Translations under genes and position numbers: made by a program
The notes under the pieces: generated by a model
The model's input: the letters and a program-made list of their open reading frames with translations, nothing else
Databases searched by the model: none
What the model was told of the DNA's origin: nothing
In this document: piece by piece, positions 1-53,284 of the stretch
How positions within the stretch are numbered: position 1 is the first letter of the stretch
Layout of the letters: each line of letters opens with the position of its first letter
NCBI GenBank assembly: GCA_029547025.1
Contig: JAKPQA010000350.1
Coordinates: 1 to 53,284, forward strand
From: Armatimonadota bacterium
GTDB taxonomy: Bacteria > Armatimonadota > Zipacnadia > UBA1398 > JAKPQA01
Reading direction: 5' to 3'
Length of the DNA stretch: 53,284 nucleotides

Positions 1-115
1 AGGAGGCCCGCAGGCACGAACCCCGGGGGATGCCCGCGACGCCACCGTACCGGCGGCCGTCCTCGGCCGCCACGGCAGAGACGCGGGCCAGGAGGCCCGC
101 AGGCACGACCACCCA
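1..115. repeat. 89-bp two-hairpin repeat, end of an array that continues left
   Basis: The first bases repeat with an exact 89-bp offset: AGGAGGCCCGCAGGCACGA occurs at 1 and again at 90. The unit is the same as in the large array at 4571-5338, with the hairpin GGCGGCCG-TCCT-CGGCCGCC and the hairpin GCGGGCC-AGGA-GGCCCGC. About 1.3 units are visible, so the array extends beyond the window. It ends just before the stop codon of the DUF4139-like gene. Confidence 0.93.
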
Positions 116-126
116 AATGTTCGTTG

Positions 127-1872
127 TTACTGTCTCACGTAGACCCTGTACTGGTAGGTGATGTCGCGGGCTTGCTGGGGCTCGACGGTGAGGTCCCACA
201 CGAGCTCGGTGGTCGGGTTGGCGAAGGTCAGCTTGCGGGCGACCTTTCGGGCCTGGGGCTCTGTGTCCGCCCGGATCAACTCGCCCTGAAGTTCCCGCCG
301 GGCGCTAAGCCGGACGGCCTCGGATTTATGGTTGGACACGTGTAGCTTGCCTTCCACCGTCACCAGGTCGTAGTGGACGCCGTGGACCGCCATGGCGTCG
401 CGCTGCCGTGTGGTCTCGCTCTCGGCGCTCTCGGCCAGTATGTCGGGGGCCACCGTCGTTTTCAGGTCGACCTTGGCGCCCGCGGGCGTGTACCGGAGCA
501 GGTCCTGCCCGACGGGCTTGCTCTCGACCATCGCCAGCGCGGGCCCCGTGGTCCAGGGCACGTCACTCTGGTTCGTCAGCCTCAATGCATGCCAGACGCG
601 GCTCGCCGCGAGCTGTGCCGCGAGCTCCTCGGGCGAGAGCCGTTCGGTGGGCCTAGCGGCATCCTCGCGGTAGTCGAGCACGCCCTGCAGGATGTCCCAC
701 AGGTAGACGTCCTCGCACGGGACCTGCATGTCGAGCAGCGAGAACGTCCCGCGGGCGCCCTTGGCCATGGTCACGTGGTCGATGCGGTAGAAGAACAGCT
801 CGTCGGCCCCGGCCCCTGACACGTCGGTGGCCTCGAGGGCGCTGTCGTCGAGCGGGTTGTAGACGGCGCCCTCGCCGCCCATCATGCCGCCGCCCATCGC
901 TGACTGCGTCATCATGGCGTTCGAGTAGGCGTCACGCCGGCGCCCGTCCTGCGGTGCCATCTGGGCGAAGTAGGACGACAAGCCTGTCCACGCTGTTTCA
1001 AGTGATAGGGGCGATACCACATCCTGCTGGATGAAGTTGGGCACGCCCACGGCGAAGTGGACGGTCGTATCGGCCAGCGCAACGGCCTCGTTGATGAACG
1101 TGGCGTGCAGCCGCAGACGGACGGCCCCGTCGCCGCCGCGATGCACCGCGTAGGTCGGGATCCAGCGGATTCCCTTGGCCATGTAGCCCATTCCGAAGGA
1201 CACGTCGCCGGACACGGGCTCGTCGCCGCGCAGCAGGTGGGCCGAGAGCTTCTTCTGCCGAGATGGCCGGGCGAACTCCTTGGGGGGCTCGTTGCCGAAC
1301 TGGACGGTGGAGACGGTTCCCACCGAGACCGTCGTTGTCTCCTGGCCCGATTGAACGACGAGGTGGGTCACCGGTCCGCCCGGGGCCACAGGGACTGGGC
1401 CGTAGCCGTAGCGGTAGGCGTACTCCGGTCGCACCAGCGAGGGGACGGGGTCATTCGGGCTCGTCGCCGGCGGCAGGGCCGGCAACACGGCCACCAAGGT
1501 GCCCTCGACCGCCTTGCCGTCGGTCAGTCGGACCTTGACCTCAGAGCCGACATTGGCGCGCAACAGGTCCTCATAGGTCTGAACGGCCGCCGACTCGGTG
1601 CCCTGGTTCTCCTCCGTCATCGCGCGGTCGACCCGGACGCCCTCGTCGGTCGAATAGAGCCAGAAGGTGCCGAGCGAGGCCTGGGGGACTTGGCCGGTGG
1701 TGATCCAGCCGTCGGTCGCCCTAGTGCGCCCCTCGGACAGCACGAACCCGTAGCCGTGCTTGTAGGCCACGAGCTGCACCGGTGCCGCCAGGCCGTTGGC
1801 CTGGGCAGCCGTGCTTGAGGGCCCGACCGCCATCAGGGCCCACAGCATCACGCCGCATGCACTCCTGCGCAT
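127..1872 (-). CDS. secreted DUF4139-like protein with short Met-Gly tract
   Basis: The function is not known. From the chosen ATG (1872), preceded by a GAGAGGAA ribosome site at 1881-1888, the protein has 581 residues and begins with a signal peptide (MRRSACGVMLWALMAVG, Ala-rich to about residue 25). A longer ORF starts upstream at 1941 but has no signal or ribosome site. Residues about 208-280 contain 'GYMAKGIRWIPTYAV', which resembles the DUF4139 (mucoidy-inhibitor-A-like) domain, where a similar 'Y.A.G..W.P.Y' segment is typical. Around residues 105-130 a 'VRLTDGKAVEGTL' stretch resembles a small beta-barrel. Residues about 325-335 carry 'SAMGGGMMGGEG', a short form of the Met-Gly tract that dominates the 14-21 kb cluster. 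The gene is divergent from the S55 protease. It probably acts in the periplasm or on the surface; the family assignment is moderately sure. Confidence 0.7.
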   Translation of the reverse strand: MRRSACGVMLWALMAVGPSSTAAQANGLAAPVQLVAYKHGYGFVLSEGRTRATDGWITTGQVPQASLGTFWLYSTDEGVRVDRAMTEENQGTESAAVQTYEDLLRANVGSEVKVRLTDGKAVEGTLVAVLPALPPATSPNDPVPSLVRPEYAYRYGYGPVPVAPGGPVTHLVVQSGQETTTVSVGTVSTVQFGNEPPKEFARPSRQKKLSAHLLRGDEPVSGDVSFGMGYMAKGIRWIPTYAVHRGGDGAVRLRLHATFINEAVALADTTVHFAVGVPNFIQQDVVSPLSLETAWTGLSSYFAQMAPQDGRRRDAYSNAMMTQSAMGGGMMGGEGAVYNPLDDSALEATDVSGAGADELFFYRIDHVTMAKGARGTFSLLDMQVPCEDVYLWDILQGVLDYREDAARPTERLSPEELAAQLAASRVWHALRLTNQSDVPWTTGPALAMVESKPVGQDLLRYTPAGAKVDLKTTVAPDILAESAESETTRQRDAMAVHGVHYDLVTVEGKLHVSNHKSEAVRLSARRELQGELIRADTEPQARKVARKLTFANPTTELVWDLTVEPQQARDITYQYRVYVRQ

Positions 1873-1965
1873 CGTCTTACTTCCTCTCGCCGAGATGCCA
1901 TCGGGGCCCGAGCGGGCGTCCGACCCGCTGTAGCCCGGCACGGCTTCTGCCGCTACACTGTTCGA

Positions 1966-3762
1966 ATGCCTCGGACTTGGGTGGTGCGTCCCATGGGTTT
2001 GTCTGCCGCCAGGCGTCTCGGGTTCCAGCTGATTGCCGCTGTGCTCATGTTGCTCGCAGTCGCTGGGGCCGGCTGGTGCGTCCTCCCCGTATCGATGCTC
2101 GAGCCGGGGATGCGCGGCTATGGGAAGACGGTGCTTGCGGGCACTGAGGTCACGACGTTCGACGTGCGCATTGTCGATGTCGTCCGTAGCAACGGCCGGG
2201 TACCTGACCTGATCCTCATCAAAGTGGGCGGAACGGCCATCGAGCAGGCGGGCGGCATCTCGGCGGGGATGAGTGGCAGCCCCGTGTACATTCGCGACCA
2301 GCTCATCGGCGGGATCGCCTACACGACGCCGTTCGCCGACACGACCTATGGCTATGTCGCTCCGATCGAGTACATGCTTCCGCTACTGGACTGGCCGGCC
2401 GAGCGCGAGGATCCCTGGGCGGTGCGGGGGCAGCTCACCGGGTCGCTCCTTGACGATCTGTCCCGTGCCAACAGCCCGGTGATGGTATCCGGTCTTTCGT
2501 CGCGGGCCTTCGAGCGCCTGAGCGACCGTCTGGCGGGCCGCGGGCTTCGGGCGGTCCAGGGCGGCGCCATGGGGGAGTTCGCGGGGGACCAGCCGCTGGT
2601 GCCGGGGTCGAGCGTCGGCATCCAGCTCGTCCGCGGCGATGTGAACGTCACTGCCGTGGGTACCATGACCCACGTGGATGGTGATCGATTCATCGCCTTT
2701 GGCCACTCGTTCATCCACCAGGGCCCGTGCCAGTTCCCTATCGTGGCTACCAAGGTGGCGGCCGTGGTTCCGAGCACGCAGCTGCCGTTCAAGATGGCAA
2801 GCCCGGGCACGCGGGTGGCCGGTACGGTGACGCAGGACCGCCAGATGGGGCTGGGCGGGCGGTTGGGCGCCGCGCCCAGCATGGTGAAGCTCGACCTGAC
2901 GGTCTCGGGCGAGCATCTGGCCCAACCTACGCCGGTGACGATGGACCTCGTGTGGGATCCCGAACTCACGGCCGAGCTCGTCGGCACCGCCTCGCTGGGC
3001 GCCATCGACTCGTGCGCTGACCGGGAGGGTGTGGGTTCGGCTTTGGTGACTCTCCAGGTCTCCCTTGCCGATGGCACATCGGTGACGCGGGCCGATGTGG
3101 TGTCGACGCGGGAGGATGTGGGGGGCTATGCCGCACTCGAGGCGAAGGATATCGTCGAGGCCCTTGTCCTGAACTCCATCGGCCCGGTGCTCCCAAAGCG
3201 GATTAGCCTCGGTGTGCACATCTCGCGGCGTCCGGCGCTGGCGCGCATCGCGGCGGTGAGGGTTGAGCCCCCTACGGCCTCGCCTGGCGACACGGTGTTG
3301 GTGACGGCGGAGCTGGTTCCCTTTCGAGCGGCCGCCGAGACGGTCCTGTTCTCGCTGCGCGTCCCTGCCGATGCCGCGCCGGGATTCCCGCGGATTCGTG
3401 TGCACGGCAAAACCGCCCAGTCGCTTCTTGTCTACGATGATCATGAGACGGTCACCCCTACCACTCTGCCCGAGTTCCTACAGATGGTCGAGGGGAGTGG
3501 CAAGCGCCGCAGCCTGGTGTGCGACCTGGTTTTCTCGCCTTTCGACCGGCTGCCGCTGAGCTTGCCATTCAGTGCCTTCGTGCCCGTGCAGCCGGAGGAC
3601 GCCGAGTCGCTGCGCGACTTGCCATCGCGGCCCCCGGTGTTGCGCGACATGGCAACGCAGGGCCTGCTGCAGCTCATCCGCGTTGGTGCGCGAGTCGTGC
3701 AGGACACGGCCTACGTGATCGAGGGGGATGTTTCCGTTCCGTTGCGCATCGTGGCCCGATGA
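1966..3762 (+). CDS. SpoIVB-type S55 serine protease family protein, motif order permuted
   Basis: A 598-residue protein with one N-terminal membrane/signal segment (residues about 20-40). Residues 47-140 match the C-terminal half of the SpoIVB S55 peptidase domain: 'GMRGYGKTV', then 'GISAGMSGSPVYI' with candidate nucleophile Ser103, then 'YGYVAPIEYML'. The candidate catalytic His247 lies downstream in 'DGDRFIAFGHSF', whereas in Bacillus SpoIVB the His motif precedes the Ser motif. So the two halves of the domain are in swapped order. The rest (residues about 330-598) looks like beta-rich repeats without a recognised name. It probably cleaves or binds envelope proteins outside the cytoplasm. 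The stop overlaps the mlaE-like gene region, which starts 12 bases later, suggesting co-transcription. The start could also be the ATG at 1993; neither has a strong ribosome site. Confidence 0.85.
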   Translation: MPRTWVVRPMGLSAARRLGFQLIAAVLMLLAVAGAGWCVLPVSMLEPGMRGYGKTVLAGTEVTTFDVRIVDVVRSNGRVPDLILIKVGGTAIEQAGGISAGMSGSPVYIRDQLIGGIAYTTPFADTTYGYVAPIEYMLPLLDWPAEREDPWAVRGQLTGSLLDDLSRANSPVMVSGLSSRAFERLSDRLAGRGLRAVQGGAMGEFAGDQPLVPGSSVGIQLVRGDVNVTAVGTMTHVDGDRFIAFGHSFIHQGPCQFPIVATKVAAVVPSTQLPFKMASPGTRVAGTVTQDRQMGLGGRLGAAPSMVKLDLTVSGEHLAQPTPVTMDLVWDPELTAELVGTASLGAIDSCADREGVGSALVTLQVSLADGTSVTRADVVSTREDVGGYAALEAKDIVEALVLNSIGPVLPKRISLGVHISRRPALARIAAVRVEPPTASPGDTVLVTAELVPFRAAAETVLFSLRVPADAAPGFPRIRVHGKTAQSLLVYDDHETVTPTTLPEFLQMVEGSGKRRSLVCDLVFSPFDRLPLSLPFSAFVPVQPEDAESLRDLPSRPPVLRDMATQGLLQLIRVGARVVQDTAYVIEGDVSVPLRIVAR

Positions 3763-3773
3763 GGGGAGGAGCC

Positions 3774-4559
3774 GTGCGTGACGTGTTCCAACTGGCGCCG
3801 TTGGTGGCGCGGGTCTCGGCCGCAGTGACCCATGGCATTGGGTTCACGGGCGAGGCCGCCCTGCTCGGCTGGGCAGCCATGGGATATGCCTGGCGCCGGC
3901 GCGTCGACTGGCGCGAGGTGCTTCGCCAGCTGTGCGTGATCGGATGGAGTTCGCTCCCCGCGGTGCTGGTGACCGTGTTCTTCTCGGGCGCCGTGGCGGC
4001 GCTTCATACCGCCGACCAGTTCGTGCAGTTCGGCCTCTCCCAGGTCATCGGTGGCGCGGTTGCCGTGTCGGCGGCGCGCGAGATCGCGCCGGTGCTCGGG
4101 GCGGTGATCGTTCTGGCCCGGGCCGGCGCGGGGATGACGGCCGAGATCGGCTCGATGAAGGTCACCGACCAACTCGATGCTATGCGGTCTCTCGGGGTGA
4201 GCCCGACCGAGTACCTGGTGTCGCCGCGTCTCCTCGCCGGCATGGTGGCGTTGCCACTGGTCTTCGTGCTGGCCGTCTATGCCGGATGTCTGGGCGGCTA
4301 CGTGGTCGCGCAGGGGTCTGGGGTGACGCTGGGCGAGTTCAGTGATTCGGCGGCACGGCTGCTCGAGTTCCGGGACCTGCTCGGGGGCGCACTGAAGTCG
4401 ATCGTGTTCGGGGCACTGATCGTCCTCGTATGCTGCGCTGCGGGCCTGAGGGTGACGGGGGGCGCTGCGGGCGTCGGCCGCCAGACCAATACGGCAGTGG
4501 TGATTGCCCTGATGAGCATCTATATTGTCAACTACTTCCTGGCGGAACTGATCTGGTAG
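3774..4559 (+). CDS. MlaE/YrbE-family ABC transporter permease
   Basis: An integral inner-membrane protein of 262 residues of the MlaE family, the permease of phospholipid/sterol trafficking ABC systems. The typical core is visible: 'QFGLSQVIGGAVAVSAARE', 'EIAPVLGAVIVLARAGAG', then 'GSMKVTDQLDAMRSLGVSP', which is the family's EIG-M-V-eQIDAL-like cytoplasmic loop. The GTG start at 3774 is chosen because GGGGAGGA lies at 3763-3770; an ATG at 3759 overlaps the preceding stop (ATGA) but has no ribosome site. The gene is translationally coupled to the S55 protease. No MlaF ATPase or MlaD (MCE) gene is adjacent, so its partners must be elsewhere or the ABC ATPase at 12971 is not its obvious match. 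Family assignment is firm; substrate is unknown. Confidence 0.9.
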   Translation: MRDVFQLAPLVARVSAAVTHGIGFTGEAALLGWAAMGYAWRRRVDWREVLRQLCVIGWSSLPAVLVTVFFSGAVAALHTADQFVQFGLSQVIGGAVAVSAAREIAPVLGAVIVLARAGAGMTAEIGSMKVTDQLDAMRSLGVSPTEYLVSPRLLAGMVALPLVFVLAVYAGCLGGYVVAQGSGVTLGEFSDSAARLLEFRDLLGGALKSIVFGALIVLVCCAAGLRVTGGAAGVGRQTNTAVVIALMSIYIVNYFLAELIW

Positions 4560-4570
4560 GCCGGTAGACG

Positions 4571-5338
4571 CGAACACCCGGGGATACTCGAGACGCCACC
4601 GTGCCGGCGGCCGTCCTCGGTCGCCACGGCAAAGGCGCGGGCCAGGAGGCCTGCAGGCACGAACACCCGGGGGTACCGGGTACGCCACCGTGCCGGCGGC
4701 CGTCCTCGGCCGCCACGGCAAGAGCGCGGGCCAGGAGGCCCGCAGGCACGAACACCCGGGGATACTCGAGACGCCACCGTGCCGGCGGCGGTCCTCGGCC
4801 GCCACGGCAAAGGCGCGGGCCAGGAGGTTCGCAGGCACCGGCACCCGGGGATACTCGAGACGCCACCGTGCCGGCGGCCGTCCTCGGCCGCCACGGCAAA
4901 GGCGCGGGCCAGGAGGCCCGCAGGCACGAACACCCGGGGATACTCGAGACGCCACCGTGCCGGCGGCCGTCCTCGGCCGCCACGGCAGAGACGCGGGCCG
5001 GGAGGCCCGCAGGCACGAACACCCGGGGATACTCGAGACGCCACCGTGCCGGCGGCCGTCCTCGGCCGCCACGGCAAGAGGGCGGGCCGGGAGGCCCGCA
5101 GGCACGAACACCCGGGGATGCTCGAGACGCCACCGTGCCGGCGGCCGTCCTCGGCCGCCACGGCAAAGGCGCGGGCCAGGAGGCCCGCAGGCACGAACAC
5201 CCGGCGGCACCCGAGACGCCACCGTACCGGCGGCCGTCCTCGGCCGCCACGGCAAAGGCGCGGGCCAGGAGGCCCGCAGGCACGAACACCCGGGGATACT
5301 CGAGACGCCGCCGTGCCGGCGGCCGTCCTCGGCCGCCA
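4571..5338. repeat. direct array of nine 89-bp two-hairpin repeats
   Basis: The anchor GCCACCGTGCC (or a one-base variant) starts at 4595, 4684, 4773, 4862, 4951, 5040, 5129, 5218 and 5307, giving an exact 89-bp period over nine units, the last cut at about 5338. Each unit holds two hairpins: GGCGGCCG-TCCT-CGGCCGCC and GCGGGCC-AGGA-GGCCCGC. Their loops, TCCT and AGGA, are complementary; in units where the second loop is GGGA a G-U pair would keep this. The period is not a multiple of three, so the long ORFs in all frames across it are not genes. The RAYT transposase follows immediately. There are no spacers, so this is not CRISPR. Confidence 0.97.
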
Positions 5339-5447
5339 GTGCGGATCCGATCACAGCGGTACGGCCGCAGAGGTCGCAGTCTAGATGAGACTGAACTTCT
5401 CATGCGGATGCTGTGCGGCGCTCTGTTGCCGACAGGAGGGCGGTGCT

Positions 5448-5939
5448 GTGAGGGGGCGCGACGTGCTTCGCACTTTCGAACGGCGCCAGAGGCACTTGCC
5501 GCACTGGGAGCAGCCCGGCTCCGTCTATGCTGTCCGCTTCTCAGTCAGACGGGGATGTCCGGTTGACCTGACTGATCCGCGCATCGGTCGCATCGTTGTT
5601 ACTTCGCTCCGGCACTACGACGGTGTCCGGTACGGTCTGTACGTCTTCACCGTAATGCCGGACCATGTGCACGCGGTGCTTCGCCCAACGCCCCGGGACG
5701 GCGAGGTCGAGTACCTCTGGCGCATCCTCGGATCCATCAAATCCTGGACCGCGCGCAGCATCAACTCCGTGCTTGGCCGCCGCGGCCCGGTGTGGCGGGA
5801 TGAGTCGCATGACCGCATCATTCGGGACTTGGACGAGTACCAGAGGTGGATTGACTACATCTACATGAACCCTGTCGCGGCAGAGCTCGTGCGCGACCCG
5901 GCTCAGTGGCCTTGGTCGGGCGTAGGCCGGTGCGGATAG
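5448..5939 (+). CDS. REP-associated tyrosine transposase (RAYT, Y1/HUH family)
   Basis: A 163-residue single-strand DNA transposase of the IS200/IS605-like RAYT group, which binds and cleaves REP hairpins. The HUH motif is 'VMPDHVHAVL' (His73, His75). 'GPVWRDESHDRIIRDLDE' matches the family's conserved block before the active-site helix, and 'WIDYIYMNPVAAELV' carries the candidate catalytic Tyr137, at the place of Tyr115 in the E. coli RAYT. All key residues are present, so it could be active. The GTG start at 5448 is preferred because AGGAGGG lies at 5434-5440; the ORF opens further upstream at 5385 without support. Nine 89-bp repeats lie upstream and about 1.3 units downstream, with no transposon-type ends of its own, as expected for a RAYT with its REP-like arrays. 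Confidence 0.95.
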   Translation: MRGRDVLRTFERRQRHLPHWEQPGSVYAVRFSVRRGCPVDLTDPRIGRIVVTSLRHYDGVRYGLYVFTVMPDHVHAVLRPTPRDGEVEYLWRILGSIKSWTARSINSVLGRRGPVWRDESHDRIIRDLDEYQRWIDYIYMNPVAAELVRDPAQWPWSGVGRCG

Positions 5940-5949
5940 CGGGCTGCGG

Positions 5950-6068
5950 ACGCACGAACACCCGGGGATACTCGAGACGCCACCGTGCCGGCGGCCGTCC
6001 TCGGCCGCCACGGCAAAGGCGCGGGCCGGGAGGCCCGCAGGCACGAACACCCGGGGATACCCGAGGCG
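5950..6068. repeat. 89-bp repeat, about 1.3 units downstream of the RAYT
   Basis: The same unit as at 4571-5338 in the same orientation, with anchors at 5979 and 6068 (89 bp apart). It starts a few bases after the RAYT stop and ends about 30 bases before the glutaredoxin start, so the RAYT is flanked on both sides by its putative repeat substrate. Confidence 0.95.
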
Positions 6069-6099
6069 CCAGCGCAAAGCCTTGCGGGGAGAGACGGAC

Positions 6100-6426
6100 A
6101 TGTCTCGGGCGTTGAACCAAGCGCGGACCATGCTGGGCCGGCCCGCGAAGGGAGTGTCTGCCGTGGCGGACGCGATTGTGTTCTACGGCGCCGACTGGTG
6201 TCCGGACTGCCTGCGCAGCAAACGGTATCTGGAACACCACGGGGTAGTGTTTCGCTTCGTCGATACCGATGCGGACCCCGGGGCCAATGAGGCTATACGG
6301 CACCTTCAGGGCGGCCGGGAGAGGATCCCGACCATCGTGTTCCCCGACGGGAGCTTCCTGGTGGAGCCGTCGAACTCGCAGCTTTCGAGCAAGCTCCAGG
6401 AACTGGGCCTGCTGGTCGCGAGCTAG
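6100..6426 (+). CDS. glutaredoxin-like thiol-disulfide protein
   Basis: A 108-residue cytoplasmic thioredoxin-fold protein. The active site is 'GADWCPDCLRSKRYL' (CPDC), followed by 'FRFVDTDAD', the cis-Pro 'RERIPTIVFPDGS' and a C-terminal helix, which is the full order of a glutaredoxin/mycoredoxin-like domain. Family members reduce mixed disulfides; the partner thiol cannot be told from sequence. The ATG at 6100 is chosen because GGGGAGAGA lies 5-12 bases upstream; the ORF also opens at a TTG (6082) without support. An extra 25 residues precede the fold. The gene begins just after the second repeat block and its stop overlaps that of the convergent TIM-barrel gene within one CTAG. Confidence 0.88.
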   Translation: MSRALNQARTMLGRPAKGVSAVADAIVFYGADWCPDCLRSKRYLEHHGVVFRFVDTDADPGANEAIRHLQGGRERIPTIVFPDGSFLVEPSNSQLSSKLQELGLLVAS

Positions 6427-7202
6427 CCCGCGGCCTCGGCCTGCCACTGTGACAGCACGCGCTGGACGCAGGCGAGCTGCCAGGCGACTTCGCGGTACTC
6501 GTTCTTGGCCGTGTGGTGTTCCACACCCCAGTAGCCCGCGTAGCCGGCCTCGCGCAGGATTCCCATGTGCTCCTCGAGCCGCGTGGCCGTGATCCGGGCA
6601 TCGACGTGGGTGTGCGCCGTCCACGGGGCCATGCGGCGGTCTCCGCCCACTTCGTCGCCGTCGTCCCAGTGGCCCAAGTGCAGCAGGATACCGTAGTTCG
6701 GCCGACCGACCGCATTGGCTAGAGTCTCCATGTTGTCGGCGAGTAGTGAGAACCCCCAGTGGTTCTCGGGGCCAACCGTGAAGCCGTGGCTGGCGCCGAA
6801 ATCGCAGTAGTCCTGGTACGCCCGCGTGATCGTGTCGAGCTGCTCCGAACCGAAGGGCACCTGTGTGCCCCCCGTATCGATGCGGACCGTCTCGGCGCCG
6901 AGGATGGCGGCTGCTCGAAGGTGCGCCTCGGCCAGCTCGCGGTTGCGCTTCCGGGCGTCGGGATCGTCCTCCCAGATGTGGCAGCCGTCGGCGTGGTAGT
7001 TGGCCACGGTCATCTCACGCTCGTCCAGTGTCCGCCGCAGCTTGCGGAGGAAGCCCTCTTCCACACTGCCCACCAGGCCATTCCACAGGTCGGCCGCATG
7101 GATCCCGTAGCGGTACTGCACGGTCTCGAGATATCCAAACACGTCGATGCGCCCCTCGGCCAGCAGGCCGTGGAAGCTGTACCCGGCAATGGTGATCCGC
7201 AT
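6423..7202 (-). CDS. sugar phosphate isomerase/epimerase-like TIM barrel
   Basis: A 259-residue protein of the xylose isomerase-like (AP endonuclease 2) TIM-barrel family. It starts 'MRITIAGYSFHGL'; metal-site-type residues include 'VRIDTGG', 'GPENHWGFS', 'LHLGHWDDGD', 'AHTHVDAR' and 'GVEHHT', the usual Glu/Asp/His ligands on successive strand ends. Such proteins isomerise or epimerise sugars or keto-sugars; the substrate is unknown. The ATG at 7202 has GGAGG seven bases upstream; the upstream extension to 7301 is low-complexity and unlikely to be translated. It lies downstream of the GH16 and six-hairpin glycosidase genes on the same strand, so it may process sugars they release. Confidence 0.88.
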   Translation of the reverse strand: MRITIAGYSFHGLLAEGRIDVFGYLETVQYRYGIHAADLWNGLVGSVEEGFLRKLRRTLDEREMTVANYHADGCHIWEDDPDARKRNRELAEAHLRAAAILGAETVRIDTGGTQVPFGSEQLDTITRAYQDYCDFGASHGFTVGPENHWGFSLLADNMETLANAVGRPNYGILLHLGHWDDGDEVGGDRRMAPWTAHTHVDARITATRLEEHMGILREAGYAGYWGVEHHTAKNEYREVAWQLACVQRVLSQWQAEAAG

Positions 7203-7343
7203 GGCGTCCTCCGTTGATGTCCCAGGGAATGGGGGGCTGCCAGGGCCACAGCCCGGCGACCTGGGTCGAGATGGCGTTCGCCCGGAGACGCCGGTCGCCA
7301 AGCGGAAAGGGCGCCGCCCGGGCTGCCCTGAGGGGCGCTCCCC

Positions 7344-8483
7344 CTACTCTCCGCGCTTCCACGCCCGCACGTACTCGATGCTGTACGTGGACGGCAGGTC
7401 TTCGTCTTTCGGGAGCCCGAACCAGTCGGGCATGGTCTCGCTGTCGAAGTTCAGCGTCAGTGGCTGGTGCCAGTGCGTGTTCGGGCCCCAACGGACCAGC
7501 ACGCCATCGAGGTAGAACCGCAGCTCCCGCTCATCCCACTCGAGCCCATACACATGGTAGTCATCGACCAGGTCCCATGGCGTTTCGTAGGCGCCGCCGA
7601 TGGCGATGTGTTGCCTCTCGGCGGGCGTTCTCATGACGTGAACGGTCATGTTGAGCTTTCGCTCGTAGCCCGGGGCGCGGCCGCCGATCTCGTAGACGTC
7701 GATCTCGGTCCACCAGTCATCGGTTGAGTCGTAGAACCAGAACGAGCTGGAGCCCGCTGACTTCATTGGCTTTGCCTTGACCTCGAAGTAGCCGTAGCGG
7801 ACCGTTTGCTTGCTCTTGACGGCCGCGCTCGTGTAGGTGTGATAGCCCTCCTCCTTCGACGCTTCGGCCACTTCCTGCTTCCGCATCGCCAGGTGGAGCT
7901 TCCCATCGCTCACGGTCACGTTGCCGGCATAGAAGAAGGCCGGCTGCCGGCCCTTCCAGCCCGGGTTGTTGGGCCACCACTTGGTCGCATCGAGTGTGTC
8001 GCCCTCGAACTCGTCGGTGAGCGGCTCATAGGGCACCCATCGGCCCTCGTTGGCCTGGTCGGAGAGGGGAAGATCGTCGCGGACTCGCTGCACCCCACCG
8101 CCGCTCAGATCGGGGGTGAAGGCCTCCCAGGCGGCGGCCCACTGGCCGACGTCTTCGGCCTGTGGCTCGATTCCCGCCGCGCCGAAGTCATCGCGCGCCA
8201 GCGGGCTGACACGTGCGGCGTAGTCGACGGGGTCGGGCGGGATGGCCACGGCGCCGACGGCCAGGCCGGCGGCCACATCGAATGGGCCGGCGTAGCGCCG
8301 GGACAGCGAAGACGCGCCCGGGCCGATGAGCCAGTAGCGCAGCTCGCACCCGCGCGGCCCGCTGAGTACGACGTTGCCCGCCGCGTCGCGGCTGATCTCC
8401 GGGCTCGGCGTCCCCTGCCCCGCCAGCGGTACTACCGAAGCCGCCAGCACGGTTCCCGCGAGCATGCATCGGTGGATCGACAT
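7344..8483 (-). CDS. secreted GH16 family endo-beta-glycanase (agarase/carrageenase-like)
   Basis: A 379-residue exported enzyme. A signal peptide (about residues 1-23, ending 'PLAGQG') is followed by a small beta domain (residues about 28-80, 'GCELRYWLIGPGAS') like the Fn3-type chitobiase C-terminal domain, and a GH16 catalytic jelly roll from about residue 157 ('DEFEGDTLDATKWW'). The GH16 signature is 'WWTEIDVYEIGG', with Glu260 as nucleophile, Asp262, and Glu265 as acid/base. The 'PGWKGRQPAFFYAGNVTV' stretch is typical of the agarase/porphyranase/carrageenase side of the family, so a marine-type or related beta-galactan is a plausible substrate, but this is inference. The ATG at 8483 has AGGGAGAG ten bases upstream; the GTG at 8492 is too close to it. 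Confidence 0.93.
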   Translation of the reverse strand: MSIHRCMLAGTVLAASVVPLAGQGTPSPEISRDAAGNVVLSGPRGCELRYWLIGPGASSLSRRYAGPFDVAAGLAVGAVAIPPDPVDYAARVSPLARDDFGAAGIEPQAEDVGQWAAAWEAFTPDLSGGGVQRVRDDLPLSDQANEGRWVPYEPLTDEFEGDTLDATKWWPNNPGWKGRQPAFFYAGNVTVSDGKLHLAMRKQEVAEASKEEGYHTYTSAAVKSKQTVRYGYFEVKAKPMKSAGSSSFWFYDSTDDWWTEIDVYEIGGRAPGYERKLNMTVHVMRTPAERQHIAIGGAYETPWDLVDDYHVYGLEWDERELRFYLDGVLVRWGPNTHWHQPLTLNFDSETMPDWFGLPKDEDLPSTYSIEYVRAWKRGE

Positions 8484-8502
8484 GGGTGTCACTCTCCCTA
8501 TT

Positions 8503-8590
8503 GCTCTTCGTGCCCGCGGGCCTCCCGGTCCGCGCCGTTGACGTGGGTTCTGCTATGGCGGGCGAGGACGTTCGCCGGCACAGGACCATA
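8503..8590. repeat. decayed, inverted copy of the 89-bp repeat
   Basis: The reverse complement of this stretch lines up with the 89-bp unit. TTCGTGCCCGCGGGCCTCCC matches the complement of the AGGA hairpin side, and GGCGGGCGAGGACGTTCGCC matches the complement of the TCCT hairpin side. About ten extra bases sit between the two blocks. It fills the gap between the GH16 start and the six-hairpin glycosidase stop, showing that the family is dispersed and not only tandem. Confidence 0.75.
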
Positions 8591-8594
8591 GGCC

Positions 8595-10571
8595 CTACTC
8601 CAGCGCCACCTCGATGCTCCCCTCGCCCGTCCACGGCCGCCGTAGTATCGTATGCCCGTTCGACAGCACCGAGACCTCCGTGCCCTGTCGCTGCCGCGTG
8701 ACGACGATGCTGAACTCGCGCCCAAAGGCGCGCACGTTCCGCAGGGCCATGTGGTCCCAGCGCGACGGCAGCTTCGGCGCGCAGCGGAACGAGCTCAGCC
8801 CGGTCGGCACGATGCCGAACAGCCCCTCGGTGACCACCCGGCAGTACAGCGCACTCTCGGCCGATAGGTGCGCCTGGTTCCCCTCGGGGTAGGCCTCGAC
8901 GGCGTAGGGCACGTGGTCGCCGAGCAGCCGTCGGCGCGAGTACTCGGCGAAGTACCGCAGCGCCCGGTCCGTCTCGCCGACGAAGAACACCCCGCGCAGG
9001 GCGTAGAGGGTCGACCGATCCCAGAAGGTGATCTCGCCCGCCTGGGTCGCCAGGCCGTCCACGGTCCACAGCCTGGGCGAGAACAGCGCCTGCAGCGTGC
9101 CGGCTTTGCGCTCGTCAATGCCCATCGTCAGCGGAACGCAGATCCAGGCGCGAAGCACCGTGTTCCCGTCGTAGTACCGGTAGGTGTCGAACCCCTCGAC
9201 CGTGGCGCCGAAGTAGCGATCGATGTCGGCCCGCAGCTCGACCGCCCAGCGGTCGTACTCGTCCGCCGAGGCCCCGTCGCCCAACGCCCGCGCCACGTCG
9301 GCCGCTGACCGCAGCGCGCCATAGGTCAGCGTTGAGGTGTTCAGGTTCGCCCTCCCGGCCGGGAACCGGCCCTCGAGCTCGTCGCTGTCCGACGCGATGA
9401 CGCGCTCGGCCGTGGTGTGCCTCCTGCAGTACTCGAGGCACCAGCGGATAGCGGGCCAGAGTTCCTGAGCAACGGCGCGGTCGCCGAGGGCCAGGGCGTA
9501 GCGCGACGCGCCGTAGGCCACCATCGCTGCGTCGCCGCGGTCACCCGCGCCGCCCCAGGTGTCGACCCCTTCGGCGATGACCGATGAGGGGATGGCTGTG
9601 TACTCGGGCGTCATGAACCGAGCGAAGTGGCGGAAGCAGTTGAGCGACGCCTCGTTCCCGCCGGCGTCGCCGAGGAACGGGAAGAATGGCGCCGCGTACT
9701 CGGCCTGGTCGTTCGCCCAGATGGCCGCGTAGTACCGCCCCCCGCCCGGGCCATGCATCAGCCCGCCTTTCGTGGCGAAGATGCTCTCGGCCGCGCGGAG
9801 CTTCGCCAACTCGAACGCACGGTCGAGCACCGGGTCGGGCGTCTCCAGCCTCAGCGACCGCGATAGGCCGTGGACGAACGCCCGCCGGTCGCGCTCCTCG
9901 CTCTCACCGTCAACCTGAGGCGGCGCCTCGGGTGCCACCCGGCCGGTGTAGACGGTGTCGAGGCCGACGGTGGCCCCCGGCGCCAGTTCCCGCGGTCTCA
10001 GCCCAGCCGACCGTGCCTCCATCACGTACTCGCCCGCCACGCCCGTGGCGCGGTACTCGGTTTGGAGTGGCGAGGCGGCGACCGTGACAGCGGTCGTGTT
10101 GGCGTTGCGGAGCATCCACCGCTCGATCACATAGGGGCCCTCGCGCGACGGAAGAAGCGTCCGCGCCAGGTCGATCCCTCCGGCCGTGTGGCTCTCAAGA
10201 GTGAGTGTGCCGTCAAACGCGACGCGGAAGGGCTTCTCCACGCCAATGGGCTGTCCGTCGACCGTGACCTGCGGGCTCGCGTCGATGCCGAAGTCGTGGA
10301 TCAGGCTCGCGTGGGTGTCGTTGGGGATGGTTCGGAGCATCGGCCATACGACCCGGCGCGAGAGCACGAGTTCACCGCCCTGGTTGGTGCCGTAGGTCAC
10401 GATCACCGCTACACGACGGCCACTCATCTCGATGTGGTCCGAGTGCGGTGAGTCGCCATTGTCGATGATCCACTCGATGCCGCTCTCGGCGAGCCGCCAT
10501 CGATCCCGGGCGGCGGAAGGGTCAGCCAGAGCGGCCATCAGGGCACACCCGGCGGGGAGAACAGGGGCCAT
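8595..10571 (-). CDS. six-hairpin (alpha/alpha)6-barrel glycosidase-like protein
   Basis: A 658-residue protein. The N-terminal 230 residues form a beta-sandwich-like domain, and residues about 240-600 form helical hairpins of the six-hairpin glycosidase superfamily (GH63/GH78/debranching type). Diagnostic pieces are 'GGRYYAAIWANDQAEYAAPF', 'WGGAGDRGDAAMVAYGAS', 'TFWDRSTLYALRGVFFVGE' and 'EAYPEGNQAHLSAESALYCR'. Candidate acidic residues lie in 'WANDQAEYA' and 'VEAYPEG'. The exact GH family is not clear. A weak signal may be present ('MAPVLPAGCALMAALA'). The ATG at 10571 has GGAGG eight bases upstream. It probably cleaves oligosaccharides made by the neighbouring GH16 enzyme. Confidence 0.82.
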   Translation of the reverse strand: MAPVLPAGCALMAALADPSAARDRWRLAESGIEWIIDNGDSPHSDHIEMSGRRVAVIVTYGTNQGGELVLSRRVVWPMLRTIPNDTHASLIHDFGIDASPQVTVDGQPIGVEKPFRVAFDGTLTLESHTAGGIDLARTLLPSREGPYVIERWMLRNANTTAVTVAASPLQTEYRATGVAGEYVMEARSAGLRPRELAPGATVGLDTVYTGRVAPEAPPQVDGESEERDRRAFVHGLSRSLRLETPDPVLDRAFELAKLRAAESIFATKGGLMHGPGGGRYYAAIWANDQAEYAAPFFPFLGDAGGNEASLNCFRHFARFMTPEYTAIPSSVIAEGVDTWGGAGDRGDAAMVAYGASRYALALGDRAVAQELWPAIRWCLEYCRRHTTAERVIASDSDELEGRFPAGRANLNTSTLTYGALRSAADVARALGDGASADEYDRWAVELRADIDRYFGATVEGFDTYRYYDGNTVLRAWICVPLTMGIDERKAGTLQALFSPRLWTVDGLATQAGEITFWDRSTLYALRGVFFVGETDRALRYFAEYSRRRLLGDHVPYAVEAYPEGNQAHLSAESALYCRVVTEGLFGIVPTGLSSFRCAPKLPSRWDHMALRNVRAFGREFSIVVTRQRQGTEVSVLSNGHTILRRPWTGEGSIEVALE

Positions 10572-10591
10572 GTGGGGCACCTCCGGCCCGC

Positions 10592-10600
10592 ATCATACCA
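10592..10600 (-). promoter_or_regulatory. possible extended -10 promoter for the six-hairpin glycosidase gene
   Basis: On the minus strand the sequence TGGTATGAT fits an extended -10 element (TGn followed by TATGAT). It lies about 20 bases upstream of the ATG at 10571, which would give a very short leader. No good -35 hexamer is seen at 17 bases. Confidence 0.35.
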
Positions 10601-10688
10601 CGCGGTCTGGCCGTGCACCGCCAAGGGGAACCCGCGTGATAGGTCGAATCATCGGGCGGTAGCGGACCGACAGGAGGAGTGGTCGCCC

Positions 10689-11528
10689 ATGGCTCTCGAC
10701 CTCACGGCGGAGGGCACCGTCACGGAACTCGTCGACCACCTGGCGCAAGTCGAGGCCGGAGACGCGATGGCCGAGCGCGCCAAGAAGCGCAGTGGCTGGG
10801 GCATCTTCCTCTGCATCCTGGTCGGTATCGCCGGCCTGGCGGTGCTGCCGCAGCCAGCCAACTTGGTCGTCGGTGCGCTGGCCCTGGCGGGATTCGTGGC
10901 ATGCATTGTGTGGTACCTACGTCAGTCGCGAGTCGACTACGAGGACCGCAAGCTCGACGTGGCGCGGCAGCTCCTGCAGGTACTCGGGCAGGACATCCCG
11001 CGCAAGGCCAAGTGCCATCTGGTGATTCGCGACGGCGCCTTCACGCCCCTCGAACGCGAGGAGCTTGGCGGGCGCCGCAAGGAGGCAGACACGCAGCGAT
11101 GGCTCGAGCTGAGAGGCGGGCTCCATGATGGCACCGCGTTCGGCATCGCCATCGACCAGACCGAGCGGCGTCTGCTGAAGCTCAAGCCCGGCAAGGGCTG
11201 GCGCCAGAAGCGGTGCGCCGTGCAGGAAACGGTCACACTGAAGCTCAGGCTCGACGCCGGCTGCTATCCTGCGGCGCCCAGTCTGGGCGCGCTGGTCGGG
11301 AGCCAGGTCGAGGGGGGGCTGACTGTCAGCCGGGTGCGGATGCCGTCGGCGGAGTCGCCTGCCCTGTCCATCGAGGCGGAAGGGCCCATCGGCGCCCTGG
11401 CGGCACAGGTCTACCGGGCGGGGAACACTGGGTTCCACCAGGGGCCCGATCCGCGGCTCTCGGCCGCGCACGTCCTCGGTCTCATGGCCCACGTGTGGAC
11501 GCACCTGGGGCAGTCGCGGGTGGCGTAG
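10689..11528 (+). CDS. unrecognised membrane protein with cytoplasmic C-terminal domain
   Basis: I do not recognise this 279-residue protein. After about 30 polar residues two hydrophobic segments form a hairpin (residues about 37-57, 'GIFLCILVGIAGLAVL', and 60-78, 'LVVGALALAGFVACIVWYL'). A soluble domain of about 195 residues follows, rich in basic residues ('RRLLKLKPGKGWRQKRCAV', then 'TVTLKLRLDAGC'). No catalytic motif is apparent. The ATG at 10689 has AGGAGGAG at 10672-10679; the ORF opens earlier without support. It is divergent from the glycosidase gene and convergent with the aldo/keto reductase, separated from the latter by a REP-containing element. Confidence 0.8.
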   Translation: MALDLTAEGTVTELVDHLAQVEAGDAMAERAKKRSGWGIFLCILVGIAGLAVLPQPANLVVGALALAGFVACIVWYLRQSRVDYEDRKLDVARQLLQVLGQDIPRKAKCHLVIRDGAFTPLEREELGGRRKEADTQRWLELRGGLHDGTAFGIAIDQTERRLLKLKPGKGWRQKRCAVQETVTLKLRLDAGCYPAAPSLGALVGSQVEGGLTVSRVRMPSAESPALSIEAEGPIGALAAQVYRAGNTGFHQGPDPRLSAAHVLGLMAHVWTHLGQSRVA

Positions 11529-11530
11529 AG

Positions 11531-11739
11531 GCCGGAAACCGGTGACAGTCACGAATGGCACGCACTTAGGGTCGGCACCGACGCACACCTAACCGTAGGC
11601 GAGGCTTCAGCCTCGCGCGAAGTGGCTCTACAGGCCATTGTGAGCCGAGGCTAAAGCCTCGGCTACCGAGGTGATGCGACATACGCCTCTGGCATTGGGC
11701 TTAAGTGCGGACCATTCGTGACAGTCACCGGTTTCCGGC
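11531..11739. mobile_element. 209-bp inverted-repeat element (MITE-like) between convergent genes
   Basis: Arms at 11531-11568 and 11702-11739 are inverted repeats matching at about 35 of 38 positions (both begin GCCGGAAACCGGTGAC when read inward). The interior carries a REP doublet (separate entry). There is no ORF. The size, terminal inverted repeats and intergenic place between convergent genes fit a non-autonomous element. No target-site duplication was recognised. Confidence 0.8.
11595..11666. repeat. REP doublet (BIME-like), two GTAG-led hairpins in inverted orientation
   Basis: On the plus strand GTAG (11595-11598) leads the hairpin GCGAGGC-TTCA-GCCTCGC (11599-11616). On the minus strand GTAG (11666-11663) leads CCGAGGC-TTTA-GCCTCGG. 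Both have a 7-bp stem and a 4-base loop directly after the GTAG foot, the classic REP layout recognised by RAYT transposases, and they face each other as in a BIME. Confidence 0.85.
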
Positions 11740-11753
11740 TCGCGTCGGTAGTC

Positions 11754-12713
11754 CTACACCATCCTGATCGCGAACATCGGGCAGTGCGGCGCGCAGTACC
11801 CGCACAGGATGCACTGCTCCACATCGACCACGGCTTTCCCCTCAACGACGCTGAGGGCGGCGTTCTCGCACGCGTCGACGCACTTCCCGCAGCCCTGGCA
11901 GACGAAGGTGAGGATGTTCAGCCGCTTCGAGTGCGCCGCCGTCCGCTCACTTAGCTCCTTCGGGATGGCCATCGACTGCGCGAACCGCAGGTTCCACTCG
12001 ACCTCATCGGGTGTCACCATGCCGACCGCGATGGTATCGAGTACGTCGAGGCCGAAGGCGTACTGGAGGGCCTCCTCACGCCGGGGGACCAGATTCCCAC
12101 CGGCCAGGGCTTTCATGCCGTAGACGAACTTGCCCGCGTCGTGCGCCTCGGCCGTGGCCGCGATCATCTCGTCGACGGTCCCGTCGACGATGCCCATGCC
12201 CGTCAGGTTGATGAGCGGGTGGACCACGTCGATGTCCGGGTGCCGGGCGGCGATCCGGACGCCCTCCACTGCGTGCGAGCTCAGCCCGACGAGGCTGATT
12301 CGGCCCTTCGCCTTCGCCTCGAGCAGCGCATCGAGCGTCGGCCCCCATTCCTCGCGGGTGAGCAGGCTGCGCGCGCAGTGGCAGAGCATGATGTCAATGA
12401 CGTCCCGCCCGAGCTCCCGCCGGGCCATCTCGATGTGCTCCCGCGCGGCCGCGCCGTCGGCCCGGGCGTGCGTCTTGGTGGCCACGGTGACCGTGCCCTG
12501 CCAGCCGAACAGCCCCCGGGCTACGTGCTCGTAGGTACCGTAGGCCGTGGCGGTGTCGATGAAGCTGACGCCGCCTTCGACGGCCGCGCGCACGACTCGA
12601 GCCCCCTCCTCGACCGTCAGCCCGCGCTGCAGCGGGCCCATGGGTAGAGCGCCCAGGCCGAGCCGAGTGACGGACCGGCCGAGCTTTGGGACGTACCGTG
12701 TTTCCAGAGCCAT
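11754..12713 (-). CDS. aldo/keto reductase with C-terminal 2[4Fe-4S] ferredoxin domain
   Basis: A 319-residue cytoplasmic oxidoreductase. Residues 1-260 form an AKR TIM barrel with the tetrad Asp53 and Tyr58 ('FIDTATAYG'), Lys80 ('VATKTHA') and His112 ('IMLCHCA'). The C-terminus has two full CxxCxxCxxxC sets: cluster I Cys272/275/278/282 ('CQGCGKCVDAC') and cluster II Cys301/304/307/311 ('CILCGYCAPHC'). This AKR-plus-ferredoxin fusion is a known family of unknown substrate. It suggests electron transfer from or to ferredoxin, with or without NADPH. The ATG at 12713 has GGAGG six bases upstream; the ORF extends to 12761 without support. Confidence 0.92.
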   Translation of the reverse strand: MALETRYVPKLGRSVTRLGLGALPMGPLQRGLTVEEGARVVRAAVEGGVSFIDTATAYGTYEHVARGLFGWQGTVTVATKTHARADGAAAREHIEMARRELGRDVIDIMLCHCARSLLTREEWGPTLDALLEAKAKGRISLVGLSSHAVEGVRIAARHPDIDVVHPLINLTGMGIVDGTVDEMIAATAEAHDAGKFVYGMKALAGGNLVPRREEALQYAFGLDVLDTIAVGMVTPDEVEWNLRFAQSMAIPKELSERTAAHSKRLNILTFVCQGCGKCVDACENAALSVVEGKAVVDVEQCILCGYCAPHCPMFAIRMV

Positions 12714-12746
12714 CGGGTCCTCCAAGACGGGTGACGCGGCATGCGT

Positions 12747-12880
12747 GCCGGAGACAGCCACGGATGGACACGCACTTGGGGTCCGACGGTGCGGGCCGGG
12801 CCCGTGGAGTCAGTAGGCGTGCCTTCCGCCTTGCGTGGGGCACTCCCCCCGGCCATTGTAGCCAACGTTGGGGTTCGGGC
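12747..12880. mobile_element. decayed second copy of the REP-bearing inverted-repeat element
   Basis: This stretch lines up in the same orientation with the element at 11531. GCCGGAGACAGCCACGGATG matches its left arm, followed by CACGCACTTGGGGTC, then GTAGGCGTGCCTTCCGCCTT where the first REP sits, and GGCCATTGTAGCC. The stems no longer pair well and a matching right arm was not found, so it is a relic. The rest of the 12714-12970 gap shows nothing further. Confidence 0.65.
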
Positions 12881-12970
12881 CAGAGCGCCCAGCGCTGAGC
12901 GCACGGCGCCGGAGAGCCGGCGCGAGCGCCATCCCCAGCCGGTCCCTGTTTCGCACATGGGCATGGGCCC

Positions 12971-13828
12971 CTACCGCACGCGCGGCCAGTAGCGGTTACC
13001 GGACTGCTCGAGCCTGAGGGGCAGGCCCAGGGCCTCGGACAAGATGGCGTCCGTCAGGACCTGGCTGCGCGGTCCTTGGGCAACCACAGCCCCGTCGCGG
13101 AGTACCAGCGCGTGCGTGAACGACGGCATGATCTCCTCGACGTGGTGCGTCACCAGGACGAGAGTGGGCCCGTCGGACTGCCCCGCCAGCTCGTCGAGTA
13201 GGGCGAGGAACCGCTCGCGAGCGGCAAGATCGAGGCCCGCGCATATCTCGTCGAGCACCAGCAGGTCCGGGTCGGCCATCAGAGCCCTTCCGATCAGGAC
13301 TTTCTGCTGCTCCCCCTGGGAGAGGGTCCCGAACTCGTGGCGGGCGCGGTCAGCGCAGCCTACGACGTGGAGCATGAACTCGGCTCGGGCGACCTCGTCC
13401 CGCGTGCGTTTGTTCCGCATGCCCACGGAGGCGTCTACGCCCGTCAGCACGGTCTCGAGCGCCGTGGCATGCGAAGGCACCCGGTCGCGCAGCGCGGCGC
13501 TGACCCACCCGATGCGCTTCCGAAGCTCGCGCAGGTCCGTGTTGCCGAAGGTCTCGCCGAGGAGTCGCACTCGGCCCTCACTGGGCCACAGGGTACCGCT
13601 GACGATGCTGAGGAGCGAAGTCTTGCCGGAGCCGTTGGGCCCCAGCACGGCCCAGTGCTCCCCACGGTCGATGCACCACGACAGGTCGTGGATGATCGTG
13701 GTCTTGCCGCGGAAGAGGCGGATGTGGCTCAGCTCAAGCACGGGTGCCGCAGAAGCCAGAGCGGCAACGCGCGCCATGGTGGTGGGAGCGGATTCAGGCA
13801 CTAGGTCTTCACCAGGGCTCCGGGGCAC
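12971..13828 (-). CDS. ABC transporter ATP-binding protein (ModF/YlmA-like), orphan
   Basis: A 285-residue ATPase. Walker A is 'GPNGSGKTS' (residues 63-71), the signature 'LSQGEQQKV' (169-177), Walker B 'DLLVLDEICAGLD' (188-200) and the switch His in 'LVTHHVEE' (about 228). The opening 'LFRGKTTIIHDLSWCIDRGE' resembles ModF/YlmA-type ATPases, where a non-canonical 'R.KTIL.DI.W.I..GE' is usual. No permease or binding protein lies next to it. The start is uncertain: GTG at 13828, a GTG nine codons later, or ATG at 13777, none with a strong ribosome site. It lies downstream of the Met-Gly cluster on the same strand, 114 bases apart with a hairpin between. Confidence 0.9.
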   Translation of the reverse strand: MPRSPGEDLVPESAPTTMARVAALASAAPVLELSHIRLFRGKTTIIHDLSWCIDRGEHWAVLGPNGSGKTSLLSIVSGTLWPSEGRVRLLGETFGNTDLRELRKRIGWVSAALRDRVPSHATALETVLTGVDASVGMRNKRTRDEVARAEFMLHVVGCADRARHEFGTLSQGEQQKVLIGRALMADPDLLVLDEICAGLDLAARERFLALLDELAGQSDGPTLVLVTHHVEEIMPSFTHALVLRDGAVVAQGPRSQVLTDAILSEALGLPLRLEQSGNRYWPRVR

Positions 13829-13835
13829 ATGCCAC

Positions 13836-13861
13836 GGGGCCCGCAGTCTGGCGCGGGCCCC
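13836..13861. terminator. GC-rich inverted repeat between the Met-Gly cluster and the ABC gene
   Basis: GGGGCCCGC (13836-13844) and GCGGGCCCC (13853-13861) form a perfect 9-bp stem with an 8-base loop. There is no T-run after it on the minus strand, so it is at most a weak or factor-assisted terminator. Confidence 0.45.
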
Positions 13862-13941
13862 GCAGGTGCCATAGTTATGTGTGGCCCACCTTAGCCCGCC
13901 GGCAGCCGCATGTCAACAGCCGCGCATGGCGCACTGCCGGG

Positions 13942-14895
13942 CTAGCGCCGACCGCCCATCATGCCAGGGCCCATCATCCCCGGCCCGCTGCCCATTCGGC
14001 CCCCCCCGGGGCCGGTGCCCCCCATGGGGCCCATGGCGCCAGGGCCGCCCGAGCCACCGGCCGCGCCCATCATGCCCGGACCGCCGCCCATCATGCCGGG
14101 GCCCATCATTCCGCCCATCATGCCGCCCTGGCCGGCCGCCGTGCCGCCAGAGCCGAGGTGGGCCTGCTGGAAGATGCGCCGGGTTCTGGACTGGTCAGTC
14201 GGCGGTGAGGATGGCGCCGACCGGTAGAACCACTTGTGGGTCCCGTAGTAGGGCGAGGTCAGCTCTGTTGGCGTCCCGGACTGCATCCGTTGGCGCTCTT
14301 GGGTCAGCCATGCGGCGATGGCAGCGTATTGGGTTGCTGTGGCCTGGTCGCCGTTGCCCAAGGCCTCGGCCTGGCGGGCGCATGCCTCGGCGATCTGGGC
14401 CGAGTAGACCTCCTGGGCGTTGGCGCGGGCCGTGGCGATGTAGTCATCCTGCCGTAGGCGTTCGCGGTAGATGGACGGCACACTGGCCATGGCCTGGGCG
14501 CCCAGGCGGCTCAGCTCGGCTTCCATGGCGGATCGAGTGCCCTCACGGTTGATGTAGATCGGCGCCGGAGGGATGCCGGTGGTGCCGCCCGATACGCGGT
14601 AGTCCGACCCCTCCTCGGTCTTGACTTCGGTCCCCGAAGGTGGCGCCGCGCCTCCGGGCGCGGGCGCTGCGGCCGATAGGCCACCCATCGGTGGCATGGC
14701 CCCGCCGGCGGCACCGGGAGGCATTTGCGCGTGGATCGTCCCCGAGGGCGCGAACGCCACGTAGGCCGCCAAGCCCAGGGCAAGCACCACGATCGCCAGA
14801 CCGGCGATATTCAGCCCGTTGCGCACGATCTCAGCAACTCCCTTCGCTCCCGAGCCGCCCGAGGCCACGGGGACAGCCCGGCTAGCGTAGACCAC
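13942..14895 (-). CDS. Met-Gly-tract protein 1: single-pass membrane protein with MG-rich tail
   Basis: Unrecognised, 317 residues. A single membrane segment (residues about 29-48, 'NIAGLAIVVLALGLAAYVAF') is followed by a Gly/Pro/Met-rich linker, a middle domain of about 130 polar and Ala-rich residues (about 105-235, helical, 'INREGTRSAMEAELSRLGAQ') and a C-terminal tail of about 65 residues dominated by Met and Gly ('GGMMGGMMGPGMMGGG'). It is the last of five consecutive same-strand genes with such tracts. It probably sits in the inner membrane with the tail outside or in the periplasm. The GTG start at 14895 lacks a clear ribosome site and could be a few codons later. Confidence 0.8.
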   Translation of the reverse strand: MVYASRAVPVASGGSGAKGVAEIVRNGLNIAGLAIVVLALGLAAYVAFAPSGTIHAQMPPGAAGGAMPPMGGLSAAAPAPGGAAPPSGTEVKTEEGSDYRVSGGTTGIPPAPIYINREGTRSAMEAELSRLGAQAMASVPSIYRERLRQDDYIATARANAQEVYSAQIAEACARQAEALGNGDQATATQYAAIAAWLTQERQRMQSGTPTELTSPYYGTHKWFYRSAPSSPPTDQSRTRRIFQQAHLGSGGTAAGQGGMMGGMMGPGMMGGGPGMMGAAGGSGGPGAMGPMGGTGPGGGRMGSGPGMMGPGMMGGRR

Positions 14896-14919
14896 GGATG
14901 CGGCGTGCGGCCCGGGGGC

Positions 14920-15747
14920 CTACCGCGAGAGATCCTCCGGCGATGGTGGCCGGTAGTACGGCCTCTGGACCGCTGGGGCCGCCGACGGACCCATCACATA
15001 GATCACCGTCAGGTCCTGCCGCTCCTCTTCGACACGACTCGCCCAGCGCGTGTCGTCGGGCTTCAGGCGGGTGGTGCGGCGGACTGCCGCCTCGGCGCTG
15101 CGGAGTATGTCTGCCTTCACCGAGTCCGGCAGGTTCTCGCCGAGGGCCAGCCCCTTCTGCACCGCTTTGGCGTGGATTCGCCGCACTTCGGCCCGATAGT
15201 GTGTGCTCTCCCAGTCGCCGGGCGACAGCCGCGCTGCCGCCCCAGACGCCACCTGTCGCAGGCTCGATGGCGACAACCGCCGCTCCATTCGTGCTTCGAT
15301 GGCACGTGTCGCCCCCGCGAACCGTGGCAGCTCCCTGGATTCGATCTGGTAGCGAATGGCCCTCGTGGACCCGGGGCGCAGCTGGCCCAGCGTGGGGTCG
15401 GTGAGTGCTGCGTGGCGCAGTGCCGCGTCGGCCAGCTCGGCGTGCAGTGGCTTCCATCGCTCATGAGAGGCCACGGACCATTCCAGCAGGGCCAGCTCCT
15501 CTTCGGAGAGCGGTCCCGGCTCGGTCGCCGGAGTGCTGGGCGCGGGGGCAGCCGGCGCGGCCGCGCCGCCACCCATCCCCCCCATGCCACCCATGCTGCC
15601 CATCATGCCGGGGGCGCCGCTGCCCATCATACCCGGCCCCATGGGGCTGGAGCCCTGGGCAGAAACCAGGTAGGGTCTCCCGACCAGGCAGACAAGGCCG
15701 AACAGGCCCAGTGCCACCGCTCCTGTTGCGATCCACAGTCTTCGCAT
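14920..15747 (-). CDS. Met-Gly-tract protein 2: secreted or anchored helical protein
   Basis: Unrecognised, 275 residues. It begins with a hydrophobic N-terminus ('MRRLWIATGAVALGLFGLVC') that is a signal peptide or anchor, directly followed by a Met-Gly tract ('MGPGMMGSGAPGMMGSMGG', about residues 36-62). The remainder (about 80-275) is charged and helical, with no motif I know. Here the tract is near the N-terminus, unlike protein 1 where it is the tail. The ATG at 15747 is preferred over the TTG at 15762 on ribosome-site grounds (GGTGG at about 8 bases). It lies 24 bases upstream of protein 1, so the two are very likely co-transcribed. Confidence 0.8.
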   Translation of the reverse strand: MRRLWIATGAVALGLFGLVCLVGRPYLVSAQGSSPMGPGMMGSGAPGMMGSMGGMGGMGGGAAAPAAPAPSTPATEPGPLSEEELALLEWSVASHERWKPLHAELADAALRHAALTDPTLGQLRPGSTRAIRYQIESRELPRFAGATRAIEARMERRLSPSSLRQVASGAAARLSPGDWESTHYRAEVRRIHAKAVQKGLALGENLPDSVKADILRSAEAAVRRTTRLKPDDTRWASRVEEERQDLTVIYVMGPSAAPAVQRPYYRPPSPEDLSR

Positions 15748-15798
15748 AGGCCACCGTTCCAATGCCAGTTCCCGGTTCGTGCGGGAGACTCTGTGCGC

Positions 15799-18030
15799 CT
15801 AGAACTCGCGCATCCTCGGGCTGACCATGTTCTCGATCTCCGGGTCGAAATCGGCGAATGTGCAGCAGCGGAAACCGCGGGCGCCGCCGCCCGTGACCGT
15901 GGCAGACACCGTGTTGGTTTCGTCCCGGAGCGCGAAGGCGCCGCACGCGGCGTCGGGTCCCGAAGACAGCCACGACCCGCCCCGCGTGTCGAAATCGACA
16001 GAGCCCGGCCGCGTGGTTACGCCGGAGCCCCAATGGCTCGTGTCATACAGAAGTCGGTGCTGAGTGAGCATTTCGCGGTAGGCGTCCGGACCGCTCGTGA
16101 TGTTGAACACGACGTCCGCCTCGACCCACTCGGCCAGGTTGCCGCTCATGTCATAGGCGCCGAAGCTGCTCACGCATTCGGGGAAGGCTCCGCTCTTGGC
16201 GATGCCGCCGCCGCGCGGGTTATCGGCCGTGTTGCACTTCGAGGGGTCGTACTGGTTGCCGTATGGGAACAGCCACGAGGCGGGTCCCGAGCACGCGGCA
16301 ACCCACTCGGTCGCGGAGCACAGGCGCTTGCCCTTGGCTGCGCACAGACTTCGGGCCTGCTCTAGCGTGGCCGCCACCGGCGTGGCGCCGGGGAAGTTGG
16401 GGTACTCGTACTTGTCGATGCAGAAGTTCATCCCACTGACCGCGTCCCACTGGAGGACGTAGTCAGTGAACGTGTCATCGAGTGGGTTGGACTTTCGTTT
16501 CCCCTCCGCGTCATAGGCCGTGATGAAACCGGGTCCGCCGCCGCCGCCGGCAGCGCCGCCGCCCATCATACCCGGCCCCATCATACCCGGACCGCCGCCC
16601 ATCATACCGGGGCCACTGCCCCTCATCGCTGCCGGCGGAGCGGAGGACCCCGCTCCCGGTCCCTGCATCACGCCGGCGGGAGCGCCCTGCATTCCGCCGC
16701 TGGCGGGGCCGCCTTCCGGCGTCATCCCGCCGCCCATCATGCCCGGCCCGCCCGCCGATGTGCCCGACCCCGTGCCAAAGAGCAGAGGGCTCCCCTGGTT
16801 GACGCGCTTCGCCTCGCTCGACCGGCTCAGGTGGGTGGCCACGACCGACGCCGCCTTGTCCAGTTTCAGCACAGTCCCACCCGCGTCGACGATGACGGCG
16901 GCACGCCGGCCGTACGGGTCGATCCCGTCGGGGCGCCAAGCGGGATCGCGGACGACGGTGTTCGGGGTTCCCTCATCGTGCGGCTGAGAAAATGCGTACT
17001 CGCCGGGCGCATTGCTCCTCTGAGGCACCCACACCATGCCGTCGGGGCACTTAGGCCGATCCGTGAGCAGGTCCGTTGTCTTGAATGCGGCCAGAGCAGT
17101 CCCGCCCGGAGGCACAAACACGACGCGCTGCCCGACGACTTTGACCTTGTCGGGCTGGCGCACGGCCCTGACCTCAACGATGTGCGAGCCTGCGATGACC
17201 CCCTGGACGCGGCTGGGAGTCGAGTCGCTGACCAGCACATCGTCCACGCGAACACTGACGTTCTCAGCGGTGAGGTCCGCGCTGATCAGGATGGTGCCCA
17301 GGTGCTCGCCGCCACGCAGCGAGACCGTTGTGGTCTCGCCCGCCCGAACGGTCACCATGTCACGGTAGGGCACGGGAGTCAGGCCCAGTATGATCTCGTG
17401 CTCGCCCGGCTGTATGTTGGTGAGGTGAAAGGGAGCCGTTCCCTCTATGGGCCGGCCGCTCAGCTGCCCCCACTGGATGGGCAGGTCGCTGGTGATCTCG
17501 ATGGTCCCGGCATGCTGCTTGGCGGCGATGTCGACGATGGCTGGCTCGCCCTTGGTGACGCCGAACTCTCTGGTGACCCGGAGCCACGGGCCGCTCAGCG
17601 TGACCACATGGCGGCCGATGGCCAGGTCCTGACGTTCGAAGGGGGTGTCGGCCGACACGGTGCCCGCGGCCTCACCGTCCAGCGTGATGGCGGCCCCGAC
17701 CAGATCGGACCGAAGCAGGAGGCTGCCCCGGGCTGGCTTGAGCTCGAAAGCCACCGAGGCCAGCTCCTGGGCCTTCACCTCGATGCTGTCCTGCGAGGCA
17801 TCGAGGTACTGATCGCTGCGCACTTCGACGCGGTACTTGCCGGGCGTCAGGTTCTCGAGCGTCAGCGGAGTCTTGCCCACGAGTTTGCCGTTGACGAACA
17901 AGTCCTGTCCGCTGGGTTTGGAGGTGACGAAGAGCGCCCCCGACTCGAGACTCCATGCGGGGAGCATAGACGTCGCGAGGAGCACCGCGATGGCGACCCA
18001 GTAGGTCCGGCCGCTGCCTGTCGACTTCAT
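15799..18030 (-). CDS. Met-Gly-tract protein 3: PEGA repeats plus FGE-like (SUMF1) domain
   Basis: A 743-residue exported protein. The signal peptide ends near residue 27. Four PEGA-like beta repeats follow (about 31-310; the first has 'KLVGKTPLTLENLTPGKYRV'), then a spacer, a Met-Gly tract (about 430-510, 'GPGMMGGGPGMMGPGMMGGG') and a formylglycine-generating-enzyme-like C-type-lectin fold (about 530-725: 'CIDKYEYPNFPGATPV', 'GKRLCSATEWVAAC', 'YDMSGNLAEWVEADV', 'GARGFRCC'). In true FGE two Cys act in the segment after 'RGGS'; here that segment reads 'RGGSWLSSGPDAACGAF', with only one Cys, so enzyme activity is doubtful and a binding role more likely. PEGA domains often bind peptidoglycan or surface glycans. 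The ATG has GGAGGAAG about 7 bases upstream. Confidence 0.88.
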   Translation of the reverse strand: MKSTGSGRTYWVAIAVLLATSMLPAWSLESGALFVTSKPSGQDLFVNGKLVGKTPLTLENLTPGKYRVEVRSDQYLDASQDSIEVKAQELASVAFELKPARGSLLLRSDLVGAAITLDGEAAGTVSADTPFERQDLAIGRHVVTLSGPWLRVTREFGVTKGEPAIVDIAAKQHAGTIEITSDLPIQWGQLSGRPIEGTAPFHLTNIQPGEHEIILGLTPVPYRDMVTVRAGETTTVSLRGGEHLGTILISADLTAENVSVRVDDVLVSDSTPSRVQGVIAGSHIVEVRAVRQPDKVKVVGQRVVFVPPGGTALAAFKTTDLLTDRPKCPDGMVWVPQRSNAPGEYAFSQPHDEGTPNTVVRDPAWRPDGIDPYGRRAAVIVDAGGTVLKLDKAASVVATHLSRSSEAKRVNQGSPLLFGTGSGTSAGGPGMMGGGMTPEGGPASGGMQGAPAGVMQGPGAGSSAPPAAMRGSGPGMMGGGPGMMGPGMMGGGAAGGGGGPGFITAYDAEGKRKSNPLDDTFTDYVLQWDAVSGMNFCIDKYEYPNFPGATPVAATLEQARSLCAAKGKRLCSATEWVAACSGPASWLFPYGNQYDPSKCNTADNPRGGGIAKSGAFPECVSSFGAYDMSGNLAEWVEADVVFNITSGPDAYREMLTQHRLLYDTSHWGSGVTTRPGSVDFDTRGGSWLSSGPDAACGAFALRDETNTVSATVTGGGARGFRCCTFADFDPEIENMVSPRMREF

Positions 18031-18138
18031 GACGTCACTTCCTCCAGCTCAACGCGCCCGCCGGTGGTGACCGTCCACCCCGGCGGGATTACCCGGTGTG
18101 GCTCTGGCCTGTGGCCAGGTCCCGCCGAACACTCGCGC

Positions 18139-20217
18139 CTACATGGCTCCGCCCGGCGCCGAGGCCGTCGACCCGCCGCCGCCACTACCTGGGGCAGAGC
18201 CGCCGCCAGCCGGTCCCATCATTCCGCCGCGCGGTCCCATCATCCCCGGGCCACTTCCGCCTGCGGGGCCGGGGCCCATCATGCCCGGGCCGCTGCCCAT
18301 CATGCCAGGCCCCATCATCCCGCCGCCGGCCGGCATGCCCGCGGCAGCGGTGGTGCCGCCACCGCCCGACCCGCTGGGGTCGATGCACTCACGGCAGGCT
18401 TCCAGGTTCCAGCGGTAGAGGTCGCTGCTGCCCTGCAGGGTCACCGCCTGCTGAAAGGCGGCCTCGGCCGAGAAGTACTGCCGATTGCGCATGTAGGCCA
18501 TGCCCAGGTCGTTCCAGGCGGCCGCCGAGCCCGAGTTCGCCATGACGGCCTGTTCGAGGACCGCGACGGCCGTTTCGAGGTTCCCCTTGGCATTCCGAGG
18601 ATCCACGCTACCGTGGACCGCCGACTGGGCATCCGCCCCGGCGGCGATGTGGGCCAGCCCCAGGTTCCCGAGCACCATGGCGCGGGCCTGCTGGGCTTTG
18701 GTGTGGTCATCGACGGTGGCTGCCGGGTCGCGCTGTTCGAGGAGCACCAACCGGTCGGCGAGCTTGGCCGCGGCCCTCTGGTGTTCCAGGGCATCCTGGA
18801 AGCGGCCTTCGGCCTGATAGATGGCGCCGAGGTTACTCAGCGCGGCACAGCCGGCCGCCAGGGTGCGGCGCTGACGGGCACGGAACTGGCTGTAGCGGAA
18901 AACCTTCTTGTCGGCGTCGGCCACGAGCTGGGCGTCCGCTTTCTCGATCAGAGGCAGCATGGCTTTGAACTCGCTCTCGGCGGCCTGGGTCTTGCCCATG
19001 CGCATCCACGTCACGCCGAGGTAGTTGTGGGCCACGAGGTGGGCTTCGAGGGTATCGACGAAGGTGTCTTCCGGGTCGATCAGCAGGCTCTGCCGCAGGG
19101 CCTCGATTGCCGAGCGGTATTCACCGAGGCGGCAGTAGACGAGGCCCAGGTTCGCCCAGGCCACAGCCGAGCCGGGTGCCGGCGCGAAGGCACCAGTGGC
19201 TCCCGGCATGGAGACCTGTCCCGTCAGCCACTCGAGCCGGCGCACGGCATGGCCGTCATGGCCGAGGAGGATCTCGACTTGGGCCAAGTGAGCCATCGAT
19301 TCCCGGTGGGGCACGGCGAGCCCGGGTTCCTGAACGACACGAAGCAGCGTGGTCCGGGCCTCCTCGAACTGGCCGGACTCCATCTGAACCACCGCGAGGG
19401 CATCGAAGGCGAAGGGCAGGATATTGGTAGCGAGCCAAGCCTGTTCGGGAGGTGGGAGGTCGTCCCACTCGGCCATGCGCTGCCCGCGGGCGCCGCCGGC
19501 TTGCTGGCCGCCCATCATGCCACCCATGCCCCCCCCCATCATGGGTCCGCCACTGCCGCCGCCCATCATCATGGGCCCGCCGCCCATCATCTGGCGGCTC
19601 ATGGTGCCGGCGGCCATGGGGCCACCACTACCGGCCATACCCGGGCGGCCGGCGCCCATTGGGCCGCCCATCATTCCACCCATCATGCCCCCGGCGCCGC
19701 CTGTGCCCCCGGGAAGCGCGGCGTCCGACGGGCAAGGCAGGGTCGCCAGCGCTTCCCTGAGGACCGCCTCGGCGTCGACGAGCTGGTCGCGCTTGCGGTA
19801 CTCCTCGTGCATCAGGTAATAGGCCTGCCACACCTTGGTGTAGAGGTCACTGCGGAGGTCAAGGTCGAGGATCTTAGCCTGGATCTTGGGGCCACTGGGT
19901 TTGGCTTGGGCGCCACCGCCCATGGGGCCGCCCATCATGCCGCCCATCATGCCGCCCTGGCCACCCTGCTCTTCCTCGAGTTCGAGAATGGCGAAGGCTT
20001 TGAGGTACTGAGTCAGGGCGTACTGCAGCTGCTCGACGGGCTTGTTGGGGTCGGGCTCCTTGTCCTCCTGCTGGCCCATGCCACCCATCATGCCCCCGCC
20101 GCTACCGCCACCCATCATCATGGGGCCACCCATCATCTGGGCGAACGCCGGCGCCGCCAATGCGGCCATGGCGCCGCCGAGGAGGAGCCAGCGGATTGTG
20201 TGCCGGGTCATCGACAT
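18139..20217 (-). CDS. Met-Gly-tract protein 4: secreted TPR protein with three MG blocks
   Basis: A 692-residue exported protein. After a signal peptide ('WLLLGGAMAALAAPAFAQ') come three Met-Gly blocks: at the mature N-terminus ('MMGGPMMMGGGSGGGMMGG'), around residues 90-105 and at about 180-255. The core (about 260-620) is TPR-like helical repeats ('AWANLGLVYCRLGEYRSAIE', 'AWNDLGMAYMRNRQYFSAE'). A fourth tract forms the C-terminus, ending PGGAM. TPRs suggest a scaffold for protein-protein contacts in the periplasm or outside. The ATG at 20217 or 20211 starts the signal peptide; the ORF opens at 20259 without support. Its place between proteins 3 and 5 with gaps of about 110 and 65 bases suggests one operon. 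Confidence 0.87.
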   Translation of the reverse strand: MSMTRHTIRWLLLGGAMAALAAPAFAQMMGGPMMMGGGSGGGMMGGMGQQEDKEPDPNKPVEQLQYALTQYLKAFAILELEEEQGGQGGMMGGMMGGPMGGGAQAKPSGPKIQAKILDLDLRSDLYTKVWQAYYLMHEEYRKRDQLVDAEAVLREALATLPCPSDAALPGGTGGAGGMMGGMMGGPMGAGRPGMAGSGGPMAAGTMSRQMMGGGPMMMGGGSGGPMMGGGMGGMMGGQQAGGARGQRMAEWDDLPPPEQAWLATNILPFAFDALAVVQMESGQFEEARTTLLRVVQEPGLAVPHRESMAHLAQVEILLGHDGHAVRRLEWLTGQVSMPGATGAFAPAPGSAVAWANLGLVYCRLGEYRSAIEALRQSLLIDPEDTFVDTLEAHLVAHNYLGVTWMRMGKTQAAESEFKAMLPLIEKADAQLVADADKKVFRYSQFRARQRRTLAAGCAALSNLGAIYQAEGRFQDALEHQRAAAKLADRLVLLEQRDPAATVDDHTKAQQARAMVLGNLGLAHIAAGADAQSAVHGSVDPRNAKGNLETAVAVLEQAVMANSGSAAAWNDLGMAYMRNRQYFSAEAAFQQAVTLQGSSDLYRWNLEACRECIDPSGSGGGGTTAAAGMPAGGGMMGPGMMGSGPGMMGPGPAGGSGPGMMGPRGGMMGPAGGGSAPGSGGGGSTASAPGGAM

Positions 20218-20280
20218 CTCTGTGGACCGTTCCCTTCCCTGTGGCGTGAACAGCACCACGCGAGAGCGGTTCTGCCGAAC

Positions 20281-21129
20281 CTACATCGCGCCCCCTGGGC
20301 CGCCCGCCACTGAGCCGCCGCCACCGCCGCCGCCGCCCATCATGCCACCCATCATACCGCCCATCATCCCACTGCCCATCATGCCGCCCATCATGCCGCC
20401 CTGGCCCTGTGAGGTGGTCCACGGGTCGAGGAACGTCTCGGGCGAGGCCATCAGGCCCTGAGCGATGGCCAACCAGGCATTGCCGAGGCCGCGCAGGGCA
20501 CGACAGTGGATTTTCCGCGCTTCGAGCAGCAGCTTCTGGTTCTCGGGGGCCAGATCGTGGGCGATGAGCCCGCCGCCCCCCATACCGCCGCCCATCATGC
20601 CGCCACCCATCATGGCGCCGCCACCCGGCATCATTCCGCCGCCGGACCCGGCGGCGCCCCCGGCCATGGCCCCAGCGCCCATCATCCCAGGCATGGCGCC
20701 GCCACCCATGCCGCCACCGGGACCCGCCTGCGACTTCGACGACGTGCCGCGGACCTCGTCCATCTTCTCCTTGGCCTGCTTGTAGGCATCGCGGGCGGCC
20801 TGGAGGTTGCCGTCCTCCATTTGCTTGTCGGCTTTCTCGAGCAACGCGAGGGCCTCGTTCATGAGCCGGCGGGCCTTCTTGGGGTCGGCCGTCTGCTGCA
20901 TGCCGGCGCCCATCATGCCGCCCATACCGCCCATCATCATCCCGCCGCCCGAGCCGCCCATCATCATGGGGTTGATGCCACCGCCACCAGGGCCACGCAT
21001 CAGGCCGCCGCCGGCGGAGCCCCCCGCGGCGGCGCCGCCCCCTTGGTTCGGCACAAGCTGCGCCCAGGCGGTTCCGCCCAGCATGAGTGCCAGGCCCACT
21101 GCGGCGCAGAACATCACTCTCGAACGCAT
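20281..21129 (-). CDS. Met-Gly-tract protein 5: secreted, small helical hairpin among MG tracts
   Basis: A 282-residue exported protein, the first gene of the cluster. It has a signal peptide ('MFCAAVGLALMLGGTAWAQ') and a Met-Gly tract to about residue 77. A charged helical hairpin follows (about 81-128, 'KARRLMNEALALLEKADKQM'), resembling a single TPR or coiled coil. After a second MG tract (about 138-185) comes a short helical segment ('ENQKLLLEARKIHCRALRGL') and a third MG tract. It ends PGGAM like protein 4. Over half of the protein is low-complexity Gly/Met/Ala. No enzyme motif. The ATG at 21129 follows GGTGGAG. A structured leader lies upstream. Confidence 0.85.
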   Translation of the reverse strand: MRSRVMFCAAVGLALMLGGTAWAQLVPNQGGGAAAGGSAGGGLMRGPGGGGINPMMMGGSGGGMMMGGMGGMMGAGMQQTADPKKARRLMNEALALLEKADKQMEDGNLQAARDAYKQAKEKMDEVRGTSSKSQAGPGGGMGGGAMPGMMGAGAMAGGAAGSGGGMMPGGGAMMGGGMMGGGMGGGGLIAHDLAPENQKLLLEARKIHCRALRGLGNAWLAIAQGLMASPETFLDPWTTSQGQGGMMGGMMGSGMMGGMMGGMMGGGGGGGGSVAGGPGGAM

Positions 21130-21150
21130 CGGCGCTCCACCCTCTCCCGG

Positions 21151-21168
21151 CTGCCGTCGGTACGGCAG
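21151..21168 (-). promoter_or_regulatory. hairpin in the leader of the Met-Gly cluster
   Basis: CTGCCGT (21151-21157) and ACGGCAG (21162-21168) form a perfect 7-bp stem with a 4-base loop, about 20 bases upstream of the first ATG of the cluster. It lies just before the ribosome site and could influence translation. Confidence 0.45.
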
Positions 21169-21283
21169 CGACCCAAGTCAGCCAGCAGAGGCAGACAGCG
21201 ACACAGACACCGGCTGTCGAGCCAGGCTCTCTGCGCTGCCCGCACCATCTTGTCCAGCACGCTCTCGCGATCGTACCCGGCTG

Positions 21284-21367
21284 CCCGCCGTGCCTTTTTG
21301 GACTCCTAATCGGGCTTGCCGGTTCCTGCTACGGGGAGGTTCGTAGGCTTATGGCACGACTCCCCGT
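21284..21367 (-). promoter_or_regulatory. structured region with alternative folds upstream of the Met-Gly cluster
   Basis: ACGGGGAG (21331-21338) pairs with CTCCCCGT (21360-21367), and inside it TCGT (21341-21344) with ACGA (21356-21359). On the minus strand a competing fold pairs CTACG with CGTAG around the same bases and CGTGCC with GGCACG further 3'. The two folds exclude each other. The rest of the 311-base gap (21130-21440) has no gene that I can support. No known riboswitch family was recognised. Confidence 0.45.
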
Positions 21368-21440
21368 GTCCGGATATTTCAAGGTCCGCATCTGGCGTTC
21401 CTTCTCGGCCAGGACTAAGGTTTCCCGGGTCCAGGCCGTT

Positions 21441-22514
21441 CTATGCACCGGATGGACTGGCGTCTAGCCTGACCCACGCCCCGGTGTGGGCAGACTGTCG
21501 TGCCGCTTCGAGGACGCGCACGACCTCGCGCCCTTGGGCGGCCGTGACCGCGAGCACCGCTCCCTCGTGCAGCACCGCGGCGATGTTCTCATAGTACCGC
21601 ACGTACCCTCCCGGCACGGTCTCGACGAGCACCTCAGCCGGTTGGCCTCCCACGTCGACATGGAGGAGCGCCCGATGCGCCGGATCATCGCCCGGCCAAC
21701 CGCAGTCGCCACGGGCGAGCGCCGCTTCTTGCGGATCTAGACCATACTTAACGAACGAACCCAGGTCGCCCCTTGCCCAGAACCTTGGCTTGGGCGCGCG
21801 GTTCAAACAGCCCGTCTCGACACAGAAGCGCAGGCCGCTGGCGAACTCGATCCGGGCGTACCCGTAGGTCTCGATGTCCACGGACGGGTCGGTGAAGAGC
21901 ATATCACCGAACACGCGCCGCGGTGTGCCGCCGATCTGCAGTGCCTGGTCGACCAGGTGGGCTCCCCAGTCGCGGAAGTATCCGCCACCGTGCGCGTCGG
22001 AGAGCCGCCAGGCCGTGCGCCGGCTTAGGCCCCATCGGCCCACGCACGATTCGACGACGCGCAGACGCCCGAGCAGCCCCTCGTCGACGACGCGGCGCAG
22101 GGTGAGGAAGTCACCGTCCCATCGCCGATTCTGGTAGACGCTGAGAAGCCGGTTGGCGTTCTCCGCCGCTTCGATCATCCGGTCGGCCTCGGCCACGGTC
22201 AGGGACATGACCTTGTCGACGATCACGTGCTTGCCGGCACGGAGCGCCTCAACCGCCAGGGCGCAGTGGGTGTCGTGCGGGGTGACAATCACGACCAGGT
22301 CGGTCTCAGGGCTGTTGGCGAGGGTGGAGAAGTGGTCGAAGGTTCGAACGCCCAGTTCCTGCTCGGCTTGGCGGCGCTTGTCCTCGCTGCGCGACATGAC
22401 TGCGGTGAGTTGGAGGCCCGGCACTCGGCGGATGAGCGGAGCGTGGAACACGCGCCCGCCGAGCCCGTAGCCGGCCAGGCCAACGCGGATGGGCCCACCG
22501 CATGCGGGGGTCAT
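21441..22514 (-). CDS. Gfo/Idh/MocA family NAD(P)-dependent oxidoreductase
   Basis: A 357-residue cytoplasmic dehydrogenase of sugar or sugar derivatives. It has the Rossmann start 'RVGLAGYGLGGRVFHAP' (residues about 10-26) and a C-terminal alpha/beta domain. The usual EKP motif is replaced by 'VDKVMS': Lys101 is kept but Glu and Pro are changed. 'GGYFRDWGAHLVDQAL' matches the family's conserved D-x-G-x-H-x-x-D block. The ATG at 22514 overlaps the stop of nanE (ATGA), so the two are translationally coupled; the ORF reading upstream to 22685 lies inside nanE and is not used. Context with NanE and a BadF-type kinase points to amino-sugar metabolism, but the substrate is not known. Confidence 0.9.
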   Translation of the reverse strand: MTPACGGPIRVGLAGYGLGGRVFHAPLIRRVPGLQLTAVMSRSEDKRRQAEQELGVRTFDHFSTLANSPETDLVVIVTPHDTHCALAVEALRAGKHVIVDKVMSLTVAEADRMIEAAENANRLLSVYQNRRWDGDFLTLRRVVDEGLLGRLRVVESCVGRWGLSRRTAWRLSDAHGGGYFRDWGAHLVDQALQIGGTPRRVFGDMLFTDPSVDIETYGYARIEFASGLRFCVETGCLNRAPKPRFWARGDLGSFVKYGLDPQEAALARGDCGWPGDDPAHRALLHVDVGGQPAEVLVETVPGGYVRYYENIAAVLHEGAVLAVTAAQGREVVRVLEAARQSAHTGAWVRLDASPSGA

Positions 22515-23209
22515 TTGGCCACCGCCTCGGCGGCCGCGGCGCAGGCGTTGGCGTACCATGACGTAATGGCTTGGGGCGCCGTGATGGCCGTGCCCACGAC
22601 GACGGCGAAGGCGCCCTCGATCAGCGCTCGGGCTGCCTCGGCGGGCGAGTGGATTCGGCCTTCGGCCACGACGGGACGTTCGCACACTTCCGCGATCTCG
22701 CCGATGAGTTCGAAGTCGGGGCCGGCGATCTGGCGCGAGTAGGGGGTGTAGCCCGCCAGCGTCGTGCCCAACAGATCGGCACCGGCGTCTTGGGCGAACC
22801 GGGCGTCATCGACGGCCGAGCAGTCGGCCATCACAGGGACGCCGCAGTCGTGGGCCACGGTCACGATGTCAGCCAGGGCGCACGCACCGGGCCGGGGCCT
22901 GGGTGTGGCATCGACGGCCAAGAGTTTGGCGCCGGCCTCGATGACGGCCATGGCCTCCGCAACCGTGGGCGTGATGTAGGGCTCGAAGCCTTCGTAGTGC
23001 TTCTTGTATATGCCGAGGACCGGCACGTCCACGCGGCCGGTGATGGCCCGGATGTTCTCGGGGCCATCGGCTCGGATGGCGGCCGCGCCACCCAGGACGG
23101 CACACTCGGCCAGAGCCGCCAGTGTCTCGGGCTTGCCCAGGGGTGAGTCCGGTGCTGCCTGGCATGAGACGATCAGCCTGCCGCGCAGCGAGTCCATGAG
23201 CTCGGGCAT
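22511..23209 (-). CDS. nanE: N-acetylmannosamine-6-phosphate 2-epimerase
   Basis: A 232-residue TIM-barrel enzyme converting ManNAc-6-phosphate to GlcNAc-6-phosphate, a step of sialic acid and ManNAc use. Recognisable NanE pieces are 'LIVSCQAAPDSPLG', 'AAAIRADGPENIRAI', 'VPVLGIYKKHYEGFEPYITP', 'LLAVDATPRPRP', 'DLLGTTLAGYT' and 'PVVAEGRIHSPAEA'. The catalytic Lys is in 'GIYKKHY' and the phosphate-binding glycines are near 'VVVGTAIT'. The ATG at 23209 has GAGAGGTG about 8 bases upstream. It lies between the BadF-type kinase gene (upstream, 63 bases) and the oxidoreductase (overlapping), forming a three-gene operon. No NanA lyase or sialidase is visible in the window. Confidence 0.95.
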   Translation of the reverse strand: MPELMDSLRGRLIVSCQAAPDSPLGKPETLAALAECAVLGGAAAIRADGPENIRAITGRVDVPVLGIYKKHYEGFEPYITPTVAEAMAVIEAGAKLLAVDATPRPRPGACALADIVTVAHDCGVPVMADCSAVDDARFAQDAGADLLGTTLAGYTPYSRQIAGPDFELIGEIAEVCERPVVAEGRIHSPAEAARALIEGAFAVVVGTAITAPQAITSWYANACAAAAEAVAK

Positions 23210-23272
23210 CGGATGGCACCTCTCTCAGCGCGTGAGTGCATATGGTGTGTGCCACGCAGGGCCGTATCCCCG

Positions 23273-24337
23273 CTAGCGTATCACTCCGAGCATGGATCGG
23301 AGCGAGGGTTCGTCGGCCGGAGCGGTCAGTCGGGGCAGCGCCGCGATGCGGGTTCGAGTCGCGGGCCACTGGTCCAGCACGTGTTTCTGGGCGTCTGGCC
23401 GGCCCTCGAGAACGAGGAGCACGGCGCCGGCCACCAGATCGACCTCAAGGATTCGAGCCTCGGCGCCCGGGGCCGAGCGTGCCACGCCGTCGCGGAAGGC
23501 ATGGGTGAGCGGAGGCCCGGCACGGAAGACCCCTCCGAGGCCGCCGACGCGGGGGGGGCGGGCTTCGGACCAGCCTCTGAGCAGACTCTCGGCATTGAGC
23601 GCCAGCTCGCGCCCAGCGGCCTCGAGGATGCCGCGCGCCACGGCGTCGCCGGCTGCGGCCGCTGCCGACACGGCGGGGGCCAGTTCGGCCACCTTTGCGC
23701 GGCTTGATTCGAGTGTTGCCAGCCGGATGCGACCCGCGAGGTCGCGCCGGTGGCTGCCGTCGATGCCGCTGTCCGGGATCGGATCCGCGTGGCCCAGGAG
23801 GTGCCGGCAGACGGCCGTTGCCAGCAATGTCGCGGGTGCTCGGCCGTCCAGCGCGCGCATGGTGGCGCGAATGGCTTCCCAGCCGAGGCTGAAGCCGCTG
23901 CCCTCGTCGCCCAGAAGCACGCCCAGGCCGTTGCAGTACGCACGGCCGCCGTCGGGCAGGCGCCGCGAGGCGATGGTTCCGGTACCAGCCAGGACGAGTA
24001 CGTCCAGGCCGAGCGCTTCGCCGATGGCGTCCGCGGCGACCAACTCGCCCACAACGTCAGGTTCCTGGCCGTCGAGGGCGGCCGAGACGGCCTGGCGGGC
24101 CTCGTCGGTGTTGCCACCACCGAGCAGGACGAGTGCCCGATGGATCTCGGCAGGCTCGAGGCGCGCGTCCGCCAGCGCAGCGCGGACGGCCTGGTGGGCC
24201 GACCGGCGCACGACCTCGCCGCCCGACCAGACGAATGCCAGCGGTCCTCCCGCGCCGCATCCCACGATGGCGCCGTCCTCCTGGACCACAAGTGCCAGGG
24301 TCTTGGTGCCTCCCCCGTCGACGCAGAGAACGGCCAT
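23273..24337 (-). CDS. BadF/BadG-type N-acetylhexosamine kinase
   Basis: A 354-residue ASKHA-fold kinase of the BadF/BadG/BcrA family that includes N-acetylglucosamine kinases. The phosphate-1 motif is 'CVDGGGTKTLALVV' (residues 5-18), the adenosine/phosphate-2 type motif 'LVLAGTGTIASRR', and 'GLGVLLGDEGSGFSLGWEAI' matches the conserved GD-GS block of eukaryote-like NAGKs. Beside nanE it would supply phosphorylated GlcNAc or ManNAc; ManNAc would make a complete ManNAc-to-GlcNAc-6-P route. The ATG at 24337 is the start of the conserved fold and follows a G-rich ribosome site; the ORF extends 154 codons upstream into the region of the divergent gene and that part is not real. Confidence 0.9.
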   Translation of the reverse strand: MAVLCVDGGGTKTLALVVQEDGAIVGCGAGGPLAFVWSGGEVVRRSAHQAVRAALADARLEPAEIHRALVLLGGGNTDEARQAVSAALDGQEPDVVGELVAADAIGEALGLDVLVLAGTGTIASRRLPDGGRAYCNGLGVLLGDEGSGFSLGWEAIRATMRALDGRAPATLLATAVCRHLLGHADPIPDSGIDGSHRRDLAGRIRLATLESSRAKVAELAPAVSAAAAAGDAVARGILEAAGRELALNAESLLRGWSEARPPRVGGLGGVFRAGPPLTHAFRDGVARSAPGAEARILEVDLVAGAVLLVLEGRPDAQKHVLDQWPATRTRIAALPRLTAPADEPSLRSMLGVIR

Positions 24338-24496
24338 GAGAGCCCCCCCGTCCTGCCGCATTCGGTCGCCGTGCCGTGGTAACCTCGCGGGTCGCGTAAC
24401 CAGCGGCGGCGCCCGGAAGGCAATCTGGCGCGTCCGGCCGGAATCCGGAGCGTCTGCAGGAACAAGAGACGCGTTCGCTCTTCGATGGAGGATCTG

Positions 24497-27058
24497 GTGC
24501 ACGACACACTCGTCTACATGCGGAGCCTGTTCACGGTCCGCGATAACCCGTTCCTGTTCAGGGCGCTCCGGCGCGACCTGAGGACTGCCACGTTGGTCCG
24601 CAACCACGCCATTGTGCTGGTGTTCCTGGCTGCAGCCGCTGTCGGCGCCTTGGCGCTCGCCGATGCGATCCGCCGCCCCATGTCGATCGTCGGGCTGTCG
24701 CCGGGGTACGTGCTGGCCATGGCAGTGACGGGGCTTCACGGGTGGATCATCGTCTTGGCGGTGAGCTACCGCGCGCGGGACAGCATCGACCTCGAACACC
24801 GGATGGAGACCCTCGATCTGCTCCGACTGACGCGGCTCTCGCGGCTGGAGATCATGGGCATGAAGGCGACGTATCCCATGCTCTTCGGCGCCGCGATGGT
24901 TCTGCCTGCGCTTCCCGTGTATGCCCTCGCCGTCTGGACCGGAGGGTTGGGTCTACCCGAGATGGCAATGGTGTGGGCGATCTACGCGGTGGCGTCCGTC
25001 CGGCCCTCGGGCACGAGTGGCGCCTGGTACACCGCGCAGCTCCAGCCGACGGACGAACGGAAGAAGAAGGCCCGGCAGCGAGGCGCCGCGTGGGCCATCT
25101 ACGTGCAGATCCTCGTCCAGGCGTGGGGTCGCCTGCTGCCGCGGCTGGCGCGCGGGCACGCCATCACGACGGCGCTACTGCCGGTCTCATGGGTCATCGT
25201 GGCGGCTCAGGCAAGCTGGCGCTGGCGTCCATTCTTCGGGTTCGAGTTCCCCATCTGGATTGCGGCACTCCTGGTGCTACCGGCCGCCTGGGCCAGCGCG
25301 GCCTGCGCCGCCCATGATCGCGTGGTGACCGAGGAGGGTTCGAGGCGCCTGCGGACCAACCCCGCGTGGTTCATCTGGACGGTGGGTGCGGTGGTCGTTG
25401 TGGCCGGGTTCATCTGGCCCTATGGAGTCACGACCGGCGCGTTCGCGCCTGCGGTGGGCGGCAGGCCGGGCGACGTGGATGCCTCGCTGGCCGCCCTGTT
25501 CGCTATGTTGCTCTGGTTGTGGTCGGTGCCCGTCAGCTTGGGCCTGTTTTTCACCGGCGCCACAGAGACAGGGGTGCTGCCGGCCGGTGGCCCCGTGAGC
25601 ACGGACCGCTCGGCGGTGACCCGGGTCGAGTTGTTGGGCGCCGTGGGTGCCGTCTCGGTGCTGGCGTTTCCGCTGCTGGCGCAGGGGTTGATCTGGCTGT
25701 TGGGCTGGCAGGTACCCGACGCACGGTGGTGGACTGCCATCGGGGGGTCGGCATGGGTCGCAGTCGTGTCGCTAGTCTACGCTTATGGTCTGGGCCGGCT
25801 CGCCGCGGTCTACGGTGCTGAGGAGGTGTGGCTGGGCGACAAGGCACCCACGAGGAAGCGCTCGACCGCCTTCCTGGCGACGTTGGGGCTGTTCATCGTC
25901 ACCGGTGCGGGTCTGTTCCCGAGCAGCGGAGTCCCCGAGTGGGCTTTCGCGCTCAACCCGCTGTCGGCATATGTCGGGTTCTCGCAGCACTTCCGCGATT
26001 GGATCGTGCACTCGCCATGGATGACCAAGACGCTGCCCGACTGGCGCATGTGCGCAGGGGTTCAGGTTACCCTCGGTCTTCTGGGTACTGCCCTGGCCGC
26101 CGTGTGGGCAAGGGCGAAGGTGTCCCACCGCCGGCTGCGGACCGTCGAGGAGCTTCCGCCGGCGCCGCCCACCTACAAGCTCTTCCTGGAGGGGTACGCG
26201 GGGCAGCGCTGGCTGAGGGGTGCCCTGGCCGTCCGGCTGATGCGCTCGCGCGCCGTGCGGTCATCAGCAGCGGCCATGTATGTGGTCCCGGCTCTCATCG
26301 GCGCATCGGGCCTGGCCTTGGCGCTGTTCGCGCCCGATGGCCTGGGCTCAGCCATGGCCGACATGGGGTTGGTGGCGCGTGGGCTCACACCGGCTCGGGT
26401 GGCTTTCATGGGTGCGTTCGTGATCTCCATGGGCATTGTGACGGGGTATATGTCACCGCTGCTATTCGCCGCAATGGCGACTCGCTTCAAGACCGAGTGC
26501 GACCAGGGGACGCTGGGCCAGCTTCTGCTGACGCCCTTACGCCACCGCGAGATTGCACTCGGGTACCAGACGACGGGTCTCTACTACGCCGCCGTCTCCG
26601 CGGTCATACTGCTGCCGGTGGGAGCGTTGGGCGTTCTGATCAGCGGCGCTTGGGCCAATGCGGTTGTTTGGCTGATCGCAGTGGCGGCGTTCGTGGTCGA
26701 GTGCTTCTTCAGCTCGATGGCGGGAGGGGCAGTGGGTCTTCTCGCCGTCACGCGCCCCACGGCGGCGGGTTTCCTCGGGGCTGGATGGGGGGTGTCGCGC
26801 ATGGCTATCGTCATCCTGACGATGGTCGGAGCCCTCGGTCCGCTGGCTCGTCACGGGGCGGGGACCCTTTTGGTCGAGCACCCCGTGTTCTGGACGGTGC
26901 TGCTGGCCGAAGCCGTCCTGGCGCCGGTGTTCGCCGTTCTGTCCATCAAGCAGGTGAGAGTCTTGCGCGAGGGCGATACGCCTTTCCTGCCGGGCGAGGC
27001 GCCCGCGAAGTCCAAGAGGCGGGACAGAGAGCGGCGGCGCGGGACTGTGCCCGCCTAG
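24497..27058 (+). CDS. duplicated ABC-2-like multispanning membrane protein
   Basis: A protein of about 853 residues with many hydrophobic segments in two similar halves. Each half has an early basic/amphipathic 'LRR..R' stretch and the ABC-2 permease-type motif before a membrane pair: 'RMETLDLLRLTRLSRLEIM' in the first half and 'CDQGTLGQLLLTPLRHREIA' in the second. This suggests a fusion of two ABC-2-like permeases. No ATPase gene is adjacent. The C-terminal tail is basic ('KSKRRDRERRRG'). I prefer GTG 24497, with GGAGG at 24487-24491; the ATG at 24485 gives four more residues but no ribosome site. It is divergent from the kinase and followed 10 bases later by the DUF4838-like gene. Confidence 0.8.
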   Translation: MHDTLVYMRSLFTVRDNPFLFRALRRDLRTATLVRNHAIVLVFLAAAAVGALALADAIRRPMSIVGLSPGYVLAMAVTGLHGWIIVLAVSYRARDSIDLEHRMETLDLLRLTRLSRLEIMGMKATYPMLFGAAMVLPALPVYALAVWTGGLGLPEMAMVWAIYAVASVRPSGTSGAWYTAQLQPTDERKKKARQRGAAWAIYVQILVQAWGRLLPRLARGHAITTALLPVSWVIVAAQASWRWRPFFGFEFPIWIAALLVLPAAWASAACAAHDRVVTEEGSRRLRTNPAWFIWTVGAVVVVAGFIWPYGVTTGAFAPAVGGRPGDVDASLAALFAMLLWLWSVPVSLGLFFTGATETGVLPAGGPVSTDRSAVTRVELLGAVGAVSVLAFPLLAQGLIWLLGWQVPDARWWTAIGGSAWVAVVSLVYAYGLGRLAAVYGAEEVWLGDKAPTRKRSTAFLATLGLFIVTGAGLFPSSGVPEWAFALNPLSAYVGFSQHFRDWIVHSPWMTKTLPDWRMCAGVQVTLGLLGTALAAVWARAKVSHRRLRTVEELPPAPPTYKLFLEGYAGQRWLRGALAVRLMRSRAVRSSAAAMYVVPALIGASGLALALFAPDGLGSAMADMGLVARGLTPARVAFMGAFVISMGIVTGYMSPLLFAAMATRFKTECDQGTLGQLLLTPLRHREIALGYQTTGLYYAAVSAVILLPVGALGVLISGAWANAVVWLIAVAAFVVECFFSSMAGGAVGLLAVTRPTAAGFLGAGWGVSRMAIVILTMVGALGPLARHGAGTLLVEHPVFWTVLLAEAVLAPVFAVLSIKQVRVLREGDTPFLPGEAPAKSKRRDRERRRGTVPA

Positions 27059-27068
27059 TGAGGGACTC

Positions 27069-28019
27069 ATGGCTCGGTTCGACACTCGAGGCATCGTGTT
27101 GTGCCCGGATGACCTGACGTGGGCCGACTGGCCGCGGCGAGCGGCAGAGGCGGGGCTGAACACCATCGGCCTACACCTGATCGGCAATGAGGGGCTGGCG
27201 AAGCTGTGTGAGCTCATCCAAGGGTCCGCCGGCCAGCGCTTCCTCGCCGATGCGGCAGAGCATGGACTGGCGGTTGAGTACGAGTTGCACGCCATGCACG
27301 ACCTGCTGCCCCGGGAGCTCTTCACCGAAGCCCCCGAGCTGTTCCGGGTGGACGATTCCGGCGCGCGTGTGCCGGAGTGGAACTTGTGTCCCAGCTCGGC
27401 CGATGCCCTCCGGGTGGTCTCTGACAACGCGGTCCGCCTGGCGGGGGCCCTGAGACCCACGACGCACCGCTACTTCATGTGGGCCGACGACGGATGCCCG
27501 TGGTGCCGGTGCGCGGCCTGCCGCCAGCTGACCCCATCGGACCAGAATCTGGTTGTCATGAACGCCATCGCCGTGGCCCTCCGCCGACTGGATCCACACG
27601 CCAGGCTGGCCGCGTTGGCCTATGACAACACGCTGAAGGCCCCGCGATCGGTTCGGCCGGAGCCCAACGTATTCCTCGAGTACGCTCCGATCCGCCGCGA
27701 CAGCAGCCGGCCGCTCAATGATCCGTCTTGCGAGGAGAACCGGCGGCATGCCGAGCTCATCGACCCGCTCCTCGAGGTGTTCGGCACTGAGGGTGCACAG
27801 GTGCTCGAGTACTGGATGGATGTGTCGCGCTTCTCTGGTTGGAGGCGTCCGGCCGTGAGGCTGCCGCTCGACTCGGTCGTGCTCGAGGCCGATCTGGCTT
27901 TCTACGCCGAGAAGGGATTCCGGCACGCCACGAGCTTCGGGTGCTACATCGATGCCGAGTACGTGCGACGGCACGGCATTCCGCCGGTCGCGGAGTACGG
28001 CGCGGCGCTGTCGCGCTAG
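27069..28019 (+). CDS. DUF4838-like protein
   Basis: A 316-residue protein resembling DUF4838, a TIM-barrel-like family found beside glycosidases. Key parts are 'RYFMWADDGCPWCRCAACRQ', with a C-x2-C-x-C-x2-C set that could bind a metal, followed by 'SDQNLVVMNAIAVALRRLDP', 'FLEYAPIRRDSSRPLNDPSC' and 'VLEYWMDVSRFSGW'. There is no signal peptide, so it is probably cytoplasmic or it relies on another route. The ATG at 27069 has GAGGG five bases upstream. It is co-directional with the ABC-2-like gene. A GH20- or GH67-like activity is possible but not shown. Confidence 0.72.
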   Translation: MARFDTRGIVLCPDDLTWADWPRRAAEAGLNTIGLHLIGNEGLAKLCELIQGSAGQRFLADAAEHGLAVEYELHAMHDLLPRELFTEAPELFRVDDSGARVPEWNLCPSSADALRVVSDNAVRLAGALRPTTHRYFMWADDGCPWCRCAACRQLTPSDQNLVVMNAIAVALRRLDPHARLAALAYDNTLKAPRSVRPEPNVFLEYAPIRRDSSRPLNDPSCEENRRHAELIDPLLEVFGTEGAQVLEYWMDVSRFSGWRRPAVRLPLDSVVLEADLAFYAEKGFRHATSFGCYIDAEYVRRHGIPPVAEYGAALSR

Positions 28020-28062
28020 GTCGAGGAGCGGCGCGGAGACACCGGGCCCGATGGCGCGGTCC

Positions 28063-28385
28063 GGCTCGGTGGGCATTGGCGGTAACTTAGGGCTCCAGTG
28101 GCCCATCAGCCTGGTTGCGGAGGGGCGCCATGGGGGGAACCACGCGTCTCCCAGCGTGGTGGGCCCCCAACGCGCCCGATCTGGCGGCCGGGATGCGGCA
28201 GGAAGCCGCATCCCGGGCCGCTCTGTCGTCGTGCGGCCGACTGGGCCGGTCAGGGGCCCTGCGCCCTCTGGGCGCACCCCTGTGCGGCCCCTCCGCAAAA
28301 CCAGGCGGGCGTTCCGCGCGACCTTGGCGAGACCCAGCCGCCCGGCCAAGGGCCCCATGTTACCGCCAATGGGCTCGGTGGGTCC
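28063..28385. mobile_element. long fold-back (palindromic) element between convergent genes
   Basis: Three nested complementary blocks appear in mirrored order: 28074-28086 with 28359-28371 (13 bp perfect, CATTGGCGGTAAC), 28109-28126 with 28287-28306 (GCCTGGTTGCGGAGGGGC, with two extra bases on one side), and a central 16-bp stem 28184-28199 with 28205-28221 (one bulge, loop AGGAA). The whole 382-base gap is thus one imperfect palindrome of roughly 320 bp with no credible gene. It could be a MITE relic or a bidirectional terminator; the central hairpin alone would be very stable. Confidence 0.72.
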
Positions 28386-28401
28386 CTGTCCGCCCGAACG
28401 C

Positions 28402-29424
28402 CTACACGCAGATGGGCACACCGCCCTGCTCGGCCGACGCGTGGATGGCCGCGACCACGCGGGTGACGTGGGTCGCTTCCGCTGGGCCGGGCAAGATGGG
28501 CTGGGCGCCTTCGAGGATCCGGACGAAGTGCCGGATGCTGTCGATGGCGAAGCCTGCCGGTCGACCGTGGATGGTAGGGGCACACATGATGTCCGGCGCC
28601 GCCGCGCTGTCGGGCAGGTACTTACGGATCAGTGTGTTCTGGAGCGCATTGACTTCCATGTGTCCCTTCTCACCCACGGCTTCGAGGAGGAAATGCGCCA
28701 CACTGGGCATGGAGTCGGCCAGGATCCAGCAGTTCTCGACCACAGCCACCTCGCCGTTCGAGAGTTCCAGGGTGGTCTGGAAGAAGTCGGGCGTGTCCAG
28801 TCCGCGCGCCTTGAGTACGCGGCTCCGGCTGATCGAGTAGACGCGGACGACCTTGGAGCCAGAGAGCCACTGGATCAGGTCGACACAGTGGCAGGCGAGG
28901 AACCACGCCACCGTCGACTTGGCGCCCCAGCTCAGCATGCCCGTCGGCACCCAGATGGCATCCGAGAGTCGCACGTACATCATCTGCAGCGCGCCCAGTT
29001 CCCCGGCCTGCAGTGCGTCCTTCACCACAACCATGGGCGGGTTGAAGCGATTGTGGAAGTCCACGAACAGCTTCACGCCCGTCTGCTCAACAGCTTGGCG
29101 GATGGTGTCGCACTCGGCCTCGGTGGTCGCCATGGGCTTCTCGAGCAGGATGTGCTTACCGGCTTTGGCCGCGGCAACGGCGAACTCACAGTGGAGGAAG
29201 TCCGGCGTGGCGATGGAGACGGCCTGGATGTCATCGCGCGCCAGCAGTTCCCGGTAGTCTGTGTAGCGGCTGGCCACGCCGAACCGGTCGCCGATCTCGT
29301 TCAGCCGCGCCGCGTTGGCGTCGCAGATGGCCAGAAGCTCCGCGCCCGGGTCATCCGCATACGTGCGGCAGTGGTTCTCGCCAAAGACGCCGACTCCGAT
29401 GACACCCACTCCGATACCCGCCAT
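28402..29424 (-). CDS. Gfo/Idh/MocA family NAD(P)-dependent oxidoreductase
   Basis: A 340-residue sugar-type dehydrogenase. The Rossmann motif is 'VGVIGVGVFGENH' (residues 6-18), the catalytic EKP is intact ('ILLEKPMATT', 95-97), and the substrate-domain block 'WFLACHCVDLIQWL' holds the D-x-x-x-W type residues. Unlike the paralogue at 21441 it keeps the canonical EKP. The ATG at 29424 follows GGGAGGCG by about 7 bases. It lies 77 bases downstream of the GH36-like gene on the same strand, suggesting that it oxidises a product of that pathway. The substrate is unknown. Confidence 0.93.
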   Translation of the reverse strand: MAGIGVGVIGVGVFGENHCRTYADDPGAELLAICDANAARLNEIGDRFGVASRYTDYRELLARDDIQAVSIATPDFLHCEFAVAAAKAGKHILLEKPMATTEAECDTIRQAVEQTGVKLFVDFHNRFNPPMVVVKDALQAGELGALQMMYVRLSDAIWVPTGMLSWGAKSTVAWFLACHCVDLIQWLSGSKVVRVYSISRSRVLKARGLDTPDFFQTTLELSNGEVAVVENCWILADSMPSVAHFLLEAVGEKGHMEVNALQNTLIRKYLPDSAAAPDIMCAPTIHGRPAGFAIDSIRHFVRILEGAQPILPGPAEATHVTRVVAAIHASAEQGGVPICV

Positions 29425-29501
29425 GGTACGCGCCTCCCGTTGTCGTCAGTCCGCGCGAGGGTGTTCCGCGGCGGCGGTGGGAAACCTCGTGGCAGCCCGG
29501 G

Positions 29502-32372
29502 TCACTCGCCCAATGGGTCCGCGGCGCCCTCCGCGATGAACCGCGCCAGTCCCCAGACTGCGTGGTCGCACGCGTACCCGTCCCCGCCGTTGAGCACCCG
29601 TAGCGTGACGGTATGGGCACCGCTGACGGGCACCACGATCCGGTGCATCTGGCGGGGCGTCAGGTTGGGTGACTCGGCGGCGACCTTGTCATCGACCCAC
29701 ACCGCGAACTGCACGCTGCCCCCGCCACTCCGGTCATCGAGCCCGACGTCGGCGACGAAGGCGCCGTATCCTTTGCCTCCGATGTCGATGACTACGTCGG
29801 CCGGTGTGGCGTCGTCGAAGGCGTGGGTCCACAGCCCTTTGGGGTACTTGCGGCCGCCGATGGCCAGCGGCCGGTCGTAGTAGTTTCGGTCGCGCCGGAC
29901 AGGGTTTCCGGCGCCTGCCGTGGCCTTCGCCCATTCCATGTCAGAGAGGAAGGCCACGCCGGGTAGAGGCGTCACTGGCGGCACATCCAGTCGCACAATC
30001 TGGCCGTCCCTCCGGCCCCCCCAGCCGATCGCGGACACGCACCACCACAGCGGCTGCCCCGCGGGCAGGTCCTCCAGCGTCGTCTCGGTGAGGATCCGTA
30101 TGGTGTCGACCATGGGCGTGGCCAGCTCCGGGTTCCGCGCGACTCGCAACCGGTAGCTGCGCGCGTTTGGGCTTGCCGTCCAGCGGAGCTTCGCCGATGC
30201 CGAGAACGCGCTGGAGTCGGTCTTCGTGGGCAGGATGCGGAACGCGCCGGGAGGCGACAGATCCGGCGCCGGGCCGGCGGCGGCGTCCTGCACGTAGACC
30301 AGGTCGCTGGAGTACCGGGCCGGCAGGCTGAGAACGAGCCCCTCGTCCATGAGCTCGCGGCCGGTGTGCTGGCCCGGTGCCGAGATCGACCCGTCCTCGC
30401 ACCAGATCCAGTAGGAGCCGTATGGGTCGAGGCCCCGCAGGCGCACGGTCTGCCGGTCCTCTGGCGAGTCGGGGCGGAAGACGAACAGCGTGCCTTTGCG
30501 CCGGGACGCGCTGAACTCGAAAAGCCCGTCCCAGTGGACCCCATCAGGACGCGGCAGGATGTGGTGCACCTTCGCGTCAGCGAGTAGGGGGCGTATCCAC
30601 TGCTTGTAGATCGCGGCCGATCGGCCGGCACATGCGATCTGCTCGGCATCCCACCGTGTCGCGTCGGTGGGATCGATCTGCCACGCGCCCATCATGGCGC
30701 TGCGCCACAGGAATGACCCCGGGTCATCGCCCTCGACCGGGTACGCGTTGTTGTAGGTGTAGGCCTGAAGCACCAGGGGCGGCAGCGCGAAGGTCGAGTC
30801 GTAGATGCTCTGCCGGTCAGGCAGGTTCGAGAGGGTGTCCGTGGTCACCACGTAGTGGCTGCGCCGCACGGCGCCGAAGTCCTTGATGTGCCCTCCGCCG
30901 GAGCAGTTCTCGAGCAGGAGACTCGGGAAGCTGGCCAGCAGTGATTCCATCACCCGATAGTAGCCCAGCGTCGCCCAGTAGCTGACATCGGTGGTGTGGG
31001 CATGCGCGTGCCCTGTCTTGTTGCAGCGGGTGACGATGGGGCTGATGTCATGCTTCAGGTAGTCGAGTTTGAACTCGCGCATGAGGCGATGGGTCTCCGC
31101 CACCGCCCACTGGCGGGCCTCGGCGCATGCGAGGCACAGTCGAGCCCCCCAGAACGCGCCGACCTGCCAGCCGGGGCCGTAGTCGTCATGGAACCAGGAC
31201 GGCCTGGCCTGCGGGCCTCGCACGCTCAGCGCTCCAGGGTACTCAGAGGCTCCCCCGTTGGTCCACGCGCACCACAGGCCGAGGCGCATGCCCGCCTCAT
31301 GTACGGCACGCTCGATGGGGCGGACGCCACTGGGGAACCGGGCCGGGTCCCACCGCCAATCGCCGGTCTCGGGGAACCACATGGCATCGGGTACGAAGAC
31401 CTCGAAGCCCATCTGGCGGCACAGGTCGGCGCTGCGCAAGACGGCCGCTTCGGTCGCCTCATTGCCTCCGGCGTCCAGGTAGAGGTTGTAGGCCAGCACC
31501 GGGTCGGGAATGCCCCGAGCGACCGGCGGCCGTAGTTTCTCCAGCACGAACCGATGCAGCCGGTAACTGCCCTCGTCGATGTCGCCCGCGTAGCACCCCA
31601 CGAAGGCGGGGGGCACTTCGAGCGTCGTGCCCGGGCCAATGTCCGTGCGGAAGTCGGGCCGGTGGCCGATGCCGAGGGCCAGTAGGCCGTCGTCCCCGAC
31701 GGAGGCCCGGATGCCTCCCAGCCCGCTGAACTCCCATCCGACGTAGAGTCCCTGGCACTCGTGCTCCTGAATGGCCAGCCAGGGCACGGGACTCGCGCCA
31801 TCCTCGGGGTCGCTCACCAGGTCAAGAGAGAGGCCGGGCAGGATAGGGTCGCGCCATACCCCGCCCTGAGTGGACGCGTTGCTTCCGCCCCGGCGGATCC
31901 ACCACGCCTCCCCACCGGGCTTCACCGCGAGGGCGGGCAGAGCCAGGCTGTCGTGGTGCCCGACCGTAACGGTCTGGTTGGTCCGGTTCTCGATGGCTGC
32001 CCAGGTCTCCACCGGCCCCGGTCCTGGTTGTCCGCGCCAGGTGGATAGGACTCGCAGGCCCGGTGGCGTGCTCGCAAATGTCAAGACAACCACGCCGGTG
32101 TTCGAGTCGTGCTCGGCGCCTTCGAGACGCCACGAGACCGGCCACGACTCCCGGCCGCGCCAGAGACCGGACGGGAGCGCGATGGGCGCCTCGGCAGCGA
32201 CCCAGTTGCGCCGGGCTCGGGTCGACTCGAGCCGCTCGAGCACCACCTGCTCACCGTGCTGGCGGAGCGTCACGTGTGTGTCCGTGGTGGCCAGAACCCA
32301 CTCGCCCGGTTCCGTCTGGGGCGCGACCGATAGCGCGGTGCCCAACAAGGCAGAGACGAGAAGCGCGGGCAT
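29502..32372 (-). CDS. secreted GH36-like alpha-galactosidase with Fn3 and NPCBM domains
   Basis: A 956-residue exported enzyme. After a signal peptide ('MPALLVSALLGTALSVA') there is an N-terminal beta-sandwich to about residue 280, then a GH36/melibiase TIM barrel. The nucleophile is Asp442 in 'FKLDYLKHDISPIV' and the acid/base Asp498 in 'ENCSGGGHIKDFGAV'. Then come a C-terminal beta domain, an Fn3-like domain (about 720-810, 'AKLRWTASPNARSYRLRVA') and an NPCBM carbohydrate-binding domain (about 830-945, 'KYPKGLWTHAFDDATPADVV'). GH36 members release alpha-linked galactose or related sugars. The ATG at 32372 has GGGAGGGG about 7 bases upstream. The upstream gene is the B12-controlled pseudopilin, 90 bases away with a hairpin between. 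Confidence 0.92.
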   Translation of the reverse strand: MPALLVSALLGTALSVAPQTEPGEWVLATTDTHVTLRQHGEQVVLERLESTRARRNWVAAEAPIALPSGLWRGRESWPVSWRLEGAEHDSNTGVVVLTFASTPPGLRVLSTWRGQPGPGPVETWAAIENRTNQTVTVGHHDSLALPALAVKPGGEAWWIRRGGSNASTQGGVWRDPILPGLSLDLVSDPEDGASPVPWLAIQEHECQGLYVGWEFSGLGGIRASVGDDGLLALGIGHRPDFRTDIGPGTTLEVPPAFVGCYAGDIDEGSYRLHRFVLEKLRPPVARGIPDPVLAYNLYLDAGGNEATEAAVLRSADLCRQMGFEVFVPDAMWFPETGDWRWDPARFPSGVRPIERAVHEAGMRLGLWCAWTNGGASEYPGALSVRGPQARPSWFHDDYGPGWQVGAFWGARLCLACAEARQWAVAETHRLMREFKLDYLKHDISPIVTRCNKTGHAHAHTTDVSYWATLGYYRVMESLLASFPSLLLENCSGGGHIKDFGAVRRSHYVVTTDTLSNLPDRQSIYDSTFALPPLVLQAYTYNNAYPVEGDDPGSFLWRSAMMGAWQIDPTDATRWDAEQIACAGRSAAIYKQWIRPLLADAKVHHILPRPDGVHWDGLFEFSASRRKGTLFVFRPDSPEDRQTVRLRGLDPYGSYWIWCEDGSISAPGQHTGRELMDEGLVLSLPARYSSDLVYVQDAAAGPAPDLSPPGAFRILPTKTDSSAFSASAKLRWTASPNARSYRLRVARNPELATPMVDTIRILTETTLEDLPAGQPLWWCVSAIGWGGRRDGQIVRLDVPPVTPLPGVAFLSDMEWAKATAGAGNPVRRDRNYYDRPLAIGGRKYPKGLWTHAFDDATPADVVIDIGGKGYGAFVADVGLDDRSGGGSVQFAVWVDDKVAAESPNLTPRQMHRIVVPVSGAHTVTLRVLNGGDGYACDHAVWGLARFIAEGAADPLGE

Positions 32373-32400
32373 GGGTGCCCCTCCCGGCGACGAACCCCAA

Positions 32401-32435
32401 GTGGCGCGACCGAGTGTACACCTCAGTCGCGCCAC
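32401..32435. terminator. strong palindrome between pseudopilin and GH36-like gene
   Basis: GTGGCGCGAC (32401-32410) and GTCGCGCCAC (32426-32435) form a perfect 10-bp stem, extendable inward around a centre close to GTGTACA. On the minus strand it follows the pseudopilin stop by 28 bases. There is no long T-run, so it could be a terminator aided by Rho, an attenuator or an operator. Confidence 0.5.
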
Positions 32436-32462
32436 GCGGGTAGCGCCGTGGGGACGCGGTGG

Positions 32463-33188
32463 CTATCGCAGGTCGTACAGGCGGTCGTCGGGCGACAAGT
32501 CGGCGATGTAGGGATCGTTCGGGCTCACGTTCGACTTGCTCGAGAGCGCCTTGGCGTGGCCGTCGCAGAAGGCGACGTTGGCCGTACCGTTGTGGCGGAA
32601 GTGTACGTTGGGGCCAATCCACGAGTAGAACGGATCCTGCGGCGCGCGCAGGTAGTTGGTCGCCGCCACGCCAACGGGATTGTAGGTGCTCCAGTAGGCC
32701 GCATCGCAGAACAGCACGGTCTCGCTCGGCGATTGGATCGAGCTCAGCGGCGCCGGCCGGATGCCTGACATGGGGTCGCCGCCAATGTAGCTCACATTGT
32801 AGGCATATCCGGTGTAGGGACGCCCCCATGTCTCTGCGTGGAACGACGGACACTGGTTGATCTGGTTGTTCTTCGTGTAGGAGCCCAATAGGCCCAGGTT
32901 CGCGCTGCCCGCGCCGTAATCGACGATGAAGTCCCACGCATACTCGACCATGAAGTCGGCCGAGTAGTAGTACGAGAGGCAGGCGGTCTCGTCATAGTCT
33001 TGGGCGTACATCTGCCAGGCGAGTGCGAGCTGACGGACGTTCGAGGCACAGCTGGCCTGCCGCGCCTTCTCCCGAGCTTTGGCGAAAACGGGGAACAGGA
33101 TCGCGGCCAGGATCGCGATGATGGCGATGACGACGAGTAGTTCGATGAGCGTGAAGCCTCTTTGGCGGTCGGTGACGCGTCGGAGCAC
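32463..33188 (-). CDS. type II/IV pseudopilin with H-X9-DG domain (DUF1559-like)
   Basis: A 241-residue protein with a class III (prepilin) signal: '[20 protein letters not shown]', cleaved after Gly11, leaving Phe12 as mature residue 1 and Glu16 as the mature Glu5. The helix runs on into '[16 protein letters not shown]' and 'MYAQDYDE'. The C-terminal H-X9-DG motif is '[16 protein letters not shown]' (His199 to Asp209-Gly210). Such proteins are exported by type II/IV-pilus-like machinery; their roles are mostly unknown, with ligand binding or cell-surface display suggested. The GTG at 33188 is chosen because AGAGGA lies at 33198-33203; reading further upstream would enter the leader. The leader holds a cobalamin riboswitch and a competing hairpin, so expression should respond to B12. 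Confidence 0.93.
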
Positions 33189-33198
33189 GGAAGCCCAT

Positions 33199-33262
33199 CC
33201 TCTCGGAGACGACAAGAGGGGCGCACCCGTTGCGTGCCCCGACCGCAATGGGTGGCCCCTCT
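33199..33262 (-). promoter_or_regulatory. likely expression platform: competing pairings of CCTCT with the ribosome site
   Basis: On the minus strand the arm 33262-33244 pairs with 33234-33215 over about 19 bases (AGAGGGGC... with ...GCCCCTCT). The same CCTCT at 33219-33215 can instead pair with AGAGG at 33203-33199, which is the ribosome site of the pseudopilin gene. The two pairings exclude each other, so a switch that changes the upstream stem would expose or hide the ribosome site. Which state B12 favours cannot be told. Confidence 0.6.
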
Positions 33263-33329
33263 GAGTAACGCGGATGTGGCAGCCAAACAAACGGCCGCTC
33301 CCCTTCCCACGAAGGAGCGCTGGCTGACC

Positions 33330-33513
33330 GCCGGCGTGGTCGTCTCCTGGCTCCCGGATCGCCCTACTCCCCGCGCCTTCCCAGGACCACCAACGGTCCC
33401 AGTGGCGTTCCGTGCGGGGGTTCGTCCCCGGTTACAGTTGCGGGGCAGCGACGGCATCGCACCGTCTTCCGGATGGCGCAACCCGCAGGGCCGCACCACC
33501 GTGCCACGCCGGC
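33330..33513 (-). ncRNA. cobalamin (AdoCbl-type) riboswitch
   Basis: On the minus strand all hallmarks are in order. The P1 5' arm GCCGGCGTGG (33513-33504) pairs perfectly with CCACGCCGGC (33339-33330). Between them are GGAAGACGGTGCGATGCCG, then GCTGCCCCGCAACTGTAA (core at 33445-33432), GGGGACGAACC, GCCACTGG (33406-33399), GGGAAGGCGCGGGGAG (33382-33367) and the B12 box AGCCAGGAGACGACC (33351-33338 in its core). This is a textbook Cbl riboswitch aptamer. It controls transcripts running left, so its direct target is the pseudopilin gene and possibly the GH36-like gene beyond. No B12 synthesis or uptake gene is next to it. Confidence 0.96.
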
Positions 33514-33537
33514 TCAAGTGCATTCAGCTATGCCAGG

Positions 33538-33566
33538 ATTGTACTCGGTGAGTGCAGGTGCAACAA
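33538..33566 (-). promoter_or_regulatory. sigma-70-like promoter of the riboswitch transcript
   Basis: On the minus strand TTGTTG (33566-33561) and TACAAT (33543-33538) are 17 bases apart. The -10 box matches five of six consensus bases. Transcription would begin near 33531, about 18 bases before riboswitch P1, which is the expected layout. The remaining stretch to the GH42-like start (33567-33695) shows no further feature that I can support. Confidence 0.65.
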
Positions 33567-33695
33567 GGGGTGAGCGGGTGATGACGGCGCCACTGGCGTG
33601 GTCTGGGTACCGCCTCGTCTCCGGGCAAGGGTCATCGCCGCCCACTCGGCGAACCACCCTCTGGTCGTTATCAGGCCCCGGGGGGAGTGGGTTCC

Positions 33696-36600
33696 GTGCC
33701 GCACACTCGCGCCTGCTGGATCTGGGTGGTGGCGCTCTGCGCGGCCGCCGCGGGGGAGGGCGGTCTCACTGCCCTACCGTACGTCGGCCCTGACCCGGCG
33801 GAATGGACTACGGCCCGCGACGCCGCGCGTCTGGCCGAGGAGCTGGTGGCCTTCGGCGTGGAGGCCGTTGATGATGATGCTGAGGGGCGCGTCCTCCGCT
33901 GGAGCTTCGAGATGCGACCCGCGGCACCCCGGTTCAACGACCTGTTCTGTATGGAGCCCATCGAGCGGCGCTTCGCCGCCCTGAGGATCCACCTCCGCAA
34001 TGCCGGCGCCGGGTTCGCGCTGGCCGTGAAGCTTCTCGAAGCCGATGGCTCCGAGTACACCGCCCGGCGCGTCGCCCTCGACACGAACGGCGACTGGACC
34101 GACGTCGAATGGCCGTGGACGGAGTTTGTTGTGGCTCCATGGTCCCGGGATGATAACGACACGCTCAACCCACCATTGCGTGGACTGGCGCTGATCGCCT
34201 TCGACGTGAGCCCTGGCAAGCAGTATGACCTGCGCGTGACGGGAGTGGAGCTGATGCGCGAGACGCCGCCAATCGTGGATCTGAAGGCCTCAGGCGTGCC
34301 GGAGCGGGTCCGTGCGGGCGATGAGTTCGGTATGGATCTATCGTTGACTCCCCGGTCGCCCATCACCGAGGACGCCGCTTGCGCCGTCGAGCTCGCGCGC
34401 CATGGTCGCCCGGTCTGGTCCCACCCGGTGCGTCTGTTACGCCCCACGAGCGAGTGGAGACCCGGCGAGGTCATCGAACTACCGCGCCAGACGCTCCGGG
34501 TGCCGTTGTACCTGTGGGGGGGCGAGTACGACGTTCGAGTGGTGCTGGGCGACTGTCATGTGCGGCGGGAGGGGCATCCGGCGGGCCAAGTCGCCACACT
34601 GGAAGTCCAGCAGCGTCACCCGAGGCCATGCCAAGCCCAGGTGAGGCCGCACAACGGCGTGCCCACGCTGTTCATCAATGGCCGTCCGAACTCCGCCATG
34701 TCGTACATGACCTACCAGCCGACGCCCAGGTACTTCGGCCAGTTCGGCGAAGCCGGGGTGCACGTCTACTCCTTCCCGTCGACGTGTACGCGCCACACCT
34801 GGCAGAGCTTCGCGCGCCAGGCGTGGCTCGCGCCCGGCGACCACTTCGACTTCTCCCAACTCGACGAGCAGGTTCTGCGGATCCTCGAGGCCGACCCGGA
34901 GGCGTACGTGTTCCCGCGGGTCTACGTGAACTCGCCCGACTGGTGGGACAAGGAGCACCCCGACGACCTGGTCATGTATGACGACGGCACCGGAGAACCG
35001 AAGCTCTTCCTCGAAGCCGAAGGCAAGCCATGCCCCTCGTGGGCCTCCCAGGCATGGCGCGATGACGCGGGCTACGCCTTGCGGCGCTACATCCAGCACG
35101 TGCGGAGCTCCCCCTATGCCGACCGAGTCCTCGGCTACCATGTCGCGAGTGGCACAACCGAGGAGTGGATGTACTGGGGTGCCAACGAGGGACGCTTCTG
35201 TGACTACAGCCCCGTGGCCCGGCAGGCCTTTCGCCGGTGGCTCCGGGACCGCTACGGCTCCGATGCCGCCCTCCAGGCCGCATGGGGACGGGCCGACGTA
35301 ACGCTCGACACGGCCGACGTGCCGTCCTTCGCGCGGCGGTCGGCCACCGAGCACTTCGCCTTCCGTGACCCCACGGCGGCGAGGGATGTCATCGACCTCC
35401 ATCTTTTCCTGGCGAACATCACGACAGAGGCCATTCGTGCACTGGCGCGCGTCGTCAAGGACGAGACGGACGGCCAGGCGCTGATGGGCACCTTCTACGG
35501 CTACGTGCTCCAGCTCGTCGGCGAGCAGCGCCAACAGAACGCGGGCCACCTCGATCTCATGGGCGTCCTCGACTGCCCGGATATCGACTTCGTGACCAGC
35601 CCCACCAGTTACGCATTCCGCACGCTGGGCGACGGCTATAGCCACTTCATGTCGCTGCTGGACTCGGTGAAGCTGCACGGCAAACTGTGGTTCGACGAGA
35701 ACGACATCCGGACGTGGCTGGTCGACGCGCCGGCCGGCCAGTGGGGGCGCTATGACACGTTCGAGGACTCGCTCCGCATGCAGCAGCGCGAGTTCGCGAA
35801 CGTCATCGGCAACGGATGTGGCATGTGGTGGTTCGACATGGGAGGTGGCTGGTATGACGACGAGCGCATGCTGGCCGCCATCGAGCGGATGCGCGCCATC
35901 GCCGACGAGACCGTCCACTGGGACCGTTCGCCGGTCGCCGAAGTGGCTATGGTGGTCGACGATGCCAGCCTGGCCGCCATGCAGACCGGCAACGCGATCT
36001 CGTGGCCGCTGTTGATGCAGCAGATGCTGGAGCTCGGCCGCATCGGCGCGCCCATCGCCACGTACGCACTCGCCGACATCGGGGCCATGCCGGACATGAA
36101 GCTGTACCTCTTTGCCAACGCATTCGCGCCCACGGAGGACCAGGTCGAGGCCATCCGCAGGAAAGTCAGGCGTAACGGCGCGTGGGCGGTGTGGATCTAT
36201 GCGCCGGGCGTGGTCGACGGGGGCCAGCTCCGGCCGGAGGCGGCTGAACGCCTGACGGGATTCCGGCTGGGCATGGTCGATGAGCAGGCCCCGCTGACGG
36301 TGAGCCTGACGGCCGATGGCCACGCGGCGACCGGGCTGCGCGATATGACGTACGGGCCCGCCACGGCCTTCGGCCCAGTGTTCTTCGCCGACGATCCTGA
36401 CATCGAAGCTTGGGGCACGCTCGGCGCGAACGCCAAGTGTGGGCTGGCCGCGCGGCGTTTCCATGACTGGACGTCGGTCTACTCGGCGGCGCCGGCGCTA
36501 CCGACCGCCCTGCTGCGACGACTGGCCGCGGCTGCGGGAGTTCACCTCTACGCCGACGCCGGCGATGCCGTCTACGCCAACCGCAGTGTGCTCGCCGTCG

Positions 36601-36749
36601 CCTTTGGTTCGCCGGGCGAGAAGGTCATCCGCCTGCCCCACCCGGCGACGGTGACTGACCTGATGACGCGCCAGCGTATTCCGGCAGGTGCCGCCGGGTT
36701 TGCGGTGACCGTGCCCGACGTTAGCGCGCGGATCTGGCGGCTGGAGTAG
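33696..36749 (+). CDS. secreted GH42-like beta-galactosidase family protein
   Basis: A 1017-residue exported protein. A signal peptide ('WIWVVALCAAAAGEG') is followed by about 300 residues of beta-sandwich domains and a GH42-type TIM barrel starting near 'PTLFINGRPNSAMSYMTYQP'. The acid/base candidate is Glu489 or Glu490 in 'HVASGTTEEWMYWG', followed by the family-typical 'SPVARQAFRRWLRDRYGS'. The nucleophile candidate is Glu668 in 'LWFDENDIRTW'. A trimerisation-like domain and a small C-terminal beta domain follow. GH42 members cleave beta-galactosides; with this extended N-terminus the substrate is uncertain. The GTG at 33696 has GGGGGGAG (33680-33687) at 8 bases. Its 3' end overlaps the convergent glycosyltransferase gene by 29 bases. 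Confidence 0.87.
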   Translation: MPHTRACWIWVVALCAAAAGEGGLTALPYVGPDPAEWTTARDAARLAEELVAFGVEAVDDDAEGRVLRWSFEMRPAAPRFNDLFCMEPIERRFAALRIHLRNAGAGFALAVKLLEADGSEYTARRVALDTNGDWTDVEWPWTEFVVAPWSRDDNDTLNPPLRGLALIAFDVSPGKQYDLRVTGVELMRETPPIVDLKASGVPERVRAGDEFGMDLSLTPRSPITEDAACAVELARHGRPVWSHPVRLLRPTSEWRPGEVIELPRQTLRVPLYLWGGEYDVRVVLGDCHVRREGHPAGQVATLEVQQRHPRPCQAQVRPHNGVPTLFINGRPNSAMSYMTYQPTPRYFGQFGEAGVHVYSFPSTCTRHTWQSFARQAWLAPGDHFDFSQLDEQVLRILEADPEAYVFPRVYVNSPDWWDKEHPDDLVMYDDGTGEPKLFLEAEGKPCPSWASQAWRDDAGYALRRYIQHVRSSPYADRVLGYHVASGTTEEWMYWGANEGRFCDYSPVARQAFRRWLRDRYGSDAALQAAWGRADVTLDTADVPSFARRSATEHFAFRDPTAARDVIDLHLFLANITTEAIRALARVVKDETDGQALMGTFYGYVLQLVGEQRQQNAGHLDLMGVLDCPDIDFVTSPTSYAFRTLGDGYSHFMSLLDSVKLHGKLWFDENDIRTWLVDAPAGQWGRYDTFEDSLRMQQREFANVIGNGCGMWWFDMGGGWYDDERMLAAIERMRAIADETVHWDRSPVAEVAMVVDDASLAAMQTGNAISWPLLMQQMLELGRIGAPIATYALADIGAMPDMKLYLFANAFAPTEDQVEAIRRKVRRNGAWAVWIYAPGVVDGGQLRPEAAERLTGFRLGMVDEQAPLTVSLTADGHAATGLRDMTYGPATAFGPVFFADDPDIEAWGTLGANAKCGLAARRFHDWTSVYSAAPALPTALLRRLAAAAGVHLYADAGDAVYANRSVLAVAFGSPGEKVIRLPHPATVTDLMTRQRIPAGAAGFAVTVPDVSARIWRLE

Positions 36750-37878
36750 CTCGGCCCGCGATCGCGCGACGGAGCACGCCCTCGACGGCAGCGGCGTTGG
36801 CCTCGGCGGTGAAGTAGCGCGCGATGCGCTCCCGGGCATTCGCCGCCAACCGTCTCCTGAGTTCGCCGTCTTCCGCCATGCGCCGCACGGCGGAAGCGAA
36901 CGCACCGAAATCGTCGGGCGGCACCAGTAGTCCACTCTCACCATGCACGACCAGTTCGGGGACGCCCCCCACATGGGTCGCGATGACCGGGCAGCCCGCC
37001 GCCATGGCCTCGAGGAAAGCGATGGGCAGTCCCTCGCGCGTCGATGGCGCCACGAGGCAATCCGCCGCGGCGAGCAGCGGTGCCGTGTCCTGCCGGAAGC
37101 CCAGCAAGGTCACCCGGTCGCGCATATCCGCCTCTTGGATGTGGGTGATGGTGGCCCCAAGCAATGGGCCCTCTCCCGCCATCAGGAAGCGGATCCGCGG
37201 CTCGCCCCGCAGCTCCCGCGCCGCGCCAAGCACCCAGTCCGGCCGCTTCTCAGGGATCATGCGCGCGAGGAACAGGAAGACGATGGTGTCCTCCGCAATC
37301 CCGAGCTCAGCCCGCGCGGCGGCTCGGTCCAGGCGGGTGAACCGCTGGGCCTCGATCCCGTTGCGGACGGTCGTCAGGCGTTCGGGTGCGAAGCCGTGGG
37401 CGAGCAGGTAGCGGCGCGAGGTTTCGGACACGGCGATGATGTGGTCCGCGCGGAGTAGCGAGGGGTGCGCCCACCGGCGCAGCGGCCGAGGGGCGAAGCG
37501 CGCGAGCGCCGGTGTATCCGAGAAGATGGGCGTATGGAAACTGACCACGACCGGCACTCGCGCACGCCGGCAGCCGAGGCAGCACCCCAGCACACCGTGC
37601 GCGCCGTGTGCGTGGACGACATCGAAGCCCCCACTCCTCAGGAATCGCGCCATGTGCCCCGAGGCCGCGGGATTCAGATCACCCGAGATGGGCAGTTCAG
37701 CCACCTCGAGGCCCCGTTCGTGCCCCCAGTCCACCATGGGCGAGGCGGGCCGCGTCACCAGGATGACCTCGTGTCCGCGCGCGACCATGGCGGAGGACAG
37801 GGCCAGCACGTGCGTCTCCGCACCGCGGACTGTGCGGCTGATGCGTACCATGGCGATCCGGAGAGCACTTCCAGCCAC
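36721..37878 (-). CDS. GT4-family glycosyltransferase
   Basis: A 385-residue retaining GT-B glycosyltransferase, cytoplasmic face of the inner membrane. The N-terminal domain has 'VRGAETHVLALSSAMVARGH' and 'FDVVHAHGAHG'. The C-terminal domain has 'FLARMIPEKRPDWVLGAA' and the donor-binding motif 'APSTREGLPIAFLEAMAAGC', the EX7E signature of GT4. It is the last gene of the lipid A/Kdo operon and so probably adds a core or O-polysaccharide sugar. The start is GTG 37878 (a G-rich run upstream) or ATG 37851. The 3' end overlaps the convergent GH42-like gene by 29 bases. Confidence 0.92.
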   Translation of the reverse strand: MAGSALRIAMVRISRTVRGAETHVLALSSAMVARGHEVILVTRPASPMVDWGHERGLEVAELPISGDLNPAASGHMARFLRSGGFDVVHAHGAHGVLGCCLGCRRARVPVVVSFHTPIFSDTPALARFAPRPLRRWAHPSLLRADHIIAVSETSRRYLLAHGFAPERLTTVRNGIEAQRFTRLDRAAARAELGIAEDTIVFLFLARMIPEKRPDWVLGAARELRGEPRIRFLMAGEGPLLGATITHIQEADMRDRVTLLGFRQDTAPLLAAADCLVAPSTREGLPIAFLEAMAAGCPVIATHVGGVPELVVHGESGLLVPPDDFGAFASAVRRMAEDGELRRRLAANARERIARYFTAEANAAAVEGVLRRAIAGRATPAARSAR

Positions 37879-37890
37879 CGGTGCGCCCCC

Positions 37891-38754
37891 CTACGCCCGA
37901 GCCCCGAGCTTCCGGCGGATGAACGTGCCCGAGACGTAGTACATATACCGGTGCCTGCGCAGCCGCCGCACGACGGCCCGCCAGTCCTCAGGTGTGCCCG
38001 GTTCGCACGGACCCTCGGTCTTCTGTGCCAGGATCTGCGCGGCCCCCGGGCCGTCCAGCAGCCGCGTGGTTTCGATGCGGAACCCGGCCGTCTCGACCAT
38101 CTGCCGCAGAGTCGCCGGCGTGAAGTTCGTCCGGTGCGCCACATGGAAGATCCGGCGGCTGGAGCAGCGGGGCTGGAGCAGGTTCGGCACCTCGACGAAC
38201 AGCCAGCCACCATCGGTCAGCAGGTCGCGCAGCCGGCGGATGAAGGCCCGGGGGCTGTCGGCATGTTCAACCACGTGAGAGGCCGTGACGAGGTCAAAGG
38301 CTCCGGGCGGAAGGTCGGCCTCCTCCAGCAGGCACTGGTGGACCGTGAGCCCACACTGCTCGCGCGAGTAGGCAGCGAAAGCGGGCTCGGGCTCGATGCC
38401 GGTAACCTCGCACCCGCGGTCGCGCAAGGCAACCAGAAGCGTCCCGGCCGCGCAACCCACATCGAGAGCCCTCATCCCCGGCCGAATGACCGGCTCCAGG
38501 ACCTCCAGTGCACCCTCAGCACGCCACCGGTTCTTCATCAGATACTTGGCCGATGGGCTCGCAGCTGGCCGGCGCAGACGTCGCACCTTCTCCGCGTCCT
38601 CGGGCGAGTAGTCCTCCAGCTCCAGGACCGGGTCGGTGTAGACCAGGCCGCACTGGCGGCAGATCACGGTGCGCACGGGCAGCCCCAATCGCCCGGTCTC
38701 GGCGATGACGGCGCTGTCGTCGGCGCCACACAAGTCACAGAGCACGTGCCGCAA
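37891..38754 (-). CDS. class I SAM methyltransferase with N-terminal zinc ribbon
   Basis: A 287-residue protein. The N-terminus holds two CxxC pairs ('LCDLCGADD' and 'VICRQCGLVY'), a zinc-binding head common in methyltransferases of surface-sugar clusters. The SAM motif I is 'ALDVGCAAGTLLVALRDRG' (about residues 95-113), with 'GIEPEPAFAAYS' as motif II and 'FDLVTASHVVEHADSP' as the post-motif. It probably methylates a sugar of LPS or a lipid-linked glycan, judging from its place between a Kdo-transferase-like gene and a glycosyltransferase. The TTG at 38754 fits a GGGGGGAAG ribosome site; a GTG at 38745 is the alternative. It overlaps the preceding gene by 20 bases. Confidence 0.88.
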   Translation of the reverse strand: MRHVLCDLCGADDSAVIAETGRLGLPVRTVICRQCGLVYTDPVLELEDYSPEDAEKVRRLRRPAASPSAKYLMKNRWRAEGALEVLEPVIRPGMRALDVGCAAGTLLVALRDRGCEVTGIEPEPAFAAYSREQCGLTVHQCLLEEADLPPGAFDLVTASHVVEHADSPRAFIRRLRDLLTDGGWLFVEVPNLLQPRCSSRRIFHVAHRTNFTPATLRQMVETAGFRIETTRLLDGPGAAQILAQKTEGPCEPGTPEDWRAVVRRLRRHRYMYYVSGTFIRRKLGARA

Positions 38755-40087
38755 CCGTCTTCCCCCCGATCAGCGGCAGCAGCCGGTCGACTGTGCGCGC
38801 GACCGCGCCCTCGTTCTCGGCCACGGCCTGACGAGCCGCCCGGCCCATGCTCGTCCGGAGAGGCCCATCGAGCAACAGCCGCACCATGTGCTCTCGGAGT
38901 TCGCCAACCGAGCGCACGCAGATGCCCCCGTCGAGTTCGAGCAGCCGGGCCGCAATGTCGGCGTTGTTGAACAGACTCGGGCCGAAGAGCACGGGCTTAC
39001 CGTGGACCGCAGCCTCGATGAGGTTGTGCCCGCCCTTGTTGACCAGGCTCCCGCCGACGAAGCAGACGTCGGCGAGTCCATAGGTGGTGAGCAGCTCTCC
39101 CATGGTGTCGAGCACCAGTACGTCCGCCGGCGGATCGAGAGGCCCCGAACCGTTGCCGAGCTCCGTGCGGCGCGCGACGCGCGCGCCGGTGCGCCGGAAG
39201 GTCGCCAGCACTTCGTCCGCTCGCCCGGGCTTGCGGGGCGCAACCACTAGCAGCAGAGACCCGGCGAGACGGGGGGCGCTGCGAACCTCCGCCAGGTAGC
39301 GTTCCTCCCGCCCGTATGTGCTCCCGGCCACCATGACCACTCGTCCGATGAGGCGAGCCCCTTCGATGAACTCGACGAGTGGTCCTCGAGGCGGCGTCAG
39401 ATCCAGTCGTCCCACGTCAAAGCGGCAGTTGCCGGAGACCCAGGCGTGGCCCCGGTCGACCCCCAACTCGATGGCGCGCTGCGCGTCGGCCTCGCTCTTG
39501 AGGGCCAAGAGGTCGAGGGCCTCGAGCATCTGCTTCTGGCCCTCCCGGTGCCCCCGGTGGCGGGCCATCTCCACGGGCGATAAGCCGGCACTCACGAAAG
39601 CGGTGGGGATGCCTGCCTCGCGGGCCCCCCAGACCATCGTCGGGCGTAGGTCACCCTCGAGGATCACGAGGGCCAAGGCGCGGCACCTCTCCAGCGCGCG
39701 CCGGACAGCCTGGGTCCCGTCGAGTGGTGCGTACAGCACGGCACACGGCTCGGGCAGGATGCCCGGTGCTGCTTCGAAAGCCGCGACGCTCTTGGCCCAG
39801 ACCACGTAGCGCAGCATGGGATCGCGCTTCCGCAGCCCGACTACCAGGGGCAGCGCGGTACGCGCCTCGCCGATGTTGTGGCAGTACAGGACCAGGTGCC
39901 GGCACGATCTGGGGCACATGCAGCCCGGCGTCACGTGGCCTAGCCCTGCGGACAGGCGCTGACGGCCCTGCGGGCCCCTCGTCAGCGCCTTCAACCGCAG
40001 CCAGGGCAGGAGCGCCCGCGTCCGGCGGGTCCGCCAGTCGGCATAGGCGTGAAGGGCAGCCAGGTCGCGGTCAGGCATGGGCCGCAC
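38735..40087 (-). CDS. divergent WaaA/KdtA-like glycosyltransferase, second copy
   Basis: A 450-residue GT30-like (Kdo transferase) protein but clearly different from the canonical WaaA three genes upstream. 'LVLYCHNIGEARTALPLVVG' corresponds to the canonical 'HAVSVGE' block with the catalytic Glu kept. The canonical 'METELWPNL' is here 'LEGDLRPTMV', followed by 'REAGIPTAFVSAGLS'. The C-terminal half keeps the donor-domain features: 'VVMVAGSTYGREERYL', 'LLLVVAPRKPGR', 'DVLVLDTMGELLTTYGLADV' and 'FVGGSLVNKGGHNLIEAAVH'. No membrane anchor segment is evident at the N-terminus. It may add a second Kdo or another ulosonic acid. The GTG at 40087 (GGAGAG upstream) overlaps lpxK by 17 bases. Confidence 0.85.
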   Translation of the reverse strand: MRPMPDRDLAALHAYADWRTRRTRALLPWLRLKALTRGPQGRQRLSAGLGHVTPGCMCPRSCRHLVLYCHNIGEARTALPLVVGLRKRDPMLRYVVWAKSVAAFEAAPGILPEPCAVLYAPLDGTQAVRRALERCRALALVILEGDLRPTMVWGAREAGIPTAFVSAGLSPVEMARHRGHREGQKQMLEALDLLALKSEADAQRAIELGVDRGHAWVSGNCRFDVGRLDLTPPRGPLVEFIEGARLIGRVVMVAGSTYGREERYLAEVRSAPRLAGSLLLVVAPRKPGRADEVLATFRRTGARVARRTELGNGSGPLDPPADVLVLDTMGELLTTYGLADVCFVGGSLVNKGGHNLIEAAVHGKPVLFGPSLFNNADIAARLLELDGGICVRSVGELREHMVRLLLDGPLRTSMGRAARQAVAENEGAVARTVDRLLPLIGGKTVAARAL

Positions 40088-41150
40088 CAGGCTCTCCAGG
40101 CGTTAGCCCGATGGACGACAGCCGCGCCCGCAGCAGCTCGGCCCCCGAGAGGATCTCCATCTCGACCCGGACAGCCACGAAGTCGACACGGCGCAACACT
40201 GGGGCCAGCCGTGGGGCGTCCTTCGCGGTCGTCACGACACACGACACTTGGCGGGACTCCACCTCGGCGGTGATGTGGTCGGCGTCGCGCGCTGAGAACG
40301 CGTGGTGGTCGGGGAAACGGAGGTGTCGCGCCACCTCAACGCCGAGCGAGGCCACAGTCCGTCCGAAGGCCTCGTTGTTCCCGATGCCACTCACTGCCAC
40401 GACGCGCTGGCCGGCCAGTTCCCGGGCCCCCAGCCGTTCGCCGGTGCGCCCGTCGACAAGGCAAGTGGGGCGATGGGCGCACTCGACGAAATCCCCTTGC
40501 GCGCCCGCGCTCCGCAATCGGGCGCGCATCCGGGCGACTGCTTCCGGCCCCGCCTGGTCGCACCGTGTCAGGCCTACCAGGTCCGCGGTGGCGACATGGC
40601 TCAGAGGCTGGCGCAGCATTCCCGCGGGGAACAGGCGATCGAGATGCCGGGGCTGAGTGCAGTCGAACAGAAGGATGCGGAGGTCCTTGGAGAGCTTCAG
40701 ATACTGGTGCCCATCATCCAACAGGGCGACGGTGGCACCTTCGGACCGCGCGCGGGCTGCCGAGGCCACTCGGTTCCGGCCCTCGAGGATCTGAACCGCC
40801 TCCGGCAGTCCTGCCCGGTAGACCTCGTACTCGTCGCAGTGATCGCGGAGGCCTCGCTTGTAGGCCCGCAGGAGGATGGCGGGGCGCTGACCGAGATCCA
40901 GAAGCTGCCGGGCCAGCATCTGCGTGAACGTCGTCTTCCCGGTGCCACCCAGTGTGAGGTTGCCGATACTGATCACCGGGAGGCCCGCTGGGTGTCGCTT
41001 CAGTATGGCCCGCCGGTAGAGCTCGAGGTTGGCATCAAGTGCCAAGCCATAGAACACCGACATGCCGCGGAGGCACAAGTGCGCCAGCCGGCCTTGGGCG
41101 TTCCGCGGCCCCTGTTCCACCAGCTCGACCCACTGCATAGCCAGGTTCAC
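40071..41150 (-). CDS. lpxK: tetraacyldisaccharide 4'-kinase
   Basis: A 359-residue inner-membrane-associated P-loop kinase that phosphorylates the 4' position of lipid A disaccharide. The opening amphipathic helix precedes 'VISIGNLTLGGTGKTTFTQM' (P-loop, residues 68-74). 'ALLDDGHQYLKLSKDLRILL' is the family's DDGFQH block with His for Phe, and 'VVTTAKDAPRL' matches the conserved T-K-D. Length fits the family (about 330-360). GTG 41150 overlaps the waaA stop (GTGA), so translation is coupled, and GAGG lies just upstream. Confidence 0.95.
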   Translation of the reverse strand: MNLAMQWVELVEQGPRNAQGRLAHLCLRGMSVFYGLALDANLELYRRAILKRHPAGLPVISIGNLTLGGTGKTTFTQMLARQLLDLGQRPAILLRAYKRGLRDHCDEYEVYRAGLPEAVQILEGRNRVASAARARSEGATVALLDDGHQYLKLSKDLRILLFDCTQPRHLDRLFPAGMLRQPLSHVATADLVGLTRCDQAGPEAVARMRARLRSAGAQGDFVECAHRPTCLVDGRTGERLGARELAGQRVVAVSGIGNNEAFGRTVASLGVEVARHLRFPDHHAFSARDADHITAEVESRQVSCVVTTAKDAPRLAPVLRRVDFVAVRVEMEILSGAELLRARLSSIGLTPGEPGAAHA

Positions 41151-42514
41151 TGTGCCTCAGTCCCACACCAACCAAGCAAGCCCGCCAAAGCCTCAGCATG
41201 GCGGCCGGCCGCCCCCGCGTTGTCCGCCAGAAATGCCGGTGCCCGCTCCGCAATCCGGGCGCGCTCGTCCGGTGACCGGAGCAAGCGGCAGCAGACCTCG
41301 GCCAGGTCGCCCGACGACGCCACCTCGAAAGCCAAGCCGGCCTCGAGCGCCGACCGAGCCGCCTCTCGGAAGTTCTCCATGTGAGGTCCGAACACGACCG
41401 GCACGGCGAATCCAAGAGGCTGAAGCAGGTTTCCTCCGCCCAGAGGCACCAGACTCCGGCCGATGAAGGCAACGGCGCTCAACGCGTACAGAGTGGCCAG
41501 CTCCCCGAAGGTGTCGAGCACGACAATGCGATCGTTGTCGCCGTCGGCGGGGAGCTGTGACCTCAAGATCGTGCGGAATCCGTGCTGCTCTGCCGCCCGA
41601 ACGCAGTCGGGAACGCGCTCGAGGTGCCGCGGTGCCATAATGAGGCGCGCGCGCGTTTCCTCGGCCCGGATGACGGCGAAAGCGTCCAGTAACGCCTCGT
41701 TCTCCTCCGGCGCGGTCGATCCGAACACCAGCACAAGGTCGCGTTCGTCGAACCCGAGCCTTCCTCGCAGCTCCCGGCACTGGTCCTCGGACACGTCGGG
41801 CCTTGCCTCATCGAACTTCAGGTTGCCCAGCACCTGCACGCGCCCGGGCCGTGCGCCCAGATCGAGGAAACGTTGGGCGCACAGGGGGGACTGGGCGGCC
41901 ACAAGATCCACGTTGGAGAGCACCCAGCGGTAGAGCCACCTGAAGCGCAGGAATCGGCCGAAGGCTCGGTCGGAGATCCGTGCGTTGGCGATCATGGTGC
42001 GGATCCCCCGCTCTCGAGCCGCGGCCAGTAGGTTGGGCCACAGCTCAGTCTCCATGATCACGAGAGCATCCGGAGAGACGGCGTCCAGGGTGCGCTCGAC
42101 GCACCAGGGCAGGTCGTAGGGCAGGTAGAAGAAGGCACAGGCGAATGGCAAGCGCGACTGGGCCATCTCACGCCCGCTAGGGGTCGTGCTCGAGACCACG
42201 ATCCTCACCGAGGAGTCAATCGACTGGATGGCGGCGGCCAAAGCCTGGGCGGGAACGGCCTCTCCGACCGACACGGCATGAATCCACACCATCCGGTCAC
42301 CCGGCGACCGGCGGCAGGCCGCAACCACGCTCTCTGGAAGCCAGCCGAGACGTTCTCTGAGGCCGACGGTCGGCTTGCCTCCCAGCGTGATCCGGTGGGC
42401 GAAGAAGCCACAGAGGGCGGGCGCGAGCGCAGCCAGCCCGAGCCGGTACCACCACTGCGCGCCACCCACGCGCTGCGGATGCTCCGCGCTGCCACTGGAG
42501 CTGTCTGCCGTCAT
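41147..42514 (-). CDS. waaA: 3-deoxy-D-manno-octulosonic acid transferase
   Basis: A 455-residue GT30 enzyme that adds Kdo to lipid IVA on the cytoplasmic face. It has an N-terminal membrane anchor ('LGLAALAPALCGFFAHRITL'), 'VWIHAVSVGEAVPAQALAA' with the catalytic Glu, 'ALVIMETELWPNLLAAARER', 'VQVLGNLKFDEARPD', and the donor site 'LVFGSTAPEENEALLDAF' to 'GRSLVPLGGGNLLQPLGFAV'. Length and motif order are canonical (family about 420-440 residues). The ATG at 42514 overlaps the msbA stop (ATGA); the ORF opening at 42568 lies inside msbA. Confidence 0.96.
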   Translation of the reverse strand: MTADSSSGSAEHPQRVGGAQWWYRLGLAALAPALCGFFAHRITLGGKPTVGLRERLGWLPESVVAACRRSPGDRMVWIHAVSVGEAVPAQALAAAIQSIDSSVRIVVSSTTPSGREMAQSRLPFACAFFYLPYDLPWCVERTLDAVSPDALVIMETELWPNLLAAARERGIRTMIANARISDRAFGRFLRFRWLYRWVLSNVDLVAAQSPLCAQRFLDLGARPGRVQVLGNLKFDEARPDVSEDQCRELRGRLGFDERDLVLVFGSTAPEENEALLDAFAVIRAEETRARLIMAPRHLERVPDCVRAAEQHGFRTILRSQLPADGDNDRIVVLDTFGELATLYALSAVAFIGRSLVPLGGGNLLQPLGFAVPVVFGPHMENFREAARSALEAGLAFEVASSGDLAEVCCRLLRSPDERARIAERAPAFLADNAGAAGRHAEALAGLLGWCGTEAQ

Positions 42515-44358
42515 GGTTGCATCGAGCCGGGCGACGGGACCCGGCGGTCTCCAGACTGGATGCGCCACAGCGCCGCATACTGCCCGTCGCCCGCCAGAAG
42601 GCTCTCGTGTGTGCCCCGCTCCACGATCCGCCCCTGGTCCAGCACCAGGATCTCGTCGGCTCCCGAGATGGTCGACAGCCGGTGGGCGATGACCAGAGTC
42701 GTTCGGTCCGCCATTAGTACCTCGAGTGCCGCTTGGACGACCGCCTCCGATTCGGAATCGAGGGAAGAGGTTGCCTCGTCGAGGATGAGGATCCGCGGGT
42801 CGCGTAGAAGGGCCCGGGCAATGGCCACACGCTGGCGCTGACCGCCGCTGAGCGTGACCCCCCGCTCTCCCACCGGCGTGTCGTACCCCTGGGGCAGCAC
42901 GCGAATGAACTCGTCGGCATGGGCGGACCTCGCGGCCTCGAGCATCTCTGCCTCCGACGCCTCGGGCCGCCCGACGAGGATGTTCTCACGGATCGTGCCG
43001 GAGAACAGGTACGTGTCCTGCAGGACGACGCCAATCTGAGACCGCAGGGATGCACGCGTCACTCGCCGGATGTCGTGGCCGTTCACGACGATGCGCCCCT
43101 CGGTGACCTCGTAGAGGCGCGGCAAGAGGTTGGCGATCGTGGACTTGCCGGCGCCGCTGGGGCCGACGACAGCCACCCGCCGACCTGGTGGCACCTCGAA
43201 ACTGATGCCGTCGAGTATGGGCTCGCCGGGCGAGTAGGCGAAGCGCACCTCCTCGAACGCCACGTGCCCGGGGCCCTGGGGCAGCTCGACCGCATCCGGC
43301 GGATCCGGCTCCTCGGGGGGCGTGTCCAGCAGTTCGAACGCCCGCTCGCATATGGCGCTCGCTTGCTGGAGCATGGCCGCGCCCCGCCCGGCCTTGTTGA
43401 GTGCGGTGGCGACGCGCTGTATCAGCAGAGCTAGCGGGACCAGTTCGCTCAGAAGCAGGCGCCCCGCGGAGATCTCGATCATGCCGGTCATGACCACCGA
43501 CACAAACCCGGCGATACCGACGTACTCGCCGAGCGGCCGAAAGATGCTGCTCACGCGCGCCGCGCGGAGGCCACGCTGATACAGCCCCTGGTTCTCCCTC
43601 AGGAACCTCTCGGCCTCACGACGCTCCATGCCGAAGCACTTCACCACTCGAACGCCCGACACGGACTCCTGCAGCACCGACTGCAGGTCGCCGACCTTGG
43701 CCTGAATCTCCGCGACGATGCGCCGCATCCGCCGACCCAACTGCCACATCAGTGCTGCGATGACCGGCACGACGAGTAGGGCCACCGCCGAGACACGCCA
43801 GCTCAGCATGAACATGCCGACGAGCCCCGCCGCCACCGCTACCGGCGCGGCCACCAATGATGGGACATCCACCGACAGCGCCGTCTGCAGAACGTAAGTG
43901 TCGTTCACCAGGCGCGACATCAGCTCGCCCGAACGCGCCCGGTCGTAGTAGGCCAGTGGGAGCGTATGTAGGCGGTGGAACATGGCAGTCCGCAGATCGC
44001 GAACCGCCTTCAGGGCGACGGTGCTTGACAGGAAGATCTGGCCGAACTCCGCCGCGGCCAACAGCAGGCCCACCGCGAGGATCGTGAGCGCGGCCGACCG
44101 CATCCCGTGGAGGGACTCACCCACGCCACGGCCGGTGACGAGCCCCACATCGAGAATCGTCTTCGACAGGTACACGACGGTCATCTGGAGCCCGGCGGCA
44201 AGACCGATGCTGATGACCGCAGCGACGAGAACGTGTCGGTACGGCCGTACGTACTGATAGAACCGGCCAAGCGCGTCCCGACTGAGCCGATCAGCCGCGC
44301 GAGTCGAACCGCCTTGGGTGGCCACGAAGTCCTGCGCCGCGGCCATCTGCCGGGACAT
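42511..44358 (-). CDS. msbA: MsbA-type lipid A exporter (ABC transporter, fused TMD-NBD)
   Basis: A 615-residue half-transporter acting as a dimer to flip lipid A-core across the inner membrane. Six membrane segments lie in residues about 35-340. The nucleotide-binding domain has Walker A 'VVGPSGAGKSTIANLLP', Q-loop 'GVVLQDTYLFSGTI', signature 'LSGGQRQRVAIARALL', Walker B 'RILILDEATSSLDSE' and the switch His in 'LVIAHRLSTI'. The family cannot be separated from other exporters by motifs alone; position between lpxB and waaA makes MsbA by far the best call. The ATG at 44358 has GGAGACGG 8 bases upstream and lies 2 bases after the lpxB stop. Confidence 0.93.
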   Translation of the reverse strand: MSRQMAAAQDFVATQGGSTRAADRLSRDALGRFYQYVRPYRHVLVAAVISIGLAAGLQMTVVYLSKTILDVGLVTGRGVGESLHGMRSAALTILAVGLLLAAAEFGQIFLSSTVALKAVRDLRTAMFHRLHTLPLAYYDRARSGELMSRLVNDTYVLQTALSVDVPSLVAAPVAVAAGLVGMFMLSWRVSAVALLVVPVIAALMWQLGRRMRRIVAEIQAKVGDLQSVLQESVSGVRVVKCFGMERREAERFLRENQGLYQRGLRAARVSSIFRPLGEYVGIAGFVSVVMTGMIEISAGRLLLSELVPLALLIQRVATALNKAGRGAAMLQQASAICERAFELLDTPPEEPDPPDAVELPQGPGHVAFEEVRFAYSPGEPILDGISFEVPPGRRVAVVGPSGAGKSTIANLLPRLYEVTEGRIVVNGHDIRRVTRASLRSQIGVVLQDTYLFSGTIRENILVGRPEASEAEMLEAARSAHADEFIRVLPQGYDTPVGERGVTLSGGQRQRVAIARALLRDPRILILDEATSSLDSESEAVVQAALEVLMADRTTLVIAHRLSTISGADEILVLDQGRIVERGTHESLLAGDGQYAALWRIQSGDRRVPSPGSMQP

Positions 44359-44360
44359 GG

Positions 44361-45614
44361 CTACCGTCTCCAGGGATCTGCTACGGATGCTTGGCGAGAC
44401 CGGGCGTTGCCCGCAGTCCTCGCTCGCTGGGCCTGATCGAGCATCGCCTCGACAAGATCGGCCACGGCTCGGCTCGCGCCGGGCTGTCCGAGCTGGGCGG
44501 CGAGGCCGGCATAGTCCGATCGGACGGCCTCGCGTCGAGCCGGATCATCGTAGAGGGCCAGAACCTCGCGCGCAAGGTCGGGGGGGCGCCCTTGCGCACC
44601 GTACCGCTCCGGCACCACCTCGCGGTCGGCCAGAATGTTCGGGATCGCAATGTACTTCACCCGGCGTGCCGCATGGAGATGCCACTGAAGCGCCGCCACG
44701 GGTGAGGCCGCATAGGTGACCACCATGGGCAGCCCGGCCAAAGCCGCCTCCAGTGTGATGGTCCCGGATTTCACCAAGCCAACGTCCGACGCACGCAGCA
44801 GGTCGGCGGTGCTCTCGACGAAGCGCGCCTCCGGCAACAGCTTCGACGCCGCCCTCTGGAGCGGGACCCGATCACTCCCCGGAGCGTGGGACACCAGTGG
44901 AACGAGCTCCGGCCTCTGTCCCCTCGCCAGCGCGGCCGCGCGGAGCATCAAGGGCAGGATGTGCCGGATCTCATGCCCCCGGCTCCCGGGGAGGATCGCC
45001 AACCCTCTCTCATCGCCCCCCAGACCGACTCGGTGGCGCGCCTCCTCTCGGCTCGGCTGGCTCTCCACACCGTCGAGCAACGGGTGCCCGACGAAAGTCG
45101 CATGGGCGCCCGCCCGGGTCAGAAGCCCGGCCGACCACGGGAATGGCGTGGCTACGTGGTCGGTCCAGCGGGCCACGCGCTCCGTCACCCGCAGCATGTC
45201 TCGCGCCCAACAACCCGGCGGGATGTAGTACAGCACCGGGACTCCCACCGACTTGGCCGTGACGGCCAGCCGGAGGTTGAAGACGCCGTAGTCCACAAGC
45301 ACCACCAAGTCTGGGGGTGTCGTGTGCAGGATCTGGCGCAGCGCGGCGAGGATGCGGTGCATGCGCGGTACGAGGCGAAGGCTCTCGAGCACCCCAATGG
45401 CCGAGCACCCACGGTTGTCATGGGAGAGCACGACTCCGGCGCTGGCCATGCGGGGGCCGCCGAAGCCAAACAAGTAGATGTCGCTGCGACGCCGTTTGAG
45501 CTCCGCCGCGACCCGCGCCGCATGCACGTCGCCCGATGGATCCCCCACCGAGAACAGCACGCGATAGGGGGGAGGAGCCAGATCGGGTCCAGCCGCCCCC
45601 GAGAAGTCACTCAT
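44361..45614 (-). CDS. lpxB: lipid-A-disaccharide synthase, divergent
   Basis: A 417-residue GT19 enzyme joining UDP-diacylglucosamine and lipid X. 'LFSVGDPSGDVHAARVAAEL' is the family's GE-PSGD-hgA block, 'GFGGPRMASAGVVL' the G-GGp-M block, 'LAILPGSRGHEIRHILPLML' the LPGSR-EI motif, and 'VGLVKSGTITLEAALAGLPM' the SGT-TLE motif. The usual 'SPQVWAWR' is changed to 'IPPGCWARDMLRV', and the first Glu of GEPSGD is Asp, so this is a divergent member, but the remaining motifs and operon position support the call. The ATG at 45614 has GGGGG about 7 bases upstream. Confidence 0.92.
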   Translation of the reverse strand: MSDFSGAAGPDLAPPPYRVLFSVGDPSGDVHAARVAAELKRRRSDIYLFGFGGPRMASAGVVLSHDNRGCSAIGVLESLRLVPRMHRILAALRQILHTTPPDLVVLVDYGVFNLRLAVTAKSVGVPVLYYIPPGCWARDMLRVTERVARWTDHVATPFPWSAGLLTRAGAHATFVGHPLLDGVESQPSREEARHRVGLGGDERGLAILPGSRGHEIRHILPLMLRAAALARGQRPELVPLVSHAPGSDRVPLQRAASKLLPEARFVESTADLLRASDVGLVKSGTITLEAALAGLPMVVTYAASPVAALQWHLHAARRVKYIAIPNILADREVVPERYGAQGRPPDLAREVLALYDDPARREAVRSDYAGLAAQLGQPGASRAVADLVEAMLDQAQRARTAGNARSRQASVADPWRR

Positions 45615-45659
45615 ACTGAGCCCCCGGACGCCGGCCGGAGGACGCGCGATCCGGTCGGG

Positions 45660-46463
45660 CTATCGGGCGTGGTCGAGCCCGCGTCCCAGCCGCCCATCTC
45701 TCTGCTGCTTGAGGAAGCCCACCAGATACTCGACTTCGGCCGAGGGAGGCACATCGAGCTCCACGCGCTCGATCGCCTGCGTGGTGTTCAGTGCCGACCG
45801 GAAGAGTAGCTTGTAGGCGGCCTTGAGGGCGTTCCTCGACTCCGAAGGGACCCCCGCGCGGCGTAAGCCGGTGACGTTCAGGCCCACCACTCGGGCCGTG
45901 CGCTTGTCCCGGCCGTCCACGATCATGAACGGCGGAACATCCTGCACCACTTTCGTGTACCCGCCCAGCATGGCCAGCTTACCCACTCGGCAGAACTGGT
46001 GCACACCCGACATCGCACCGAAGAAGGCATGGTCCTCCACCGTCACGTGGCCCGCCATGCCCGCATGGCTGGTCAGCACCACATGGTTCCCGACCCGGCA
46101 GTCGTGAGCGATGTGCACATACGCCATGATCATGTTGTGGTCGCCGATCTGCGTGACAGCGCCCTCGCCGAGCCCCCGGTGCAGCGTGCAATGCTCGCGG
46201 ATGATATTGTGCTTGCCGATGACCAACTGCGACCGCTCGCCGCGATAGCCCGTCGACTGCGGCTCGCCACCCAGGACCGAACCCGGATGGACCTCAGTAC
46301 CCTCGCCGATCCGCGTCCCAGCGCGGACCACGACATGCGACAGGAGCCGGACGCCTCGGTCCAGCACCACGTCGCCCTCGACTACGCAGAACGGGCCGAT
46401 CTCGACATCTTCGGCGATACATGCCTTCGGGTCGACGACCGCCCGGGGATCGATCCGGCTCAT
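45660..46463 (-). CDS. lpxA: UDP-N-acetylglucosamine acyltransferase
   Basis: A 267-residue left-handed beta-helix enzyme, first step of lipid A synthesis: 3-O-acylation of UDP-GlcNAc in the cytoplasm. Hexapeptide repeats fill residues 1-190. The catalytic His is His120 in '[18 protein letters not shown]' (His125 of E. coli). '[16 protein letters not shown]' corresponds to the conserved GG-PQD-KY block, and '[20 protein letters not shown]' is typical of LpxA. A helical C-terminus follows ('[18 protein letters not shown]'). The ATG at 46463 overlaps the fabZ stop (ATGA) and follows GGAGAGG. Confidence 0.97.
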
Positions 46464-46954
46464 GTTGCCTCTCCGTCTTCGAAGGGATACCCCGGCGGCG
46501 CGAGAGCGTACATGATCTCACCCTCGCAAGCGACTTCGCCGTCTACCCGGGCATAGCCAATCACTTTTCCCACGTGACCGCGCTGGCGAACCATCTGAGT
46601 CTCAATCAGCAGCTGGTCGCCGGGCACCACCGGCTTCCGAAACCGCACGTTATCGATCCCTGTGAACATGGCGAGGCGCTCCGCGTAGCCCGGCAGGCTC
46701 TTCACCATGAAGATCGCCACCTGGGCCATCGCCTCCAGTATCAGCACACCGGGCATGATCGGCTGGCCCGGGAAATGGCCTGTGAAGAATGGCTCATTCA
46801 CCGTGACGTTCTTCAGCCCGACGGCGCGTTTCCCCGGCTCCACCTCCAGGATCCGGTCCACCATCAGGAACGGGTACCGATGGGGCAAGCTCCCCATGAT
46901 ACCCACGGTGTTCAGCGAGAGGACTGCTGGGGGCCCGTCGCCCTGTCCCTCCAT
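46460..46954 (-). CDS. fabZ: 3-hydroxyacyl-ACP dehydratase
   Basis: A 164-residue hot-dog-fold dehydratase of fatty acid elongation that competes with LpxA for 3-hydroxyacyl-ACP. '[20 protein letters not shown]' and '[20 protein letters not shown]' are canonical; the catalytic pair is His60 (in GHFPG) and Glu74 (in LILEAMAQ). The ATG at 46954 has GGGAGAGG immediately upstream. A TTG at 46996 would give 14 more residues and overlap the lpxC stop by 8 bases, so the start is not certain. lpxC-fabZ-lpxA is a common order and balances fatty acid and lipid A synthesis. Confidence 0.96.
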
Positions 46955-46988
46955 CGCCTCTCCCGCGGATGCCGCAGGTTGGGCTGAC

Positions 46989-47864
46989 TCACTCAACCAG
47001 GCTCACCGTCCCTTGTATCTCCCGCACGAGAGCGCGGTTCAGCGCATGTCCACCCATCATGGTGATTACACACGCATGCAGGCGAGCCCCCAGTAAAGCG
47101 AGGTCGCCCACCAGGTCGAGGGCCTTATGCCGCCCGACCTCATCGGGCCATCGAGGAGGCACACCAAAGTCGTCCTCGAGGACAACCAGCACGTTGTCTT
47201 CGGACGCCCCCAGCGCCAGTCCTGCCCCCTTGAGGGCGTTCCACTCGTCGATGAACCCGGGCGTCCGCGCCGCCGCCAACTCCGACCGGAACGACTCCGG
47301 GTCCAGTACCAGGTCCACCGCCGAGCGCCCGACGGGGGGACGAAAGTCGGTGCCCACCGACAGTCTGAGCCCTTCGCCGGGCACGGCCATGGCGTGGCTT
47401 GAGCCCGCGGCAACGTACACGGGCCGGTCCAGCCTCAGCTCCCGGCGCGGTGCCGCGCTCTCCTCCACACCCACCTCGCTGATCGCATCCACCAAAGGCT
47501 GACACGACCCGTCCAGTGCGGGAGGTTCGCCACCCGTTACCACCACGAACGCGTTGTCGATCCCCATGCCATAGAGTGCGGCCAGGAAGTGCTCCACCAT
47601 GTCGACACGGTGGCCGTCCTGGATCAGGGATGTGCTCCGAGGGCTCTCCCCGGCATGAGCCAGGCTGGCTGGGATGTCGACCCACTGCGCCCCACGCCCC
47701 GGCACCCGGAACACGACGCCGGTCCCCGGCGGAGCGGGCAGCACTTCCGCCGCCGCGTCCACACCCGAGTGCAGCGCCACACCGGTCAGACGCACCGGTC
47801 CGCGCAGTGTTCGTTGGCACGCCAAGGCTCGAGCCCACCATCCTCTGCCCCCCCCGACAAGCAT
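46989..47864 (-). CDS. lpxC: UDP-3-O-acyl-N-acetylglucosamine deacetylase
   Basis: A 291-residue zinc enzyme making the committed step of lipid A synthesis. It opens with '[18 protein letters not shown]'. Zinc ligands are His92 ('[18 protein letters not shown]', Glu91 beside it), His246 and Asp250 ('[19 protein letters not shown]'). The catalytic His273 is in '[10 protein letters not shown]'. Length fits the family (about 300). The ATG at 47864 is closest to the usual N-terminus, but it has no clear ribosome site; GTG 47942 or a downstream TTG are possible. It is the first gene of the envelope operon. Confidence 0.95.
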
Positions 47865-47995
47865 GGCAAGACTCGCGACGCGCAGACGGGGAGTGAGGTC
47901 TGCCTCGGGGACGGGCCATCGGCGCTGCGTCACCGGAGGCACCAGCGGATTCGGCGGCGACGGAGTTCAACCCCGGGGCTGTCGAGAGCGGCCGG

Positions 47996-48024
47996 AGTAT
48001 AACACAACCTCCTGGCAACGCCAA
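47996..48024 (-). promoter_or_regulatory. sigma-70-like promoter of the lpxC envelope operon
   Basis: On the minus strand TTGGCG (48024-48019) and TATACT (48001-47996) are exactly 17 bases apart; they match four and five of six consensus bases. It lies in the gap between divergent lpxC and the O-antigen ligase-like gene and would give a leader of about 125 bases to the ATG at 47864. Confidence 0.65.
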
Positions 48025-48054
48025 CGCAACCGGACGCACCTGTCGGCGGCACTC

Positions 48055-49944
48055 ATGGCGCAGGTTGGCCTCGGCGCTGGACCGAACGTGCCCCCGATGG
48101 GCAACCCTCTGGCCGAGCAAGTCGATGGCTCGACTCTCTCGCGTGTCGAGCTGGCGGTGATCGCTGCCGCGTGTGTTTCCGTCCATGCGGCAGTCCTGCC
48201 TGGGCCGCTCGCGCGGGCGGTTCCCCTCCTGATCGTGTTGCCGGCCCTAGCCGTGTGGGCCATACCTCGGGCATGCGGCGCACCCGGGGCCAGGCAGTTC
48301 GATCGGCCAGCTCTCATCGCGGCCGTCTGGCTGGTCTGGTGCGCCGTCTGTGTGCTGGCGGCCGGAGACAGGCACCTCGCCGTCCACCGCGTGATCGGGC
48401 ACGGAGTCGCCGCCTGCGCCTGGTTCGTCGCCGGGCGCTCCAGCCAAACGGCTGCGAAGCAGATCGCCAGTCTGCTGGCCCTGTCGGGAGCCGCGGCGGC
48501 GGCCCTCGGGTTGGCCCTGTGGGCTCTTGGCGTCACGCCGGGCCAGTTCTGCTACACGCTGCGCGACCAGAACACACTGGGTGCACACCTGGCTCTGGTG
48601 ACACCCTTGGCCGTCTGGCGGGCATGGCGCGACGGGCCCCGCAGGTGGCTGCACAGGGCGGCGGGGTTGCTGTGCCTGGGCGGCACCCTAGCCACGGGCT
48701 CGCGCGGGGCAGCCCTGGCGATCACACTGGCAGCGGCTTCGGCCTGGGCGCTCGTCGGCGGCACGGCTCCCCCGGACCGACTGGCCCGGCTCCGCTCCGT
48801 GCTGGCCGCCCTCGCCGTGCTCCTGGTGCCCGCTCTGGCCCTTGCGGCCGTCTCTGACCCGGCCCAGTCCAGCTCGATGCCACACCGGCTGTTCATGTGG
48901 GCGACCTGCGCCCGCATAGCCCAGGAGTCCCCGGCATTCGGTGCCGGGCCCGGCAACTTCCAGCTCGCGTACCTCTCCCACAGGCCTCCTGACTCCCGCG
49001 AGTCCTACGCGCTGGCGATACCCGCCGACGCCCACAACGACGCGATGGATGCCCTGGCCGAGACGGGCGTCCCCGGGCTCATTCTTGCCATCGCCCTGGT
49101 CGGCACATGCCTCATGCCGGCGATCCGCCGGAGCGCCCTCGAGGGGCGCGGGCTGGCCGTCGCGGTCTCGGCCGCCCTCATTGGCTGGTGCGCCAACGGC
49201 CTCCTCAACAGCTCGCTCGCCAACCCGGCCACTGAGCCGGCGTGCCTGCTAATACTTGGCCTCGCCGTATCCGCTTCATCGGAGCGTCGACCGTGGGCCG
49301 TGCCCCGCCCATTGGCCTGGTTCGCCCCGTTTCTGGTGCTGCTGCCGCTGTCCTTGGCCGGCCAGCGAGTCATCCGCACCGTGTGGGCATGGTCCGTCGT
49401 GTCTCAGATCGGGCTGGCATCCGAGCAGAGGGCCATACTCAGAGAAGGCGGCGAGCCCCCGTTGTCCCGCGGCTCCGCTGGACCCGGTGCCGCCGCGGCG
49501 CTCCGCCGAGCCATCCGCATCGACCCAGCCTACAATGCTCTGTGGCAGCTCCTCGCGGCGGTCACCGCGGCCTCCGAACCCGGCGTGGCCCGGGCCGCGC
49601 TCCTGCGCTCTATCGAGCTCGTGCCCTCCTACGCCGGCTCACACCATGCCCTCGGCTTGCTGCTGGCCGCCGAGGGCCACGCCGTGCGCGCACGGGAGGA
49701 GCTCCGCACCGCCGTGAGGCTCGATCCATACAACCCGGACTACCGCATCGACCTGGCTGAGCAATTGGGGCCCGACCAGCGGTTTGCGGCACTCCGGAAC
49801 CTGGCCAGAGCCGCCCAGCTCCTACTGATGACGCAGGAGGTCGTTACGGCCCGGTTCGGCCCGGCCAGCCGCGAGGCCGAGGCAGTAAACGAGGGCTTCG
49901 AGCGCGTCAACCGCGTGCGCAGGCAGGTCATGGGGGGCCGCTAG
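48055..49944 (+). CDS. O-antigen ligase/polymerase-like (Wzy_C) membrane protein with TPRs
   Basis: A 629-residue inner-membrane protein. About twelve hydrophobic segments span residues about 25-455. The Wzy_C region has 'GGTLATGSRGAALAITLA', 'HRLFMWATCARIAQESPAFG' with 'GAGPGNFQLAYLS', and 'DAHNDAMDALAETGVPGLIL', the classic H-N...E-G-G motif of O-antigen ligases and polymerases. The C-terminus (about 480-600) has TPR-like repeats ('ALLRSIELVPSYAGSHHALG'), as in ligase-like proteins of pilin glycosylation. It probably joins a lipid-linked glycan to lipid A or to a protein on the periplasmic side. The start is uncertain: ATG 48055 or 48097, with no clear ribosome site. Confidence 0.88.
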   Translation: MAQVGLGAGPNVPPMGNPLAEQVDGSTLSRVELAVIAAACVSVHAAVLPGPLARAVPLLIVLPALAVWAIPRACGAPGARQFDRPALIAAVWLVWCAVCVLAAGDRHLAVHRVIGHGVAACAWFVAGRSSQTAAKQIASLLALSGAAAAALGLALWALGVTPGQFCYTLRDQNTLGAHLALVTPLAVWRAWRDGPRRWLHRAAGLLCLGGTLATGSRGAALAITLAAASAWALVGGTAPPDRLARLRSVLAALAVLLVPALALAAVSDPAQSSSMPHRLFMWATCARIAQESPAFGAGPGNFQLAYLSHRPPDSRESYALAIPADAHNDAMDALAETGVPGLILAIALVGTCLMPAIRRSALEGRGLAVAVSAALIGWCANGLLNSSLANPATEPACLLILGLAVSASSERRPWAVPRPLAWFAPFLVLLPLSLAGQRVIRTVWAWSVVSQIGLASEQRAILREGGEPPLSRGSAGPGAAAALRRAIRIDPAYNALWQLLAAVTAASEPGVARAALLRSIELVPSYAGSHHALGLLLAAEGHAVRAREELRTAVRLDPYNPDYRIDLAEQLGPDQRFAALRNLARAAQLLLMTQEVVTARFGPASREAEAVNEGFERVNRVRRQVMGGR

Positions 49945-49950
49945 ACCCTG

Positions 49951-49959
49951 TGCTATAAT
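49951..49959 (+). promoter_or_regulatory. extended -10 promoter upstream of the TIM-barrel pair
   Basis: TGCTATAAT is a perfect extended -10 element (TGn plus consensus TATAAT). It lies 7 bases after the preceding stop and about 50 bases before the TTG start at 50011. No convincing -35 is seen, which an extended -10 can compensate. Confidence 0.7.
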
Positions 49960-50010
49960 GCCGCCCGTTCGTCTTACCGCCTCCGTCCGCACTCACGGGA
50001 GGGACCCCGA

Positions 50011-50946
50011 TTGACTGAGAGTTTCGAGAATCTCGTTCTCACTGGCATCATCCATCCTATGGCATTCCCAGCCGCAGCGAAGGGTGACGGTCCCGTCCTC
50101 GATACCCTCGCGACCATCGCCCACGATGACTTCTTCACCGCCGTCGAAGTCCGCCGGGCGGCGTCACCCGACATCCTGGAGGGCGAGAGGAAGCTGCTCT
50201 CCGAGGCCATGATGGAGGTCATCGTTGCCGGCCAGCCCCCGCTCCTGGGCGCCAAGCTCAACCTCAACGCTCTCGACGACTCCGCCCGTCAGGCCGCCGT
50301 GGCTGATGTGCGGCTCTCCATCGACGAGGCGTACGCGCTGGGTGCGCCCATCGTCGCTGTGCTTTCCGGGCCCGATCCCGGCGATGCCGACCGCGAGGCC
50401 GGCATGGCGGCCCTCACGCAGTCGCTGGTCGAACTCGCCGACTACTCCACGTCTCGCGCCGCGGGGAAGAAACCGGTCTTCATCTCGCTCGAGACCTTCG
50501 ACCGCGCCATCGACAAGCGCTGCCTCATCGGCCCAACCGCACTGGCGGCCGAGCTGATGGATCGCGTGAAGCAGTCTGTCGCCAACGTCGGTCTGACCGT
50601 CGACCTCAGTCATCTGCCGCTCCTCGGCGAGACCGCCGACGAGATGCTCGAGACCGCCGCGCCGCACCTGATCCACGTCCACATCGGCAACGCCTACATC
50701 GACCAGACCGACGACCCGGCCTACGGCGACCAGCACCCGCGCTTCGGCTATCCGGGTAGCCTCAACGGTGTCACGGCAGTCACGCGGTTCCTGCGGGTGC
50801 TCAAGCGCATCGGCTACTTCGAGGCCAAGGTGCCCACGCGCAAGCCCGTCATCAGCTTCGAGATCAAGCCCGTACCCGGTGAGAGCTCCGAGGCGATCAT
50901 CGCGGGCGCGAAGAGAGTGTTCAAGGAAGCCTGGTACGCCGCTTAG
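50011..50946 (+). CDS. sugar isomerase/epimerase-like TIM barrel, TTG start
   Basis: A 311-residue cytoplasmic protein of the xylose isomerase-like superfamily. Metal-site-type residues are in 'AVEVRRAASPDIL', 'VFISLETFDRAIDKRC', 'LTVDLSHLPLLGET', 'HLIHVHIGNAYIDQTDD', 'DQHPRFGYPGSLNG' and 'VISFEIKPVPGE', the usual Glu, Asp/His, His and Glu ligands. TTG at 50011 is the likely start because GGGAGGGA lies 7 bases upstream; no ATG or GTG is better placed. It pairs with the next gene, a related barrel; an extended -10 promoter lies upstream. The substrate is unknown. Confidence 0.87.
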   Translation: MTESFENLVLTGIIHPMAFPAAAKGDGPVLDTLATIAHDDFFTAVEVRRAASPDILEGERKLLSEAMMEVIVAGQPPLLGAKLNLNALDDSARQAAVADVRLSIDEAYALGAPIVAVLSGPDPGDADREAGMAALTQSLVELADYSTSRAAGKKPVFISLETFDRAIDKRCLIGPTALAAELMDRVKQSVANVGLTVDLSHLPLLGETADEMLETAAPHLIHVHIGNAYIDQTDDPAYGDQHPRFGYPGSLNGVTAVTRFLRVLKRIGYFEAKVPTRKPVISFEIKPVPGESSEAIIAGAKRVFKEAWYAA

Positions 50947-50997
50947 CCGCGTCCCTGCGGCTTGCGATATCGGAAGAGAGACAGGGGGACACCGTTC

Positions 50998-51837
50998 GTG
51001 CAGATCGGTATTCTGACCGCTCCATTCGGCAATGAGCCCGTCGCCAACGCCATCCAGTTCGCCGCCAAGGCTGGGGCCGAGGCGCTGGAGATCACCACCG
51101 GCCGCGGCAGTGGCCACTTCGACGCCGTGACGGCGACCGATGCGGACATCGCCGCTCTCGGCAAGCTCGTGGCGGACAACGGCCTGACCATCAGCAGCTT
51201 CGCCCACTACCGTCAAGTCTTCAGCGAGGACCCCGCCGATGAGGCGGCCGCCGCCGCGGACCTCAAGGCCGTCATCGACACGGCGGCCAAGCTCAAGGTC
51301 GGCGTCGTCTGCGTGCTCGCTGGCATGCCTTACGGCGGCAAGTCGAAGATGGAGATCATCGAGACCCGCGCGCCCGAGTTCTGGCCGCCGGTCCTCGCCT
51401 ACGCTCGCGAGCGCGGCATCAAGCTCGCCATGGAGAACTGGTTCGCCACGCTGCTTCAGGGCCTCGACACCTTCCAGCGCATCTTCGAGGTCGTCCCCGA
51501 CGAGAACTTCGGCCTCAACTTCGACCCGTCACACCTCTACTGGCAGGGAATCGACTACCTGGCGGCCGTCGAGCAGTTCGCCCCGCGCATCTTCCACACC
51601 CATGCCAAGGACACGGAGATCAGAGAGCACAAGCTGCGCTACGTCGGCAGCCTGGCCAGCGGCTGGTGGCGCTATGTGATCCCGGGCTATGGCGGGATCG
51701 ACTGGGGGCAGTACATCGCTCGCCTGCGAAGCAACGGCTACAACGGCGTGCTGAGCATCGAGCATGAGGACTCGGCCGTCGGCCGCGAAGAGGGCTTCAT
51801 CCAGGGCATCAAGTACCTTCGCCAGTTCTGCTCGTAG
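50998..51837 (+). CDS. sugar phosphate isomerase/epimerase-like TIM barrel
   Basis: A 279-residue xylose isomerase-like TIM barrel. 'QIGILTAPFGNEP' starts the first strand. Ligands are in 'EALEITTGRGSGHF', 'IKLAMENWFATLLQG', 'GLNFDPSHLYWQGIDY', 'RIFHTHAKDTEI' and 'GVLSIEHEDS', all in the order expected for a divalent-metal-dependent isomerase or epimerase. The GTG at 50998 has AGGGGGA about 10 bases upstream; the ORF opens at 50962 without support. It follows the previous barrel by 51 bases and is likely in the same operon. Substrate and reaction are not known. Confidence 0.92.
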   Translation: MQIGILTAPFGNEPVANAIQFAAKAGAEALEITTGRGSGHFDAVTATDADIAALGKLVADNGLTISSFAHYRQVFSEDPADEAAAAADLKAVIDTAAKLKVGVVCVLAGMPYGGKSKMEIIETRAPEFWPPVLAYARERGIKLAMENWFATLLQGLDTFQRIFEVVPDENFGLNFDPSHLYWQGIDYLAAVEQFAPRIFHTHAKDTEIREHKLRYVGSLASGWWRYVIPGYGGIDWGQYIARLRSNGYNGVLSIEHEDSAVGREEGFIQGIKYLRQFCS

Positions 51838-51926
51838 GTAGCTGGATCGGCACCGGGGCGCCGTCGGCTCAGCCTGGCGGCGCCCTGCGGATTCCACCCC
51901 CGCCCCGCACCCCGCTGACATCGAGC

Positions 51927-51944
51927 CGCCGCGTCCACGCGGCG
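51927..51944. terminator. hairpin downstream of the TIM-barrel pair
   Basis: CGCCGCG (51927-51933) and CGCGGCG (51938-51944) form a perfect 7-bp stem with a TCCA loop, 90 bases after the last stop. No T-run follows, so a terminator role is only possible. Confidence 0.4.
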
Positions 51945-51963
51945 TGACGCCCTTCGACAGCCA

Positions 51964-51993
51964 CAGGAGGCGCCGCGAATGACGATCCCCTGA
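51964..51993 (+). pseudogene. orphan ribosome site and four-codon ORF, probable gene-start relic
   Basis: A strong AGGAGG at 51965-51970 is followed 8 bases later by ATG (51979) and, after ACG ATC CCC, a TGA stop at 51991. Directly after it come repeats of TGACCCC. A ribosome site this good with no gene suggests that a third gene of the operon has been lost, leaving its start. A leader peptide is the alternative. Confidence 0.4.
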
Positions 51994-52022
51994 TCTCTGA
52001 CCCCTGACCCCTGCCTTTCCCG

Positions 52023-53279
52023 CTACCCTTCCGGCGGCGCCTCGGGGATCACCTCATGCAGCGCCTTCGTGCCCGCGTAGGTCGTCTCGAGGTACTCGAT
52101 GTCCGCCTCAAGCTCGGGGTACGAGCCCCGCTCCCGCGCCTCCCACTTCATCGGTTCGGCGGCGAAACGCCCCAGCATCACGCCCAGGGCGTCCAGCAGC
52201 TTGTTGCGCTTCTCTCGGCTGGCGTGGAGCCCCATGCACTGGATACGCCACCGCACCGGCAAGCCCGTCTTGGCCGCGGCAACGGCGGCGGGCGATACGC
52301 GATACGGCCACGTCTCTGGCACGAACCCGATGTTCAGCAGCAGTGCGTCGATGACTCGCGGCGTCAGCGGCCGGAGCTCGCCCAGCGCCTGGATGCACTC
52401 GAACCGTCCCTGCTCCGAGAGCTGGGTCGGCGGCTCCTGCCCGGCCGGCCACTGGGTCACGACATAGGACACCGGCGCATCGGGTGGGCGCTCGCGCAGG
52501 TCCTTGATGATGTTGCTGTCGCCGGTGGCCAGCGCCTCGGCCAGCCATTGCTCCGCCTCGCGCAACTGCCGAATCAGCCGGGCCGCGGGGGCAAGCCGGA
52601 CAGCCGGGTCCTCCGAGTTCAGCAGGTCGACGAGATCGCCCTGAACGGCCTCGTTCGGCTTGACGCGCGACGGCAACAGGTAGGGGCCGTTCGTGCAAGA
52701 CTGGTCGGCATGGCGGACAAGCTGCGCGGCCTCCTCTGGGGTAGGCGCCACGTCCCACGCCTCCTCGGCCATCGGCAGTATTGCTGCGCCGGCGACCCAC
52801 CCGAAACGAGCCAGGTCAGGCGCGTCGCTGCGCTCAGTGCCTGCCACCAGCCACGGGACGGCGGGCAGTCCTGCCTCGAGGAGCGCGGCCTCCGCCGCGC
52901 GCACCTCGAACGGGTCGATGTGACGGGGTCCCGTGACGAAGCCGACGTGCTCCAGCCGATCAGCACGGTATGCCCACAGCAGCTCAATGGTTCGCTTGTC
53001 TGCCGGGCGTAGGATGCCCAGCAGTCGATACGCCTCGAACCGGCCCCTGTCGGTGAGCTGCTCGGTTCCCGGTAGGTCGAGCACCTGCCGATGCAGTGTC
53101 CTCCGCTCCCTGAGCGCGAGGTCAGCCACCGAGCCTACCAGGGCGGGGTCGGAGAACTGCGCCGGAGCCCACAGCGCGGTCGTGGGCTCCCACGAGGGCG
53201 CCGCCATCGCCAACGGCAGAGCGACCAGAACACCGGTAAGCACGATGCCAACAGCGAGTACGCTGATGGCAAGCCACAA
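52023..53279 (-). CDS. unrecognised exported protein with internal duplication, start may be outside
   Basis: I do not recognise this protein of at least 418 residues. It begins with a hydrophobic segment ('WLAISVLAVGIVLTGVLVAL') that is a signal or anchor. The rest is mostly helical with two similar halves: 'QLTDRGRFEAYRLLGILRP' near residues 75-93 and 'QLSEQGRFECIQALGELRP' near 285-303. Each precedes a ten-residue helix and an 'R...F...A...A..AGLP' type segment. This suggests a tandem domain duplication of HEAT-like character. No catalytic motif is seen. The first in-frame start in the window is a TTG at 53279, five bases from the edge, so the true start may lie outside. Confidence 0.72.
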   Translation of the reverse strand: MWLAISVLAVGIVLTGVLVALPLAMAAPSWEPTTALWAPAQFSDPALVGSVADLALRERRTLHRQVLDLPGTEQLTDRGRFEAYRLLGILRPADKRTIELLWAYRADRLEHVGFVTGPRHIDPFEVRAAEAALLEAGLPAVPWLVAGTERSDAPDLARFGWVAGAAILPMAEEAWDVAPTPEEAAQLVRHADQSCTNGPYLLPSRVKPNEAVQGDLVDLLNSEDPAVRLAPAARLIRQLREAEQWLAEALATGDSNIIKDLRERPPDAPVSYVVTQWPAGQEPPTQLSEQGRFECIQALGELRPLTPRVIDALLLNIGFVPETWPYRVSPAAVAAAKTGLPVRWRIQCMGLHASREKRNKLLDALGVMLGRFAAEPMKWEARERGSYPELEADIEYLETTYAGTKALHEVIPEAPPEG

Positions 53280-53284
53280 CCTGG

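Follow-up and report, generated by a model that had tools for sequence, protein, structure and literature searches.

A gene for a REP-associated tyrosine transposase (RAYT) that lies among 89-bp repeats in an uncultured Armatimonadota genome raises the question of whether the repeats belong to the enzyme and, if so, by which feature it would tell them from other hairpins. The window (the whole stretch of DNA that was analysed, 53,284 nucleotides of contig JAKPQA010000350.1, here C80) contains the RAYT gene, two flanking arrays and two further repeat sites. The locus is very probably a REPtron, in which the gene for a single-strand-specific Y1 HUH endonuclease sits within tandem arrays of its cognate REPIN. 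As read from sequence, it departs from known REPtrons in the fourth base of the REP foot, C instead of G, and in an Arg for Gln at the position of E. coli TnpA-REP Q95. The features referred to below are as follows.

1-115, + strand: 1.2 89-bp units at the contig's left end (91% identity to the consensus over 17-105)
4571-5338, + strand: tandem REPIN array in which 8 of the 89-bp units are complete and a ninth is cut to 56 bp (register 4571+89i)
4599-4659, + strand: 61-bp REPIN of the first unit, taken as representative; REP-B with foot GTGCC comes first, then inverted REP-A, whose outer foot reads GGCAC on this strand
5313-5337, + strand: REP-B directly upstream of the RAYT gene, with GTGCC foot, 8-bp stem and TCCT loop
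5434-5439, + strand: AGGAGG, probably the RAYT gene's ribosome-binding site, read from sequence
5448-5939, + strand: gene for the RAYT, a Y1 HUH transposase, with GTG as its probable start, within an ORF that opens at 5385
5796-5798, + strand: codon of R138, the residue aligned to Q95 of E. coli TnpA-REP (PMC8266576, PMC6006769)
5955-6074, + strand: 1.35 more 89-bp units 3' of the RAYT gene
6020-6044, - strand: inverted REP-A, the first intact one 3' of the RAYT gene, GTGCC foot on the - strand
8510-8581: single dispersed REPIN, REP-A (foot 8510-8514, + strand) and inverted REP-B (foot 8577-8581, - strand)

The upstream array starts 12 bp after the stop codon of an MlaE-permease gene and keeps a strict 89-bp period with no register shift (TRF score 1343) until the ninth unit is cut at unit position 56. 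The preliminary description had counted nine exact units here; the exact period stands, but the ninth unit is partial and the complete units are 88–97% identical to one another (23 of 89 positions variable), with 86–92% identity to the copy at window position 17. Its 1.3 units downstream of the RAYT gene agree with the 1.35 units found, and of the further copies that it placed at 1-115 and 8503-8590 the former is the 1.2-unit stretch, whereas the latter holds no 89-bp unit. By the ORF table, the three repeat sites of the window lie in intergenic gaps. The contig begins at window base 1, inside an 89-bp unit, and the assembly breaks inside the array at 1-115.

Because dispersed copies in the genome match unit positions 29/30-89 only, the two-hairpin 61 bp constitute the element, and linker makes up the remaining 28 bp. 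Each 89-bp unit thus consists of a 61-bp REPIN, whose two REP hairpins differ from each other and are inverted with their feet outward (REP-B, GTGCC-GGCGGSCG-TCCT-CGSCCGCC; REP-A, GTGCC-YGCGGGSC-TCCT-GSCCCGCG), and the 28-bp linker. As a single strand the REPIN of the first unit folds more strongly than shuffled sequences (z = -3.2). The REP stems are 8 bp long with a 4-nt loop, 93% and 91% of the cells in two alignments are paired, and compensatory stem changes exceed those of shuffles (covariation score 0.201 vs 0.112 and 0.172 vs 0.119, in alignments of distinct REP variants picked by hand from the genome matches). The GTGCC-footed elements share with canonical REPs a short GC-rich hairpin under pairing constraint, and also the multi-copy state (70 copies, 23 loci). 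The RAYT gene is flanked by two inverted REPs, the REP-B at 5313-5337 (+) and the REP-A at 6020-6044 (-); directly 3' of its stop codon stands a degenerate REP (5940-5954), and it is the following unit that holds the intact inverted one. The dispersed REPIN at 8510-8581 has the opposite orientation to the array units, a longer spacer and no linker, and fills the gap between two genes. Dispersed inverted REPs with their feet outward are likewise found at C108, C183:5526, C362, C177 and C201. By eye, GC or GA dinucleotides are conserved 3' of REP-A (TTGC/TTGA about 6 nt past the stem); these may reflect homology of the REPIN spacer and were not counted as evidence.

The enzyme encoded between the arrays is a RAYT. 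Its ORF is uninterrupted and passes the NCBIfam model NF047646 (83.7 bits vs a cut-off of 80), in keeping with the intact RAYT of the preliminary description, while its score against an IS200/IS605 model is far under that model's cut-off; a Pfam search of the protein gave no match. In the 184-residue ORF the HVH motif (94-96) and Y158 occupy invariant or conserved columns, with N162 and P163 completing YxxNP. Translation probably starts at GTG 5448, 8 nt after AGGAGG, which would give a protein of 163 residues, and ORF residues 1-24 are predicted to be disordered. The AlphaFold model (pLDDT 84.5) has 4ER8 as its best PDB fold match (E 2.1e-9), an entry that the RAYT also matches by sequence, followed by IS200/IS605 TnpA. 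The TnpA proteins of ISDra2 and IS608 share the fold and the logic of a hairpin with a tetranucleotide guide, but their structural and sequence match to the window RAYT is weaker than that of the RAYT reference.

The units were said in the preliminary description to lack the GTAG foot typical of REPs. GTAG was indeed not found on either strand of the two 89-bp units checked, but the hairpins do have a foot, GTGCC. When the genome was searched with the stem-loops alone and the flanks were read afterwards, GTGCC stood directly 5' of 38 of 43 perfect stem-loops, the remaining five being one base off, and of 70 of the 92 stem-loops with 0–2 mismatches. Among the 17 matches without a foot-like sequence 14 carry two mismatches, as expected by chance. 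The 70 GTGCC-footed hairpins occupy 23 loci in this 369-contig genome, which is a lower bound. In 34 distinct REP variants, all drawn from foot-bearing matches, foot bases G1, G3 and C4 are invariant while the stems vary. Published REP families have the foot GT[AG]G (PMC2817692, PMC6006769), placed 0–2 nt 5' of the hairpin in canonical REPs; the present foot fits at G1, T2 and G3 and differs at base 4, which is C. The suggestion that the recognition rule may be new thus gains support from sequence (a near-invariant GTGCC at 70 hairpins and 23 loci, and Arg for Q95), although the elements are not footless as had been supposed. No mention of a GTGC foot was found in the limited set of RAYT/REP literature searched, and as far as that literature goes a naturally occurring foot whose fourth base is C is new.

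Across the genome the arrays at C80/C183, C116/C292, C177/C201 and C85 differ in linker; each array type has a linker and a period of its own (periods of 89, 75, 87 and 136 bp occur), which suggests separate local duplications. C177 and C201 carry one array type at 97% identity, C116 and C292 likewise one type, and the contigs of each pair may be neighbours. The linkers of C80 and C183 are related, so that a unit or array was copied between them or both have a common origin. A contig end is no more than 250 bp away at eight of the 23 loci (counted by hand), vs about 3% expected (p about 2e-7); arrays break the assembly, and copy numbers are therefore lower bounds. A repeat of about 185 bp, 94–96% identical at three sites (C103, C354 and C336, loci L275, L276 and L277; two at contig ends), contains one REP-A half and may be a larger element that uses a REP as an end. 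Besides the window RAYT the whole genome has two RAYT matches. One (C157:22500-27000, locus L144) lies inside its own 109-bp tandem array with GTAG feet (GCGAGGC-TTCA-GCCTCGC), and the other (C246:5872-6249, locus L064) is weaker and has an in-frame TAG stop; recurrent REPs were not found beside it.

In foot-plus-stem pattern searches of 291 genomes of the phylum (the host genome and 290 others), the host genome gave 53 REP-A and 39 REP-B matches and none with the reversed-pattern control. Elsewhere isolated matches occur in five genomes for REP-A, roughly what the reversed-pattern control gave, and in four for REP-B, and a comparable repeat population was not found in the 290 other genomes. 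The preliminary description had named units in RAYT-less genomes as one observation that would tell against its view; this part of it was covered here, and no unit population was seen in the 290 genomes, including G001, a member of the same order with no RAYT match and no repeat population (one three-mismatch match; control one). A second genome of the order, G002, goes beyond the isolated matches elsewhere with four GTGG-footed hairpins (GTGGC-GGCGGGCG-TCCC); its only RAYT match, L053, has GTGG feet and belongs to a distant clade, and a direct descent of REP-B from these hairpins was left unproven. The named relatives matched by the RAYT include Candidatus Zipacnadia. In this comparison, which holds one genome per species, neither an empty site nor movement of a REPIN was observed.

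The repeats could owe nothing to the enzyme. If the arrays were ordinary tandem duplications, made by slippage or recombination at strong hairpins with the RAYT as a mere neighbour, their array-specific linkers would follow readily from hairpin-rich DNA that is prone to slip, as would the arrays at C183, C85, C116 and C177, which are away from any of the three RAYT matches in the genome. This account leaves unexplained why the two-hairpin part recurs with a near-invariant foot at more than 20 loci, why other genomes have no such population and why RAYTs and REPs are associated in relatives, and we consider it unlikely. Selection at the RNA level, with the elements serving as terminators or mRNA-stabilising hairpins rather than as mobile DNA, would fit the strong folding and the intergenic position of the window copies. 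It has a very low probability in our judgement: the foot and the inverted pairing are those of REPINs, the arrays surround a RAYT gene, and an Rfam scan of window positions 1-9000 matched no family and hence no known RNA element. The elements may in addition have a secondary function for the host.

A further alternative keeps the RAYT but removes the new recognition rule, by having the enzyme read the opposite strand of REP-B, which in the C80 array reads CCGTGG and so offers a possible canonical foot (CCGTGG-CGGCCG-AGGA-CGGCCG). GTGG is present on that strand in the C80 and C183 arrays and at about three other loci, that is, at only about 5 of 16 REP-B loci by our own reading of the flanks; it is missing from about two thirds of them (C116, C177, C85, C94, C57, C161 and others), and REP-A has no such foot at all, whereas GTGCC is found at nearly all REP-A and REP-B loci. 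An opposite-strand GTGG was thus rejected as a general rule since it is not conserved across loci, and this alternative is very unlikely. On the REPtron reading that we favour, the stem-loop and the GTGCC foot are most likely the features by which the RAYT recognises a REP folded as a single strand; the enzyme would cut near the REP and so disperse REPINs to intergenic sites. Because the array types have their own linkers, the arrays most likely arose when a REPIN and its flanking DNA were duplicated locally, head to tail.

The arrangement itself is already on record: tandem clusters of REPINs with flanking sequence adjoin RAYTs in Pseudomonas (Bertels and Rainey 2011, PMC3116915), and Stenotrophomonas has head-to-tail modules with unrelated inter-REP segments (PMC2817692). 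Among 111 loci, some of which overlap and nearly all of which were fetched for a RAYT match, 43 carry tandem arrays with a period of at least 30 bp, a few of them not REP arrays; with the published clusters this makes the array arrangement an ordinary one. At one such locus, from Symploca sp. SIO1C2 (L186), a RAYT is accompanied by a 106-bp REP unit repeated in tandem about 20 times, and two Moorena loci (L206, L207) have similarly long arrays. In an Armatimonadetes contig (VGFB01000338; L035/L152) a RAYT lies between 42-bp REP arrays of 10 and 2.5 copies with GTAG feet, and the contig ends within such an array. As in the REPINs of Bertels and Rainey (PMC3116915), the present unit is made of two inverted REPs; it differs in its host, an uncultured Armatimonadota lineage, in its GTGCC foot, in the longer array (8.6 units upstream and 1.35 downstream, with the RAYT in the middle) and in its small REPIN population (23 loci seen). 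The GT(A/G)G REPtrons (PMC2817692, PMC6006769, PMC8266576) likewise combine a Y1 HUH RAYT with inverted flanking REPs, place the foot 5' of a GC-rich hairpin and have modules arranged head to tail with array-specific inter-REP segments; unlike them, the window element has an extra conserved base (C5) ahead of the stem, in addition to C rather than G at foot base 4 and Arg at the Q95 position.

How RAYTs distinguish their own REPs from others is the question to which a natural C4 foot speaks. In the guide model tested in vitro, foot bases 3 and 4, or else 2 together with 4, determine which dinucleotide is cut; altering the foot of a Marinomonas REP altered the dinucleotide, and GTAC led to GA and GT (PMC8266576). 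Application of this guide rule to GTGC predicts cleavage at GC or GA. Q95 of E. coli TnpA-REP is among the residues reported as foot contacts (PMC8266576, PMC6006769), and its position, Arg in the window RAYT, is a candidate specificity residue. Together, a C4 foot, a second RAYT of this genome with canonical GTAG repeats and a matching change at a reported foot-contact residue amount to a natural experiment for the guide model.

RAYTs of the same class with GTG[G/C]- and GTA[G/C]-footed REPs (G012, G023, G044; G008, G017, G021; G019) have C4 on at least one flanking REP, and they too have lost Gln95 (Leu, Ala, Gly, Glu). In most of these relatives C4 is stem-paired and coexists with G4, whereas the C4 of the window element is not base-paired and is almost fixed in REP-A and REP-B alike; the REPs of G019 have GTGC feet only. 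One of two trees joins the window RAYT to the GTG[G/C] clade as its sister, at moderate support (85/76), and its placement is unresolved in the other. The link between residue and foot was first noticed on 36 hand-labelled RAYTs, and an automatic call of the feet to either side of every RAYT followed, for the most part on those same loci. The raw calls show Gln lost in 9 of 11 C4-foot RAYTs vs 6 of 30 G4-only RAYTs (Fisher p = 5e-4). The figures become 9/9 vs 6/36 (G4) after six labels were reassigned by hand once the result had been seen (L174 and L032 read as other-strand artefacts; L035, L036, L212 and L219 moved from 'other' to G4), and as the C4 cases fall in about three lineages the count of 9/9 overstates their independence. 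A Bacteroidetes RAYT outside the two-sided set (SKS5.bin54, L217) retains Gln95 near GTAC/GTGC hairpins and is a likely exception. The association of C4 feet with loss of Gln95 is thus a lead, not a result. That this RAYT lineage reprogrammed its guide, with base 4 going from G to C, the Gln95 contact lost and cleavage shifting from CT/CA to GC or GA, and that guide and enzyme co-evolved in this way several times in Armatimonadota, is conceivable, though we would lean slightly against it.

Elsewhere in the window, positions 14057-20652 are rich in short tandem repeats like GCCGCCCATCAT, which fit Met/Gly-rich stretches (MMGG), and stretches of this type also occur in the ORF at 127-1941.

Follow-up and report, generated by a model that had tools for sequence, protein, structure and literature searches.

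Met-Gly-rich tracts shared by the exported products of a five-gene cluster in Armatimonadota, and their possible role in an envelope assembly

Why would five neighbouring genes whose products differ in fold all carry the same kind of low-complexity tract? The question is raised by a locus in a 53,284-nucleotide stretch of DNA (hereafter the window, meaning the whole stretch that was analysed) from the 6.3 Mb genome of an Armatimonadota bacterium (G000). This genome is a draft with an estimated contamination of 4.8%, although its placement in the order is backed by orthologues from the same order. Five consecutive minus-strand open reading frames, P5, P4, P3, P2 and P1, were confirmed between positions 13942 and 21129 (Table 1). 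Because they share a strand and are separated by gaps of only about 21–108 bp, they likely form an operon, and we infer that they are co-transcribed. Pfam searches assigned P4 to TPR and P3 to PEGA plus FGE-like families, and gave no family for P1, P2 and P5. A hydrophobic N-terminal segment was present in each, in agreement with the original prediction that all five have a signal peptide or an N-terminal membrane segment. The open reading frames, Pfam matches and tract scan also agreed with its description of five exported or anchored proteins with different folds and with tracts in each: three tracts were found in P5, four in P4, two in P3, one in P2, and one long C-terminal plus one weak N-terminal tract in P1. 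Methionine accounted for 14.5% of P5 and 8.4% of P4.

Table 1. Positions of the five clustered genes, their Met-Gly tracts and one further tract in the window.
Feature	Position	Strand	Basis
P5, first operon gene: exported, 282 aa, three Met-Gly tracts with a short helical hairpin core lying between them	20281..21129	-	ORF, tract scan, orthologues
P5 tracts	20881-21009, 20551-20736, 20299-20424	-	tract scan
P4: exported TPR protein, 706 aa	18139..20259	-	Pfam TPR, orthologues in G001 and G002
P4 tracts	20053-20154, 19891-19983, 19474-19725, 18178-18360	-	tract scan
P3: exported, Ig-like/PEGA tandem, tract stretch, FGE/SUMF-like domain	15799..18030	-	Pfam, AF2 model, fold search
P3 tracts	16654-16779, 16525-16638	-	tract scan
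P2: exported helical protein	14920..15762	-	tract scan, orthologues, low-confidence G001 model
P2 tract	15544-15660	-	tract scan
P1: membrane-anchored protein with C-terminal tract	13942..14895	-	tract scan, syntenic G001 counterpart
P1 tracts	13945-14160 (C-terminal), 14680-14724 (weak)	-	tract scan
Short tract AMMTQSAMGGGMMGGEGA, residues 340-364 of a sixth exported protein, outside the operon	tract 850..924; gene 127-1941	-	tract scan

Genome-wide counts in G000 were obtained as matches to a strict DNA pattern for MMG..GMMG, ATGATGGGN{1,10}GGNATGATGGG, which favours ATGATG-type tracts. Seventeen of the 20 matches in the 6.3 Mb genome fell inside the five-gene cluster of approximately 7 kb, and the reversed pattern gave 0 matches. 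The strict pattern was carried by four of the five cluster genes and by two other G000 genes (p ~2e-12, with 5500 genes assumed); this concentration is far beyond chance. A sixth exported protein of the window also contained a short tract. Elsewhere in the window, at positions 4571-5338, a GC-rich unit of 89 bp that contains a palindrome is repeated in tandem (8.6 copies, 92% matches); further copies lie at 1-105 and 5955-6074, and other G000 contigs (C183, C177, C116 and others) carry the unit too.

The AF2 model of P3 comprised an N-terminal Ig-like/PEGA rod of good confidence (residues 31-316), followed by a low-confidence stretch without structure (residues 318-534) that holds both tracts and is presumably disordered, and then by a poorly modelled FGE-like domain. 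A fold search returned generic Ig-like rods (pilins, adhesins), which are informative as a fold class only. The SUMF fold domain matched PF03781 (E=1e-10), the best solved relative being SUMF2 (E=5e-11). With regard to the catalytic cysteine pair of FGE, the alignments end before the catalytic C-terminal part, and the conserved region after RGGSW contains one invariant cysteine, as judged by eye. P3 resembles SUMF1/SUMF2 and PEGA proteins in these domains, whereas their combination with an Ig-like rod and a Met-Gly tract was found in this order only among 291 phylum genomes. The structure models of the tracts and of P2, the latter made for the G001 orthologue, were of low confidence; the P2 model was helical and too poor to use.

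The order was sampled by three genomes, namely G000, G001 (UBA1398) and G002 (Armatimonadia bacterium Bin_177), the latter two also Armatimonadota. A search for neighbouring genes with Met-Gly tracts, as the original prediction had proposed, returned the same five-gene set in both other genomes: the order P5-P4-P3-P2-P1 is kept on one contig in G001, and in G002 a short contig carries P4-P3-P2 and a second contig carries P5, with contig ends truncating P5 and P4 and P1 not covered. Tracts were present in all 14 proteins recovered from the three genomes, so that tract-free homologues in the same operon order, named beforehand as evidence against a common tag, were absent among them. Core identity between orthologues was about 36-38% (37-38% for the P4 orthologues in G001 and G002). 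P3 had no match at E<=1e-40 in the other 288 Armatimonadota (present in 3 of 291 phylum genomes), and the five-gene cluster appears to be specific to this order. A single-sequence search of 101 genomes with the P1 core returned only P1 itself; its syntenic counterpart in G001 (locus L070, 3132-3896), found by gene order, carries a tract and a lipobox-like LSGC motif and is probably a lipoprotein.

The positions of the tracts were conserved to varying degrees. The G001 orthologue of P5 (L070, 9458-10375) has all three tracts and the truncated G002 copy (L072) two. In P4, the N-terminal and middle tracts occupy a common position and the C-terminal tract occurs in G000 only. The tracts of P3 precede the FGE-like domain in G000, whereas the G001 and G002 orthologues have them within this domain and C-terminally. 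The P2 orthologues have an additional C-terminal tract, with positions partly common and partly moved. Since tract positions differ among orthologues, the presence of tracts, not their exact place, appears to have been kept.

Are such tracts private to this operon? Our survey of Armatimonadota genomes indicated that they are not, as they are widespread on exported proteins of the phylum; the tag may also occur outside it. The 178 tracts in the phylum sample consisted of 42% Gly, 23% Met and 9.9% Pro, with 4.8% charged residues, a composition skewed towards Met pairs because the pattern search favours ATGATG-type tracts. They were about 15-120 residues long and occurred at any position in the protein. 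An N-terminal hydrophobic segment was found in 80 of 93 tract-bearing open reading frames under a lenient rule, and 11 of the 13 without such a segment were cut at the 5' end. The 89 tract proteins fell into 35 homology groups, the larger of which included an Ig-like protein of ~600 aa (14 genomes), a 'QLAGIRLG' protein (11 genomes, including G000 on contig C54) and pilus-type groups (STN/secretin-type, 7; PilN, 6; PilO, 5; PilP-position protein, 5). Beta-propellers and Ig-like proteins were also among the carriers, and tracts recurred at set places in PilN, PilO, the PilP-position protein and STN proteins. Two adjacent exported PD40 beta-propeller-type proteins are both tagged at conserved positions in a further family of the class (G014, G041 and G042; loci L074, 7028-9924, L075 and L076). 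The strict pattern was also found in at least 120 viral contigs, nearly all with one match each. In the literature that was searched, no account of Met-Gly tracts from this phylum was found.

The most informative parallel to the cluster was found in the operon of the type IV pilus PilMNOP(Q) alignment complex, whose periplasmic parts (PilN, PilO, PilP-position and STN proteins) in Armatimonadota can likewise be tagged across the whole operon, although many pilus orthologues have no tracts and the tracts are an addition. Regions downstream of PilM were compared in 39 genomes from 22 families under a loose rule (G+M >=8 and M >=2 per 15 residues), with the matrix scored by hand; PilM and secretin were certain by Pfam, whereas PilN, PilO and PilP were identified by their place in the gene order and by the INLLP motif, their HMM matches being weak. 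Tracts occurred in 54% of PilN, 51% of PilO, 39% of PilP-position and 68% of STN proteins, and all four were tagged in 10 of the 39 operons. PilN and PilO were tagged together in 18 operons and untagged together in 16, with five discordant (odds ratio 48, p=3e-6; median p=0.0015 with one genome per family), although this co-variation could be due partly to shared ancestry, given only 22 families. Tracts at the PilP position co-varied with those in PilN and in PilO (p=0.0009 each), and those in PilN and STN proteins showed no association across the 39 operons (p=1). GC bias was tested as a cause of the pilus tracts and did not explain them, the PilN-PilO effect holding in both GC halves. Because PilN and PilO co-vary and PilMNOP is a known physical subcomplex in Pseudomonas (PMC5805733), the tag appears to track partnership in the pilus machine, the only tagged one with known partners. 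In G098, four consecutive pilus genes are tagged, as in the five-gene cluster. G000 has one other locus rich in tracts, its own pilus operon (PilM-N-O-STN-secretin) on the separate contig C262, with three tracts in PilN and one in PilO. None of P1-P5 had a Pfam match to PilM, PilN, PilO, PilP or secretin, and no gene family was common to the cluster and the pilus machine. In the window, a cobalamin riboswitch (RF00174, 86.9 bits; 33342-33470, minus strand) lies directly upstream of a minus-strand gene (32463-33290) whose product starts like a type IV prepilin, an unusual kind of gene for control by a B12 riboswitch.

What could the tracts do? The reading we favour, tentatively and at close to an even balance, is that the five products are subunits of one periplasmic or trans-envelope assembly in which the tracts serve as cohesive and elastic tethers. 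Each subunit would bear a disordered, uncharged Gly-Met tract, in which glycine would make the chain extended and flexible, perhaps with a polyproline-II-like conformation such as that of GroEL tails and abductin, while methionine would provide flexible hydrophobic contacts. Tract-bearing subunits could then associate while tolerating movement or force, and the folded parts (the Ig-like/PEGA rod, FGE-like domain, TPR scaffold and helical proteins) would confer specificity. What can be read directly from the sequences is the cluster, its export signals, tracts in all members recovered from three genomes, selection at the level of the protein and not of the DNA, and recurrence across the phylum including the PilN-PilO co-variation. 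Mutual binding of the five products, and a role of the tracts as glue with elastic or polyproline-II behaviour, we infer by analogy.

A close analogy is the (GGM)n C-terminal tail of GroEL, which is Gly/Met-rich, uncharged, conserved in composition and disordered in crystals; the composition of the 178 tracts is of the same low-complexity type. These Gly/Met tails sample polyproline-II conformations and are similar to abductin (PMC12571646); both hydrophobicity and flexibility of the tail matter for function (PMC11978752). These findings support a cohesive or elastic reading of the present tracts without proving it. However, GroEL is a single cytosolic chaperonin with a tail of ~20 residues, whereas the tracts are richer in Met pairs and Pro and occur at any position in many unrelated exported proteins; in the cluster they are found on exported PEGA/FGE, TPR and helical proteins, not as the C-terminal tail of a chaperonin. 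Abductin, the elastomer of the scallop hinge, is likewise Gly/Met-rich, secreted and disordered or polyproline-II-like. This animal protein follows the consensus GGFGGMGGGX, in which Phe is present, is cross-linked through tyrosine and contains very little Pro (PMC13052691), features from which the tracts depart (Phe 0.9%, Tyr 0.5%, Pro 9.9%). The Met-rich low-complexity domain of Pbp1/ataxin-2 self-associates (PMC8394241), as is proposed for the tracts, but it belongs to a cytosolic eukaryotic protein in which redox switching has been shown, whereas the tracts are on exported proteins, for which such switching is a candidate role.

A serious rival to cohesive tethers is that the tracts are passive linkers, Gly-Met disordered spacers that were tolerated or drifted in exported proteins and separate domains without any cohesive role. 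Gly-rich disordered segments are often plain linkers. The tracts lie at termini and between domains, and they shift or vanish among orthologues (P3, P2 and the C-terminus of P4), which passive linkers predict equally well and which counts against cohesion; the tract region of P3 also lacked structure in the AF2 model. Although Gly-rich low-complexity regions are common in bacteria, methionine is as a rule depleted in the low-complexity regions of prokaryotes (PMC6821194), whereas it reaches ~23% here, in tracts that were found with a Met-based pattern. A leucine version of the motif occurred in 12 of 151 genomes compared with 66 of 151 for methionine, and the gathering of 17 of 20 G000 matches in one operon also speaks against passive linkers, which account neither for the Met enrichment nor for the PilN-PilO co-variation. 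We regard them as less likely than cohesive tethers, though deserving to be taken seriously.

A role in methionine oxidation is possible but rather improbable. Clusters of surface methionines could soak up oxidants in the periplasm or serve as a reversible switch, with oxidation loosening the assembly and an exported methionine sulfoxide reductase repairing it. In all three operon genomes (G000, contig C320, L134; G001 and G002, L135 and L136), the only MsrA match is a fusion of MsrB and MsrA whose N-terminus resembles a signal peptide or that of a lipoprotein, and which is apparently exported. Pbp1 of yeast offers a Met-rich low-complexity domain with a known redox switch (PMC8394241), and E. 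coli is known to repair methionine in its periplasm (PMC9302797, PMC12503329). Nevertheless, an association between MsrA and the tract pattern, tested across 151 genomes, was absent (odds ratio 1.03, p=1), no MsrA match was obtained in several tract-rich genomes (G042, G071), and no redox-repair genes adjoin the operon.

The original prediction had offered co-assembly and the binding of soft metals as physical properties that a shared tract might confer. Co-assembly stands as the best reading, in line with the PilN-PilO co-variation, whereas sequestration of Cu(I)/Ag(I) by tract methionines found no support and is very improbable. Met-rich periplasmic copper proteins such as CusF exist (PMC9302797), and two tract proteins of the phylum match metal-resistance-type Pfam families (Metal_resist, LTXXQ). 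However, His and Cys each make up ~0.1% of the tracts, so that His/Cys-supported Met sites are not apparent, copper and silver genes were absent beside the operon of both G000 and G001, and pilus assembly subunits, beta-propellers and Ig-like proteins carry tracts as well.

Finally, the tracts were examined at the level of DNA. Across 212 distinct motif matches at the Armatimonadota loci sampled, the paired ATGATG units were invariably in phase, their spacing being a multiple of three, compared with an expectation of 4 of the 10 permitted spacings. All 152 matches within same-strand called genes were in the Met-Gly frame; for the other 60, the simple gene caller had picked the opposite strand or no open reading frame. 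Among identical six-residue words in the cluster, third codon positions agreed at 0.486, compared with 0.472 expected from codon usage; because this agreement is no higher than codon usage predicts, synonymous sites are randomised. Judged by these patterns, selection acts on the protein and not on the DNA, and the kept phase together with the tracts in three genomes bears out the tag as a shared trait of the proteins. A DNA repeat (e.g., ATGATGGGC) spreading into genes without protein selection, the origin that had been named as fatal to a common tag, is hardly credible: within the tracts a tandem-repeat finder did detect short arrays of 12-39 bp, but the unbroken phase, the lack of any other frame in called same-strand genes, the randomised synonymous positions in the cluster and the exported nature of the carriers all contradict it.

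Beyond the cluster, it is possible, though less likely than the tethering role proposed for the five proteins, that a phylum-wide 'Velcro' operates, in which envelope machines, among them the alignment complex of the type IV pilus and an unrelated complex of five proteins from one order, are held together or kept elastic through a Gly-Met tag gained and lost jointly in partners. Shared low-complexity repeats hold some eukaryotic complexes together, as in the FG-nucleoporins, and such a tag, if true, would be their bacterial periplasmic counterpart. The Gly-Met tail as a kind of sequence is already known from GroEL and abductin; to our knowledge, a tag that is common to all genes of an operon and co-varies between partner subunits has no precedent. 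The tag also raises the question of why the easily oxidised methionine is used outside the cytoplasm. Should the tags mediate assembly, Met-Gly tracts would mark out those periplasmic proteins that act in concert in a phylum that has received little study, and low-complexity co-assembly would extend to the bacterial envelope, with PilN and PilO as parts of a well-understood machine.
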